A stretch of DNA of 64,000 nt from Nereocystis luetkeana (Eukaryota; Sar; Phaeophyceae; Laminariales; Laminariaceae). This document shows positions 1-64,000 of the stretch, in pieces (positions within the stretch are counted from its first letter, which is position 1; the number at the start of each line of letters is the position of its first letter). The notes below the pieces were generated by a model. That model was not told the DNA's origin, made no database searches, and saw only the letters and a list, made by a program, of their open reading frames with translations. The stretch spans positions 6,712,167 through 6,776,166 of the forward strand of contig JARUPZ010000017.1 in NCBI GenBank assembly GCA_031213475.1. The letters run 5' to 3'. Made by a program: the position numbers and the translations under genes.

Positions 1-2235
1 ATGCGGTAAGCATGGGGCAACGACCCTTACGTCCGCCGCGGCTGGGTGTAGGAGACGTTGGACGCGGTTGGCATAACCTGGCCACCTACCGAACGTCGGG
101 GCTGTGAAAAGTAGATGGCCGAAGCACGTCAGCTTCGCAGAACAGATGCGCATGGCGATAACGTGCCCTTGGACATCGGCGTTTGTTTCGGTAGCTCGGT
201 TAAAAACATAACATTGCGTGTCTCACACGTAGTCCATTTGAGCCGTGTCGTACGGAGACCAACATATTACCCGGTCCACCTATCGCTCACTGTCTGAGTA
301 GGCTTCTGCCCATGGTCACAACCGTAACCCTTCAGCCCTGTTCGCATTGTTTTTCCTCGTTTTGAATGGGCAGTGGCCAGGTAATGCACCAATCGGGCGG
401 TGTCGATCGTCATTCAATCTTCGATGCCAGCAGCGCGACGACGTGCATATCGACCGCTGCCCCTTGCGAGCAGACAAGAGCACACCCCACTATTTTCCAA
501 GTGCACGAAGATTCACCGCGGCTCGACGGTGTACAGACTCTGCCACAGTCAGGCGGACACGGCACACCGGCCGTATCCTCGTATCGGTTTTTGTTTTCTT
601 TCTCAGTGACGTGCCATTTTGCAACCACCCGATCTGCCATTATCTTGGGAGTGAAGGTGGAATACCGTAAGGGCTATGGGGGTCCCTTAACCCGGGGGAT
701 ATAGCATCCGCTACTGTTGTGTAATAGTCTGTATGCTTTATATATATTTTCTTGTCGCACAAGTGTGTATTGCCTTGTCCGAGATTTGTTTCGACGTGAA
801 CTCTCTCCCAGGAATGTACTCAGTTACGTTGTTTCTGCGAGCAACGTGCGCTTTTTGAATAGAGGTATGCCTAAAGTTCCTCGTGATTGAGCTTGAGTCT
901 TGTTGGCGTGGGTGACGTACGCCTTCCATTGTATTGCCTGGGGTGTTTTAAATTTGCTGGCGGTGGGTGGGATATCCACGCAATTCAGGATGGGTGGTTG
1001 GGTGTGTCTGTCACATGGGTGGTGTAGTATTAACGAGCATATTCGCGTTGTCGACTTGGCACTTGACCCCATTTCACATGCCCTCGTAATGCACGGTGCC
1101 GCGGTGGCATGGGCTCTCGGGCATGTCAGGCGGACATGGCACACCGGCGTAGTCTCGTATCTGTTCACCTCGTTTTTGTTCAGGCCGCGCCAAGGCGAAA
1201 AGAGCCCATCCACGATGTTATTCTGGCAGCGATGGATTGGCGGTGAGAGGAAACTGTGTACCCAAACCAGGGTAGTCAAACGTCTGCTGCCTATGTTGTG
1301 GAATAGCTCCGACCGTCTTAGTATCTCTTCTGTCTCTCGTAAGTGTTACTCGTGAAGTCGAACCCCTTCGACATCAACTCTGGTGCAGAAACGCGGCTTC
1401 TTTGTGTTGTCGTTAAAAGTACGGTATCCCCTTCGAATAGTGGTACGAGTACCGCAGTGGCTTGGTTGAGCCTGGGTCGTGTTGGCGTGGGTGTCCCGCG
1501 TCTAGGATTTGATAGCGAATTGTGTTGTTATGGGGTCCTGGTGGTTGTCCACACGACATAACCTCGCGTATTGGGCGTGTCGTACAAAAAAGTGATGTTA
1601 CTTCAAAAAGCACACGTCACCTCCCATGACATACTTTGTCTGCCAGAAGAATGGTACAGTAGAGTGTCAACTGATGGTTCAAACGTGTATAACCCGGTAG
1701 GCTAGGCTAGTTACCCTACCGTCGCTGCTACCGAGAGCAATGAGATGTTTTCGTTTACCGAGTGATTGCAAAAATCGGGTCATAACCATTTCGTGCGGTA
1801 CACCTGTCTGAACAACTGCAATACTGGCGTAATGAAACGCCGCAACCGTCATGTCAATTCCGTACCTCCACGGGACAAACCTAGTAGTCGCGCGATAAGG
1901 AAGGTCCACATGTATGGCTGCTGCACGAGGATACACGCAGTAGGACGACACCACGGCCTTGTGCAGCGTACGGCCGTCGCGCACAGTTTGGATTTCGGAT
2001 GAATCGCGAGAGGGATAGCTATTTTCGATTATACGGTTTCGAACCCACGAAGGGGGCTTGCTGACCTCAAACCTCACCCAGTGTTGTTGAAAGAATTTTC
2101 CATTGGCACAACTTTGTTCGTTACATGGCGCTACTGTATTACAACCATTATACGGCTGAGCGGGCACTCTCTGGCCATTTTTGGTGGACCGCTTTTTTTA
2201 TATTCATCACTATAACTTTCCAGCCCATCTCGTAT
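1..2235. other. Intergenic, no supported gene
   Basis: I see no coding region with convincing composition, start or splice sites here. The only structure is a weak dispersed repeat: the box caggcggacacggcacaccg at 550-569 recurs with one change at 1127-1146 and, more diverged, at 48277-48297. In all three it is followed by a cgtarYctcgtatcg-like stretch. Confidence 0.5.
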
Positions 2236-2512
2236 TAAGAAGAGTTTTTACTCTCAGCGCTCTTCTGGACAAGTTGTGGTCACGGGTGTCATCCCTTCTT
2301 CCCCCCGGTACGTGCCTTATTTTTTGTCGCGCATAGGGTTCAGCATTCCCAATGCTCGTCGATTTTCTTCGAATGCATCTAACCCACGCTCTCGCGCTTT
2401 CCGCTGATCGACTACAATAAAAACCAGTGCCTGGAAACATGCACTCGGCGTGACTCGAACCCACGGAATTGATCTTGATAGGCTCGCGGATCATATAGCA
2501 AGCCACCGGGGG
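2236..2512 (-). mobile_element. tRNA-like SINE, copy A
   Basis: Read on the minus strand, the head near 2512 starts gcccccggtggcttgc and carries a good pol III B box, GGTTCGAGTCA (plus-strand tgactcgaacc at about 2454-2464). The body holds an aataaa-like stretch, then the block ggcacgtaccgg beside gcgcgaca. The same order (gccccggtgg head, B box, aaataaa, ggcacgtaccgtagc) recurs at 30948-31195 and 13497-13790. The A box is degenerate, so this is an old copy. The family call is from comparing three copies by eye. Confidence 0.5.
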
Positions 2513-3350
2513 CGCAATGGGCATTGAACCCTGAAGAACTACTACCCAATTGTCATTTGGCTTCGATGGTCATTTTCATATTGCACGTATAGTGACGTGG
2601 CTCGTCGGCCGGGCCTTGCGTCGTTTGAAGTTCGTTTTTTGCTGGATATCAAGCTCATCGAGCTAGAAGCATAAATAACTACAGTTTTGTTGTATATCCT
2701 TCGAATTGTTATGTTATTATTCTCTGCGATGTTCGGGGGGGGGGTCCACTGGCGTGGTACGAGAGCCACGACACCGGCCGCTTACCCTCGTGGCCTATCG
2801 TACTGCCAGTACCCGGGAGTTCCCCCCTCCAGCCGACTGGTCAGGGGCTCTAACAAACGCAGTATCGGACGACCGACACACCCCAATTCCGAGGTCGCAT
2901 CTATACTACGGTGTTCGGCCCCAAACAGCACCCTGGCCTGGCTGCCTGTGCCCTATCTTTCCCGTCTCTTATAGTTTACGAGATACCATACCCGCGTCCT
3001 CTGGGCTATTGCGGGTGTACGTCTTGGAAAACTCTGAAAACATCAATTTACCTTCCCTCTGGATCGCCCTCTGCGGCACTTCCCCCCCCAGCCGCCAGCG
3101 TAGTGGTTGGGGCGATACGCAATGATTAGAGGCCAACTTCTCTGGAACCATCTCCAGCTTCCACAAACAATTCGCGAAGTGCCCCGAGGGCCTGCGTGTA
3201 CCCCCGCGCCCTGACCGTTTTACCGTACCGATACGACGACAGGGGGGGCCCTTTCTGGCCACGTCGGATATCCTGACAACAACTCCAAAATGAGAGCGAC
3301 GGCACCGACGACTGCTCCTACCCCGGAACGCGCCCCGAAGGCGTCGACGC
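2513..3350. other. Intergenic, no supported gene
   Basis: No gene or clear element was found. The stretch becomes GC-rich after about 3080 and merges into the tandem duplication and the minus-strand fossil that follow. Confidence 0.4.
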
Positions 3351-3652
3351 GTGTGCGCACGATAACCGACCCTGGCTGAGCCTGGTCGTTTTTATGGCCT
3401 CGAAAGGGGAACTCGGTGCTGATAGCCTGATGCCCCTGCAACGAGGTCAAGCCCCTCTCCCCCGCGACTAACACTACGTCACCCCTCGTCGAGTAATGCC
3501 GAGTGTGCGCACGACAACCTCGTTGCTGATCCTGGTCGCCTTTATGGCCTCATAAGATGACCTCGGTGCCGGTAGCCTGATGCCCCTGCAACGAAGTCAA
3601 CCCCCGCTCCCCCGCGAATAACGCTACATCACCCCTCGACAAGCAATGCACG
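3351..3652. repeat. 152-bp tandem duplication
   Basis: The unit beginning gtgtgcgcacgataacc at 3351 is repeated at 3503 (gtgtgcgcacgacaacc). Both copies continue with ttatggcctc, then gcctgatgcccctgcaacga, then ctcccccgcga and catcacccctcg. The offset is 152 bp and the copies differ at scattered positions, so the duplication is not recent. It lies at the edge of the recombinase-like fossil and may be part of its end region; that link is inference. Confidence 0.75.
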
Positions 3653-6370
3653 GGGTGAACGAAGCCGGACGAAGAGGCGAATATTTCGTTATTTCGTCAG
3701 ACTTCTCAATCAAACCCGTAGCCCCATACCAACGACGGCCAAAGAACTTGGCCACCCGGGCCCCACGACAAGGCCAGGCCCTGTTCTCGCAACAACGTGT
3801 CCCACCAAAAATGGCGACAAGATACTGATGGGGTACCGGCGGCATTGTGCGACCGTGCCCCCCTTTTATTCCACGTTCAACGAGCGGCGACGACGTGGGC
3901 AACTCCATTGGCAAGTTTGCGCGGTGGAAGTGTGACACGGCTGATAGTTTACTAGTATTATTACCAGCTTGGTTTCCCTCCGACGCACACCAAGCTAGGA
4001 ACTCAAGCAACGCCTGGATCTTATCCGTATTGAATGGAGGCGCGTGTTAAAATACGTCGCTATCCTCAGTAACTCCCGAAATATAAACCCAAAACGTCCA
4101 AGACCGGAATCCCTACGTATGAGCTTGGTGAGCCGACGGCGCAACCAATTGGCGGGCAAGCTTGCTGCCAGCACTTCTGAGCATACCGCGATGCCCGCTT
4201 GCCCCAGGACCTGGGCTCCCAACGGACGTTGACCCCGATATGCAAGCTGGGCATCACGCGCTGCTGCTCCCGTACGCCTTACCATCGTCCTCGCCTCCGC
4301 CTCCGCCGAGGAGCGAGTGAAACTCCACCCACTAGACGCCCCGCTGCCGCTGTAGCTGGTGCTGCCGCTACCGGGAACATTGCCGCTGCCGCCGCCGCTG
4401 CTCCCAACCCTTACACCGCCACCCCCAGGCCCCGCCTGCCTTTGATTTTGGCCGTGTTGGCCAGAATGTTTTGGATACAGCGTCGCTGGTTTCGACGCCG
4501 CTATCGCCCGACCCCCCCCCCCGCCGGTATCCGACTTGCGCTTATTGCCGCTGCCCATCTTGTGAGCTAGACCCACGTGGATGAACACGCAGGTGTTATC
4601 GTATCGGCGCCTGCCGGTCTTTGTTCACTGCCGGCATTCGCCACCCCCGGCCCCGGCCGCCAGGGTGGAGGTAAGGCAAGGTTGCTGAATTTCATCGTTG
4701 ACAAAGCCGCCGAAGGCGACGTAGCCGGAAAGGTGGGGCAACTGCGGCCCCGAAATACCGGGGAAGGCATCCGCCGGCGGCGGGTAGGCCGACTCGTGGC
4801 CGCAGGCGTCGGGGACACCGCGCAGGTTAAGCTTGAAGGTCTGCGTTCTTTGGTGACCAGAGCCGCGGACCTGGACTGGTTCGTTGGGCGATCAGCGATC
4901 GCAAAACTCTCCAGAACGTGGTCGTCGAGGGTCGTATCTCCCACGCTGAGGACTCATCCGCGCGCCTCCAAGCGAGGGCGCGCCACCTGGAGGTCCGCGC
5001 CATCTTTTGGGAGCCCGCGGAACGCGATCGTATCGGTCGCGTACCCCAAATGCTCAGGTGTTGTGCCAGTGGAAGGTTGATGCCTGCCCCGCCGCGCGGT
5101 GTGAAGGCCAGAAAGTCGATGCCGTCCAACGCTTCGATATGCCATGGACGCCGGTCGAAATATTGACCGTGGTTCCTACGATCCCTTGCACGGCCACCCT
5201 CTGCATCGACCCCAGGCGGCGGCCGGTGCACATAATCCGCCATAGCCGAGTCTTGGGCTGTCCCACGATGCCGTTGCGCGGTTGGTCATAATAGTGTTGA
5301 CTTGTCGGCCCAGGGCTGTAAACGGGTTGTCAGCGCTGCAGTTCCCGTTTATATCCGACCCGACCTCTGGCGCACCCGACTGGTCGTGTGGGGCGTGGCC
5401 GAGTGAAACCGATGGCGCGCCGTTGGCTCCTGCCCCGCCCTGGACGTAGCCGAGTCGGCGGTTTTCCCTCCCGCCTGTCCGAAGAAGTTACCGGCGCCAC
5501 CGGCGCTGCCCGCACAACCCCTGTAGCCAAGCCCCCCCTCGCAGCGCGGGCGGTTGCGGTACCGGCTAAAGGGCCACTCAAGCCAGCCCCTCCCGTTGGG
5601 CCCACGGTGGTCCCCGTACCGCCCGAAACTCTCCCGAAGCCCCGTCCTCATGGGATCGCGGCAAGCGGACCTGCACCTGCCTGTCCGAGAGGGGCGACGG
5701 CGGCACCGTCGACGCCCGGAGTACCGCTATGGCAAAAACGCCCGCCCCGGACCTACGTCGAGCCTTCCCTGCTCGGGGTTGGAGTGCCCTCGAAGACCCG
5801 CGCGGGCGCCGGTGGCCCCATCGACGGGTTCGCCAGCGATGCTGGGAGTTAGGGGGAGGACCCCGGCGACGGGGCTATCCAACGGCTGTCTGTCCGGCCG
5901 TCCGAGTAAGGCGGTGTTGGGAGAGTAGTCCACCAGGGAGGCGCCGGCAGCAGAGCTCCGGGGATGCGTTTCAACCCTGCTGGCGCCAGGTCCCTCCCCC
6001 GAGGGCGGGACTGTGGGCTTCGGCGATGTCGTTCATCGAGCTCTCGAGCGCCGCCTGGAACTGGGCGATTTCGTTGGCTATCTTCAGCTTGGAGGTTGCA
6101 CATTCCACCAGCGACGCGAAAGCCCCTTCTACGCCGTCGGTACCTCTCATTGTCCCGAGTTTCCCCTCCGCCGTTGTTCTCGCTGAGCCTCTGCGAAATT
6201 TCAACGAGGCGAAACATTATGGACGCGACACAGAACGCGATGAGACCAACAACGGACGACGGGGACGCGAAACAGAACACAACGACGGCAACCGCGGACG
6301 CGACGAGGCGGCGCGGAACGGGGCAACGCGACGGGAACAATAGTAGGTAGAGGCGACCGTGAGCACTACC
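3620..6370 (-). mobile_element. Broken mobile-element fossil with tyrosine-recombinase-like part
   Basis: This GC-rich block has coding-like composition on the minus strand but is interrupted many times. Near 3650-4040 the minus strand reads like the N-terminal half of a tyrosine recombinase: a helical LLEFLAWC segment, then KLSAVSHFHR, then a basic stretch, as in the SAM-like core-binding domain of that family. Upstream (4100-4590) lies a Gly/Ser-rich linker, and beyond that Pro/Arg/Gly-rich and coiled-coil-like parts that could be a gag-like or DNA-binding region. DIRS-like or Crypton-like origin would fit. It looks old and is clearly not functional. A decayed host gene cannot be excluded. 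Confidence 0.4.
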
Positions 6371-9300
6371 CATGCACGGCCTGGACGAGGGTGGGGCGTG
6401 ATTGTCCCCGTGCTGATGTGCGCCGGCACACCATTAGTACGGGGCGGCGATGTTTATAGCCGCGGTGGCTGACATGCGCCGGCATTCTCCCATCAACAGC
6501 ATCCGATATCTTGTGCTCCGCACCGCGTATCTCATGCACCGGCCGAGAGCTCCGCTTGGGGTGACACGCGCCTGTGTCTTTGGTACGAATGTGTCGCTGG
6601 TGAGAGGGGGTTGAGGCATGCGCCGGCATGAATTCCGCTCAATCTCGGCTGCCAGCCGGTGGGCCGGTCACGAGAGGTGGACCGGCGCATACTCCGCCAC
6701 GATCGACTGCCTTACAGTGCACCGGCACGGCCTCGTCGTTTTACGTCGCGACGCGTATGTTAGACATCGTTAGCGAGGGGCAGGGTCAACGGTCGGCGCA
6801 TCGGCGCCACCCCCAAGCCGTGCACCGGCACGTAGTCCCTCACCATCGACCGCCTTCTAGTGCGCCGGCACAGCGTTATATTTACATACGTCGTTGATTG
6901 TGTACCGCGACATTAATCATACGTATCGTTCGTGGGGGAAAGGCCAAGGGCCGACGCATTGGCGCCGACGACGAGGCCTGCGCCGGCACACAGTACCTCA
7001 CCATTGACCGGCTTTCAGTGCCCCGGCACAGCGTCGTTGGAACATACAGCAACGTATTGTCTGTCGCAACGCGTAGGATATCTATCGTGAGCGAGGGATG
7101 GGCCCCAGCCCGCCGTGCACTGGCACATAGTCCCTTGCCCTCGACCGCCTTCTAGTGCGCCAGTACAGCGCTGATGTTATATACGCCGTTCGTTGTGTAC
7201 CGCGGTGTGTATGTTCTGTATCGTAAGTGAGAGACGGACCCCAGGCCGGCGCGTTGGCGCCGGACACGAGACCTGCACCCTGCATATATCCCCTCACCAT
7301 CGACGGCCTTTTAGTGCACAGGAACAGCGTTGTTGATACGTACAGCAGTATGTTGTGCTTCGTGACGGCGTATGATATCTACTGCTATACTCATCGCGAC
7401 GCGTATGATAAGTGTCATTATCGAGGGGCAAAGCCAAGGGTCGGTGCATCGGCGCCGGCCCCAAGCCGTGCACTGGCACATAGTCCCTCGGCATCGACTG
7501 CCTTCTAGTGCGCCGGCACAGCGGGGATGTTATATTCACCGTTCGTTGTGTACCGCGGCGTGAATGGTCTGTATCGTGAGTGAGGGGCGAACCACAGGCC
7601 GGTGCGTTGGCACCGGACACGAGACCTGCACCGCCATATATCCCCTCGCCCTCGACCGACTTTTAGTGCTCCGGCACAGCGTTGTTGGAACGTACAGCAG
7701 TATGTTGTGTTTCGCGACGCGTATGATATATATTGCTCTACTCATCGTGACGCGTATGATAAGTCTCATTAGTGAGGGGCAAAGCCAAGGGTCGGCGCAT
7801 CGGCGCCGGCCGCAAGCCGTGCACTGGCACATAGTCCCTCGCCATCGACCGCCTTCTAGTGCGCCGGCACAGCGGTGATGTTATTACACCGCCCGTTGTG
7901 TACCGCGGCGTGTATGATCTGTATCGTTAGTGAGGGACGGGTCAAGGGCTGACGCGTTGGCGCCGGCCCAGAGGCCTGCGCCGGCACATAGTCCTTCACC
8001 ATGAACCGTCTTTTTGTGCATTTACACAGCGTCGTTGGAACATACGGCAGCACATTGTGTCCCGCCACGTGTATGATATCTATCGTTAGTGTGAGATGGC
8101 CACAGGCCAACGCTTTGGGATCGGCCTCGGGACCTGCGCCGACAAATATCCCCTCACCATCGACCGCCTTTTAGTGCACCGGCACACCGTTGTTAGTAGG
8201 TAGCCGGCACACACAGTAGTCCCTTAACCATCGACCGCCTTGTTTGCATTGGCACAGCGTCGTTGAAACGTACAGCACAGCAGTACGTTGTGTCTCGCAA
8301 CGCGTATGATATGTATCGCTAGTGAGGGACGGGCCACGGGCCGACGCGTTGGCGCCGGCCATGAGACCTGCACCGGAACATATTCCCTCACCATCGACAG
8401 CCTTTTTGGTGCACCGGCGCAGCGTTGTTGATACGTACATCAGTACACTAGGTTTAGCAACGTCTACGATATATATATCACTACTCGACGCGACAAGTGT
8501 GATAACTATCGTTAATGAGGGGCAAGGCAAAAGGGCGGCGTATCGGCGCCGGCCCCAAGCCGTGCACCGACACATAGTCCCTCACCACCAACCGCCTTCT
8601 AGTGCGCCGGCAAAGCGCCGTTGTTCATGCTTCGTTCATTGTATACAGCGAGGTTTATTATATGTATCGCTAGTGAGGAACAAGCCAAGGGCCGACGCGT
8701 TGGCGCCGGCCAAGAGGCGTGCGCCGACACGTCGCATCCTTCATCCATCGACCGCCTTTTAGTGCACCGGCACGGAGTCGTTGGAACATACAGCAGTACA
8801 TTGTGTCTCGCAACGTGTATGGTATGCATCGTTTGTGAGGGATGGGCCACGGGCCGACGCTTTGGCGCCGGCCACCAGTGCCTGCACCGGCATATGTTCC
8901 CTCACCATCGGCTGCCTATTAGTGCACCGGCACAGCATGGTTGGTACGTACAATAGTACCTTGTGTCTCATGACGCGTATGATATATATAGCATTGTCGT
9001 CGCGAAGTAAAAGTTAAGTATGCTAAAGTAGGGGCAGGGCCAAGGGTCGGCGCATCGGCGCCGGCCCCAAGCCTTGCACCGGAAAACTCACCGTCGACCG
9101 CCTTCTAGTGCGACGGCCCGGGGGTGGTGATATATACATCGTTCACTGTGAGTCGTGATGTGTATGATCTGTATCGTTAGTGAGGGACGGGTCACTGGCC
9201 GACGCGTTGGCGACGGTCCCAAACCTGCGCCGGCACATTGGTCGCCTCACCATCGACCGCCTTTTTGTGCACCGGCACAGCGTTGTTGAACATATATCGA

Positions 9301-9784
9301 TACGTTGTTTCCCGCAACGTGTATGAGATGTGTCGTTTGTGAGAGACGGGCCACAGGCCCACGCTTCGGCGTCGGCCACGAGACCTGCGTCGGCTAATAT
9401 TCCCTCATCATCGACTGCCTGTTAGTGCACCGGCACAGCGTTGTTGGTACGTACAACAGTACCTTGTGTCCCATGACGTGTATGATATATACCGCATAGT
9501 CGTCGCAAAGCCAAAATTTAGGTATGCTAAAGTAGGGGCAGGGCCAAGGGTCGGCGCATCGGCGCCGGCCTCAAGCCGTGCACCGGCACACTCACCGTCG
9601 ACCGCCTTCTTAGTGCGACGGCCCGGCGGTGTTGATATATACATCGTTCACTGCGAAACGCGACGTGTATGATCTGTATCGTTAGTGAGGGACGGGTCTA
9701 GGGCCGACGCGTTGGCGACGGCCCCAAACCTGCGTCGGCACATGGTCGTGTATGAGGTGTGTCGTTTGCGAGAGACGGGCCACA

Positions 9785-9806
9785 GGCCGACGCTTCGGCG
9801 TCGGCC
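9785..9806. repeat. Perfect 9-bp hairpin in satellite monomer
   Basis: ggccgacgc, loop ttcg, gcgtcggcc: a perfect inverted repeat closed by a C(TTCG)G loop. Other monomers carry versions with loops gttg, tttg or atc and one or two stem changes, so the paired core is the most constant part of the repeat. Confidence 0.75.
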
Positions 9807-10417
9807 GCGACACCTGCGCCGTCTAATATTCCCTCATCGTTGACCGCCTTTTGTTGCACCGGCACAGCGTTGTTGGTACGTACAACAGTACCTTGTGTCT
9901 CATGACGTTTATGATATATATCGCAATACCCATTGTGACGCGTATGATACCTGTCGTAAGCGAGGGGCAGGGCCAAGGTACGACGCATCGACGCCGGCCC
10001 CAATCCGTGCACCGGCACCTGTTATCTCATTACCGACCGCCTTCTCGTGCGCCGGCAAAGCGGTGTTGCTACATACCGCGATCGATGTGTACCGCGACGT
10101 TTGTTACATGTATCGTTAGTGAGGGATGGGCCAAGAGCCGACGCGTTGGCGCCGGCCACTAGGCTTGCGCCGACACATAGTCCCTCAACCATCGACCGCC
10201 TTTTTGTGCCCCGGCACAGCGTCGTTGGAACATACGGCAATACATTGTGTGTCGCAACGTGTGTATGTATCCGTTGTGAGAGACGGGCCGCAGGCCGACG
10301 CTTTGGCGCCGGCCACGAGACCTGCACCGGCATATATTCCGTCAATATCGACCACCTTTTAGTGCACCGGCACAGCGTTGTTGGTACGTTCAGCAGTACA
10401 TTGTGTCTCACGACGTG

Positions 10418-10421
<4 letters not shown>

Positions 10422-10451
<30 letters not shown>
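10422..10451. repeat. (TA)n microsatellite
   Basis: An uninterrupted run of about 15 TA units interrupts the last complete satellite monomer. Confidence 0.9.
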
Positions 10452-10454
<3 letters not shown>

Positions 10455-10530
10455 GCTTTTCATAGCGAGGGACGGGCCGAGGGCCGACGTCTTGGCGCTG
10501 GCCCGTTAAAACAAACGTCAGCTATGAGAT

Positions 10531-13496
10531 CGAGCATACCAGATATGCATCAAGTATAGTCCGGTACGTGGGAGTATGTATCCCCATTCCTGGGTGCAGC
10601 GTGTCTGGGAGGAAACAAGAAAGAAACCTGGTACTCGTATGTGCCCGGATAGCACATATGCTCTCCGTTCAGGTTTCATCAGTGTGTTCCGCGCGGAGGA
10701 GTAATGTCAAATACAGAGTACTCTCTTTGCGGGTATGTATCTCCATTCGTGGGCACGGCTTTCCGCGGATATACGATCTGGTACATAATTTTTATCTCTA
10801 ATTCCGGTCTGACGCTCGTCTCAATTTGATATCTCTACTGATGTACGAGTCGTGTCTCTGCTGCCGCGAATAACATAATTGTTCCCTCCAGTGAACGGCC
10901 GATTCGCGAACTCGCGGGTACGTGAAGTGTATACGAGTGTCTCCTTCTACCCGTACTACCCTTCCCATGATGTACAAGTAACTCTTGCGTATCCACTGAA
11001 GCGCACCGACCAAGTAAAAAAACACTCGTGGGCAAAATCATGGCTGGCGGCCCCACGCGATCGAGGTAATGATGCTTGCAGACGCATGAGGCAGGCATAT
11101 GAGTCATCGAGCACCAGAGTCGACAGTCCCACACCCAATTGTGATCGAGTTCAAGGTCTAAAAACCCCGAACATCCCTGAACCCTCGCTTCGTTCGGACG
11201 CCTCTCGCAAAACGTACCGGGAACGCGTGCGTCGCCAAGGAGTGCCCTCCTCCCTTAGCATCCTGCAGCCTGCCAACCGCCGCTGTTGCAGCTGATGCTG
11301 CCGCGAAGAGGAACCATAACAAGAAAACCACAACGGTAGGCCAAGCATCTAGGCCTATCAGTCGGCAACGAGCAGTGCCGGGTTCTCCTCGTGCACCTAT
11401 CACGAGAAGCTAGAAGGGGGCAGCACGAAACGAATGTGGCCGCCCTTCTCTTCTCTCTGCCTCTGAACAAATGAAGCCATTTAATTTCCGTCAGTAGTAG
11501 GGACCATGACTACAAATGATTACTTTAGTCTGTTGTGAACAAACCAGGCATCTCACGTGAACTTAGAGAGATACCACGCATTATTGTTTGGATCCAATGT
11601 AGGGCATGGATGGGGTATGTTATAGTCGCACTAAGGTCGCCTAGCTATGTTGTTAAAAAATCCAAATAGGGTGAGAGCTTTACCTCGGCCGTTGAGTGAG
11701 GGTATTGCGTCACAAATAACGTCCTTACACGAACACCAAAGCGTTCGTATCAGCGTCCCCTCAGGGGCAGGATAAGCACGAAGAGGGAAAATAAATGTAA
11801 AGCAAACCAACGAAAGGGTCGCAAAAGCAAAACCAACGCAAAGAAAGCACAAAGAGCAGACTTGGAAGGTTCTGCACAAAAGCGACACAAAGATGAGAGC
11901 GTAAGCTTGGAAACGGGAGGGGAAGAGAAGGGCGCTTCGGAACAACGGTTGCAGTATGGCTGCCGTGATGCTATGGCGGGGGATTGGCAGACAACACGAA
12001 GAGGGCAGTGCAAAGCAAAACACGATAAGCAACAGGCTCACAACAACTAAGACAAAATAATGCATGGAATCAACGCAACTTTTCCAGCGCCCGCGACATG
12101 AGCAGATATGCCGTGTCGACGTCCAAGATAAACACCCGCACTCCGTGTCGGGGAAACGCATGAGGTACACCCAGAAGTATATAAATAATTTTTAGGGTGT
12201 ACTTGCAGTGCACCAGGAGCCCTGATATTATAAACCCACACGTGGGATACTACTGCATAGCGCGCGTTCGGTTGACGGTTCGCGAATCACGCCCTAAGCC
12301 CCCGGCGGCTCCCGCGGCGAGCTGCAAACACTGATGATCTTTGTGGGTGGCAGCAGGTGAACCACGAGATCATATCATGGCGGGATCAGACCTGGTTGAG
12401 AACAGGTCCCCTTTTGCACCTCGCTCCCCACCCGAACCTTATTCCACCCGTGTCTGATCCCATGGGGCACCCTGCTCCCACCCACGTGACTTGCAAACGT
12501 GTAGTCAGCCCTCCGCAGCAATCCGTGCGCGCAAACCGCGGAAGGTAAATCTAGGGCGCGAGGCGCGAAGAGTCATCCCATGAGTACGTTGTGATATGCT
12601 AAATCTTAGTGCGCTACGTGTATACGGTAAAGCCCAAAGAGGTACATATATTTTTCTGGGGGTACATATTGCACCCTGCAAACAGTGCGTACCGACCTTT
12701 TGGGGTCCTGTGTCAACTTGCGTCTCTATCGATTACTGTCATCAAAGTTGTTTTATTTCCGGTCAAATTTATTGTCATCTCGATTGTGATCATAACATGT
12801 TGTCCAGCATTCGATGTCATGTATGTACGTTTGTGTTTGGACAGGCATTCCTCTCCAAGCAGGCGGATCGTCTGATGATACGCAGACATGGGAAAAGAAA
12901 ACAAAATGGAGAGGCGTGTTGCGCGTAACACCTACGCTCGCGTCTTATCACGTTAGCACGCGTTCGTAAATCCATGCGCCGTTAGTTCTGCCTTTGCCGT
13001 TCCGGAAATTGGAGAAGAAACTCTGCAAACAAGGAATACCTATAGATATATTGGAAAACCGGAAACGTTTCGTTTGCTGTTGTTCCGTACGCGCTGAGCC
13101 ATTTATTTGGTGGTCATAGCGAAAGACATAGTAAAAAGTTGGCTGTCGGTGCCCTAAGCAAAGGCTCAAGCGGGAGGCGACCCATTCAATCTGAATTTCG
13201 GCCAAAGGGGTGGTATAGCTAACAATATGTACCATAGTGTTCAGTGAAACAAGCAAAATCAGTTCAAGTAAGTGTGTTGCTCAAATTAATCGATCTTGAA
13301 AGCAACCATGCGGTGTTTTTCGTACGCGTGTGTGTGCGTGATCATTGGTTTTCCGAATAAATCTTACGTGATTAGCACTCACGTATAGTTGCGATACATA
13401 TTTACATACCTAGTCTAAGTGTATACTTCTTTTCACCTATCTATAGCCTCCCTACTTTCTAAATATTTCTCATGTATGAACAGCCGCAACGCAGAC
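10531..13496. other. Intergenic, no supported gene
   Basis: The plus strand is purine/A-rich at 11760-12060 (repeated aaagcaaa words), so the minus strand gives hydrophobic open frames that I regard as composition artefacts. The tract resembles the pyrimidine-rich 3' regions of the LINE at 19.7-20.3 kb read on the minus strand, so it could be an old LINE tail. A minus-strand stretch near 11280-11340 reads like a hydrophobic leader but has no ATG in frame and no support. Confidence 0.4.
12382..12461. repeat. Short inverted repeat
   Basis: gggatcagac at 12382-12391 faces gtctgatccc at 12452-12461, a perfect 10-bp inverted pair around 60 bp of pyrimidine-rich sequence. No function is suggested. 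Confidence 0.5.
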
Positions 13497-13790
13497 TGAG
13501 GGTCAGATCGAGCAGGATCTTGCCTCCCCTCACAGCTACGGTACGTGCTTTATAGTCGCGAGAAATCGTCAGTATTGTTTTTCTCTTTATCCGTTCGCGT
13601 CAAACTCCTACCCCCGTCCGGTAGTCTCGGCAGTTGAATCCTGTACTTCATTATCAAATATATATACAACGTCACAGACAATCTCACCCATCGTGAGATT
13701 CAATCTCCAGGATCCACGCTACACTCTTTCTTGTAGCATTAATAGCTATCAAGGGTAGCTACGCCTCAGTGGACTACCGGGGGCCTTTGG
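13497..13790 (-). mobile_element. tRNA-like SINE, copy C
   Basis: The minus-strand head at about 13788 begins gcccccggtagtccactgag, as in the two other copies. The other end carries agctacggtacgtgcttta and tcgcgagaaa (13536-13565), the same block as at 30978-31010. A and B boxes are degenerate. Assigned by resemblance to copies at 2.2 and 30.9 kb. Confidence 0.45.
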
Positions 13791-16700
13791 ATGAAAGAAG
13801 TAAGAATCAAGGCCAACCACGATTAACACCAATGAAATCTCCTTCATTACCCGACCCAGACCCGGAATATTTATATCGAAACCCCTTAAGCATTTGAATC
13901 TACTGCTGTACTACACATTATGTGTGCTTGTAGTCTTTACGTTACTCTGGGCAATTTACACCAGAGGTTTGAAAGGTGTGTCGACTTTTAGGCCATGAAA
14001 CCGAGAACTTCAGAAGTATCACATCTATCTGATGCACAGTAATTATGGCATTGCTTACATCGGCAGGGTAGTGTACATACGTACAGGACATATCTGCCGG
14101 TAATAAACTGAAGCTGTGTGGCACAGCTCGGTATCCTGTAAATGCTTTACGTATACATACGCGTACTACTTCGAAATTAAATATTGTGGAGAAAATCATC
14201 TTTGCAGTCAGTATGAATGAGAAAAAATGTGAAGCGATCGTCAGTGTATCTCTTTTTGTATCCCCTTCGTATTGCCACTGCACGAATATATATATATACG
14301 ATGTTATGACTCTTCGCTAGTTTATGAGTGTTGTCCTTACATTACATACCGTTCTTTCCACCCACTTGAGTGCAAACCGGTGTCCTTCCGGGTTAAACCC
14401 GTTCTGATTTCTTAAACTACACACTACTAGTGGTGTGGTCGCGTCATCGAAGACAGCGAAAGAGACAATTACAAATAATATTAGCAAATAATGAATGGGT
14501 AAATAAAGCAAGTAAAACGCTCACGTACCAGGTAGGTATGAGAAGAGCATAATGCCAGCAGCTAGCTATGTGATACGATATATCGAGCCGTTTCTCGTGG
14601 TAGTTTTCAGTGTGAACCGCCTGTAGCTCTCACAGGGTATTTTCCCGCAAACAAACGTGACCGGCTTGCTGCACTGCACAGCTGAACGGCGGCGTTGTAA
14701 TTCTGTGCTTTGAGTGTATTACGTACTACTACTGCAGCAGCTGCACTTTGTTGCTGTATTTCATATATATATATGGTATCGGGGTTTGCATACCTACCTG
14801 TGGTACAGTCTCTTCTTGGAGTTGCAGTATGATGAGCAGATAAAATGGGTCTCTGCCGCACACTGCACTGTACGTGTATTGGGCAAAGGTACAGTCGTCT
14901 ACTCTTTCTTACAGACACAATAGAGATAAGCCTAGAGGTCCAGAACGATATTGCCATAAGACCGACCAGTACAGTCTTAATCGCAGTGCGACGACCACAG
15001 ATCCTACTTCTTTCTAGCCGTAAATGGAATCAGCGACCTTCCGAGCACAGGTCATGACTCGTACTTCTAATATAACTCCTGATATACTTGGACCTGGTTC
15101 AATGGGTGTCATTTCGCCCACACCTAAAAGTTCGCGACACTACATGCATGCGTACTGTAGACCCATGAGTTCAGGCAATACTACGTAAAGTGGTTCATCC
15201 CGAGGATATCCCAAAGGTTGTACGGAGAACGTAGCAAGTACATATCAAGCCACCCTCTGGACATTCGTGTGTTCTACAAGCACAAAGCACATACTGCGAG
15301 CCATCACCCCCCTAAATGCGCGAGGTGTGGCACAAAAATCTCTGCTATATACGTATTCAACACTGTCAGGGAAATACTATTTAGAGGCATCTTCTGCGGG
15401 TTCAGAATGCGTCCCTGTTTGGCTTTTCACAATATGTACTATTGAGATTAATTAATAGTACAACAGATCGCCAGGTCATTACCTTTGAACCTCGTCGAAA
15501 CACCACATCAGCAACAAAAACAAAACAAAGTCAGAAGGATGTTTTCCCCACGCTTACCGCATGTTTCCCTTAACTGGCTGGGCCGCATCGCGTGCCAATA
15601 ATACAGCCGAAACCCTTAAGACACAGCACGCCACACCCCCCGGTCTTGCGGGCAAGCTCGTCCTGTACTCTAGCTTGTATTATTTCACCGCGTGTGACTC
15701 ATGCCTCACAAGGGCTAGCCTAACCGTTTCATGTTTGCTCTGTTTTTCCTTCTGCTTTCCTCATATATTTGATATGAAGACATCCAAGTCTTCTAAATGG
15801 TACTCGAGCGCATCGCCCGGCGAGGACAACAACGGTGCTACAGTAGACCTCAAAAAGCGTCGAACGTGCATTGTATTATCCATTTGTTATGCTTATGCTC
15901 CTCCCGTCAATATATTATGTGTCTTACAAGAGATGAAAAACGTGCGTACGACTAATACTTTTCAAGCACTCGGGCTTGCTTGTGAGCTGCTGCCATGATA
16001 ATGTGAAACACCACTACTATTGTCCCAAACAGAACGGTTTCGGTTGCCTATGGCTGGAGGTCAGAACAGTCAGAACCGCCAGCGCACGAGAGGGACCGCG
16101 CGACGACGAGAGGCAAATCATGGATGACGTGGACTGTGCATATCACATTGTGCGAGCGATGAAATGGGCTTCATTAGTAACGATGAACCTTGTTGGGGGG
16201 CCATCGAAGATTTGTCGAGATCAGCGACATCGAAAAAAAACGTTTCGCTGCCCGGGGCTATTGAATCCACTCAGAAATTGTGTTAAAAGCATCCCTACGC
16301 GGACAAGACGTCTTTTTTTGGAGTCAGAGTCAACGTGAGCCAGTCGAACTGTGTACCGAAGGCCGGACTCGCACACCCAGCAGTCGTCGTGTGTACCGAA
16401 GTCCGGCAAACAAGCTTTGCAAGGCAATGGACTCGTCGTCCCAAAATAGACGATAACAACTACCATGGTCTCTAATGTTTGATAAAATCTTTCTTTTTTT
16501 TTGTGCACAGTTGTACGTAATGCGGTAGACCTGTACCCAACAACCATAACAGCAGCAATCGTTCGTTTGACGTTTGTTTTTTTAGCTTTGTCGGCCATGC
16601 ATGACACACACGACGACGGCAGAGCGTAGGAGAGTCCAGCCTTCAGTTAGGCAGTCCGTGGAGAGTGGGTTGAACCATCTCCCGTAAACCCTTCACGTGC

Positions 16701-16960
16701 TTCGCCTTGACTGAGCTTCCGAAAAATGATAGCTACAAACCGTGGAGGGATGTATTAGGCCCATCTTGACGGGGACTTCATTTTCGTCAATTCGCTTTTT
16801 TGTTTCTTGTTTTCAAATTGGGCTTGCATCCGATTGGCCGAAGAGTGAACGACCATGCAAGAAAATTGGAAAATATTATTTTGAGTGAAGAATCTTTTGG
16901 GACTTGTTTCGTGTGATTTAGTTATTTTCAATTTGGAATTTGGGAGTCCCTCGGTCTTGA
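13791..16960. other. Intergenic, no supported gene
   Basis: No convincing exon, RNA gene or element was found. Minor structure only: short TA runs and a small direct repeat gtgtaccgaag at 16351 and 16391. Confidence 0.4.
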
Positions 16961-16966
16961 TGTAGC

Positions 16967-17275
16967 ATGTTCAGGGTGGGTCAACACCCTCGGTGGAGTC
17001 TGGGGCTATTCTTGGCCGCTTCGGCGACCGGAGCAATGACCGCGCCCGCGCCTACACGCCATCATAGCACCTCGTACCCCGGCGATGGTGCCTCAAACGT
17101 AATCATGGCGGCCGGAATCCCAAATGTTAGGCCTGCTCGATCGGCCAACAATCGTGAAAACCGAGCAAACGGGCAAAAACACGGAGGAGACGCTCGAGAC
17201 CTCGATTTCTGCTTCACCGCTGGTGTTCCGCACGTGACTCCTGAGGGCTCCCTCTCACCACCCAAGACACCCTGA
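16967..17275 (+). CDS. Candidate small secreted protein, unrecognised
   Basis: A 102-residue open frame starts at an ATG and ends in TGA. The N terminus looks like a secretory signal: a basic start (R3, R9), a hydrophobic core around residues 11-22 (SLGLFLAASATG) and small residues suited to cleavage near AMTA (23-26). The rest is polar with basic and Asn-rich stretches and one late Cys. GC and codon choice rise relative to the AT-rich flanks, which favours real coding. It could be a single-exon gene or the first exon of a longer one. I do not recognise the family. Confidence 0.35.
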   Translation: MFRVGQHPRWSLGLFLAASATGAMTAPAPTRHHSTSYPGDGASNVIMAAGIPNVRPARSANNRENRANGQKHGGDARDLDFCFTAGVPHVTPEGSLSPPKTP

Positions 17276-19695
17276 GAGTGATAACTCCCTACCCTGCGCA
17301 ACCAAAAATAGAAGAGAGAGTGGCGGACGCGCGCATGCGGCAGCGCAAACCATCGCTCTCGCCTAAGCGCGTCGGTGTTTGTGGGCTGGGCGTTGTGTGA
17401 CTGGGCGCGTTCTTCCAGGTTTTTCAGAATTTTGTTTTGGTTGACAACTAGTGTGCTGTTCCCTGATAGGACACAAACACGTTGTTATTTCGAAAGCGAA
17501 TTAAACTTCATTGAACTTTGAAAACAAATTAAAGAGCGTTCCCCGGTACGATGGGCCCTTATCCCTAAATAATTGAGTATGGAGTCAACAACCGCTATCT
17601 TCTTTCTCGACGAAACAAATATCGAGGAATATTCGACGGTCTCGCAACGAGGCTGTTCGCGGTCGACCAAGCTCATCGTTTCACAGATACAATGGGACGT
17701 GGACAACACACTCGGTTGTAACTCCGCCACGAACTGTTTCGCGCTCGCCAGAAGGCGCCGGAGTTTTGATCCCGAGATCACGAACTGCAAAACCAGGATG
17801 GGAAGCAAAAATATATTTTGTCTCCCATTTATGGGTCCGATTTCGGTCGCGGCCAAACCGTCATAGGCCGGACCACGCACTTGATGCAGGAAGCTTACAC
17901 AGACTCGACACTAAACGTGCATGGTTTCACAAAATATTCCATAATTGCCGGCCGGAATGCACACTGTGCTGTCCAGGGGTGCATCGTTGTACATATTGAT
18001 TGGGATATGCACGCCCAGTCAACACAGGTTCCGATATGTAGTTTGTGTTTCGCATCACCTAGCCAGACAGACGGTACACTACGAGCGTATGCGTGGTTCA
18101 ACACGCACGGGAAATTAGGCTTGCATTGACACATGCAGTTTGCATTTATTTACAGTTTTTGTGCTGAAGATAGTGCGTGGTCAATGCACGGTGTCATTTA
18201 TTTGTTTACGAAAATATCGTGTGAGATCATGAACAACCATTGGACAGACGAGCACGAGCATGACGAGAACGGATCACGACCAACGTATATACGCCTGCAT
18301 GCATGGACCAGACACATGCATTTTCAAGTGACACGAAAAACAAAACAGGAGAAGCAATAACGGCGTGCCAGCTTTTGCATGCAAATGTGACCGATATCAA
18401 GTATCAGGTACGAGGTAGGCAATTCAAAAACATGTCAAACATGTGCACCGTACTTATACCCAGCGATGATGCAACAAGCAACACGAGTGGACCGTTATAC
18501 AGTTTATTCAGATGTTCCGATCTCCTGCAACAGTTTTGTAAACACTCCGAGCTCCTGTAATGCAATTCGATCAATCCGTGTTTATCATCATTCGCCAGGG
18601 GGCAGGTCTGGTACCGTAAAAAGTCCCCGCGCTCGTTAGATCTCTGCGGCCGGCCCACCTGCTGTTAGAGAGGTCGAGAATTACTCTCTTGAAGGGAGGA
18701 TCAGGTCACGCAGAAAGTGAATCGATGCTAGCCGGTAGTTGCAAGCAGCCAGAGTTACCAATAAAGGAAACACCTAGACATAGGAACGCGGATGACGACC
18801 AAGGCAGGACCTAGGGGGCTCGGGTTGATACGAGAGGCATCGCAGACCGCTTGGCGTTGACTTTTTTGTGTCATCTGATAGCGTTTAGTAAATATTGCAT
18901 GCCCCCTGAACCTCACACCTGGCTCTTTACCAGAGATCCAAGGCTTTCTTACCCCGGGGGGTACCTCTTCCCCAAATGATGCCACGGAAAGAACCAACCA
19001 AAGTATACCCTCTGCTCATTCAACTGGACCCGACGTGAGACACTGATCAGAACAGTTGTCTTGCACAGTAATGCTGTCTTTACAGGGCTGGTCACGACGG
19101 ACGCAACCCTTCTGAGCCATTCACCCTGGAGCACTTCGCTGTACCGCCCCCCCTGGCCGACCACCTACTATCGTCTGCGTAAAACTGGAGCCCCCGAACC
19201 AGCCCGCCAATAGCGCGTGTGCTTTCGTCCCCGATCTTCCGTCGTGTCTCAGGGGCGCTTGAAACAATACCCGTACTTTAGAAAATTCCGGGCGCAGAGT
19301 GGTTGCTTTTGTGTCTGGGCTGTATCAGTCAAGCGGAGTGTCATGGCGCGAACGTCATTGAAAAGTTGTTGGTCTGATATTGTATCATTTGGTATACAGA
19401 CACTATGTGTATTGTTGTTCAGCATTCAACCCGGTCGAAATCGCATTCCGGTGCGAGAAATGTGTGTGTGTGTGTGTGTTCTTCACATTAAACCGTTCTT
19501 TCTACCCGTCGACATCCAGCACAACCAGTGTCCGTGCCGATTCTTCCATCCTAGAAGAGATACAAGTTCTGTGGTCACAAAGCTACGCCACAGAGATACT
19601 ACGTTGCCACGTGTGCAGTGTGAACTGCAGTGGGCAATGCAAAGCCATGTCATCATACTAGATACGACAGGCACGACATACGCAATCTATGAAAT
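17276..19695. other. Intergenic, no supported gene
   Basis: Overlapping frames on both strands at 17.49-17.88 kb are similarly open, so neither can be preferred. A (TG)n run lies at about 19460-19480. Nothing else was identified. Confidence 0.35.
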
Positions 19696-20110
19696 AGTGA
19701 AACGAAAAGAAACAATCAAAGAGAAAACAAAAACAAGGTAGACAAGTCGAAAAAGAAAAAGAAGAAAAATGAAAGCAAAATCTAAGAGAAACAATCTGTC
19801 GTGCCCCCCCCCCCGCAGGCGAGGTGGCCTACACTTGAAAAAGAACGAGCTGGAAAAAAGAAGAAATAACAAAAAACACCACTGCTTGTGAACAGAGTAA
19901 GACAAAGAACCAAGGAGAAAGTAACAAGGAAAAATAACAAAGGGGAAATAACAGGCAGACCAAAGCCCAAAGCACCTTCTAGGTGGCGGCAGCAGCTTGT
20001 GGTACGAGTAGTATAGCCAGGTTCTCCCTGCTAATCCGCCTGGTACCTTGCTACCCAGACTGCCGTCTCCGCCCTGCGTTCGTCAACTATGCCCAGCCCC
20101 TTGGCGTCAG
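19696..20110 (-). mobile_element. 5'-truncated LINE 3' end, second copy
   Basis: The minus-strand frame ending at the stop near 20036 gives a C terminus VDERRAETA...VARYQAD, clearly related to VDESRKEMADRVARHQVD at the end of the full LINE ORF just upstream, offset by about 310 bp. Both copies continue, past the stop, into the same kind of pyrimidine-rich 3' region on the minus strand, with C12 on the plus strand at about 19804. Two 3' ends of one LINE family therefore lie head to tail. Confidence 0.65.
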
Positions 20111-20199
20111 ACAATACGAGCCGAGCAGAGCAGGTTCGTCTTCCAACCACGCCACACGGCTCCTTGAGTACGGCTTATCAATCAGAAAAGGAAGAGGAA

Positions 20200-23100
20200 G
20201 AGAAAAAATGAAATGAAAATCACGGAGAGTCAGCGCAAGAAAGAAAAAAAAACAAACAAAACTAAAAGAGAAGACAAGGGAAGACCACGTTCGAGCCAGC
20301 TGCACCAGTTGGTAGCACTAGTAGTATGGTCATATTCTACTTCCTAGTCGACTTGGTGCCTTGCTACCCTGTCTGCCATCTCCTTCCTACTTTCGTCTAC
20401 CGCCGTTTCCCTTCTACCCCTCCTGTTCCCCCCCCTCTCCGCATTCACTCGGTCGGGCTTTATGCCACTTCTCCTGTTGCCCCCTCCCCCCCCGTTCCTT
20501 TGGGCACCATCCACGGCGGATGCGCGGCGCTGTCTACTCATCTCAGCCTCAGCCTCGTGCCACCTCACCATGAACCGTTCGGCTGCTTCAAGGATCCCCC
20601 GGTACCACTTCCCCACCTTTTTGGCTGCAGTGGACCACAACGCGGTCTCAACTCCAAACACCAAGGGGGCAACTTCCGTTGACCCTTCGGTGGCTCGGAA
20701 CTCCCTAAGGTCTTCGACTATGCATCTATGCCAAGTCTTACACTGTCCGCCTGGTCTCGGGTTCTCCCCACCAGCTATCGTCCCGAGCATTACCCGATTG
20801 GGTAATCGCTCCTTGCTTTGCCGTGCCACGCCCCCCGCAAAGAAGAGCCGCCGTTTGCGAATGGTCGTTTCGATGCTCTCGCAACGTGTCATCTTGAGGG
20901 CCTTCGCGTACGAGAGGGTGGCATGGTCAGTACGAAGTCGGCGCTGGAAGCCAATGACTCGCAACAGGACTTGGTGGTGAGCCGTTCGAAGCTTGGCAAA
21001 GTGTTCCGCTCTGAGGGTCCACGTCACACACCCGTACAGCAGGGTCTCAATCACCTCGGCCTTCAGCATTCGGACTTTAAGGCTAAGGGGGGCGGTCGTC
21101 CTATCATACAACTCCGGGCCGAACCGTTTGAAGCATGCTCGCATGAGGCGGATCCGTCGGTCGATTTCGAGCGAGAGGTCAGCGTTTTCGTGGATAACGC
21201 CGCCTAGGTATAAGAACTGGGTCGTCTGCTTATACCTCTGACCTGCCGCTTCGATGACGAGCGGTGGTGCGAGGGTTGTCCGGTCTGGTGTTTGTAGGAC
21301 CATTGTCTCAGTCTTCTTTTCCGACACCGTGAGGCCTGCTGCTTCGAAGACAGTCACGATGACTGTCATCATTTTTGCGAGCCCTTCAGCCGACTTCGAG
21401 ACAATTCCTGCATCGTCGGCGTACAACATGCCCCATACAGACCTTCGCACGCACGCCAATGGCTCCTCCTTCCCTGTTCGAACTACTCCAGCTTCCAAGA
21501 GTTGGACCAAATCCCTTACAATGGCTTCGTCTTGGCTGAAGCGTACTAGTACGACGTGTAACGCAGCAGCGAAGAACACGTTGAACAGTAACGGTGACAG
21601 TACACAGCCTTGCCGCAGCCCCTGCGTGACATCAAACCATTCCGAGAGCTCGCCGTCATCAGTACGCACGCGAGCCCGCATGCCATCGTGGAAATTACGG
21701 ATAATTCTCAGCATCTTGGTTGGTACGCCAAAGCGTGTGAGTACCTTCCATAACAGCTCTCGGTCGACAGAGTCGTACGCTTTCTGCAGATCGATGAAGC
21801 ACACGTATAAGGGGATTTTCCTCTGTCGTCCGAGCTCTTGCAGCCGGCGCACGACGAACAACATATCAATCGTTGATCGTGCGGGGCGGAAGCCGCACTG
21901 TTCCTCGGGGAGTAGTTCCTCGGTCTCGCAGTAGTTGCTGAGGCGGGACGCGACGATTTTCAACAACACTTTGCCTGCGTGGGCAACAAGCGAGATCCCT
22001 CTATAGTTGTTGCAGTCAGTTCGATCCTTCTTTTTGTGAAGGACCTTGATGATCGCATCTTTCCATTGCTGAGGGACTTCTCCTGTTAACCAAACATTGA
22101 CAAGGATGTTGTGAAAGCGCTGGGCGAATGCCGGGTGGTCGATTTTTAGGAGTTCGACCGGGAGACCATCTGGCCCGACAGCTTTCCAATTCGACATCCC
22201 CTTAAGTGCTTCGGTCATCTCGTCTATGGATGGTTCATCTTCAAGCGACAGTTTAGGCGGTCGCGGTGGCAAGAGGTCGATGATCGTGGGATCGAGTTTC
22301 AGCGACTTCGTGTTCAAGAGTTTGTGATAAAACCCCGCCCATCGTTCACGAATTCGCACCTTATCCCGTAGGATCGTGCCATCCTCGTCCCTAATGAACT
22401 GTTCGCTCCTCGCTTTAGTCCCTTCCAATCCTACCGTACTCTTAAGGTGCTTGTAAAAGCCTCTTTGGTCGTTGTTCGCTAGGAGTCGTTCGGTTTCGGC
22501 AAGGTACGCTTCGAAGTACGCATGCAGTCCTGCGGCAATCACCTTCTGCAGGTTCGCACACGCAGATCTCAGGGTCTTCCACGCGGTTCTGTCCCGGGGG
22601 TGGGCACGCAAGAATTGTCGTGCATCCTCCCTCGCTGTCCATGCTGGCATGAATGCGGCCAAGGTTTCGGCAGACTCACACCATCCATGTCTGCGGTGGC
22701 GACGTGCAGGGGGTGGTACCTCTTTTTCGACCGCATCAATAACAGCCGCAGTGAAAATCTCAACCATACCAGACGTATTACGGGGCTGGATAGGCTGGTT
22801 GAGAGTGGAGATGATCCTGGAGACTACTCGTTCACGACAATTTCCATCGGACATAAAAAGCTGCCTGTCGAACTCTCGGCGTTTCGTCGGTCTACGTATT
22901 TGTCTGTTGGGCGCAAAACGACCACCGAGTCGGACTTTGATATACAAGATGTTGTGGTCTGAGTCAGCCTTAGCTGGGGCAGGAGGCTGTGGGACGACTT
23001 TCGCATCTTGTACTCTAGGTCGATGGACTTGACGGGTTAGGATGTAGTCAATCCGCTTACGGTCATTCGGGCCGGTGCCGTTGTAAGTATGCGATATCCC

Positions 23101-23720
23101 ACCCTTGCGCGTGCTGAAAAACGTGTTGGTGAGAGCCAACTTGCAATTGGTGGCGAACGACAGGAGCCGTCTGCCATTATCGTTACGAACATCACGTCCA
23201 TACGCTCCCAGCACTCTGCTTTCATCATCACCGCACCCTTCCTTCCTCTGTCCAGTTCGCGCGTTGGCATCCATCAGTACAAACAGACACTCTTTCGTCG
23301 GGATTTTTTTCACCAAGTACTCCAGCTTCTGCCAGAAGATACCTTTCAGTTCGGCGTCCTTGGTACAATCAGTTGGAGCATACGCAACGACGAAATTGAC
23401 TGCCTCGCATTTGCCAGCCAGCTCAAAGCGCATAGACATTAGCCGCTCGTCAACGAACTGATGAGTATACACAGACTTACTGCACAACGATTCCTTGACA
23501 GCTAGGCCTACTCCGTACAGCCCTTGCCTGGTGGCTGTTGTTTCCTGTCCTGAACAGAAAACACGATACCCTGCCGCACGGAACGTCGTGCTGCCGGACC
23601 TCCGAGTTTCTTGCAGGCCAATGAAGTCACAGCCGAGTTGCCGTCCCTTCGCCAGTACCCGCTCGTCATGTCCGTACCCGTTCTTCCCCTTTACAGCCAG
23701 GGTGCGCACATTGTAGGTCG
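20200..23720 (-). mobile_element. Non-LTR retrotransposon (LINE)
   Basis: The element consists of one long open frame (20344-23709) and a short pyrimidine-rich 3' region on the minus strand (about 20200-20343). The upstream border falls next to the first codons, where a stop lies in frame just before a TAC-AAT-GTG start of homology, so the copy is probably 5' truncated by a little or has lost its initiator. I did not find a convincing target-site duplication. The uninterrupted reading frame suggests a young copy. Confidence 0.85.
20344..23709 (-). CDS. LINE ORF: AP-type endonuclease plus reverse transcriptase
   Basis: The 1121-codon frame has no interruption. Residues 1-260 form an exonuclease-endonuclease-phosphatase domain: GLQETRR with E34, VVAYAPTD (107-114), VLMDANAR with D147 and N149, and SDHN (250-253). 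Residues about 500-830 form a reverse transcriptase: KAVGPDGLPVELL, QCGFRPARSTID, motif A FIDLQKAYD with D640, motif B QGLRQGCVLSPL, motif C YADD (763-766). A C-terminal region with LLYGCVTWTL and a basic Gly/Arg-rich tail follows. This order nicks target DNA and primes reverse transcription from it. The domain set without RNase H fits RTE-like or similar LINEs. There is no in-frame ATG at the homology start; the first is residue 91, inside the endonuclease. Confidence 0.92.
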   Translation of the reverse strand: MRTLAVKGKNGYGHDERVLAKGRQLGCDFIGLQETRRSGSTTFRAAGYRVFCSGQETTATRQGLYGVGLAVKESLCSKSVYTHQFVDERLMSMRFELAGKCEAVNFVVAYAPTDCTKDAELKGIFWQKLEYLVKKIPTKECLFVLMDANARTGQRKEGCGDDESRVLGAYGRDVRNDNGRRLLSFATNCKLALTNTFFSTRKGGISHTYNGTGPNDRKRIDYILTRQVHRPRVQDAKVVPQPPAPAKADSDHNILYIKVRLGGRFAPNRQIRRPTKRREFDRQLFMSDGNCRERVVSRIISTLNQPIQPRNTSGMVEIFTAAVIDAVEKEVPPPARRHRRHGWCESAETLAAFMPAWTAREDARQFLRAHPRDRTAWKTLRSACANLQKVIAAGLHAYFEAYLAETERLLANNDQRGFYKHLKSTVGLEGTKARSEQFIRDEDGTILRDKVRIRERWAGFYHKLLNTKSLKLDPTIIDLLPPRPPKLSLEDEPSIDEMTEALKGMSNWKAVGPDGLPVELLKIDHPAFAQRFHNILVNVWLTGEVPQQWKDAIIKVLHKKKDRTDCNNYRGISLVAHAGKVLLKIVASRLSNYCETEELLPEEQCGFRPARSTIDMLFVVRRLQELGRQRKIPLYVCFIDLQKAYDSVDRELLWKVLTRFGVPTKMLRIIRNFHDGMRARVRTDDGELSEWFDVTQGLRQGCVLSPLLFNVFFAAALHVVLVRFSQDEAIVRDLVQLLEAGVVRTGKEEPLACVRRSVWGMLYADDAGIVSKSAEGLAKMMTVIVTVFEAAGLTVSEKKTETMVLQTPDRTTLAPPLVIEAAGQRYKQTTQFLYLGGVIHENADLSLEIDRRIRLMRACFKRFGPELYDRTTAPLSLKVRMLKAEVIETLLYGCVTWTLRAEHFAKLRTAHHQVLLRVIGFQRRLRTDHATLSYAKALKMTRCESIETTIRKRRLFFAGGVARQSKERLPNRVMLGTIAGGENPRPGGQCKTWHRCIVEDLREFRATEGSTEVAPLVFGVETALWSTAAKKVGKWYRGILEAAERFMVRWHEAEAEMSRQRRASAVDGAQRNGGGGGNRRSGIKPDRVNAERGGNRRGRRETAVDESRKEMADRVARHQVD

Positions 23721-26700
23721 CTTATGATTTGTCGACAGAACAATATACCTGGTATGGAATGATGGAAGACGGATGTGTTTTTTCAAAGCTGTTGAAATAT
23801 CCATCTCCCCACACAACAGACAGGCCAGGAATCCTCACACCGACATGCGTGACAGTATTCGATTCGGATTTTGCTTCGTCTTATGATGTGAAAATTATAT
23901 GTACATCGTCACAGTTAGGCCTATCTATGCCGTAGCCCCTGTTGGTTGTGATGAACACTTTCGGAAAGCGGCCTAAATCCTACATACAATATTTTAGCTT
24001 ACGGAGGTATACAAAAGAACGAATTTTGATTGGCCAAGCCATAGCACGTGCTCTAATACCAAACCAAGTAACCAAAACTCTAACACCAACCCCAACCGCG
24101 GCTTGAGCACCTAAAAAAGTAGACTGCTAACAATTGTAGATTTTGTACAGTGCGTGGGTCGAAGTGGGTTGTCGTTGCTGTTTCTGTAAGCTACGATGTA
24201 CTGAAAAGGGTAATGCCCCCGTCACCCAGATATTCTTCTATCGCATCCTTCTGCAGCCCTGCACACCTCGTCCACCCTATACCGTCTCCCTAAAAAACGG
24301 AATAGGATATACCAGCCGGATTTTAATCTGACTACACCCAACACCGGTTTATCTATGAAACAAAAGCTCCGTAACCCCTTTAGAACCCAGTCCCAGTTTG
24401 GTGACAAACTACAAACTACTTCAATTTCGAAGGGTGTATCCCCGAAACGTGACTGTGGTCCTAAAAAAAAGTTTAATAGTAACCTTCAGTCTCATACGAA
24501 ACTTTTGATCTCCTAAGCGTAAAGAGGAAACCACACACAATTAAGAAATACTCTACGGAGCTCTGTTCGCTTGGAGCTTCCATCCCCCCCCCCCCCCCCC
24601 CCCCCGAAAAACCAGATGAGGCAGTTGATAGGAAAGCAGCGGCGAAGATGTGTAGCTTGGCTAACCGACCCAGCGACTATCGTGTGCCTGCTTATGTTCT
24701 CCGGGAGAGACTTACGCCCAGTTATGCCTACAGTACGTTTCCTAAAACTAAAAATCACGTCCAAACTCTGCTCTTTGCACTACTACCATACGCAATTTAG
24801 AGCTCAGACGCAGGCACGCCTATGGTATCATATTTACCAATATGAAAGAATAACGTTTTGTGGTAGCCGAGGTTTCGGTGAGGAGCGAGCGCATGCCTGG
24901 GACGGCTATAGCTTCTGTGAATCTCCCCTCCGTCACCGACACCTCTACTCGGACGACACTGCAAATGCTAAGGCTCGCCGCCCACACCCCCAACAAAACC
25001 ACACGCGTCCCGTACAGAGCATTTGCATGGTGCTTTGTGCTATCAACGAATCTAGACAGCACCCCCTCAGAAGCGCGTGCGGGGTACATGATATGCGATG
25101 GAAGAACATTTTGACGACGGGAGTAGGTTGCGGCCCTGGGTCACCATACATTGCACATGCATATGCACACCTCGGGGGGTATAGGCATCGACTATTCACA
25201 ATGGCATACCAATCGTCACCTACCTGCCGTGAGGAACAACCGGACAATACACAATTATATTCATGATGATACGTAGGGAGCATTTACATTGATTGATCTG
25301 AGAGGCGGAGAAATTGCACGTACGTGCAACGCTCTTCAGATTTGAACGTAGACTCAATTGCGTAGTATGTATAGCAGGTGTTGCAACAAGTGCATGCATG
25401 GCCTTCATCGCACTAAGTGGGATGAAGGTGCGCCGGTGACTGCTGCGGAGGTCTGTCTAACTTTATGCACCAATAAGGGGGAGAAGGGTATCCAATGGAA
25501 TGGGCCGACTGCGAGGTCCACAGGTTCCAGGTTTTACACCCAATAATATATATGCGCAAACATAGGAACCCTGCACGTACGTGAATTGTTTTCCCAATGT
25601 TCCAAACTAAGAGACAGTGACTATCAGCTACAGCAGTATACTCCAAACCACAGCTAGGTTCGCAATACAGGGACACGATATTATAGGATGCATAATGGTG
25701 ACGTCGGTTCTCCGCCCCGTGCATATTTCATAGTCCGACGTGTGTACGCAACGTTCGGTAGCTTTGCTGTGTATCGCACGCTCCACATCCGTCGAGGCAC
25801 CGTAGTACAATATGGGCCCGCCAATACCTGTTCAGACGGCAGCGCCGGTTGGTGGGCCCTTGCACATTGTTTTCGACTATATTGAGAGTGCTGAGCTGAT
25901 ATGTACTGCAAGTAGAGTAGACAATACACGGGTAGCAAGTACACTCGCGGTACGGTGATTGATAGCATACATACGCAGTACATCTCCCCCAACTATTGCG
26001 TGTACTGATTGTACAATATCTGCCCACAACCCTTCGACTACCGAGATTACTCGCTGTATCCAGCATCAACACGGTTGGAGTACCTGCTGTATGTGCAGCA
26101 TAAAAAATCAAATACTGGAAGTACTCGCAGTAGTAGCAGCACTACCGACCCTCAAAAAATATTACCAGAGTGTTGACCAATGCCACTGATTCACGACGCC
26201 GCACAAGCAGGTGGTAGGATATAGATGGAATGTCTACAACAACGAAAGGCCGCAGACGGCGAACGAATCTTTGGGAGATATGTCCTGCCAGCAGAGAACG
26301 GCAATCGGCGATGAACATAACGGGTACGGCTTCTTTAAACTTGAGAGGAGAAAAGGCATCCCAACATGAAGCACTACCGTTGTGTATGCAAAATAATAAG
26401 CGAGGGGAACATGATTTGGTTAGTTGTATATTAATGTTCTCGATCTGGCGAATATAACTGTTCGGCAGGAATCTGGTGATAAATGACGGTTCAACAGAAA
26501 TCTGGTGAACCCAACGGCTCGCACGTCGAGGGATCTTACTATACGGCTCTACGAGGACAACACACTCGACCGCGGAGCTATATTCATAGTGAACTCAAAC
26601 CAAGGCAAAACTGCCACTCGCCAATGGCGTGGTGTCTTAGATGTTTTGTTCATCGCAGTTGTGTTTCATTTGAGGACCATGTGTTGCTTCGGTTGCAAAA

Positions 26701-27857
26701 TGTTTTTTATGACCCCAGCCGCCGGGACGATTGAGACGCCTTCATATATAAAAGCTTGCTGAATTCGGCTAACACTCGCAGTGACGACAACGAGATCAAA
26801 CGCCGGATAGCTGAGCTTGTATGTACCAAACGTGATCGTGTTCGGCGGCACCATGGCAGCGGTAGAGAATACCAGTCAGTGCGCGTTCAGAGTCGTTATG
26901 TATGACTGCTGTGGGCATGCTGTGTTTGTGGTTGTTTGTGTCGAACGCTATGGCCGTCACCTAAAGTGGAGCTCGACAGGTCGTCATTTGTCCTTCTCCA
27001 GCCTCCGGTCGACAGGGTATGGAGCTGTAGGTGCGCTTGGCTGGCCTCGCCAAAATCAGATAGGCTCATAGATAAGCTCAGCCAAACCGAAACAAGAACA
27101 TGCATGCCTCCACGATGCAAAGCACCGTATTTCACCCCCCCGCCCGGAAGTGATATTTTACTGGTTGTGTTGTTAAGCTCAACCTCATCTTCCCGTGCCC
27201 TCCAAGAAAGGCATGACCCCACACATTCGACGGTGCACCACTGCATGAGGCACCAACGACACAGGACACTTTGGAGATGCCTATCTTTCGCTATATTATG
27301 CATACTAAGTCAATTATTAGTGAGGGGCCTTTCGAAATGGCCAACGCGACGAATGTAGGTAGGTACCGAGGAAATACACGCCGACTATAGAGTTGGACCC
27401 TCATTATCAAGTCGACTTCGCGGCGTCACTTCCTGCTTTTTCTGGCTTGACAAATCGTCGGGTGTTGTTTTTTATTGGTTCGTGTCGGGATATTGTATAT
27501 CGTCGACCCAAGTTCCACATTTTGTTTCTGTTCATATCGACGTGGTATCCGGGATATTCGATGTTGTCAGTTGTTTGCTTTTGTGGTTGTACATGCGTTT
27601 TCGACGAACGAGGTAGAGTATACGATGCACATACAGAAGGTTGAGACCTGGTGGCGTGGAATAAGATATACCAACTTTCTACTGCTGCACCTGAAACGAT
27701 GCATATATATAATATGCCACCCACGATGTAAGTGCCCACCCGATCGTGGCCCAACACCCGACCCTCAGCAACTCGCCGCACTCCTCCACGGCACATCGCA
27801 TCCACTCCTTACACCAGCTCATATCATATCCCGGCCAGGGTGATAACATCACGAACC
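23721..27857. other. Intergenic, no supported gene
   Basis: Contains an uninterrupted run of 22 C at 24584-24605 and scattered short open frames on both strands with no start, splice or motif support. At 27700-27720, about 140 bp before the LRR gene start, gcatatatataatatgcc could serve as a TATA element, but TA runs are common throughout the window. Confidence 0.4.
24584..24605. repeat. Poly-C run (22 nt)
   Basis: Twenty-two consecutive C residues on the plus strand. Confidence 0.9.
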
Positions 27858-28109
27858 ATGAAAATGCTCAGTGCTGAGCGCATCTCTGTGTTGGGGGTGA
27901 TGCTGGCCAGTACAGGTTGCGTTTGTCGGGCGGTTCCAGAAACGATGTCGCTTACGGAGGGCGGCATCACGTTCACTGCTGTCCGATACGATGACGGCCG
28001 CACCAACCCCTACATGCTCGAGTTCAGCCAGGACGACACGCCCTCGCTCTACACGCTAGACTCGGCTGCCCAAGTAACGAATATGAACGTCGGTTCGGAG
28101 ACGTACAAG
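27858..28109 (+). CDS. LRR gene exon 1: signal peptide and N-terminal segment
   Basis: 84 codons from ATG; the start reads MKMLSAERISVLGVMLASTG, a basic n-region and hydrophobic core followed by CVCRAVPE, a typical secretory leader. The mature part is acidic with TDxx-like polar residues. The donor is AAG|GTACGC, phase 0. Confidence 0.8.
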
Positions 28110-31100
28110 GTACGCCATTGTCGCACTCCATGAAGGAAGGAGACGTCTTCATACAGTAGAGCAAATGTGAAGCGATTTGAAGTTAGGAATCGAAATCGTC
28201 CATATATATATGTTTCTCCAGTAGAGGCCATTGATAACGTTTACATTATATAGGCTAACTCCGTGTATTCTTAGAAGGATTCATCGAGAGGAAATAAATA
28301 CAGTACAGAGAGCACCTTACCGCAGTCAACATACTCCACTATGTTCGCGCCCATTCCTCATTCGAAGCGCTCTGGCCTTCCTAACATATTTATTGGTGAA
28401 AAACAGGAACAACATATCCATTAGTGGAAAAAATATAGCGAGTCTATCTCAAACTACCAACAACAAGAATGTTATCTTCCATCGCGTCTGTCACACCTTG
28501 CCAAAGATGATGTACGACACCAGCGACAACCTGGTGGGCGTGGAACCGAAGAAATCCACCAGACGAGCCCTCACTCAAGAAGAGGGAACTGGCTCGGCCA
28601 CGGCCGAAGGACGTCGCAGAAAATTTGAAGACTGCACTGCGTGTGAAGAGGCATGGCACGCATTGTGCGAATCCGTGCCTTCCGTGTGTGACTTGGTCGA
28701 CTATGGTGCTCCGTTTGACGCCGCGGCTGCTTCGTCCGCCAGTTCGGCTTGCGGGACCTTCGGGGGCGCATGCTCAAAATACGAAGCCAGCGAGGCATGT
28801 CAAGATCATTGCACGGCCGAAGGTCCCCGTAGAAACGACGTTCCTGGCATGATAGGTATGAGGAACTCGATAGCAGGTCGTCACTGACGTCAATTGCAGG
28901 TCACCCACACTTACTTGATAATACAGGCTGTGGTGAAGCCGAATTTAGTGGCTAGACCACAAAATACGTCGTATCATTATTGTAGGGTGGTGAGGTATTT
29001 TTGTCACGGCCACGACTAGGCTTTTGTTTCACTGTTGTCACATGTTACACATTGCAAGTCAGTCGTTATTATTGTATGTACAAAAGGCAGTAGGCCGTGG
29101 CCGTTGACAACATGAACGCCCTCGAGATATTCAGTCTGGATCAAACACTGAGCTACTCAGTCGGCAGTAAGTACGTTGTGCTCCTCGAGAATGGATAAAC
29201 CAATGCGTTACAATCCAGTCCACATAATAAGCCACTGATATAATAAGTCAGCACCGACTGAGCGGCTCAGTGGTTTGGCGTGTGTAATCTTACAAAGTGG
29301 TTAAATTACTCCTCCAAAAAAAACTTGCCATCGACTGATTTCATCTGGAGGTCATCAAACTCACACTGAGCGCCTGCACGTTACTTGATATGGGCCCTCT
29401 CTTCGCGCCGTTGTTTGTTAGCTATGGTAAAAACTAATTTCCGACCTTCTGGTGGAGTGTTCTGTATATATATATATATCGTGGATCTCTCAACGTGTTT
29501 TCCCATGCTCCGTGATCGAGCTGGAATAATATGTTCAGGTGGGTTAGTCCCATTTAAGGCGGCAGTCCACTATTTTTTTGGGGCACGACTAAGTTGAAAA
29601 CAAAGTACAAAAATGTTTGTACGTGCACTGCAGCACTCACGCACGGAGTTAACGCTGAACTTTCCGACCCATTCATTGGAGTGTTGCTTTCTCAGGGTTT
29701 ACTCCCTGAGCTCCTCAGGCAGTGATATATATGTGAACTTTTCGACCGTCTGCAGCAGTATTTCGATCGAAGAACCGAAGTTACCGCACTCTAGTGTAGT
29801 GGGCTAACCTACCTATACCGATCAAAACGAAGGGCTTGAGGGCCGGACGTCCATGCATGGAACACTGCTTGATTGAGTAGCTTAGCGGTGTATCATATAT
29901 ATTATAAACGGTACCCAGACGGTCGGAACATCCATCGCTCAAATAAATGTCACTGACGTCGACTTTTCACCGTAGTAGTATCCAAGAAGAACGGGAAACG
30001 AACGAGGAGGTTGATATGTTTCTAGTTAAGACAGGCCCTCATGTCCGCGTTGATACACCCCCGAGCAGACTACTAGCAGAAAGTGGAGTCAACCACTTGC
30101 TCAAGAAAACGCAACTTGACGAGATGTACCACATACGACACAATTACAATACAAAGCGAAACCCTTGCGCTGGTTATTGGGCCCTATTAAACCCCGCAGG
30201 ATGTTACAGGTGGGAGTATCTATCGAGCCCAAGTTACTTACTTGTTGTATTTGTTTTTGGGAGTACACCACCACCGAATATTTCCGTCAGCAACCGCGCG
30301 CTGATGAGGGGTTTGATCACCCCCCGACGATGTTTGCAACGTTAGTAATAATTAAGCCCGAAGGTAGAGTGCTCCTTCATTCTGTGCAATATTTATCGTT
30401 AGACCACTGAGCCACTCAGGCAGCATACATGCAGCAGTGAACACGAAGGTGAGCCACTGAGCTAGCCGGGACTACCCAGTCGGCGTTGAACAAGTGGCTC
30501 AGTGGTAAACCCTTTCGTCAGACACACATGGCATATACTCTTGGGCTCAATTCGCCCTCCCTCCGAAAATGTCCCGCGCCCCTCTTCAGCGTCATGTTGT
30601 TGCTGCATATATATATATATATTGTGTCTCTTCTTCGAGCCATGAACAAGGTTTTAGGCATGTAATGTCGGCACTCGTAGTGTGTGGCCGATGAACAGCC
30701 AAGGCCCATCTTCAGTTCCCAACCTTTTCAGTGCGAGTGCCAGGGAGGTGCATTTCGCATGGCACAACTTTGTCCCACACAACCTTGTCACACACTTAAC
30801 AGCGGTTCACACACCAAATCGGGACCGGTCTTTCTTTCGTGCGTTTTTTTTCCTTTTTTTTTGTTTTCTCTCATCCCATTCATTATCTTCGCACATCTTC
30901 TCCTTCTTCTCTCTCTCCTTCCAACTCGTAACTCAGATCCGGGGTTACATAGCAGGCTCTTCTCCCCCCTTCCCGCTACGGTACGTGCCTTCATTTTTAT
31001 CGCGAGAAGATTTCAGCCTTTTCTTCACTCGTCGACTCGTATCGAATTGTGCCTACCCACGCTGCAAGGCGCTCTCAACAATATAATCCCTTTTTATATT

Positions 31101-34100
31101 TTTGCAAATAAAGTCAAAGTCCGACCCTCCTGGGGTACGAACCCAGCACTCAAACAAGCAGAACTCGACGTTAACCACTTGAACCACCGGGGCGGTTGCC
31201 GCAATTTGGCTGGACTAGCCTCACTATATATTACTCAAAACAACCGTTTTTTAAGCCGTAACTGGGAATTGTCCTTCCGACGAGAACAACAATCAAAACT
31301 ATCAGGGATTCGCTTTGTTGTGTATGTCCCTCGCCGTCAAGAAGTGCGCCGTAAACGGTTGTCATTAAAATTTGTGACAGCCGTCGATATCACCAAACTA
31401 AACTAGTCAGCTCTGGCGGTCTTGAAAAACAAGAAGATCCAAGGAAATTGGATTTTCACCGTAAGAAAGACAATATTCTTCTATGATATTTCGTTTTACT
31501 ATTTATTCAATAGCCGGTCAAGACTGAGTTTGATTCAGTTTCAGTGGATCGATACTAATATCGATAGACACACACTACTACTACTACTTGGGGGTAAAGC
31601 TGTGACTGTGTGCGCCTCTTAGAAGAATCGAATAAAAAATCATCGATATTAAACATTATCTGAGAGAGAGTTCTCATCTTCTTGGAAAATCGGCTGGATA
31701 TACCACTGCGCCCATCGTCAGCTCGGTACAGGGAAGTATAAGCACTAGAGGCACTAGAGAAGTAGTGGCTCGTTGGCCTAATCACCACGTTAAATCCCTT
31801 TTGCTGTCCCACATACCGTGGAGGGAGTGGCGGCCGGGTTCACGAAGTTTAATGGTGAAGTTGAGGGTACCGCAGTCACAAACCACTACATACAGTATTA
31901 TTTATTGCGAAATTTTGTTGGTGCGTGCGAGACAGCAACAGAGACAAACAGTAGTATTATGCAGGAGAGCCTTGTGCCATGAGGATGTGCTCGTATATAT
32001 CGAATGATACGGCAATGAGAACGTTCATGCATACAGTGCAGCAGAGCTTTGGCTTTCTGCAGTACATCAGCCACGATCGCACAGTAAAGTGCAGGCCGTG
32101 ACCCTGTACACGTGATCGAAGTCTTTAACACCAACTCGTGCATCTCTAAAAGAATCAACGTTTTTTGCGGAAACTAAGGATACAACACTATACCCGGTAT
32201 GAACATACCGATATATATAGATAGATACTTGTCGCAAGCTGTCGAAAGCAACTCGCCCAGCAGGGTACACGTCTGTCAATAACGTTTTTCTCGTTGATGG
32301 ATGTTGTTGATGGATGCGGGTTGTAGCTTGTTGTCAAGTACATCATGTAACCTTGACCGCCGGTTCTAGTTTCCAAAACATTTTGATTGGTGGAAGACCC
32401 ACCCAACCCTGAAGGAGTCTCCGTCTGATTACGCAGTCGAAATATAGGCTGTCGCCTTCGTATTCATAACCTACGTATGGTGCGGGAGTCCTCTCGGCTG
32501 CTGGCCCTCATCACTCTTCTACTTTCCCGTTCAACCTGTGATCGACGTTGGTGCGACCCCGCACTACCGCCACGGGTAGTTGCAATCTGCAGTGCACACG
32601 GATTTTACAGAACATCGTTCACTACTTGAAGACGACATCGCAATGTATGGGCTCCAAGTGTTTCGCGGTACCGCACAAGATCGGAATGGACGCGGGGTGC
32701 CAACTGGTTTGGGGCTAGCGTTGTCTGGCGAGGGGTAGATATCAAGTGGGGCCCATGTCTGTAGCTTATACGGATTTAAGGGGGGCACGGGTGTGATACC
32801 ATATTCCACTTTTAGCTGAATCGTCAGCAACACTCGTCGCCCAGACATCGGTCAGTGGCACTAGGTGACATTGCGCTGCTGCAACCAGGGCTCGCTGGAA
32901 TACTCGTAAAGTTTACTACACGCGTACTAATATATACCTGGTGTACTGTATATTGGCACCGCTGTGTGCTGAGATACTACAAATATGGGTACAAGGTGAC
33001 AACCAATTGAACCTATTCGCCCACGCAAGACCTTTTTAGCATTCCTGTACTGACAAGGCCGTAGCATACCCATCAATACGCAACGCAGGCTAAAGAACTG
33101 CTGGATCTTCCCTCTGTGGTGCCTGTGTTTTCAACTCGTGAAACAGAAACCTCGCACTCACGCGCAGTGCTCAGCAGCAGCACGAACTCGTGCGTCGATC
33201 CTGCCAGCGACGGTTACAAGTGCACGTTTTCGGGGGGTACCACCATGTGAGATATTGTGCTATTATTAAATAGCTTCAGGGAAGGATTATTGTTCTATTC
33301 ATTGTGTTGCTTATACCTGGTATTTCTGATGTTTGTATTCTTCGTATGGTAACGGCGTCACATTTTAACTATACGACGGTCGATCTCTCAGACTGGCCCA
33401 TCACACTGCAAACCCACAATCAATCACTAACGGCAGCTACACCAGGGCTGCCGTAAATATCGGAGAGCATGCATTGGAGATTTTTCGCAAGTAAGTTAGA
33501 AATGTAGGAGATTCTCCCATCGAGGTACAGGGGCACTGTGTGACGATTCGTGAAGTTCACACAACAGGGCGGAATGTCAGAAAAGTTGAATTTCTCGTAT
33601 TATTTAGAAAAAGTAAACACGAAAATAAATGTGTGTTAAAACCCTGGGGACTTTCGGGGATTTCTTTGAAAAAAAACTCTCTTCTTGTGAAACCGACGTT
33701 ACCACGAGTGTTTACTGGGTTTTTTCCGCAGGTGTCGTCATTGAGTAATACGCGTAACGAACAAAGGCGTCCACAAGGCATTGCTTTTTCCACTTTGACT
33801 CTCGATCGAGTTATTAGCGGAGCACGTACCAGCTACTTCCGTGTCGGAGAGCTTCTTTTCTTTCGCTTTTTCCAAACGTTTTTTTTCAGTTTCGATACTT
33901 TCGTGATAATATTTTCCCAACATATACTATGTGAAATTGAAGCTTTCTGGTAGTGTAACCCGTGTTTAAACCTTGACCAGTTGTGACAGAACGTTTCTGC
34001 ATGTTGATCAGAAGTTCGTGAAAATGAAACCGAAAAGAAATCCGGAAGACACCCACTCCGAGAGCAACGTCTTTTTATGATGGCCATCAAAGCGTCTTAA

Positions 34101-37100
34101 GTGGACGATCATGTAGATGTGCTGTGTTGTACGTTGCCCGTGTTTCTTCTGGCTGCCTCCGCTCGCAGGAAATTGGACAAATGTCTGCTCACGGATGCTG
34201 ACGCCAAGTTTTTGCCGGCATGTTTCGAGGACTTTGGGAAAACCAACATCGAAAAACTGTGAGTTCTTCGAACGGTCATTGACTAGCTGGGCTGCGTCTA
34301 ACTGAAGTGTGAATCATTCTGAGATGCCAGTTACCTGCGGAACACCATCTTCCTGTTCGTAAGTTCCTCAATGTCGCAATTATAATTGGAGTTGGAGTGC
34401 CTTTGACGTCGGTGGCCGCTGAGTCGGGTGTGCGCTTGAAACACCGGCGAGGGAACACGGTATTTGGGATACAACAAACCAGGCGGTAGCAGCTGTGTGG
34501 GTTGTGCATAGTACGGCACAACTGATGGGATAACCGTATCACCGGTGATTGTTAAGGTGTCTAGTATATGCAAGGGTTCTCTTTTGGATGCGTCTGACTC
34601 ACAATCCCAGGAGGGTCACAATTTCTAGAGGAAGAGCATCATAAATATTTAGGCGTTTCTGTGTAATCGATGACAGGAAGACAGCCGAAGATTTTCGTAT
34701 AATTGGGCTCGGAATATGCGTAGTCACGATACGTCTGGAGGTGGACACCGTGCAAACTGCACGAGCAACTACTGTACGCACAAATCACCGTAGTAGTCTC
34801 GAAGTCGGCAGCTTGAACCGCGGCCGCTGTTGAACCGCTGCTGTGGTTGCATGTATGTACCGAGCCTGTTTTGTTGATAACGATATCCCGAAGGGGTGCA
34901 GCTGTGTATCGTTATCGTTTCTAGCAAAGCTAAATCTTCGCAATCCCATTCCTATCTATTGCAATACCAGGTATATACCATCGCATTTGCGTGTGTGTAA
35001 TTGTTGGGCTGCTCTCTACGTATCAGCCATGCCATGGCAGTATTCTTCAGGTTATTTGTTCGTTCAGGTTCGCGACAACGTTGGGAACTAGGGCACACAT
35101 ACGCACGTACACACAGAGTGGCGCCGTCCGCGACTGCCACCAGGAAAAGAGCTTGGCGTGCCACGGCTGTTGTATCGTGGGCCCAACGGAGTAGGAAGCT
35201 CTTTAGAGACGGTGTTGGAGATGTAGAGCACAGTGTACAACGTATCACACCCAACAGGAGCGGTGCGAAACGCTGGAATCGAGGAAGGGGCATTATCCTT
35301 CGCGACTCGGCGCTCAACAACAAAACGACTTGAACAAAAGCCAGCCCGCGCAACTTGAGACGCCGAGATCACGTGCCAAGGAACCCGACTGGGACCCAGG
35401 AGTTCGCCGTAGTGATTAGGCGGGACTCTTGAGGTCTACGCAACGCAGGGAGCGCGAGAAATGACCCGCTGCCAGCGGAGGACGCAAAATGCAAAACGAG
35501 TACATTTAGTACGGATTAAAGCGTACATGTATGACCCAAGCGGGAAGTTGCAAAGGGTCCAGTAGAATCCCCATGTGTTTACCTTTTTTGCGCTCCACGA
35601 CACTGTACACTCTGCCTCGTTCCTCGATTATGTTTTCCCTTGGTACGTCAATGTTTGCATGATGAGATTGAGGCTCGAAAGTGTCCTCTACAAACAACAT
35701 GTATGTGTGGCACACACTCTCGACCTCGCTCAATTTAGCTGTTCTGCGTGTTCGTCTTTCTCGTGCACGGTTTCATCCTCTTACCATTAGCGCGTGTTTG
35801 TTTGTCGTCTGACGGTGCCGTCTTTGGGTTCTCGTGCTTTAGACTCCTCAACAGGAACACCATGACCTCAATTGCCGAGGAAACGTTCGCTGGCCTGTCC
35901 AAGATTACGTTCTTGTGAGTACCACTCTATACAATATATAGAACGCCCCTCCCCCGAAACGCAGCTACCGTCGCAGCTGGAAGAACACCGATTAAGTTGC
36001 CCTTATTTATGTTGGTAGTGCGGCGACGCGCCGGTAGAAAACAGCAACATTAATATAAACACCATGACACAGTGCTGAATATCGCATGTGGTACTTGAGC
36101 ACATTTAGGACATGTAGGCAACCAACGTAGCTCCTTACCTTGCTCTGGGCAGGTTTGAGAGTTTATGGTGTTCGCTAACGTCACTCTTCGCTACGTGCTG
36201 CCTGCTAGCTGTTGGATACAACGAGACAACCTGCTCACAACCTCCGACACCTTGGTGGTTTGGTCTTCCTGTTGTCTTTCGTCGGCTATCGAAACCGCGT
36301 ACACAATCGTAGTATGAAGCTAATGAAAGAACAATCGACGTAGCTCGTTAGCGGCATGGTCACCTCGAGCAGAACATTGTGCACTCGAAAGTGCTCCAAA
36401 TGATGAGCCACCCGTTGCGGTCAAAAATGAAAATATTGGTGATCCCTTTGCTTATGTCGGCTGATTGATGGTTGTGATGCTTTTTGTAACACTCCAGGGA
36501 TATGAACTCCAACAACTTCGTGAACGTGCCGAAGGGACTGTTCAGTGGTCTCACGAAGCTGGAGCATTTGTAAGTGGAGGGAAGTTGTACGAATACCGCT
36601 CTCTCTCTCGCAGAGCCTGCTTTGACATAAACCTCGTAAATGGACGGACTTGCACTGCTCGTCCTGCCCGAAAAGCATAGCAAACCCAGGCGACAAGTGT
36701 GGTAGAGTCGGGTGACTACGACGATAGAGTACAGTACCATTGACTCGAGCTTACAGCAATCACAAGCGTCTGAATATAAGAGTTTAATTAAACCCGTCAA
36801 AGCCAGGGCCCGTCTCCGTCATACATAGCCCTGCTGCGCTTGCACCCGTTCCATACCTCTACCGCTTCTCCACTACGCGTGTTTGTTGTATGGTGTCATA
36901 TTCGTTCAGGGACATGTCCTGGAACGATCTTGTCAGCTTCCCCAAGGGCGCTTTTTCCGACCTTGGGAGCCTGAAGACTTTGTAAGAATGGGGCAGAGGT
37001 GACGTAAACACCGTCTCGCTACACTGTAGCCTTTTGCTCTGGAGCGAATTAATTGTCTGCTCGTCAAACAATCTCCACACTCGTTCAACAACACTTTTGA

Positions 37101-40100
37101 TTCAAGGGAAGTCAGACTGATATCGAGCGAGTAAGCTACACCCACACCGGGACCGACTGCTAGTTACCGGAATAGATACATTCACTCCATTTACTGGTAA
37201 TATGTCGGCTGCATGGTTTGATCGCGGACGAGGACCAGAAATGCCACACGTTCACATGAAGTTGGCCCTTCAGATACTACTGAATTTCGAGGCGTCTTCA
37301 TGAAACGATTAATCAAAGGCTATGTATCAAACCGGGAACAACCTGGTGGCCATTCCTGTACTCCGTAGAATTTGGTAAAATCATGCGTTGCGAGGTGAAG
37401 GGCCACCACTACTCACGACTTTAGTGTCGTGACCATCGCTACACCGGCTTGCCGTGGTGCTATGCCTTCTCAGGGATCTAAGCTTGAACCATCTGGTGAC
37501 CGTGCCGAAGGGACTATTCGTCAATCTCAGGAAGCTCGAAAATTTGTGAGTAGGGAAACCTTCAGCCGGTTGCTGCTCTCCCTCGTCGAAGTTCGTTCTG
37601 ACGAAACAATAATCACAAACCTGGACAGACAGGCGATAAACTCTGGGCCAAGAGAGCGGCACATACTAGGGCGACTAGTGTGTGGTACAGCCAGGTCGAT
37701 ACTGGGCACCAGCACGATACCATTGAAACCTAATTAACATTTCCTCGAGCAAGGCGCGCATGAACTCAGTAGGTATAATAGGCAGCCCGTCGGAGCCAGC
37801 TATTGTTTACGTTGTACATGACCATGCTTTGATCGCACGAGTTTGAGACTGCTACTTACTGTTGTCGCATTTTGTTGTGCTTGCCGGCGTCGCATTTTGT
37901 CTCAGGGACGTGTCCTCGAATGCAATCGCCAGCCTGCCTAAGGGGGTCTTTTCTGACCTTGCGAGCCTCCGAACACTGTAAGGACGGGTCAGGGATTGAG
38001 TAACCTTGCTTGCTACGTTGTACGTAGGCATCGACTTCGGACCGGATGCATTGCCTGCTCGCCCATTTTCAAGTAACTTGTGCACGCTAAAGCAACGCTT
38101 TTGTCAGTATTTAAGGCGGGCAGGATCCAGGAGGGAAATCCACGTCCGCACCTGGATCGATTGTTGACTGCCAGGATAGCGCACAGTGCCGCCCAGAGTG
38201 CGGAGAACCGTTTCACATTATCTTTCGGTTTAACTCCTTTTCGAAAACATTCCATATATATGCCCACGATTTCTCACTGGTGTTGGTATGCACTGGATTT
38301 TGCTATGAATGTACCGCTTACTATCGGATGGGGCCTTGTGTGGAGCTCACGCGTTGTTTTTTTGCATTTCAGAAGCCGTGCATTACCAAGTGAAACCAAC
38401 AACGCCTTCCACGATATTTACGTCGCGAACGTCACAGTGCGCGAAACCAGCGCAACCTTGCGGTTACACGATTTCCCCTCCCGTTCTGACGTTGAATGGT
38501 CCAGGAGTCTCGCCCACAACAAGTTAACGCCCGAGAGTCTGCCCGTTGATCTCTTCCTGGGGGTTCCGCGACTGGAAGTATTGTGAGTGCGCCAATTGAT
38601 GCATTAGTGTTTGCATATGCGGATATCCCTCCTAGGTAATGGGGGCGTTGACGTCGTAGAGCCTTGCACTGAGTACAACCATAACGTTTGCCTCGGTCTG
38701 CATTGCTGGTTTGCCTTATTCATGAATTTCTTCATTGTGAATTTCTTCATTGTCTGGATCGAGAACGTTCTCCAGGCAATATTTTAAAATGATGGACGTG
38801 TGGGGCTGTTCGGATAGCATTGATACCGCCTTCAGTGTTGGCTGGTGTGGATATCAGTCGAAGAGATGGTCACACTTGATGCTCGGGTGGCGTCGCTGTC
38901 CACGACGAGTTCGTCTCGGCGTGTGTCCTCAACATGGCGTCAAGCCAATCTCGCTGGAAAGCGCACTGCACACGCGCATGGAAACGGTTTTCTACACCCT
39001 GTGTGATTATACGTGAATTTCGGCGGGCAGTACGTCTTCACGAGAAACAGGGAGGCGTTACACGTTAGAGGATGTGTGTTTACTTAAGAGGCAGCACATT
39101 CCCGCCATTTTATTTTTTTTCCGAGTGACGGCATTCCTTAACCCCAACCAGCCGTAAGGCAGTATTTATTAGAAAAAGTTACCTAATTGTAATCTTGGGC
39201 CATAGGAACATTTTTTAGGACGCAGTTTGGTTTTTGCCGAAGTCTGTTTTCGGGTGAGGTATGGAGCTCTTCCAACGAAGAGCCTTCAAAAATGGATGGT
39301 GAACCCGCATCGTAGATCGCCTCACGGGAACAACCCGGCTAGATCTACGGTTCTAGTGCCCACAGTTATGCCATGAGATTCGGGCTATTTTGTTTTAGAA
39401 TTAGCATATGTTCTGCTACTCCGATCGGGTGAACGTTACGAATGCCGGCTGCCTGAAGGGTTATTCGAGCTCAGTTCGCCCGCCTGACCAATCCGTCGAT
39501 ATGGGAGACTAATCATCTCACTCCGCTAAATAGTTCGGCCCCTGTCGTGCGGGGTTCGGCGATTTTGCTAGGTCGTCAACTTTGACCAACGTATGCATAC
39601 GCCTGCTGTTATGACGGGAGACGACCGAAACACTTGCCACGAGCCAGCTGAAGTTTTTCCGGCGTTCAATACCGACCTTGTCTCCGTCAGGCACGGTTCT
39701 TGCCCTGAAGGGTATGTTCACGACGAGCGATTGGTGAAGTTTGACACCCACCCGTGCTTCGTGTGACATGTGTGCATTACACACGGCTGCCTTCTGCCAT
39801 GTATTTGGTATCCTGTAGGGAGCTTGCCACGAACGATCTCGCAGAACTGACCAGCCTGGTGGGGTTGTTCGACAGCCTCGACAAGCTCAAATATTTGTGA
39901 GTGCTATGGTAAGGAAAGATCGGAATGTTTTCCTGGGTTCCTACACAACGAGAGACTCTATGTCGCATGCAAACACTGACTTTCGATAAACAATAAACGC
40001 TAGCGCAAACCCGGAATGTCAGTCACCCCGAGCAGAGCAACGGTTCGCAACACATTGTCCAGAAGGTATTGGATACTTCGTTAGTCGAGGGGCCCCGTTC

Positions 40101-43100
40101 TAGTCGCGCCGTTTCGAGCCTGCAACCTGCTACCGTAACACGGCTCGTGTCGTTGACCGTATCGCATACGGCACATGTACCTTACAATAACCCTCAATGT
40201 CGCTACTGGTATAAAACAATTATTTGTTTAGATTGTCGCTCGTGCCTAGCAGCAGTAAATCGACACGCTCGAAGGCCCTCGCGTTGCCTTCCTCTCGGGC
40301 TACCTTTGTGTGATCGTTGTTCCCGGTTGGGGTAACCTATCGTTGATCCAGGAATCTGGACGAATCTGGTGTACGGACTGTGCCTGATCGATTGTTTATC
40401 GGCTTGACAAAGCTGGAGAGCCTGTGAGTGACCTCTATCTATGCAGTTTTTCTATGGACACTATGTTCCGTGAGGGTCATGATCGGTTGCTACGGCACGT
40501 GTGAACAGATCACAACCCGCCAGGAAATTTTCGTGGGACACCCATGTCGATCGAGTTCGAATGGTGCTGCGTTAGAGTTTTGCGAAACAGACCACCGACG
40601 ATGTCCGCCGTAGATGAACGGTTACAACAATCCATAGGATGAGCCTTAGAGAGCTCTGGCTAAGCCTTCAATTGCACGTTTCAATTTTGGTGCCCACATG
40701 TGGAGTGTTATGTGGGGGTCGAGGTCGAAGCGATGGTTGTTCTCATTGTTTGGGGTATACTGCTGCCGGTCTCGTACCCCCCACATTACAGTTGTCATCC
40801 GGGGTAGGTTCGCAGGCCCACCATATGAGAGCACTACGTACCCATCACTTCTACTGAACAAAAACTCACCACATGGTTTCTAGAGCGCCAACGTTCGAAG
40901 CGCCAGGCAATACTTCCAGTCTCTACCATATATATTCGGATATATATATATGGTGTATGCGCTGGAACACCAGCCCGAACAAGACTGCCATCGTGCTGGG
41001 TGTTCCCCAGCGATCCATTCACAACCTCGTCCGATCCGTACAAGAGGCAGAACCAACACACATATATATATACACATATAGTAAACGCACAATAAACGCG
41101 TTCTACGATAAAGGTAGCATATTTCAGCTAGAACATTTTTCGGATAACGGGGCTCCTTAACCCAAATCGCCGGGATCCCACTGTCGAGGCCTTCAACGAT
41201 AGAGGCTCGCCCCGATTATTATGGGGCTCCTCACTTGTCGTCACCTCAACCGACACCTGACTTCAGCGCAAATTGAATTGCATCTCGATGGATACTCCCA
41301 TAGCCGAAGCATGCACTTTCATTAATTTTCGAATAAAAAAGCTCGACACTCCGACGATTTTGGGTGACGGAACGCCGTCCCTCAGGAAATCTTTCGGCGA
41401 GAAGAATGTGGTACCCCTATCGTAGAACGCGTCTCCTGTTTCGAAAAATGATGTTTTTCCATACTTGTGTCATGGGATCATTAATCGGGATGTAGTTTGA
41501 TTTTTGCTCGAGCCTGTTTCCAGGCAAGGTACGGAGCTCTTCAAGCGGGAAACCTCGGACACACTAGGAGGGGCCTCTATCGTTGAAGGCCTCGACAAGG
41601 TGGACAACACCCCGGCGTCGGCAATGTTATGCGCACTATGCACGCATCCAGGCCTACGACACCTACTGACTCTGTTGTAATCAACCAAGTTTTCCAGCGT
41701 GCCTACTCGAGTCACCTGCGTTCAGAGTTCTTCTAAATGCGCAAATGCTGCTGAAATCTTGCCCATTCGGCCGGTGTGTCTTTTCCGTGCGATGGTTCGC
41801 TATCATGAGTCGTCAGGAGCTTTTATGGCAATGGACTGAAGAACTTGCCCGACGGCGTTTTTTCGGGTCTCACGGCCTTGCGTACACTGTGAGTCGGATC
41901 AGGAGCACACGTTACTTGCCGCGGGATGCATTGGCAGGACGTTGCGCTGTGCGCACATATTTCATGTCGCGGCTCGGCCTTCTCTTGCGTTCATGCCATT
42001 GTAGGCGACCGTAAGGGATGAAACATAGCACGAGGGTGCCAGAACAATCATATTGCCTGTACTGCGTCGATTTTCACTTCTCGTGAAACGTGCGGACATA
42101 TGGCCGATACTTATTTTCTCCCATTCTAGATGGATGGATCCCGAAATGTAACCCACGGTTGTTCTTTGTTTTTATTCAATCGCTAATGTCTTGAGGTTTC
42201 GTTTATGTTTACAGTAGTATCGTACAAACTCACAACATTCACTGCACTTGAGTGTGTTACCAGGTCTACATTTGCTTTGGCATCAGGCCAGGGCGTACCG
42301 ATGCAAACAAACTATCGGAGTACTTGACAACATCCATTGTATCGGACTATGTATGTCCTTGTCAACCTAACCTCCCAAACCTGTTATGTATCATCCGGGG
42401 GGGTCGCGTCATGCGCCATGGCAGGGATCTGGCGGACAACAGTCTGACAGGCTTGGGGTCGTCACTATCCGGACTGGCGGAGCTCCGCACATTGTGAGTT
42501 TCCCCTGCGAAAGCGGTGTAGCTCAAATAACGCCAGTGGGCCATCAGTCGAAGGCACCAGCCTCGAGGCTTTAACAGTACATATTTCATGTAAACACCCA
42601 TCTACTCTATAGCGCGCTGGAAGGTGTTCCCAAACAAACGTTTTTGAGCCATACCTGCGGAAAAGAGGGCAACACAAACATGAATTGTTTCTAAGGTGGT
42701 AGTGGTTTGGTACGGTCTGAGCTCGTGATCCCATCGCTGAAAAGCCTAGTTGGCTGGTCGGTTCATCGGGATCCGCGAATGTCTTCGTGATAATGGTTGT
42801 ACTCGAAGAAAATCCAGAAAATCTGTCTGGAGCCGACAGGGTCGGCGGGAAATCGTGTCCATTTGTGTGTGAAGCACGTCTTCAAAACACCCCAGCAAAG
42901 TACCTAGCCGCCTACACTACAGGGCCAAATATGCTGATCGGTGTAGTTGATGAGAACGCGGGGTTCGACCAGATTCTGCGCCACCCTAGTAGTGCGTATA
43001 CCAGACCTTCGCCGATATTTGCTGAACTGATATTGTTCGCTGATGCACGGATCTATCGACTGCTACAACCTGAAGCACCCTTGTGCATCATGCCCTCGGT

Positions 43101-46100
43101 ATTCAATCAGATCGGTCGATGACAACGATCTGACGCTTACAGAGGATGTATTCTCGGGTCTTGTCAACCTGAAAACACTGTGAGTGCTTCAATATTTTAC
43201 GTGTTTCGTTTTCGTGCATGGCGTTGCCCAGTGCTAGTGTATTTCGACCCGATACCAAAGCGTCTTTGTGTGGGGGGAGGCTTGTGGGAGCCTAGATAGG
43301 TTTGATTTCGACTGGGCCGGGTCTACCTGGACTCGCTGTTTTTGATTTCTGATCGCCTCTTTCGTGTCTGTCGCGAATCCTGCCATGCAGGCATCGCATC
43401 TCTAGTCGTGGTCTATTATTGGGCCCAAACATGTTGCCGTGGGCTTATTGGTGTCCATCTTAGAACATAATTTCTCTTCAGCCTGGCCTGCTTCCAGCCC
43501 GTCGGGGCGATATAAACGTTCTGTTTGCTGCGAGCAAACGGCCCGCCATGTTTTGTTTGTCGCTGCCGGTGGTCCACGTCAGGTCCCTTCGTGAAGGTGG
43601 CTTGACCGCCTTGCCAGCTATGGTATTTTCTCCTATGGTAAACCTCGTTGAAATGTAAGTGACGGGCGCTAGTGTTGTGCTGTGTTCTTGTAGTTCCGTA
43701 GAACGGGAACAGAAACGCACGCATTTGTAGAGCAGATTATGTATGTTTCACATCCTCCTACCAGGAGCAAATACCAGTTTGAGCGAAAAGGTTGGTTTCG
43801 TGCATATAAATCGACCTACGGTAGGAGATGCACATTTTTGCCTCAACAGCAAAATCTCGCGGGCGAAGTCGCTCGACTGCAAAACAAAAGGCCGCATGCA
43901 GCATCGTTGAACACAGTGTTTGTTTACGAAACGAGTGGGACAGATAGTGGACGCTTCGTCACTAGTTATTGACTCTGTGGGAGTATCTTCAAGTTGCAAC
44001 CTGCCTTCAGTTGGTCGAACTTACAAATACTGGATCTGTAGATGTTATCAGAAGTTCGTTCAGCACTATTCGTTTTTCACGATATATATTGAGCCGTGTG
44101 CCCTGTGGGGTGCGTGATGGCGGAACATTTCAAGGGCCGCCTGCAGAGAGAACCCGATTGATGCAAACCCTAGGATGAATGGACACCCTCGATCGCGCCT
44201 GGGCATGTGTATGGTACGCTCACGTTACTCGCTTCATTTCTTACGTGTTGTCGGTGTGCCACGTGTGTCATGACAGAGACCTGGCTTACAACAGGCTGAC
44301 GAGCTTGGGATCATCGCTGTCGAGACTCACGTCCCTCCGCACCTTGTGAGACCCCCGAGCTGATTACATTGCCCTATATCTCACTCGCGTCTGTCATGAC
44401 CACCTGTTCGCGATGTTACCACAACCTGGTAATTCCGGAGAGTTCGATAACAGGTCGTCCACCCTGCAATACTAGTGACCCCTCCGCCCTAACTTAGTTT
44501 TGAAGGTTTCCCGAAGAAAGGAGTAATCACGCGTCCCGCCCTGTGTGAGAAATAGCATCAACCAATGGACGTACCGCAAGCAACCACTGTTTTGTTCCCG
44601 TCTTTGGTGAATCTAAACGTACTTAGCACAGCATTGTTCCTCGATTGTCTCTGTCCCATCCTGGATATGTCGGCATTGCATGCTATTTGTTTGTTTTGTG
44701 CACAATAAATACTATTCTCTGGGCCGTGTGTAATTTCATGTGTAGCTTTGCAGATGGTTACTAAATCTTGAGAAGGAAGATTATCCAAACGACACCCGCC
44801 GATATTTGAAACCCCTCGGCCGTCCCTGCATATGCAATTGCCGTGCTAGCTCCGCTCAGCGTTGATCTATCACGCTGTCGGTCTTCGTCGTACGGTATCA
44901 CAGGGATCTCACCTCCTCCCGTCTGACAGACGTTGGATCATCGCTGTCTGGACTGACGGAGCTTCGGACCTTGTAAGCCCCCCCCTGCAAAACTGTGCCC
45001 CAGGATTAGGTAGTGGGTGACTTGACGATCTATAAGTAATGTTGCCACTGGCTGGGGACACCAGCACAGGAGGGTTCAACCCCCTGTACCTGCTCTGGAC
45101 AAATGTCCGCGTTGAAAAGCACACATCTATCCAAAGCCGGAGTTGAAAGCTTCTTCAATGAACCACATACCAAGCGTGCTTCTCGGCGGCAATATTAACG
45201 TGGATGTATATCCTCCTCGTGCGGTCTACGTTAGTTCGTACGTAACAATCGTGCATCGGGGATTGGTTTGACGCTTGGGAGACTGATTCGTTTGTCGGTG
45301 CATCGGCATTTCGCGAAGGCATCCGAAATACCCGTGGCATTCGTAGGCGGTTCGAGAAAAGTGGTTTCCAAAGCACTGAAAACGGCTACTGAAGAGGTGG
45401 TACATCTGCGTTTGCATAAGGCAGATGCGGTGCATAGGGGGTGAACGTTGTGATTTTACGTAGGATATACAACCTCGCAGGAAGGCTGATAATGGTGTAC
45501 AACATTGCGGCGTGGACACGTTCTACCATAGGGGTAGCACATTTCCGCCATACCAGTTTCTGGATGACGGGGCTCCTTAGCCCATAATCGTCGCAATGTC
45601 GATTATGTTACACAAAAAATGACGTTTTGGTATACTTAGGCCAAGGGAGTGTTCTCGGGATACAAGTTGATTTTTGCCGGGCCAGTGTTTGGGTGATTTT
45701 ACTAACAGTATGGAGCTCCTCAAATGGGGTGACCCTCTATCGTAGAACGTCTCCGTGTTTTCAACGACATGACGCCGATCGTAAATATTTGATGTCATTC
45801 TTCGCCGTCCTTTTCGAACCCTTGCCCGCTGCAGCTTGAAATATCTCTGAGCTCCACCATGCCCGCGTTACGCGATCAGGTACATGGATGACAACAAACT
45901 GGTGCTCACGGAACATGCGTTCGCAGATCTCGGGAACCTAGAAGCACTGTGAGTCCTTCAGCGTTTACAAACCTGAGATTCGTGCTTGTCGTCGCCTTGA
46001 TTTTACCCTCAATGCGAGAGAATTGCCCAGAGTTTAGTTTAGACATGCGAGCGTCTACGCTATGGCTGCGACTACGGCGGGAAGATGGTGTTCCTGGACG

Positions 46101-47721
46101 TCGCGTTGAGTTCCAATGGCCACCTGCTTCGTCTATGGTGCGAGGTTACTGTGTGGAAATCGTATTGTGTGCTGTGGCCGAGCAATCGGCGCACACCCGC
46201 TACTGTAGCGTTAGGATCGCTGCTCTCTCAATGGGATGTGATGCTCATTTGTTCCCGTCGCCGAATGCTATGTGGAATACGCAAGCACTTCAGCCTAGCT
46301 TGGTTTCAGCCCGTCGTGACGGTGGTTGTCTCGGCTTGCTCCGTTTTCGTGGTTGTCTCCGCTGGCGGTGTTGATCAGGTTCCTTCGGGGGTGTGCCCTG
46401 GCCACCTTGCCTGCTGGAATCTTCTCTTCCTCGGTGAACCTCAAACGACTGTGAGTCGCCGACTCCTGCTCGTTGATGCGTTTAGACAGTCCGTGATAAT
46501 CGAATACAACTGGAAGCATAACTTCGTTGGATGGATAGTCAGTACCTCGCACCCCCCTAGAGGAGCTCTGCGGTAATTTGGTCTGACGCTCCTCACTCGA
46601 GTGTCTTTATACCTCACCCGAACCCTGGCTTTAAAACAAAACAAATTGCACCCCAATGAGTCTCCCCACGTCCCAAGCATACGAAAACGCCATCATTCGA
46701 GCCAAGATTAGCTTTCTGACTATTTTGAGTTAAAACAACCCGTCATCCAGAAACAATTTTGGCGAACACATGATTCCCTTATCGTATACATTGTCCTACA
46801 AGAGGGTCAGAACATGTGCAGGTCAAGGCCCACTCACCGAGATATACTTCCAGTGGGATAGAGCCCCAGTCATGAGCTCCAACCATGGCATTGCCTGTAA
46901 CCCACGCGTCGTGCGCCCTGTTCCCCGCCGGTATTGTACCTCTGATGCCTTTACATGCAGGGAAATGAAGGACAACGAAGATCTGCAATGCCTACCTTCC
47001 ACGTAAGCATGTTTTCGTCCAGGCGTTGCACACATCACAGACGACAGATTTTTGTACAAGACCCCGGTAGGCCCATCTAATATGAATAGGCTTGATAAGG
47101 CGCGGCTCTCTTCCAGTACATAGCCGTTGGAGCTATTGAGCCCCGCGAGTGTATGTAGTTCCCTGCTTTTATAGCCTCGTTTTCGCGTTTGAAACATGAA
47201 TTGCATTCACGAATTGCATTGCGTACATCGCCCGCTTATTGAATACATACATATCACGCACTTTGTAGATATGATGGTGGGAAACACATGCCCACTGCAG
47301 CATTGTTTGATATCTACATGTGTTGGTTTGTAGTGTTCCTGTGATTGGCACACAGCCGTACCCGGCCTCCCTCCTCTGCCCTGTGTCGTCGTCTCAAACA
47401 GCACTGCTACGGTAATCACCCTCGACTCCAACGACAAAGTGGATGGCATATGCGGTGAGATCAACATTGCTGTGACGCCTACAGTGCTACCGCGTCATGA
47501 ACTATCTCGAAGTTGGCACTCGTCGGCCGCGAAGTGTTTGGTACCAAGTTTTTTTTGTCGCCGTGTGACTCGGTTGCCTCGATGCCATTCCAAAACCCAC
47601 TAATGGCTGCTTGGTCCGGTTCGTCTCTCGACCATGGGCCGCGCAGAGTGCACTCCCGTGAAGGCGGTCTTCTGTAGCAAAGGATTATCTTGCCAAAGTG
47701 GAATGACCGGCTACACTTGCG
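27858..47721 (+). CDS. Secreted leucine-rich repeat protein, one repeat per exon (whole gene span)
   Basis: Twenty-three exons were joined by splice consensus and phase. The product begins with a signal peptide, then a cysteine-rich region (exons 2-3), an LRR entry exon (4), a run of 23-26-residue LRRs (5-20), a CLP-type cap exon (21) and cysteine-rich exons (22-23). The repeat follows LxxNxLxxLPxGxFxxLxxL, the typical class also used by Toll-like receptors and lamprey VLRs, so the domain should fold as an extracellular solenoid that binds a ligand. Every junction from exon 3 to exon 21 is phase 2, splitting the last Leu codon of each repeat, so exons can be lost or duplicated without frameshift. 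No membrane segment or kinase was found; the 3' end lies beyond exon 23. The exon 21-22 phase is unresolved. The ligand and pathway are unknown. Confidence 0.85.
28507..28855 (+). CDS. LRR gene exon 2: cysteine-rich region
   Basis: Phase 0 in, phase 1 out (ATAG|GTATGAG). The exon opens MMYDTSDNLVG and then carries about eight cysteines spaced FEDCTACEEAWHALC, VCDL, ACGTFGGAC, EACQDHC, which suggests a disulfide-bonded helical domain of saposin-like spacing; that comparison is only by cysteine pattern. A second in-frame acceptor at 28468 would add 13 residues. The chosen acceptor has the better pyrimidine tract. Confidence 0.75.
29145..30512. repeat. Cluster of tRNA A-box-like repeat pieces in both orientations
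   Basis: The word gctcagtggt with flanking ccgactgag recurs on both strands: minus at about 29150-29170, plus at 29254-29275, minus at 30405-30425 and 30452-30472, plus at 30491-30508, with a weaker plus copy at about 29872-29892. The pairs 29150/29254 and 30452/30491 face each other. The word matches a pol III A box (TAGCTCAGTGGT), so these are probably SINE heads, some in inverted pairs. Only short pieces are recognisable. Confidence 0.5.
30948..31195 (-). mobile_element. tRNA-like SINE, copy B (best preserved)
   Basis: On the minus strand the head gccccggtggttcaagtgg contains an A box TGGTTCAAGTGG (31175-31186) and, 32 nt on, a B box GGTTCGTACCC (31133-31143), the spacing of a tRNA-derived promoter. 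No full cloverleaf folds, so it is a SINE head rather than a tRNA gene. The body passes through tttattt and ends with the block atcgcg / ggcacgtaccgtagcgggaa shared with copies A and C. Confidence 0.65.
33168..33246 (+). CDS. LRR gene exon 3: short cysteine-containing exon
   Basis: Acceptor cgcgcag|, donor CAT|gtgaga. Phase 1 in, phase 2 out, which switches the gene to the phase 2 used by all repeat exons. Encodes LSSSTNSCVDPASDGYKC and TFSGGTT; two cysteines consistent with an N-terminal cap. Confidence 0.75.
34169..34258 (+). CDS. LRR gene exon 4: first LRR / N-cap
   Basis: 90 nt, phase 2 in and out, acceptor gctcgcag|, donor CT|gtgagt. Encodes KLDKCLLTDADAKFLPACF then EDFGKTNIEKL: a longer, more divergent repeat with two Cys, as expected at the entry to the solenoid. 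Confidence 0.8.
34335..34781 (-). other. Antisense coding-like tract inside LRR intron 4
   Basis: The minus strand reads with coding-like composition (IRKSSAVFLSSITQKRLNI, then, in another frame, PSVVPYYAQPTQLLPPGLLY) and ends at a plausible donor CGCAG|GTAACT at 34335. At least one shift of frame separates the parts, so a decayed gene or element piece is more likely than a live exon. No family recognised. Confidence 0.25.
35843..35914 (+). CDS. LRR gene exon 5: one repeat
   Basis: 72 nt, phase 2-2, acceptor tttag|, donor CTT|gtgagt. Reads LLNRNTMTSIAEETFAGLSK then ITFL. Confidence 0.85.
36498..36569 (+). CDS. LRR gene exon 6: one repeat
   Basis: 72 nt, phase 2-2, acceptor ctccag|, donor TTT|gtaagt. 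Core FVNVPKGLFSGLTKLEHL. Closest to exon 8. Confidence 0.92.
36910..36981 (+). CDS. LRR gene exon 7: one repeat
   Basis: 72 nt, phase 2-2, acceptor gttcag|, donor CTTT|gtaaga. Core LVSFPKGAFSDLGSLKTL. Closest to exon 9. Confidence 0.92.
37474..37545 (+). CDS. LRR gene exon 8: one repeat
   Basis: 72 nt, phase 2-2, acceptor ttctcag|, donor TTT|gtgagt. Core LVTVPKGLFVNLRKLENL. Pairs with exon 6. Confidence 0.92.
37906..37977 (+). CDS. LRR gene exon 9: one repeat
   Basis: 72 nt, phase 2-2, acceptor tctcag|, donor ACT|gtaagg. Core IASLPKGVFSDLASLRTL. Pairs with exon 7. Confidence 0.92.
38373..38582 (+). CDS. LRR gene exon 10: long irregular exon
   Basis: 210 nt, phase 2-2, acceptor gcatttcag|, donor ATT|gtgagt. 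The last third is a normal repeat (LTPESLPVDLFLGVPRLEVL). The first two thirds (SRALPSETNNAFHDI, VRETSATLRLHDF) do not follow the consensus; they may be an inserted loop or one to two strongly diverged repeats fused by intron loss. Confidence 0.75.
39060..39325 (+). mobile_element. Intronic inverted-repeat element (MITE), copy 1
   Basis: Shares with the copies at 41.1, 45.5 and 46.7 kb the blocks gcacattcccgccat, cttgggccataggaaca, gtttggtttttgccgaa, tgttttcgggtgaggta and tggagctctt; the right end has gcatcgtagatcgc. The ends are degraded, so borders are approximate. Confidence 0.5.
39425..39500 (+). pseudogene. Decayed LRR exon
   Basis: ctgcctgaagggttattcgag (39448-39468) gives LPEGLFELSS in one frame, preceded in another frame by VNVTNAG. 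A single-base slip separates the halves, and acceptor and donor are missing, so the repeat appears to have been lost from the gene. Confidence 0.4.
39819..39896 (+). CDS. LRR gene exon 11: one longer repeat
   Basis: 78 nt, phase 2-2, acceptor cctgtag|, donor ATTT|gtgagt. Core LTSLVGLFDSLDKLKYL; 26 residues, two more than the usual repeat. Confidence 0.85.
40352..40423 (+). CDS. LRR gene exon 12: one repeat
   Basis: 72 nt, phase 2-2, acceptor gatccag|, donor CCT|gtgagt. Core VRTVPDRLFIGLTKLESL. Confidence 0.9.
41099..41432. mobile_element. Intronic inverted-repeat element (MITE), copy 2
   Basis: The left end cgttctacgataaaggt (41099-41115) faces the right end tacccctatcgtagaacg (41414-41431). 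Inside are the family blocks catatttcagc, ataacggggctccttaa and atgatgtttttccatacttg. A second inverted pair (41183-41206 and 41573-41596) interleaves with it, so at least two insertions or a rearranged pair are present. Confidence 0.65.
41183..41596. mobile_element. Interleaved element with 24-bp perfect inverted ends
   Basis: gtcgaggccttcaacgatag plus aggc at 41183-41206 is repeated as an exact reverse complement at 41573-41596. The ends are related to those of the MITE family here (cttcaacgatagaggc versus gttctacgataggggt), pointing to a subfamily. Confidence 0.7.
41817..41888 (+). CDS. LRR gene exon 13: one repeat
   Basis: 72 nt, phase 2-2, acceptor cgtcag|, donor ACT|gtgagt. Core LKNLPDGVFSGLTALRTL, the closest of all exons to the animal-style typical LRR consensus. 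Confidence 0.92.
42425..42493 (+). CDS. LRR gene exon 14: repeat, module type A copy 1
   Basis: 69 nt, phase 2-2, acceptor tggcag|, donor CATT|gtgagt. Core LTGLGSSLSGLAELRTL. Near-identical in plan to exons 17 and 18. Confidence 0.9.
43111..43179 (+). CDS. LRR gene exon 15: repeat, module type B copy 1
   Basis: 69 nt, phase 2-2, acceptor caatcag|, donor ACT|gtgagt. Core DNDLTLTEDVFSGLVNLKTL. Pairs with exon 19. Confidence 0.9.
43583..43654 (+). CDS. LRR gene exon 16: repeat, module type C copy 1
   Basis: 72 nt, phase 2-2, acceptor cacgtcag|, donor AAT|gtaagt. Core LTALPAMVFSPMVNLVEM. The last residue is Met instead of Leu. Pairs with exon 20. Confidence 0.88.
44277..44345 (+). CDS. LRR gene exon 17: repeat, module type A copy 2
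   Basis: 69 nt, phase 2-2, acceptor tgacag|, donor CTT|gtgaga. Core LTSLGSSLSRLTSLRTL. Confidence 0.9.
44564..44634 (+). pseudogene. Decayed LRR exon, module type C copy 2
   Basis: The line gtaccgcaagcaaccactgt continuing through 44625 gives VPQATTVLFPSLVNLNVL, parallel to LPAMVFSPMVNLVEM of exon 16. The expected donor reads agcaca and no acceptor is present. It lies between exons 17 (A) and 18 (A), where a type C exon is expected. Confidence 0.5.
44904..44972 (+). CDS. LRR gene exon 18: repeat, module type A copy 3
   Basis: 69 nt, phase 2-2, acceptor atcacag|, donor CTT|gtaagc. Core LTDVGSSLSGLTELRTL. Confidence 0.9.
45519..45749. mobile_element. Intronic inverted-repeat element (MITE), copy 3
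   Basis: A compact 231-bp copy: left end cgttctaccataggggt (45519-45535), right end accctctatcgtagaacg (45732-45749), mutual inverted repeats over about 17 bp. Interior blocks: gcacatttccgccat, tctggatgacggggctcc, tgacgttttggtatactta, gttgatttttgccgg. Confidence 0.75.
45880..45948 (+). CDS. LRR gene exon 19: repeat, module type B copy 3
   Basis: 69 nt, phase 2-2, acceptor gatcag|, donor ACT|gtgagt. Core DNKLVLTEHAFADLGNLEAL. Confidence 0.9.
46379..46450 (+). CDS. LRR gene exon 20: repeat, module type C copy 3
   Basis: 72 nt, phase 2-2, acceptor gatcag|, donor ACT|gtgagt. Core LATLPAGIFSSSVNLKRL. Confidence 0.88.
46545..46800 (-). mobile_element. Intronic inverted-repeat element (MITE), copy 4, reversed
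   Basis: Read on the minus strand it gives, in family order, tatacgataagggaatca, tttctggatgacggg, gatggcgttttcgtatgctt and ttcgggtgaggta. It is inverted relative to the other three copies. Ends diverged. Confidence 0.55.
46961..47002 (+). CDS. LRR gene exon 21: C-terminal cap start
   Basis: 42 nt, phase 2-2, acceptor catgcag|, donor CCAC|gtaagc. Encodes EMKDNEDLQCLPST: half a repeat ending in an LxCLP motif, as commonly closes an LRR solenoid. Confidence 0.75.
47356..47454 (+). CDS. LRR gene exon 22: cysteine-containing C-terminal segment
   Basis: Acceptor gcacacag|, donor TGCG|gtgaga. The natural frame gives VPGLPPLPCVVVSNSTATVI then TLDSNDKVDGICG, with phase 1 out matching exon 23. That frame needs phase 1 in, but exon 21 leaves phase 2. 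The phase-2 reading is also open but Arg/Gln-rich and does not join exon 23. Either a small exon is missing between them or the assembly or gene has a one-base change. Confidence 0.6.
47647..47721 (+). CDS. LRR gene exon 23: cysteine-rich exon
   Basis: 75 nt, phase 1 in and out, acceptor cgcgcag|, donor TGCG|gtgagt. Encodes CTPVKAVFCSKGLSCQSG then MTGYTCG; C-x5-8-C spacing with a GYTC end, EGF- or cap-like. It expects a further phase-1 exon. Confidence 0.75.
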
Positions 47722-50700
47722 GTGAGTCCCTAGCGTGGGCAGTTGTTTCTGCCGTGTCTAGATTGGTGGGCAGTGGACCGTATGCGTTTTACGATCGCCG
47801 GGGCGTCGCATAAGGAGCGTGGTCGCAATGCTCCATCTTTGGTGAATAGATAGGTATTCGTGGAGCATATCTCTCAAGCGGATGACAGATTTTACCGTAG
47901 CAGCGTTGGACATAATATCGCACCTTGTCTCAAAGGCGGGCCACGAAAGTATGTCGTACGGGTGGCGACTTTATGGTACAACCCACCTAGCGTTCACTAT
48001 TTTCTATAATGCATGCCCCAATATGATAATGTCACTCACTCAGCCCTCGTTCCAATTGCCGACAAATTGTTGGTGTGAACAGTCACCAAGTAACACGCCG
48101 AGTGGACGGTGGAACCGAACACCACAGAGGCTTCGAGGACTCCAGCGCAGCTCAATGCTATGGCTATTGGTTGCCGGGTTTTTGGGTCCATACGGGCGGG
48201 TGACTGCACACGTCGCCCTTTCGCTGCCACACGTGAAGCGGGACCGCGCTGCAACGGTATGTATCCTAGCGCACGTCAGGGAGAGACGGCACACCGACGT
48301 AACCTCCCATTGGTGCGACGCGTGATCCACAATGACGTGCCATGGTGAAACCGATACATCTGCACTATTGTTCTTGGGGGTATCTAATACCGGAAGGGCA
48401 GAGGGTGTCTCCAATCGTGATGCTCGATCCAACTGCCTGTGTTGAGGAGTCGGTACGTTGTATCATACGTCAATGTATCTGTCCGATAGGCTGTGTGTTG
48501 TGTTATCTGAACGTGAATTTTATCTCTTAGATTTTGCGTTGGCTCGGGAACGGCACATACATCTGTGCGGAGGACTCGACCGCGCGGCAGTGGCGTTCTA
48601 CGTCCATCAAGGGACCACATGGCAGACCTGAATTTCGCACAAACGTGCGGGGCTAATCCCGTGGTAACTCGATCAGGGCTTGCTTTGGAACTAGTGAAGA
48701 GGCTCGAATGGTGTTGAGCGTACACGTGGGAACAGCAATATGCCTTTGAAATTGAGGGGGGCGGTAGTTCCAGGAGATATCGACCACTCACTGCTGCGGA
48801 AGAGGGGCCTCAGCCGTCAGCCAAGATATTTCGCTGATTATTTACGTATTTTAGTTCTTTACATTTTACCGTCGCTATGTGCGCTGGCATGAATCAGTTT
48901 GCTACGCGGCGCCCACGCAACATATTCAAGCCAACGTTTGGCTGGGGTGTTGAGAGCGGCACCCGAGTTACATAAACGCCGCAGTGAAGGGGGGGGGCAG
49001 TCATCCTGCCGCAACAGCAAGCAATGTACGGGCTGCGATGATAGTTTGCTGTTGGAAGCGTGCATGTATAGATGGCTTCGTTCGCTGTTACGTTAGCGGG
49101 TTAGGGTCGAGCTGCGCTTGGAACGTGCGGGTAACTCGGTTCGCTCGCTCTCCGCAAAAATTGGGTGCTGGTTGGGGTGTGGTAGGGGATCGTTGGAACC
49201 TCAACGTATTACGAATTTATTTGAACGTATTAGGTACTGCTCTACCAGGTATGACAAGGTATCATAATATTTACTAATGGGTGATTACCAACTAAACAAT
49301 GTGACGGACGATTTTTGAGAATAGTGGCGACTACGTGGCAGGTGACCGGGGGATATCAACAGTCAACTAAGCCGGATAATTACACCGGATCTGCGATATC
49401 TGAGACGTTCTCAAGTCGCACTACTCAACGACGTGTTTACGATGGTGATTACTGTACCTAAACTACGACAGAGGCGCGCACGAGATATCAAGCTCCACTT
49501 GCAGACATATAACTTATCTCACAAACATGCGTTTGAGGTTTTCTTGGCCCATATTTCCCGTTTTTCTAGTTTTCAGTAGCTCGCTCGACGTCATACGGCT
49601 AGTAGTGCAGACGTGCGGTAGTACTGCTCCGGAAGCGTTTAAGCGGTACAAATCAAATGTTCGAGAATTCCGTATTTCAACAAATAGGAACGGCAGCAAG
49701 AACTGACGCCCGTCAATTTGACTCACGCCGCAAGCGCGAGAGATAGCTGAAGAATGCCCTGTTGCGAGTCAACGTCATCATCGTCGGCAACTTCGGCTCA
49801 ATGTTTGTAGGATCAAAGACACATGGGTGGTGCAAGTATTTTGCATACTGCACCCAGATCCCAGGTTTAACCTCTGAAATCGATTCCACACCTCGACTAC
49901 AGCTGCGATTAAAGAGCACGGCCTACGATTGCCCGTCTGCTCGTATTGGCGCCAGCCTCTTTACAAACGGGTGGTATCTGGCGGCCGTTGTCTCATCTAG
50001 CGGTGCCACACCCACTGTATGCGATTTATAAACGCCCACGTGCATCTCCAGAAACTCCACCAACTTCAGGGTTGTGTACGTTGTACAAATCCATGCGTAG
50101 GAGCACACATGAAATACGCCTGTAATACGTGCTTGCAGCACGATAGTGTCTGTGGTGCGTATGGAACGAGGGAGTCCATCACGCCCCCAGGTCTAAGGGA
50201 TTGCGAACGCGCAAACCATTGGACTCTGCCGGCCGGGCGTTTGGCACTTTACGATATACACGAACCGTCCAGTTTAGCTCTTGGTCCTAAATTCACGCAT
50301 GTCTTCGCGACATCGAGAGACACGGACGGATACACCAGTATTCAAAAATATGGGTTTCTCTTGCCTCGGACCACAAGGAACCACTGCACTAAAACACCAA
50401 ACCTAGGGCAGGGTGCAGTGGGCCAATTTACTACCGTTGTGGTGTTGTTTGAGCCACAAGAGTGGCTCACGTTCCCTTAAGGGCACCTTCACAATCGGCC
50501 AAGGGATCCGTTCCTGTTAACGCAGAGCGGCATACCGGGCATCGAAGTCCAGTGGAAGGGGGAGGCGTTCTACTATAATAGGGATTCACCTTAGTATACC
50601 ATTATGTATGCTTCCCATACTTTCGGGCCGTTTGGCGCCCAGCACATAAAAACGGGGTGCAACATTTAGTTTTCCTCTTACTAGATCCATTGGTTTTCGC

Positions 50701-51860
50701 GGGCTTCAATTCATCATTTTGTTTTCCGCAAGCAATTATCCTTGATTCATGCGGCAAATAGTATTCCATTCGGTTCGTTCCAACCGTCTGTGGGGGGATT
50801 CAGACACGCTCCTGGCTCTCGTGGCGACAGAGGAAAACACACTTCTGCATTCTGTGCATAGCTCCAGTACTTGATCGCATTCGCGATGTGTGAGCGTTGT
50901 TTTACCAAACCCTTTAGTAAGTGTTGCACCGAGTTCGTTGCGCGTTGGTTCTATTGCCCAGCTCTCGGTCTAAACTGCACTGGTCCTGTTGTTCAAGGCT
51001 ACTATCTCCTAGCAATGTGTTCCGTTTAAAATATGGTACGTATTGAAGAGACGGGTTCGTGATTTGGGCGACTCCTGGCTTACCAGTGGCCGACCCATGG
51101 CACGCTGTACGACAAACTATCATACATTGAAAGGCTTCGGACACAGCAGGCGATTCCACGTCCGCGGCCGTCACGACAGTTTTGTGCAGCAGTGGCTGCG
51201 GTTGTTGCTTGCACCGACTGTACATGTACTGCCATCTCACTCTGAGGGGGGGTGCTGCCTGTACAGTTTTTAAACACATGTACGGGATCGACACCACCGT
51301 AGTTATTCTTTGAATCGACGGGGCACCTAACGGCAGCAGTATTCACGAGGTTTGCCGCTACAACCACTCTACGGCGAGATGCTTTGATTTTGACTGGAGA
51401 TGTTTCGAATAAACTATTGATTTTGTTTCCAATCGAGGACGCCGCGGAAGGCGTTCATATTATTAGGGGATTTGAAGATTATGATGGCAGGCCATGAAAA
51501 AGGGAATACAAGCCCTTCGACAGGCAGGGTCAGTTCAAAGCGAAGGTATCCAAAATTTGTGAGAGGTGAACCATCAGCACTGCTGAGATAGATCGATCCC
51601 GCGGGGACTGTTCAAACTTGAGTGTTTTCTAATGTGGGGTGTGTCTGGACGAAGTTCACCCACATGCACGGTACATCGGTTGCTCTGTTAATGATGACAT
51701 TGTTCGCAGGACGATGGCTGACTCTGGCGCTACGTCGTAGGCGGTTTTATGACGACAAGTGTACTGCGGTGATAATCTGTGGGATGCTCACTCATTACGG
51801 ACACGTGCAAAGCCTCATAGTGCCTTACCTGGTTAGCGTCGCTTGGTGAAAAAACTTGAT
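47722..51860. other. Downstream of exon 23; 3' end of LRR gene not resolved
   Basis: Two acceptor-preceded stretches could continue the gene in phase 1: 48540-48641 (ctcttag| then FALARERHIHLCGG, ending in a stop) and 49556-49608 (tttttctag| then FSSSLDVIRLVVQTC, donor gcg|gtagta). Neither is compelling. No membrane segment was found. 48277-48297 carries the dispersed box also seen at 550 and 1127. Confidence 0.3.
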
Positions 51861-51889
51861 GATTCCTCTACTCATACAAGGCTTGCGGT

Positions 51890-54186
51890 ACCATGAAAGG
51901 TCACAACGTAACACTCCGACGCCGACTACGCTTCTCGAACCTGCTTGTCCCTTCGACGGAGTGTCCCATTCCGTGGTCATCTGCTCAAACGCTCGGAAGC
52001 TATTGCTCATTTGCTAAGTCTGTTGCAGTGTTCTGCTGGTTGCCTGCAAGTACGTGCCTTGCACGGGTATTCGCCAAAGACGTGGCGCTCGGGGTTTGGC
52101 CAATTGTACCCCTCCGCTTATCACTAGGTCCACCATTGCTGGCTACGGCTACGCTAGCTGCTTGCGCGATCGTTTGCACCGCGAGCCGGGGGGTCTCTGC
52201 TACCCCATTCTCCGACCCCGTGTGAGGGAACCGGCGCGAGCTTCCTCACAAATCAGCTACACTGTCTATTCAACCCTGCTTCTCGTGCCCCTTGCCCCGA
52301 CGGACACTCGGGGCGCGAGTGATAGTCGCGGTGTCAACGAATCAAATATTAGCCCTTTTACCCGCTCCGACCTTCGCCTTGCGGGCTGTGTGGCGGTCGG
52401 TACTGGCCGACCTGCGCCGCGTTTCAGCTCGACCATGGGGTTCAGTGTCGAGCGTTATTCAGTTGCCACGCCCCCGCACTGCTGTAAGGGATGACACGGC
52501 TACTCGTACCTTCTCGATGTTTGCCGTCGATATCCCGAGCTGTCGATCAGGGCCAAGGTGTTTGCCGGTGAGGGCAGGAGAGCACGTAGTCGGGGGCGGG
52601 GTGGAGGGTCCGCGTAAAGCGTTCGTCGCATGCTTCCTAGCACGCGTACGAGAAGCTTGGGTTGTGACGGACAAATCTCCGCGAATGAGCTCTACTTACT
52701 TGTATCTGAGGGATGTTCAGCCACTTTCGAAGGTAGCCATCAGTAAGGTTTGCCTCGCTTATTTTTACGGCCCGATATTTTGAGGAGCGGTGGGTTTGGC
52801 TTCGGCCAGGAGTGGTGCATATGGTTGGGGCACTATCAATCTGTAGAAGGCGACAGAGTCACTGCTTGCTTGTGTGAGGTCGGCGATGGTGCGAACGAGC
52901 GAGACGATGCGGTTGACTGAGATGGATAGAGTTGTGAAGGCGTCGGCTCAGGCACGGTATGAGCGCGGGGCATATACTTCGATAGAGTCCTCTTCATCAT
53001 TCTATTCTCCCACTTCTTTGTCGGTTCTCCGTTCTAACGCCTCGCGCTTTTGTTTTTAGCCTGGTGGTAGCTGCTTCAACGCTGACTAGAAGGGGGGGGG
53101 TACTGGACTGCGTGGTGGTCGATAGCTTCTTCCGGTGTACTGTCAACAGAGTGTAGGCGGAAACGAGAGCTGAAGAGGCCCATTGTTTCCTGCACGTCCT
53201 CCGAGGGTTATCCGACGAGTTTCATTGATTACTAACGGTCTCTCTTTTTGATGGAAACATTGCCGTGATTAACAGGCTGTTGGGGTTGACTGGCTAGTAT
53301 CGTCGGGTACAGCAGAAGATGTACGTGCTCTCGTATTTAAGCTTGCACTGGTAGGTGGGGGCACAGCAGGGGATGTACGTGTTGTCTGTATCGAACTAGC
53401 TATAGCGAGCGGGGGCACAGCAGAGGATTTTGTACTTCCAGTGATGGTTAGCCAGATGGGTCAAGGTGAGAGTTACTGCTGCTGTGAGAACGTCTCGAGT
53501 GTTGGATCGAGGGGGTTGCGCCACTCCGTGTGCTCGCGGCCCCTAGAAAAGCTACATCGAGACTATGTTGTCGAAATGCTGGGGCCCTTCTCATCTAGCC
53601 GAAATGAGCTTCCTTGGGTCCTCCCAACGGGGGCGTGCTTGCTGGCAGGACCAGCCCTTGTACCCAGCCTGGTGGGGTCGTTCCATCCAGCATGCACCGT
53701 CGCAGGCATGTCGCCGTCCCGAGTCGCACAAGATCGCCGGGAGGGAAAGGGGCTCGGGCTCGCCATGACTTCCTCCCCCAGACTGGAGGCTGCAGCTGAA
53801 GGTTCCGCTGGCTGATCGTTAGCAAAGGCGCTAGGCTGGTCGTCGTCTCCGTCGTTGGGCTCGTTGTCGGAGGCTGCTCCCCCATTGTCTCCCGCTGCCT
53901 CGTTGGTGTGCGTGGGATCTCCCGCTTCGGCCTGCTGTGATCCTTCTTGGTCGGGCGGCCCCAGAGATTCCAGGAAGTTGAAGTCGCGTTCAAATTCTGC
54001 CTCGGCCGTCACGTGCGTTTTTTTACTCCTCCGTATTTTTGATCGTCCTCCGGAGTGTGCAATGATGAAAGAACACGGTGCTCCCCAAATGTAGATCCTG
54101 CGCTCGCCTTTCGTACCGACGTAATCAGGGAGACGTGGTCGAGAAGAAGTCGCGAAAAAAGTCGCCGTGTTGAGTTCGCGAGGCAA
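51890..54186 (-). other. Broken minus-strand low-complexity coding-like region
   Basis: GC rises and the minus strand reads as Ser/Thr/Ala/Pro-rich protein over most of 2.3 kb, with interruptions. The longest intact part is 53563-54183 (about 200 residues): a basic segment (KIRRSKKTHVTAEAEF), FERDFNFLESLGPPDQEG, then an acidic Asp/Asn/Gln/Ala-rich part (SDNEPNDGDDDQPSAF). No ATG begins it; an internal acceptor near 54100 is possible. I recognise no domain. It could be a decayed host gene or the first ORF of a mobile element. Confidence 0.3.
53295..53442. repeat. Three-copy tandem repeat of about 55-60 bp
   Basis: ggtacagcagaagatgtacg, gggcacagcaggggatgtac and gggcacagcagaggattttg follow each other near 53311, 53359 and 53413. 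On the minus strand each gives SSAVP or SPAVP, so the repeat is in keeping with a low-complexity protein. Confidence 0.6.
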
Positions 54187-54757
54187 TGTTTCGTGTAGCC
54201 CTCTTTACGATCGACGTATGTATGCCTAGCGGAGTCTTTCCTGGGTATTTAGCAAGGAGATGCTGGCCCTATAGTCTGACTCGGTGGGGAAGTACTCAGG
54301 TTCCCCTAGATTTCTGCGGCGAAATTATCTCCCGGTGACCGGTCGACACCGTCAATGACGTGAGGCAGCTCGGGGCCCGAGATCCGATGTTTCTCGACCG
54401 GTGGTGACGTACGAATTTCGAGATCTAAGAGGGGCATATATATTCGACCTTTTCTTCCACACTTTCTTGCCCGTATATATATATGCGTGGATAGGTATAA
54501 TATATATACTGCGCCATTTAGTAATTATCGCAATTAATTGTGGCGATCGACACACACATAAATTTGGATCCACACGTACAATTTGCTGAATAACATGGGT
54601 TTCGAAAGTGTGTCCATCGATAAATATCGCTTCTTGTAACTCTTCGAGAAGTTTTGCAAGCCTATTGATAGATACCTGTACAAAGACAGATTTTATCTTC
54701 AAAGTGGTTATATCCTATTTTTCCGATTAATTTTGGAGAAATGACATGTAAACCAAA

Positions 54758-55003
54758 ATGCTCCAGAATCATGAGGCCGAGGGGAAGACAAAGGCGGTCT
54801 TCACAAGTATACACGAAAAATGGACACTTTCCGGAGACATTGGGAGCATCTACCCCGAGATTGGCCCGAAATGTTGGAAAAATAAGCTGAAAATGATCCG
54901 AATAAAAATAAATTGTAAAGACGACACCCAACGCATACTTGATTTGTCGAGAAGACACACGTACTTCGTGATATTCTATATACAGGAGAAGGTAAAAAAA
55001 TGA
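54758..55003 (+). CDS. Unrecognised 81-residue open frame
   Basis: Starts at ATG, ends TGA. It is Lys-rich with TLSGDIGSIYPEIGPKCW and LKMIRIKINCKDDTQRI. The opposite strand is equally open, no splice or promoter evidence exists and surroundings are AT-rich. Likely chance or non-coding. Confidence 0.15.
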   Translation: MLQNHEAEGKTKAVFTSIHEKWTLSGDIGSIYPEIGPKCWKNKLKMIRIKINCKDDTQRILDLSRRHTYFVIFYIQEKVKK

Positions 55004-55578
55004 GTCATGCATGCACCCACTTACGAGTTCTCCCTTCGGAGCGGCATGATCGTAGCGTGTATGAAAACTCTTGTCGAAACACGTATCGGTTATTAATGGG
55101 CAGGTTTGAGATACTCCAACAATTAATTGCAGTTACTTAGGTGCTGCAGTTGGGGCAAAAGCCAAAACGTACCTACCTGTTAAACACCAAATAAATAAGT
55201 AATTGCTTGAACAACGAAAATATGAGTGAAAAATGCAGACGGGGGTGACGCAAGAGAACACTCTAATGACCGAAACAGTAGGTAGTATTGATAGAGTTCA
55301 GTTGTTATGAGACATGAAGGCGACATGAATGAGCGTGATGTGAGTGACTAGTAACGATGTAAACGGAAAAGGCACGTTGTGTTAACGGTTGGGGGCAAGG
55401 GTGGAACAGTCCATAGCTTGTGGATAAGAGAGCACATCACATGGAGGTTGTTGGGAATAGGCGGGCTGGGTAGGGTAGGTACGCAGCCGTGACAGTGACA
55501 ACGAGGCTCAGAGTAATGCTGCTATACAAATGTTGGGCGGCTGTTATTTCCAAGGCTTATCACAGTGACTGAGAATCG
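55004..55578. other. Intergenic, nothing identified
   Basis: AT-rich sequence without supported gene, RNA or repeat. Confidence 0.4.
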
Positions 55579-55990
55579 TGGCGGGACGGGATGGGACAGA
55601 GTTTTCTGGTTTGTCGGGGGAAAAAAGGACAACGGGAGGGGTCGGGACGGTAAAATGAAGTCATGAAAAGTTGGCGGGACGGGACGGGACGGCGGGTGCA
55701 CAATTTCTCGACGAGGCGGGACGGTAAAATTCAACGGGACAGATTAGCACGACGGGACGGGACGGATATTATTTTTGTCTCCGGCGGGACGGGACGGTAA
55801 CTATTTATTTCCTCGGCGGAACGGGACGGGAAATATTTTGTCCCTCGGCGGGACGGGACGGTGAACATTGTTTCCCTCGGCGCCACGGGACGGTAAATAT
55901 GTTTTTCACGGCGGGACGGGACGATATTTTTTTTTTCTTCGACGGGGCGGGGCGGTAGTGTTTTTTCCTCGGCTGAACGGGACGGTAAAT
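55579..55990. repeat. G-rich minisatellite 1 (gcgggacgggacggtaa)
   Basis: About ten units of roughly 38-42 bp, each with cggcgggacgggacggtaa followed by an A/T-rich spacer such as tatttatttcctcggcgg. Clustered GGGAC repeats could form G-quadruplexes. The same core recurs 1.5 kb away. Confidence 0.85.
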
Positions 55991-56709
55991 AAATATATAT
56001 TTATTATTTCCTGCTGCAAGGTCGGCACGGTTGCGGCACGGTTGTGTGTGAAGACTTTCCTGCACTGCTGATTGCGCGAAGGGAGCCGGCCCGACGCAGA
56101 CGTTGCTCTTCTCGACCCGCGGCCCACAAGCTCCGAGAAGTGCTACCACTACACGGGCGACGTTAAATTTCTGATTTCTTCCCACCTCTGCCCCAAGTAC
56201 CATTCTTGTTGCGGTGCCAGCTCATTGTAGCTGTTCTGAGGATTGTTGTGCTTGCGCTGTGTTACTGGTGGTTGTTGTGGAGGTAGGTGGGAATAGGTAG
56301 TAGTGGTGGAGGTGGTGCCGGCGGCAGTGATTCTGGTGCCGCTCGCTCCTGATCGATCCGTATCCCGCCCGTGAGATAGGCATACATGGCGTCCGGACCG
56401 GTTATACCAAATATGCTATATAATAGGGGAGAGCGTTTTTACCCCTTGACAGACAGCAAGTTTGCCCTGTGACACATCCATATATACGTTATTTCTTGAC
56501 TGACACCAAACTAAAAGGTTTAGTGTGGAACACTCGGCCCTACGTCGTTGACAGCGCACGTTTTGCGTCTCGCTTGATGACAGGTCACCTGACATCTTTT
56601 TTGGCCTCACCAGTATTTACTGGTGGTGTGGCCGTGAGTTGAGTGGTCTCTGTTCTATTCGTGTGTAGTGTCGAGCTTGCGGCTACTACTACTGCTGCTG
56701 TGGCAGTAC
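55991..56709. other. Spacer between minisatellites, no gene
   Basis: A GC-rich stretch at 56030-56200 and ggtggaggt-type short repeats near 56300, but no supported coding frame. Confidence 0.35.
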
Positions 56710-56959
56710 TTAGGCTCCTTTATATCGGAGAGCATTTTTTCCATAAATTCCAAAGTTTGGAAATAATTGGAGATATGTGTCGATATACGGAGGCGTTCTG
56801 TCACTATTCGTGAATTTTTCCAGAAGAAGCAAAAATATCTAGTTTGTTAACATTCCAATATTTGGAAAAAAAAACAGGAAAATATGGAAGATTCAATTAT
56901 GGCGCTGAGAAAATGTCGAGAATTGGGACAAAAAGCTCTCCGATAAGAATGGCCCTTAC
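56710..56959. mobile_element. MITE with about 30-bp inverted ends
   Basis: tatcggagagc at 56723-56733 faces gctctccgata at 56935-56945. The similarity extends outward (ttaggctcctt versus the complement of aatggccctta) and inward (attttttcc versus tttttgtcc). AT-rich interior of about 200 bp, no coding capacity: a non-autonomous DNA transposon. Confidence 0.65.
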
Positions 56960-57518
56960 TTTCATTTTAACATATCAAAATAATATCCAGCCATACAGCA
57001 GCTAGCTATTATTAGTAGCTGCTGATCATCAACGCCAGCATGTTTTTTGCTAAAAAAATAACTCGAAAGGTGGTGCGTATCAATTTCCTATTTACCAAGA
57101 TTAAAGTGATGAAAATACGAAAATTCGTCTGTCTTCAGTCATCCGCTGTGAGTTTGACTGGTTATTATTTCACTAAATATTTAATAGTAAGTATTAGTTG
57201 ATACACTCAATTTTCAATTTAGCAAGCTGCGTGATACGCCAGTACTACTTCTCTCTGTTATATGCGTATTTCATTAATGGTAGTATATGGGAGTTGTGGA
57301 TAATTTATGATAACATGTATTAATAATACCTCGTAGTTTTATACCAGGTAGGAATAATTCTAATTACGACAAATTTTTAGTACAACTCGATTTTATTTTA
57401 TTAATGTATGTTTCGTGGTGGGAATGGATGGGAACAGACCACCACGAGCGGACGTATCTCGCAGGGGAAGAGGCACGTTATGTCCGCCTGAGGCCATCAT
57501 TTCGCGGGAGAGATTTAA
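56960..57518. other. AT-rich spacer, no gene
   Basis: Very AT-rich, no open frame or repeat of note. Confidence 0.4.
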
Positions 57519-57815
57519 TCGGCGGGACGGGACGGTAATTTTTCGGTGTCACGGCGGGACGGGACGGTAATTGTTCGGTGTCATGGCGGGACGGGACGGC
57601 AATTGTTCGATGTCACGGCGGGACGTGACGGTAATTCTCAACGGGAGGTATTTTATCGGCGGGACGGGACAGTAATTTTTAACGGGAAGGATTTTATCGG
57701 CGAAACGGGACGGTATGTGACGACGGTCAGGGAATTTGTCGGCGGGAAGGGACGTCGTGACCATTTCGACGGCGGTTTAACTGTCCCGTCCCGTCCCGTC
57801 CCGCCGTTGCCGCCG
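57519..57815. repeat. G-rich minisatellite 2, ending in a reversed unit
   Basis: Units cggcgggacgggacggtaat with spacers ttttcggtgtca, period about 38-40 bp, about seven copies, more regular than cluster 1. The right end flips strand: gtcccgtcccgtcccgtccc at 57782-57801, making a terminal inverted arrangement. Confidence 0.85.
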
Positions 57816-58391
57816 TTACCGTGCCGCCGAAATACCGTGATCAGCGTTGGTTATTTCGATGTGACCAGCGTAAGGGTGTGGGTGATATGTAATGTCTAAG
57901 TACTCTTGAAGGTTGTATGTTGTAGAAACGAGGCGGGTGGCCGAAGATATGGATCTGCTCGTTGTTAAAACCGTTGAAGACGTACGTGTTGAAAGAGCAC
58001 GTATATGTTTTGCGAAATATGCGAAGCGATTTATTTCCTGCTTGACGAGGAAGTGATGAGCAGGATAGTTAAAAACACACCATGAAAAAGCGCGTAAGAT
58101 GCACGAGCCTTCGCCAATGCCGCTGGTATTTAACCACGTAGTACCGGACCCTAACAGTTAATAAACATTAGTTGTGGACTATAGGTAATGTTGGGCGGAC
58201 GGTGGAAGATGGCGGTAAAAGTAAGAATGTTCTCACCGATGGCGGCGTATACAAATGGTTCGTAGATACAGTTGACTGCAACGAAACGCCCGTGACTACC
58301 TCAATATATATTCAGACCCCGGGCGCAAACCAAAGGCAGATCAACTGTGTATGGCGCTCTACCGGAAGACCACGATAGACACGAAGGTATA
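57816..58391. other. Intergenic, nothing identified
   Basis: No supported feature. It lies downstream of the minus-strand terminal exon, so may hold its 3' untranslated region. Confidence 0.35.
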
Positions 58392-58595
58392 TTACGTGTC
58401 CAAACCGAGGAGATCCACCGACACAGCCTTGCGCTTGGCGACGGCCTTCTCCAGTTTTACCCGACTCTTTGCGCCGAACTTCGCGAGGCGTTCGTTCTCA
58501 GCTTGCTCGACCTGGGCGATGAAGAGCTTCCGGAAGAGCTTCAATACGTCGTTGTCCTTGATATTTTCTTTGCAGTAGACGCAGTCCTTCCCAAC
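58392..58595 (-). CDS. Terminal exon of an unrecognised minus-strand gene
   Basis: A strong acceptor (cgcttttgcag|GTTGGG) opens a 67-residue frame ending in TAA. It begins VGKDCVYCKENIKDNDVLK with a CxxC pair, continues RKLFIAQVEQAENERLAKF and ends KAVAKRKAVSVDLLGLDT: a zinc-binding-like knuckle followed by a charged helix or coiled coil. Composition is clearly coding and phase at the start is 0. The upstream exon may be at 58.79-58.91 kb, where gtactgtacag| is followed by an open frame (RTPTLIVGTILRTSSRAALP) that could end at GAA|gtgctc in phase 0, but that donor is weak. The (GTT)n tract lies just upstream. Function unknown. Confidence 0.6.
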   Translation of the reverse strand, partial: VGKDCVYCKENIKDNDVLKLFRKLFIAQVEQAENERLAKFGAKSRVKLEKAVAKRKAVSVDLLGLDT

Positions 58596-58937
58596 CTGCA
58601 AAAGCGATCATAGACAACAAACCGGCAACACAGAAGAGACCTGTAATAGTTGTTTCATACAAATAATTCAATTGGTATGAGTTTAGTTGGTTTGAAAACC
58701 AATGAAAAAAAACGTTGGCGTGCGCTATAGATAATGGAAGCCTGAAAGGTAAATAGGAATGGGATGCGATTAATGATGTTTGGGAGCACTTCCGTCGTTT
58801 TTCGTAGCAGAGACAGCGATGGCAAAGTCGGAAGGGCAGCCCGAGACGACGTCCTTAAGATAGTTCCAACAATGAGCGTTGGCGTTCGCTGTACAGTACA
58901 AGAAGAAGGCATGCAAGGTCGATAGGAATGGGGGAGG

Positions 58938-59037
58938 AAGAAGAAGAAGAAGAACAACAACAACAACAACCAGAACAACAACAACAACAACAACAACAAC
59001 AACCAGAACAACAACAACAACAACAACGACAACACCA
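58938..59037. repeat. AAC/AAG trinucleotide microsatellite
   Basis: (aag)n passes into (aac)n with rare cag interruptions. It gives long Leu/Val or Thr frames that are not genes. Confidence 0.9.
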
Positions 59038-59329
59038 ACGGCAATGGCGGCGGCAAACTTAATTGGTAACAGTTGTAGAGGCAGGACTGGTATCACACCA
59101 AAATAGTTGCTCTATACTTCCCTGAGCAAAACAATACCAGAAATCGTACGGAAAGAGCAGCAGCAGCAGCATAATACCATGGGAACGTCTTCGTGCACTC
59201 AACGTCTGTCTGTTACCATGCCTAAATGACATCAGAAACAGTGGCGGTAGATGTGATGGTGCGTCTGATTTATGAACTGTTATGGAAAAAACCGTACCTG
59301 TATTTGGATACGATATTGTAACATTAAAT

Positions 59330-60930
59330 CTCGCAGGGTGGAGGAAGAGCAGTGAGTAAGGGGGCACAGCCGTACCAGCGGCCGTAGCTTCATACCCTCC
59401 ACTCCACAGGCAATAACGAGACATCTTAATGAAGAGCGGTGAGAGGTGGGGCACAGCCTTACCAGAGACCGTAGTGTCATACCCTCCACTCCACAGTCAG
59501 AACCAGACACCTCGCCATCAGACACTCGACTCCACAGTCATCCGCGAGAGGGTATACCGCCGTATCGAACTTCTCGAGTGCCATTCGCGTGCGCAAGCCA
59601 ATACGAAGCGATTCTGAGGACCCAGCGGTACCTCACCCTGTAGCATCTTACACTCAATCCAACACCAAACACACCGCAGTATCGAAGAAACAACGAGTGA
59701 AAGAATACCACATTTCCCGATACCACGGCAACAGACACGCGACTCCTACCGTCAGAAGCCAGAAGGTGTATACAGCAGTGACGAAACTACTACCACTCCT
59801 TGCAATCCGTCTGTGCCCAGTAGCTTCTCGGCATGGTACAGTATTGGCCAACTACCCCTATGGCACCACCTCGTGTTGCAAGCACATCGGCCGCGCGGAA
59901 GAGCAAACTCCGATACCAATCTGTGTCACAATATACCTCCCCCCCGTTGTTGATATTGTCGGACGCAGCGGCTTTAGACAACCCAACCTCGCATCACCGA
60001 GTCAGTGACAAACAAGGAAGGAAGTAATACGGTCTACAGCCGTATCGTTTTTTCACTCGAAACACACTTGTACTTTATACACTACACTCCACAGTCAAAA
60101 CCGAGAGAGAGAACACCGCAGTGTCGAGAGAGCGGTGAGTGAGAGGGTACAACAGTGCCAGACACCACGCCATCGTACACCCGACTCCACAGACAAACGC
60201 GAGAGAAAATACAGCAGCATCGAGAGAGCAGTGAGCGAGAAGGTACATCAGTAGTACCCGACACCGCGGGATCGTACATACAGTCGACTCAACCGTTAAA
60301 AGCGAGCGACTCTACCGTAGTATCGCACGACAACCTGGAGTGATTGGCAGGGTACAGCGGTACCAGACACAAGGGCATCATACCCCATCTGCGGCAAGTA
60401 ACAGTACACAGGAGTACCAAATACCGCGGCGTCAAACAGTCAGCTCAGCTGTCCAAAGCGAGGGAGAATACAGCAGTATCGCACCAAGTACGGCGGCATC
60501 GCACACTCACATCAACAGTCAAAAGCGACAGGATATACAGCAGTGTCGAGAGAAAGACGTATCCCGCAGCTCTCCCGCCGAAGCATTAGGGTTAGGTGCG
60601 TGTTCCCCGGAGATGTCTGCAGTATAGGGGAACCGGAACTACGCCGGGAGTTCACACGACCAAACACGTTGAACCCGTCTCGGCCAAGTAACCTCTCGAC
60701 ACTATATCGGGCAAAGTTTCCTGCGGCACCACATCGTGGTGCAAACGTCATCTTAATCTGCGGACCGAAGAGCTATCTCTGATACCAATCTCGGTCGAGC
60801 TGTATACCCCGTCTGCCGGCTCTGCAGTCAGTGCGAACAGCGGCGATAGGCCTCCCAAACTCGTATACTCGAGTGAGCGGTAAAACACGTAGAGAGAAAG
60901 GGATACAGCCGTATCCTTTAACTCGAAACC
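59330..60930. repeat. Second satellite, about 100-bp period
   Basis: Units carry gactccacagtcaaaa, cgagagagaata, cagcagtatcgagagagc, gtgagygagagggtacaac and ccagacaccrcg, for example at 59419, 59520, 60086, 60183, 60286 and 60520. A larger copy is superposed: 59857-60050 (ggcaccacctcgtgttgcaa to tacagccgtatcg) reappears at 60727-60925, offset about 870 bp. On the minus strand the unit gives CGVEGM...RLCP repeats of about 33 residues, but indels break the frame, so protein coding is doubtful. Confidence 0.75.
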
Positions 60931-61037
60931 CACGCGTACCTCAGGGGGGGGTGCGTCTAGGTGGTTATCTCGATAGGCTTTCGGTCATACCTGCTCAGCG
61001 CTTCCGTGCTCAGCGGTTGCTGCTTCTCGGTTCGATC

Positions 61038-61500
61038 CTAACCAGCTTCGTCAGCGCCACCCGAGCTCGCTCCAGCTGAGACACTGTTACCAGCTTTCGC
61101 CCCACAGGTGATCTCGACCTTTTCGATTTGTGCGGCCCGTCCCGTACGTTTGAAAAGCACCTGTCGTGTCTCCTGGTAGACACACAGCGCCCTCCAAGCC
61201 GTCCACCTCCGATGCTCCGAGGAAACGACATGCTCCAGGCCGATGGCGTGAAACGGGAGGTCTAGAATGTACTTGACCAAACGCCGCGTTCCTTCAACCT
61301 CGCGGGTTGGCCGGGATCCGCCCGCCCGGGGCCGATGCGATAGTCGCGTCTGCTGGAGGGGCTTGTGTCGACCGGGTTGTTCTTGATATACTCTCATGAA
61401 TTTCGCGACCAACTGGTGAAGCTCACTTGGTTTCGGGAGCGAATGAAAATAGAGACCTCGTTTCGATACAAATTCCAAGACATTTCCATATATATAATTG
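61038..61500 (-). CDS. Unrecognised minus-strand coding tract, probably a 3' exon
   Basis: An open frame of about 150 residues ends in TAG at 61038. Composition is strongly coding: YFHSLPKPSELHQLVAKFMR, TRRLVKYILDLPFHAIGLEH, TAWRALCVYQETRQVLFKRT, then a Ser/Ala/Gly-rich tail. There is no ATG at the start, so it likely begins at an acceptor between 61440 and 61500; I cannot fix the site. No upstream exon was found in the T-rich region beyond. Family unknown; a mobile-element fragment is possible. Confidence 0.45.
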
Positions 61501-63070
61501 ATGGTCCCATTATTTGACAAATTTTGAGCCCATCGATTGGATCGGCACTTTACAGTTTCGTTTCCTTTGGTGGGAGTCGGTCTCCCGATATTTACCGCCG
61601 AATATTGAATGTTGTTCGCGGAGCCAGCTGCTTATTATGTTAAATGTACCAGTTCCTGCCTTTCGTATTATTTCCCCCCCCCCGGCCGTTTTTATCCCTT
61701 TTTATCATATTTCCATATTTAAATTTCCCGTTTATCCCTCTTTCTGCCTCTGGTTTTATCTTCCGTGTTGCTTTTTTGCTATCTGCTTTAACTTTTTGCT
61801 TTGCTTCGTCTTCTATTTTGTTATTCGTCTGTTAGTGTCATTTTTGCTTCCCTTGCGTGTGTTAGTAGTGGAGTGCGTATGCTCGTCTTTTGATTCCTAT
61901 ATCTGTTCTACACCCCTCGCGTAGCGTGCGAGCCTGCAGTCTGCGAAAAATTGCGTATTCTCTTGTGTGTTTCCTCGACAAACGGCTGAGCTATACCTGT
62001 AATATACGCATACGTACGTATAGCAGTAGGTTTACAGCAGTTCAGGATGCCTAAACTAAGAAAACGAGCAACGAGAATGTCAGGCTGAGATTAACACAAG
62101 AAACATTGAAATTCTGGATCCGATACCAAATAAATACTGAAGAAAAGAGTATAAAAACGCGCCCACATTCTCATTGCATAAATCCATCCTAAGCCAGCAT
62201 TCCTGATTGGTATTGAGTGCACTTCGACTACTAGTGAAACACAACAACATTGCGATGGGTGGATAGCGGTGTCATCACATATGTTAGTAAGTGTAACTAG
62301 TTACACGGCGACGGGTGCAGAGGGAATGCGGCTACAGAGGAAGCAGGACGGTAAGGGAAGACCCTCATATAGGTACGAATTTTTAGCAGTAGTATTGGGC
62401 AGCTGCACCGCAACTACCTTCTGGGTGTTGCAGTAAAAAAACCTGGCAATTTATTAAAACAGCGAAGTCTTGTCATTCGACCATTTTTTTCAATAATGTG
62501 AGGAGAGAACCCAGCACTTACTTGCAGCAGCAGGTACTAGGGTGGTAGGTGCTGGGGGGGTGGCGGAAATCACAGCGAAATTGGGAAAGGGCGGGTAGAA
62601 AAGTGATTGCAGTAATGATCAGGTAAATACATCCATGAAGGGGTTTATGCTTAAATTTGGTCTGGGTTCGTCAAGTATTCAGGTCTGATTCAGTAGTATA
62701 AATAGTAGATAGTGTGGTCCGGTGTCTGTTGCGCTCAGTAAAACACTGTATGCGCGAAGCTATGCCCAAATGCCAAGTAACCACATGCGTTAAAAAGCCT
62801 CCCGAACCTCGAAAAGGCGTGTATCGGGATCACAGAACCTAAACATATTTGGTTCTACCGTGGAAAAAAGGGCTTAAAAAAAAAACGGCGGCGAATTCAA
62901 AGAAAGGGCTCACAGGAAAACGCCCATTTCAAGCAAAATGTTGCACCAGCGCAACAGCGCCACAGTTTATTATATCCCTGGTTTGATTATTGGTAATTTC
63001 AGGAGTCGTTAAACTGTGATTTCCCTTCTTTTCGTGGATGGTGAGACTGATACACGCACTACTGTTGTAC
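61501..63070. other. Intergenic with pyrimidine-rich tract and one tiny ORF
   Basis: 61650-61860 is T/C-rich on the plus strand and resembles the LINE 3' regions, so it may be a LINE tail remnant. At 62762-62842 an ATG opens a 26-residue frame MPKCQVTTCVKKPPEPRKGV then YRDHRT, Cys-containing and basic, looking like the start of a zinc-finger protein. It is too short to judge. Confidence 0.3.
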
Positions 63071-63176
63071 TTAGGCCGTTTCCTATACGGTTCAATTTTT
63101 GAGCTTCAGATTTTGACCCGATCGCCTTTTCAGATGTGAAGTTGGCAAATCGAAACAGCCTTCCTACCTACCAGGT

Positions 63177-63404
63177 ATGCGGAAAAATCATATTTATTGT
63201 GTGTGTAGAGATTTGGTCAAACATCGAGACCAACGAACTGCTGTTTTTGTGGTTTGGCGCCGCGAAGAAACGCGCTGGGTGCGCTGCACTGTGTGTAGGA
63301 CCCAAGCGTCCGAGCCAAGGCTGACCATCTCTGGTCTGATGGCGAAGAGACGAGGCGAGTGCGCTAGAGCCACCTGTCTTGGTATTTTGGGTTCCATGTT
63401 TTGA
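63177..63404 (+). CDS. Cysteine-containing open frame inside the inverted-end element
   Basis: ATG-started 75-residue frame: MRKNHIYCVCRDLVKHRDQR, then TAVFVVWRREETRWVRCTVC with CxC and CTVC pairs at about 35-residue spacing and a WxxxRWVRC motif, suggestive of a zinc-binding fold such as in transposases. It could instead be spliced at the cag|GTATGC site just upstream. Unrecognised. Confidence 0.3.
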   Translation: MRKNHIYCVCRDLVKHRDQRTAVFVVWRREETRWVRCTVCRTQASEPRLTISGLMAKRRGECARATCLGILGSMF

Positions 63405-63677
63405 CTGACTGCTGCTGCTGCTGTACATACAGCAGTGAACGTACAAGAACTCGTACGTATCCACGGAGTAGGTGCGTGCCGAGTGCGCTTCTCTTGGTCT
63501 CTAGGCCCGAGCCTGCGCCAGGCGACTGACGTCTGGCCACGGAGGGTCGCACCGCCCACCGCCCGAGCGTCGGGCGCGAAGCGACGCCGCTATACAGGTG
63601 TGTAACCTTCCAGCTCATCGATCGTTCTGCTGCTGTTTGCTGTCATGGATAACATCTTGAATTTAGAGAGCATCCCA

Positions 63678-63766
63678 TTTTTCGATTTGAAAACGTGATG
63701 ACCCAGGTCGTCGGATTTTGGCCCAAAATCCGACGACTTGGGTCATCGGATTCTCAAATCGAAAAA
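63678..63766. repeat. 90-bp near-perfect palindrome
   Basis: The inner arms gatgacccaggtcgtcggat and onward (63697-63721) and the complementary 63722-63746 differ at one of 25 positions; outer arms tttttcgatttga (63678-63690) and tcaaatcgaaaaa (63754-63766) match exactly. The loop is essentially absent, so a cruciform or a long RNA hairpin is possible. Confidence 0.9.
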
Positions 63767-64000
63767 TTTCCGGTCAGATTTTGCATATATATTTCGACTG
63801 CATATATATTATGATAAGCAGGGTCATTCGTTTTTTAGATCGAAAAATACAAATCTGAAGCTCGAAATCGAACCGCATAGGAAACAGCCTTACACAGTCA
63901 TTTATTTGGCAATAAATGAAATAAATGGTGATAAACATGAACAAGGTACCCAGTGCCACACACAAGGTAGATTAAGGGCCAGCCGACGTTTAATACCAGT

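Follow-up and report, generated by a model that had tools for sequence, protein, structure and literature searches.

A split gene of Nereocystis luetkeana encodes a leucine-rich repeat protein, probably secreted, with one repeat per phase-2 exon

A stretch of 64,000 nt from the brown alga Nereocystis luetkeana (contig JARUPZ010000017.1, positions 6,712,167–6,776,166; hereafter the window) carries a series of small exons that each appear to code for one leucine-rich repeat (LRR). A sequence-only reading of this locus had proposed a secreted or surface recognition protein whose binding face can change by gain, loss or swapping of exons. We asked whether the locus is a real gene, whether its product is likely to act outside the cell, and whether the repeat array shows signs of changing now.

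Gene structure and reading frame

When the exons were re-derived from the DNA, exons 1–21 (27858–28109 to 46961–47002) could be joined into one 666-aa open frame, and every intron begins with GT and ends with AG. Phase 2 had been claimed for every junction between exons 3 and 21, and this was borne out at all 18 junctions (3/4 through 20/21). The introns had also been said to split the last Leu codon of each repeat. They do so at 16 of the 18 junctions, but the split codon is Met at 3/4 and Ile at 16/17. A leave-one-out codon score is above zero in 21 of the 23 proposed exons; it is −1.7 bits in exon 2 and −3.0 bits in exon 23. A genuine split gene for an LRR protein lies on the + strand, with each repeat on its own small exon.

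There are 16 one-repeat exons (exons 5–20). Nine are 72 nt long: exons 5 (35843–35914), 6 (36498–36569), 7 (36910–36981), 8 (37474–37545), 9 (37906–37977), 12 (40352–40423), 13 (41817–41888), 16 (43583–43654) and 20 (46379–46450). Five are 69 nt long, namely exons 14 (42425–42493), 15 (43111–43179), 17 (44277–44345), 18 (44904–44972) and 19 (45880–45948), and two are 78 nt long, exons 10 (38505–38582) and 11 (39819–39896). The earlier count was fifteen repeat exons of 69–78 nt plus one of 210 nt; the single-repeat exons stand, but the 210-nt exon is exon 10 with an alternative start at 38373. The 78-nt form of this exon fits a 26-residue repeat, and the extra 132 nt of the longer form have a codon score of −3.7 bits. 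A 78-nt repeat exon is thus the better reading of exon 10, giving sixteen, and the 210-nt form is doubtful. Because the upstream acceptor scores better than the downstream one (9.2 vs 5.1), both acceptors may be in use.

Identity of the repeats

Pfam LRR_8 matches the 666 aa at E 7.3e-91 in 13 stretches, a significant match over several repeats that confirms the assignment to the typical LRR class. The consensus suggested for the repeats was LxxLPxGxFxxLxxLxxL; its PxG part is present in only 6 of the 16 repeats.

A scan of the + strand with a motif for phase-2 LRR exons returned 16 rows, which cover all repeat exons but 16 and 20 (14 of 16); two exons had a second start. The same motif gave no match on the − strand of the window and none in 50 order-3 Markov windows, a test that is partly circular in that the motif was derived from these same exons. 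With leave-one-out profiles, the left-out exon was recovered at E < 1e-5 in 13 of 16 cases. Exons 5 (E 0.022) and 10 (E 0.051) still came ahead of the best non-exon match; exon 16 (E 7.7) fell behind it and was missed. Neither DNA nor peptide profiles revealed a spare LRR exon in the 64-kb window: profiles built from the 16 exons necessarily find those 16, and every other match had an E-value of at least 0.19 (DNA) or at least 0.66 (peptide).

No ROC, COR, NB-ARC, kinase or TIR domain was among the 15 Pfam families listed for the 666 aa at E up to 1. For the exons found, the gene is therefore without ROCO or NB-ARC partner domains, as the sequence-only reading had stated, and we dropped a ROCO or NB-ARC reading of these exons.

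The best 60 of 383 sequence matches in the PDB include many extracellular LRR proteins, such as the IGF acid-labile subunit (2.9e-56), LGR4, LRRTM, LRRC15, TLR13 and TLR3. SHOC-2 and LRRD1 are likewise high among these 60. As these two proteins are intracellular, the ranking reflects repeat class more than function. Relatives were searched for with 10 of the 16 repeats as query (exons 5–14). Among viral contigs, 0 of 18 pattern matches were confirmed. Among bacterial and archaeal genomes, 1 of 115 was confirmed, in a Bacteroidales MAG (L001; best segment 39% identity, query residues 1–128), and phages gave 4 records at 32–35% identity. The bacterial and phage matches are general LRR likeness and are uninformative on origin.

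The N-terminal region and the case for secretion

Exon 1 (27858–28109, 252 nt) contains the first Met of the frame, which opens at 27732, followed by a signal peptide-like stretch. Hydrophobicity over 10 residues peaks at residues 9–18 of the 666 aa. A signal peptide had been proposed at this N terminus; the hydrophobic stretch is consistent with one, hydropathy being the single line of evidence.

Exon 2 (28468–28855, 388 nt) encodes nine Cys of the N-terminal region, of which eight fall within residues 140–199. It has no match in Pfam or NCBIfam, and AlphaFold on this exon alone gave a model with a mean pLDDT of 39.8, which we set aside. The Cys-containing N-cap begins in exon 3 (33168–33246, 79 nt), and exon 4 (34169–34258, 90 nt; weak DNA profile match, E 0.26) carries the remainder of the cap or an irregular first repeat; these two exons contain four Cys. 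Given the weak acceptor (score 0.4) and low codon score of exon 2 and the 4312-nt length of intron 2, the N-terminal exons can be joined to the repeats only tentatively. The 5' border of exon 2 and its membership in the transcript are uncertain, and nothing in the 5' half of the model is weaker than its placement there.

Cys-rich caps had been claimed at both ends of the repeats. The cluster before the repeats is present, but the C-terminal cap lies almost wholly in exons 22–23, off the continuous frame. The layout, with its hydrophobic start and flanking Cys clusters, is apparently that of an extracellular LRR protein whose caps are held by disulfides. It should also be noted that the 666 aa contain no N-glycosylation sequon, where shuffled sequences would have 5.9 (P 0.002). 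Part of this absence is due to the fixed NxL of LRRs, which makes the true expectation lower; even so, the absence is odd for a secreted protein and counts against secretion.

The LRR protein is probably secreted, and on balance we favor reading the locus as a eukaryotic gene for an extracellular LRR protein. Such a protein would enter the secretory pathway and fold into a solenoid of ~17 repeats closed by disulfide caps. It might then bind ligands or mediate adhesion at the cell exterior, with microbe sensing or the recognition of cells or gametes as conceivable roles, and would probably work via a partner or via a membrane anchor encoded further 3'.

The 3' end of the gene

Exon 21 (46961–47002, 42 nt) encodes the last strand and the first Cys of the C-cap. 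It exits in phase 2, and the protein-like frame of exon 22 (47356–47454, 99 nt; C-cap) requires phase 1. Exon 22 has a codon score of +9.3 in the phase-1 frame (leave-one-out) vs −16.0 in the phase-2 frame, with a score table that was trained with exon 22 in its phase-1, protein-like frame. Because the phases of exons 21 and 22 clash, the 23-exon model is not one open frame in the assembly. Exon 23 (47647–47721, 75 nt; Cys-rich) ends in a donor (score 8.8), so position 47721 is not the gene end, and the gene continues or is incomplete. The proposed 23-exon gene at 27858–47721 is thus sound for exons 1–21, but its frame breaks after exon 21 and its end lies elsewhere. After the repeats, only Cys 663 is in the continuous frame; six more Cys are in exons 22–23, out of phase.

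A microexon between exons 21 and 22 was considered. A 7-nt candidate at 47334–47340 scores 9.5 but exits in phase 0, leaving the clash in place, and other candidates are weaker. Among the best 40 candidates for a last exon 3' of 47721, none was convincing. The top scorers lie near 53.3–53.9 kb (best total 19.7), and a short candidate at 48280–48302 that would end the protein has a total of 9.8.

The donor of exon 23 implies at least one further exon. This fits a rather unlikely alternative in which the repeats form the extracellular part of a membrane-bound receptor or adhesion protein, with the transmembrane segment and any signaling part in unrecognized exons 3' of 47721. Reports exist of 2 LRR receptor kinase genes in Ectocarpus (PMC3268121) and, in a diatom, of transmembrane LRR proteins whose expression is biased by mating type and which the authors suppose to be pheromone receptors or adhesion molecules (PMC6261938). 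However, the candidate 3' exons are weak, and four open frames in this region (50001–50477, 51863–52222, 52226–52780 and 53273–53812) have no Pfam match at E up to 0.1.

Growth of the repeat array

The reading of the product as an extracellular LRR protein leaves the history of its repeats to be considered. Median amino acid identity across the 120 possible exon pairs is 0.33, and similarity is low outside a few old blocks. The six most similar pairs are 14–17, 14–18, 17–18, 7–9, 6–8 and 15–19; pair 16–20 is at rank 11. Exons 6–7 (block A1) are collinear with exons 8–9 (block A2), exon 8 pairing with exon 6 and exon 9 with exon 7, at offsets of 976 and 996 nt. In the same way, exons 14–15 are collinear with exons 18–19, and the intron before exon 16 with that before exon 20 (blocks B1, exons 14–16, and B2, exons 18–20), at growing offsets of 2479, 2769 and 2812 nt.

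Introns 15 and 19 can be aligned with a score of 38, compared to a maximum of 30 in 150 shuffles. Intron pairs 14–18 (26) and 5–7 (25) exceed the 95% value of 24 and are below the shuffle maximum, and pair 6–8 is outside the 22 best intron pairs. Pairs among introns 10, 12 and 18 score 37 to 74 owing to a common repeat of another kind, and pair 12–20 scores 34, for which we have no explanation. The repeat common to introns 10, 12 and 18 is diverged, occurs in direct and inverted orientation (39117–39277, 41096–41597 and 45515–45753), and may be the remains of a mobile element.

From this collinearity, the array appears to have grown by old block duplications, of exons 6–7 into 8–9 and of exons 14–15–16 into 18–19–20, with exon 17 as an additional copy of exon 14/18. 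Each duplicated block would have comprised exons together with introns, as unequal crossing over would produce. Since all repeat exons have the same phase and end at the same repeat codon, repeats could be gained or lost in frame. Unequal crossing over between introns would add or remove whole repeats with the frame kept, and may have built the array slowly and long ago.

In seven exon pairs, dS is 0.64–1.77 and dN/dS is 0.12–0.60, values that come from small exons near saturation. On these values, the exon copies are old and under net constraint. In six pairs (17–18 left out), replacements affect 15 of 30 positions on the concave face, 8 of 30 in the core and 33 of 81 elsewhere. There is no excess of change at concave positions compared to others (15/30 vs 33/81, p 0.40; a weak test), and diversifying selection on the concave face is not supported. 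VLR-like spare cassettes or Dscam-like alternative exons were not found in the window.

Since the copies are old and constrained, concave positions show no excess and the 64-kb window holds no spare exon, present-day shuffling is not supported. The earlier proposal of exon gain, loss or swapping is therefore upheld as far as past gain is concerned, by the collinear exon blocks, but not as an ongoing process, and a binding face that changes now finds no support in these results.

It is distinctly unlikely that the gene is the secreted arm of an exon-shuffled LRR repertoire, i.e., an extracellular receptor whose repeat number varies by individual or by isoform, including through the two acceptors of exon 10. 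If this were true, LRR exon shuffling in this lineage would serve extracellular as well as intracellular proteins. Very improbable, too, is a fast-changing recognition receptor with exon number or order varying between individuals or by splicing. Phase-matched exons would permit such variation, exon 10 has two possible acceptors, and ROCO genes with exons of this type are reported to show splice variants and positively selected concave sites (PMC11378527); the age and constraint of the copies, the concave counts, the low exon similarity beyond the old blocks and the lack of a spare exon in the window all speak against it. We also give very little credence to a decaying or mis-assembled copy with an intact repeat array and an out-of-frame 3' end, since the phase clash at exons 21/22, the negative codon score of exon 23 and a last exon that is not established are explained equally well by an unseen microexon or a one-base assembly error, and the 16 repeat exons are without exception intact, splice sites included, with their copies constrained.

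Comparison with known LRR genes

Genes with one repeat per exon have been described before in brown algae, ciliates and animals. In layout, the closest systems are brown-algal LRR-ROCO and LRR-only genes, Tetrahymena 90-bp LRR genes and vertebrate gonadotropin receptors.

Teng et al. (2024) described ROCO genes of brown algae in which each LRR has its own 72-bp exon, in phase 2, and noted exons of this type in 15 non-ROCO sequences of Saccharina japonica, the majority of which have no motifs besides LRRs (PMC11378527). As in those genes, one LRR occupies an exon of ~72 nt in uniform phase here, where 9 of 16 exons are 72 nt and 18 of 18 junctions are phase 2. The differences are that the LRR-ROCO genes have ROC-COR, whereas the exons found here lack it and range from 69 to 78 nt. 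Codons of a 72-nt exon are read from nucleotide 3 to 71 in that article and from 2 to 70 here, so the phase or its naming may differ. The term 'signal peptide' is absent from its main text, in contrast to the signal peptide-like stretch of this locus. Some of the 15 Saccharina japonica LRR-only sequences may be of the same kind as this gene.

In Tetrahymena species, 90-bp LRR exons number in the tens of thousands, >96% with phase-2 introns (PMC6564038). Tandem LRR exons and an extreme phase-2 bias are common to these genes and this locus, and unequal crossing over has been proposed there as well. A LINE-like element is often adjacent to the Tetrahymena genes, and one LINE lies ~4 kb upstream here. 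In contrast to the single gene with 69–78-nt exons in our window, the Tetrahymena exons are exactly 90 bp and are spread over thousands of genes; the word 'secreted' has 0 occurrences in the main text of that article.

In FSHR and LHR, exon 1 encodes a signal peptide, a Cys box and one LRR; seven small exons of 69–81 bp follow, then a larger ninth exon with the remaining LRRs and then Cys boxes (PMC4536197). According to PMC11378527, the LRR exons of gonadotropin receptors are phase 2. These receptors end in a seven-helix membrane domain, whereas no such match was found in the 666 aa or in the four 3' frames scanned. Their likeness to this locus is one of exon layout alone.

The sequence-only reading had likened the gene to VLR and Toll-type proteins. 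Typical-class LRRs are common to TLRs, VLRs and this locus, and TLR13 and TLR3 are among the best 60 of 383 PDB matches. Cys caps are present in both TLRs and VLRs. TLR and VLR repeats are not known to be encoded one per exon. The lamprey VLR is an incomplete germline gene flanked by spare LRR cassettes; unlike it, this locus has none in the 64-kb window. Toll-like receptors have a transmembrane segment and a TIR domain, ROCO proteins have ROC and COR after the LRRs, and NB-ARC-TPR proteins have an NB-ARC domain and TPR repeats, whereas Pfam matched no TIR, ROC, COR, NB-ARC or TPR in the 666 aa of the exons found here, and the four downstream frames likewise lack a ROC or COR match. The resemblance to VLR and Toll proteins therefore stands for the repeat class, but in exon layout the gene is closer to the systems of PMC11378527, PMC6564038 and PMC4536197.

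What is new here is such a layout paired with an apparently extracellular protein, with ROC-COR and NB-ARC absent from the exons found. A search of titles and abstract openings, covering few subscription journals, found no publication on a secreted single-exon-repeat LRR gene of brown algae. Ectocarpus gametes are reported to express ROCO and other LRR proteins (PMC3879662). Zambounis et al. (2012), as cited in PMC11378527, took the shuffling of ROCO and NB-ARC-TPR genes to mean that brown algae might have an adaptive-like immunity. If exon number varies among strains or transcripts, the gene could be placed alongside the ROCO and NB-ARC-TPR genes as a candidate extracellular receptor. For now, it is a further example of phase-2 single-repeat exons recurring in the LRR genes of distant eukaryotes, with a duplication history that can be read.

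Other elements around the gene

The window also contains elements of other kinds. On the − strand at 20344–23721, ~4 kb upstream of the LRR gene, a long open frame (1124 aa scanned) matches RVT_1 (2e-35; reverse transcriptase) and Exo_endo_phos (3.7e-9; endonuclease) and belongs to a LINE-type element. Neither this LINE nor the repeat of introns 10, 12 and 18 had a match among viral contigs. A large complex satellite with tandem and higher-order repeats occupies 6677–10431; its units range from 83 to 351 nt, and its self-matches are 63–84% identical. On the 3' side, arrays of a GC-rich 32–41-nt unit containing CGGGACGGTAA extend over 55735–57715, and an AAC triplet array of 29 units lies at 58953–59039.
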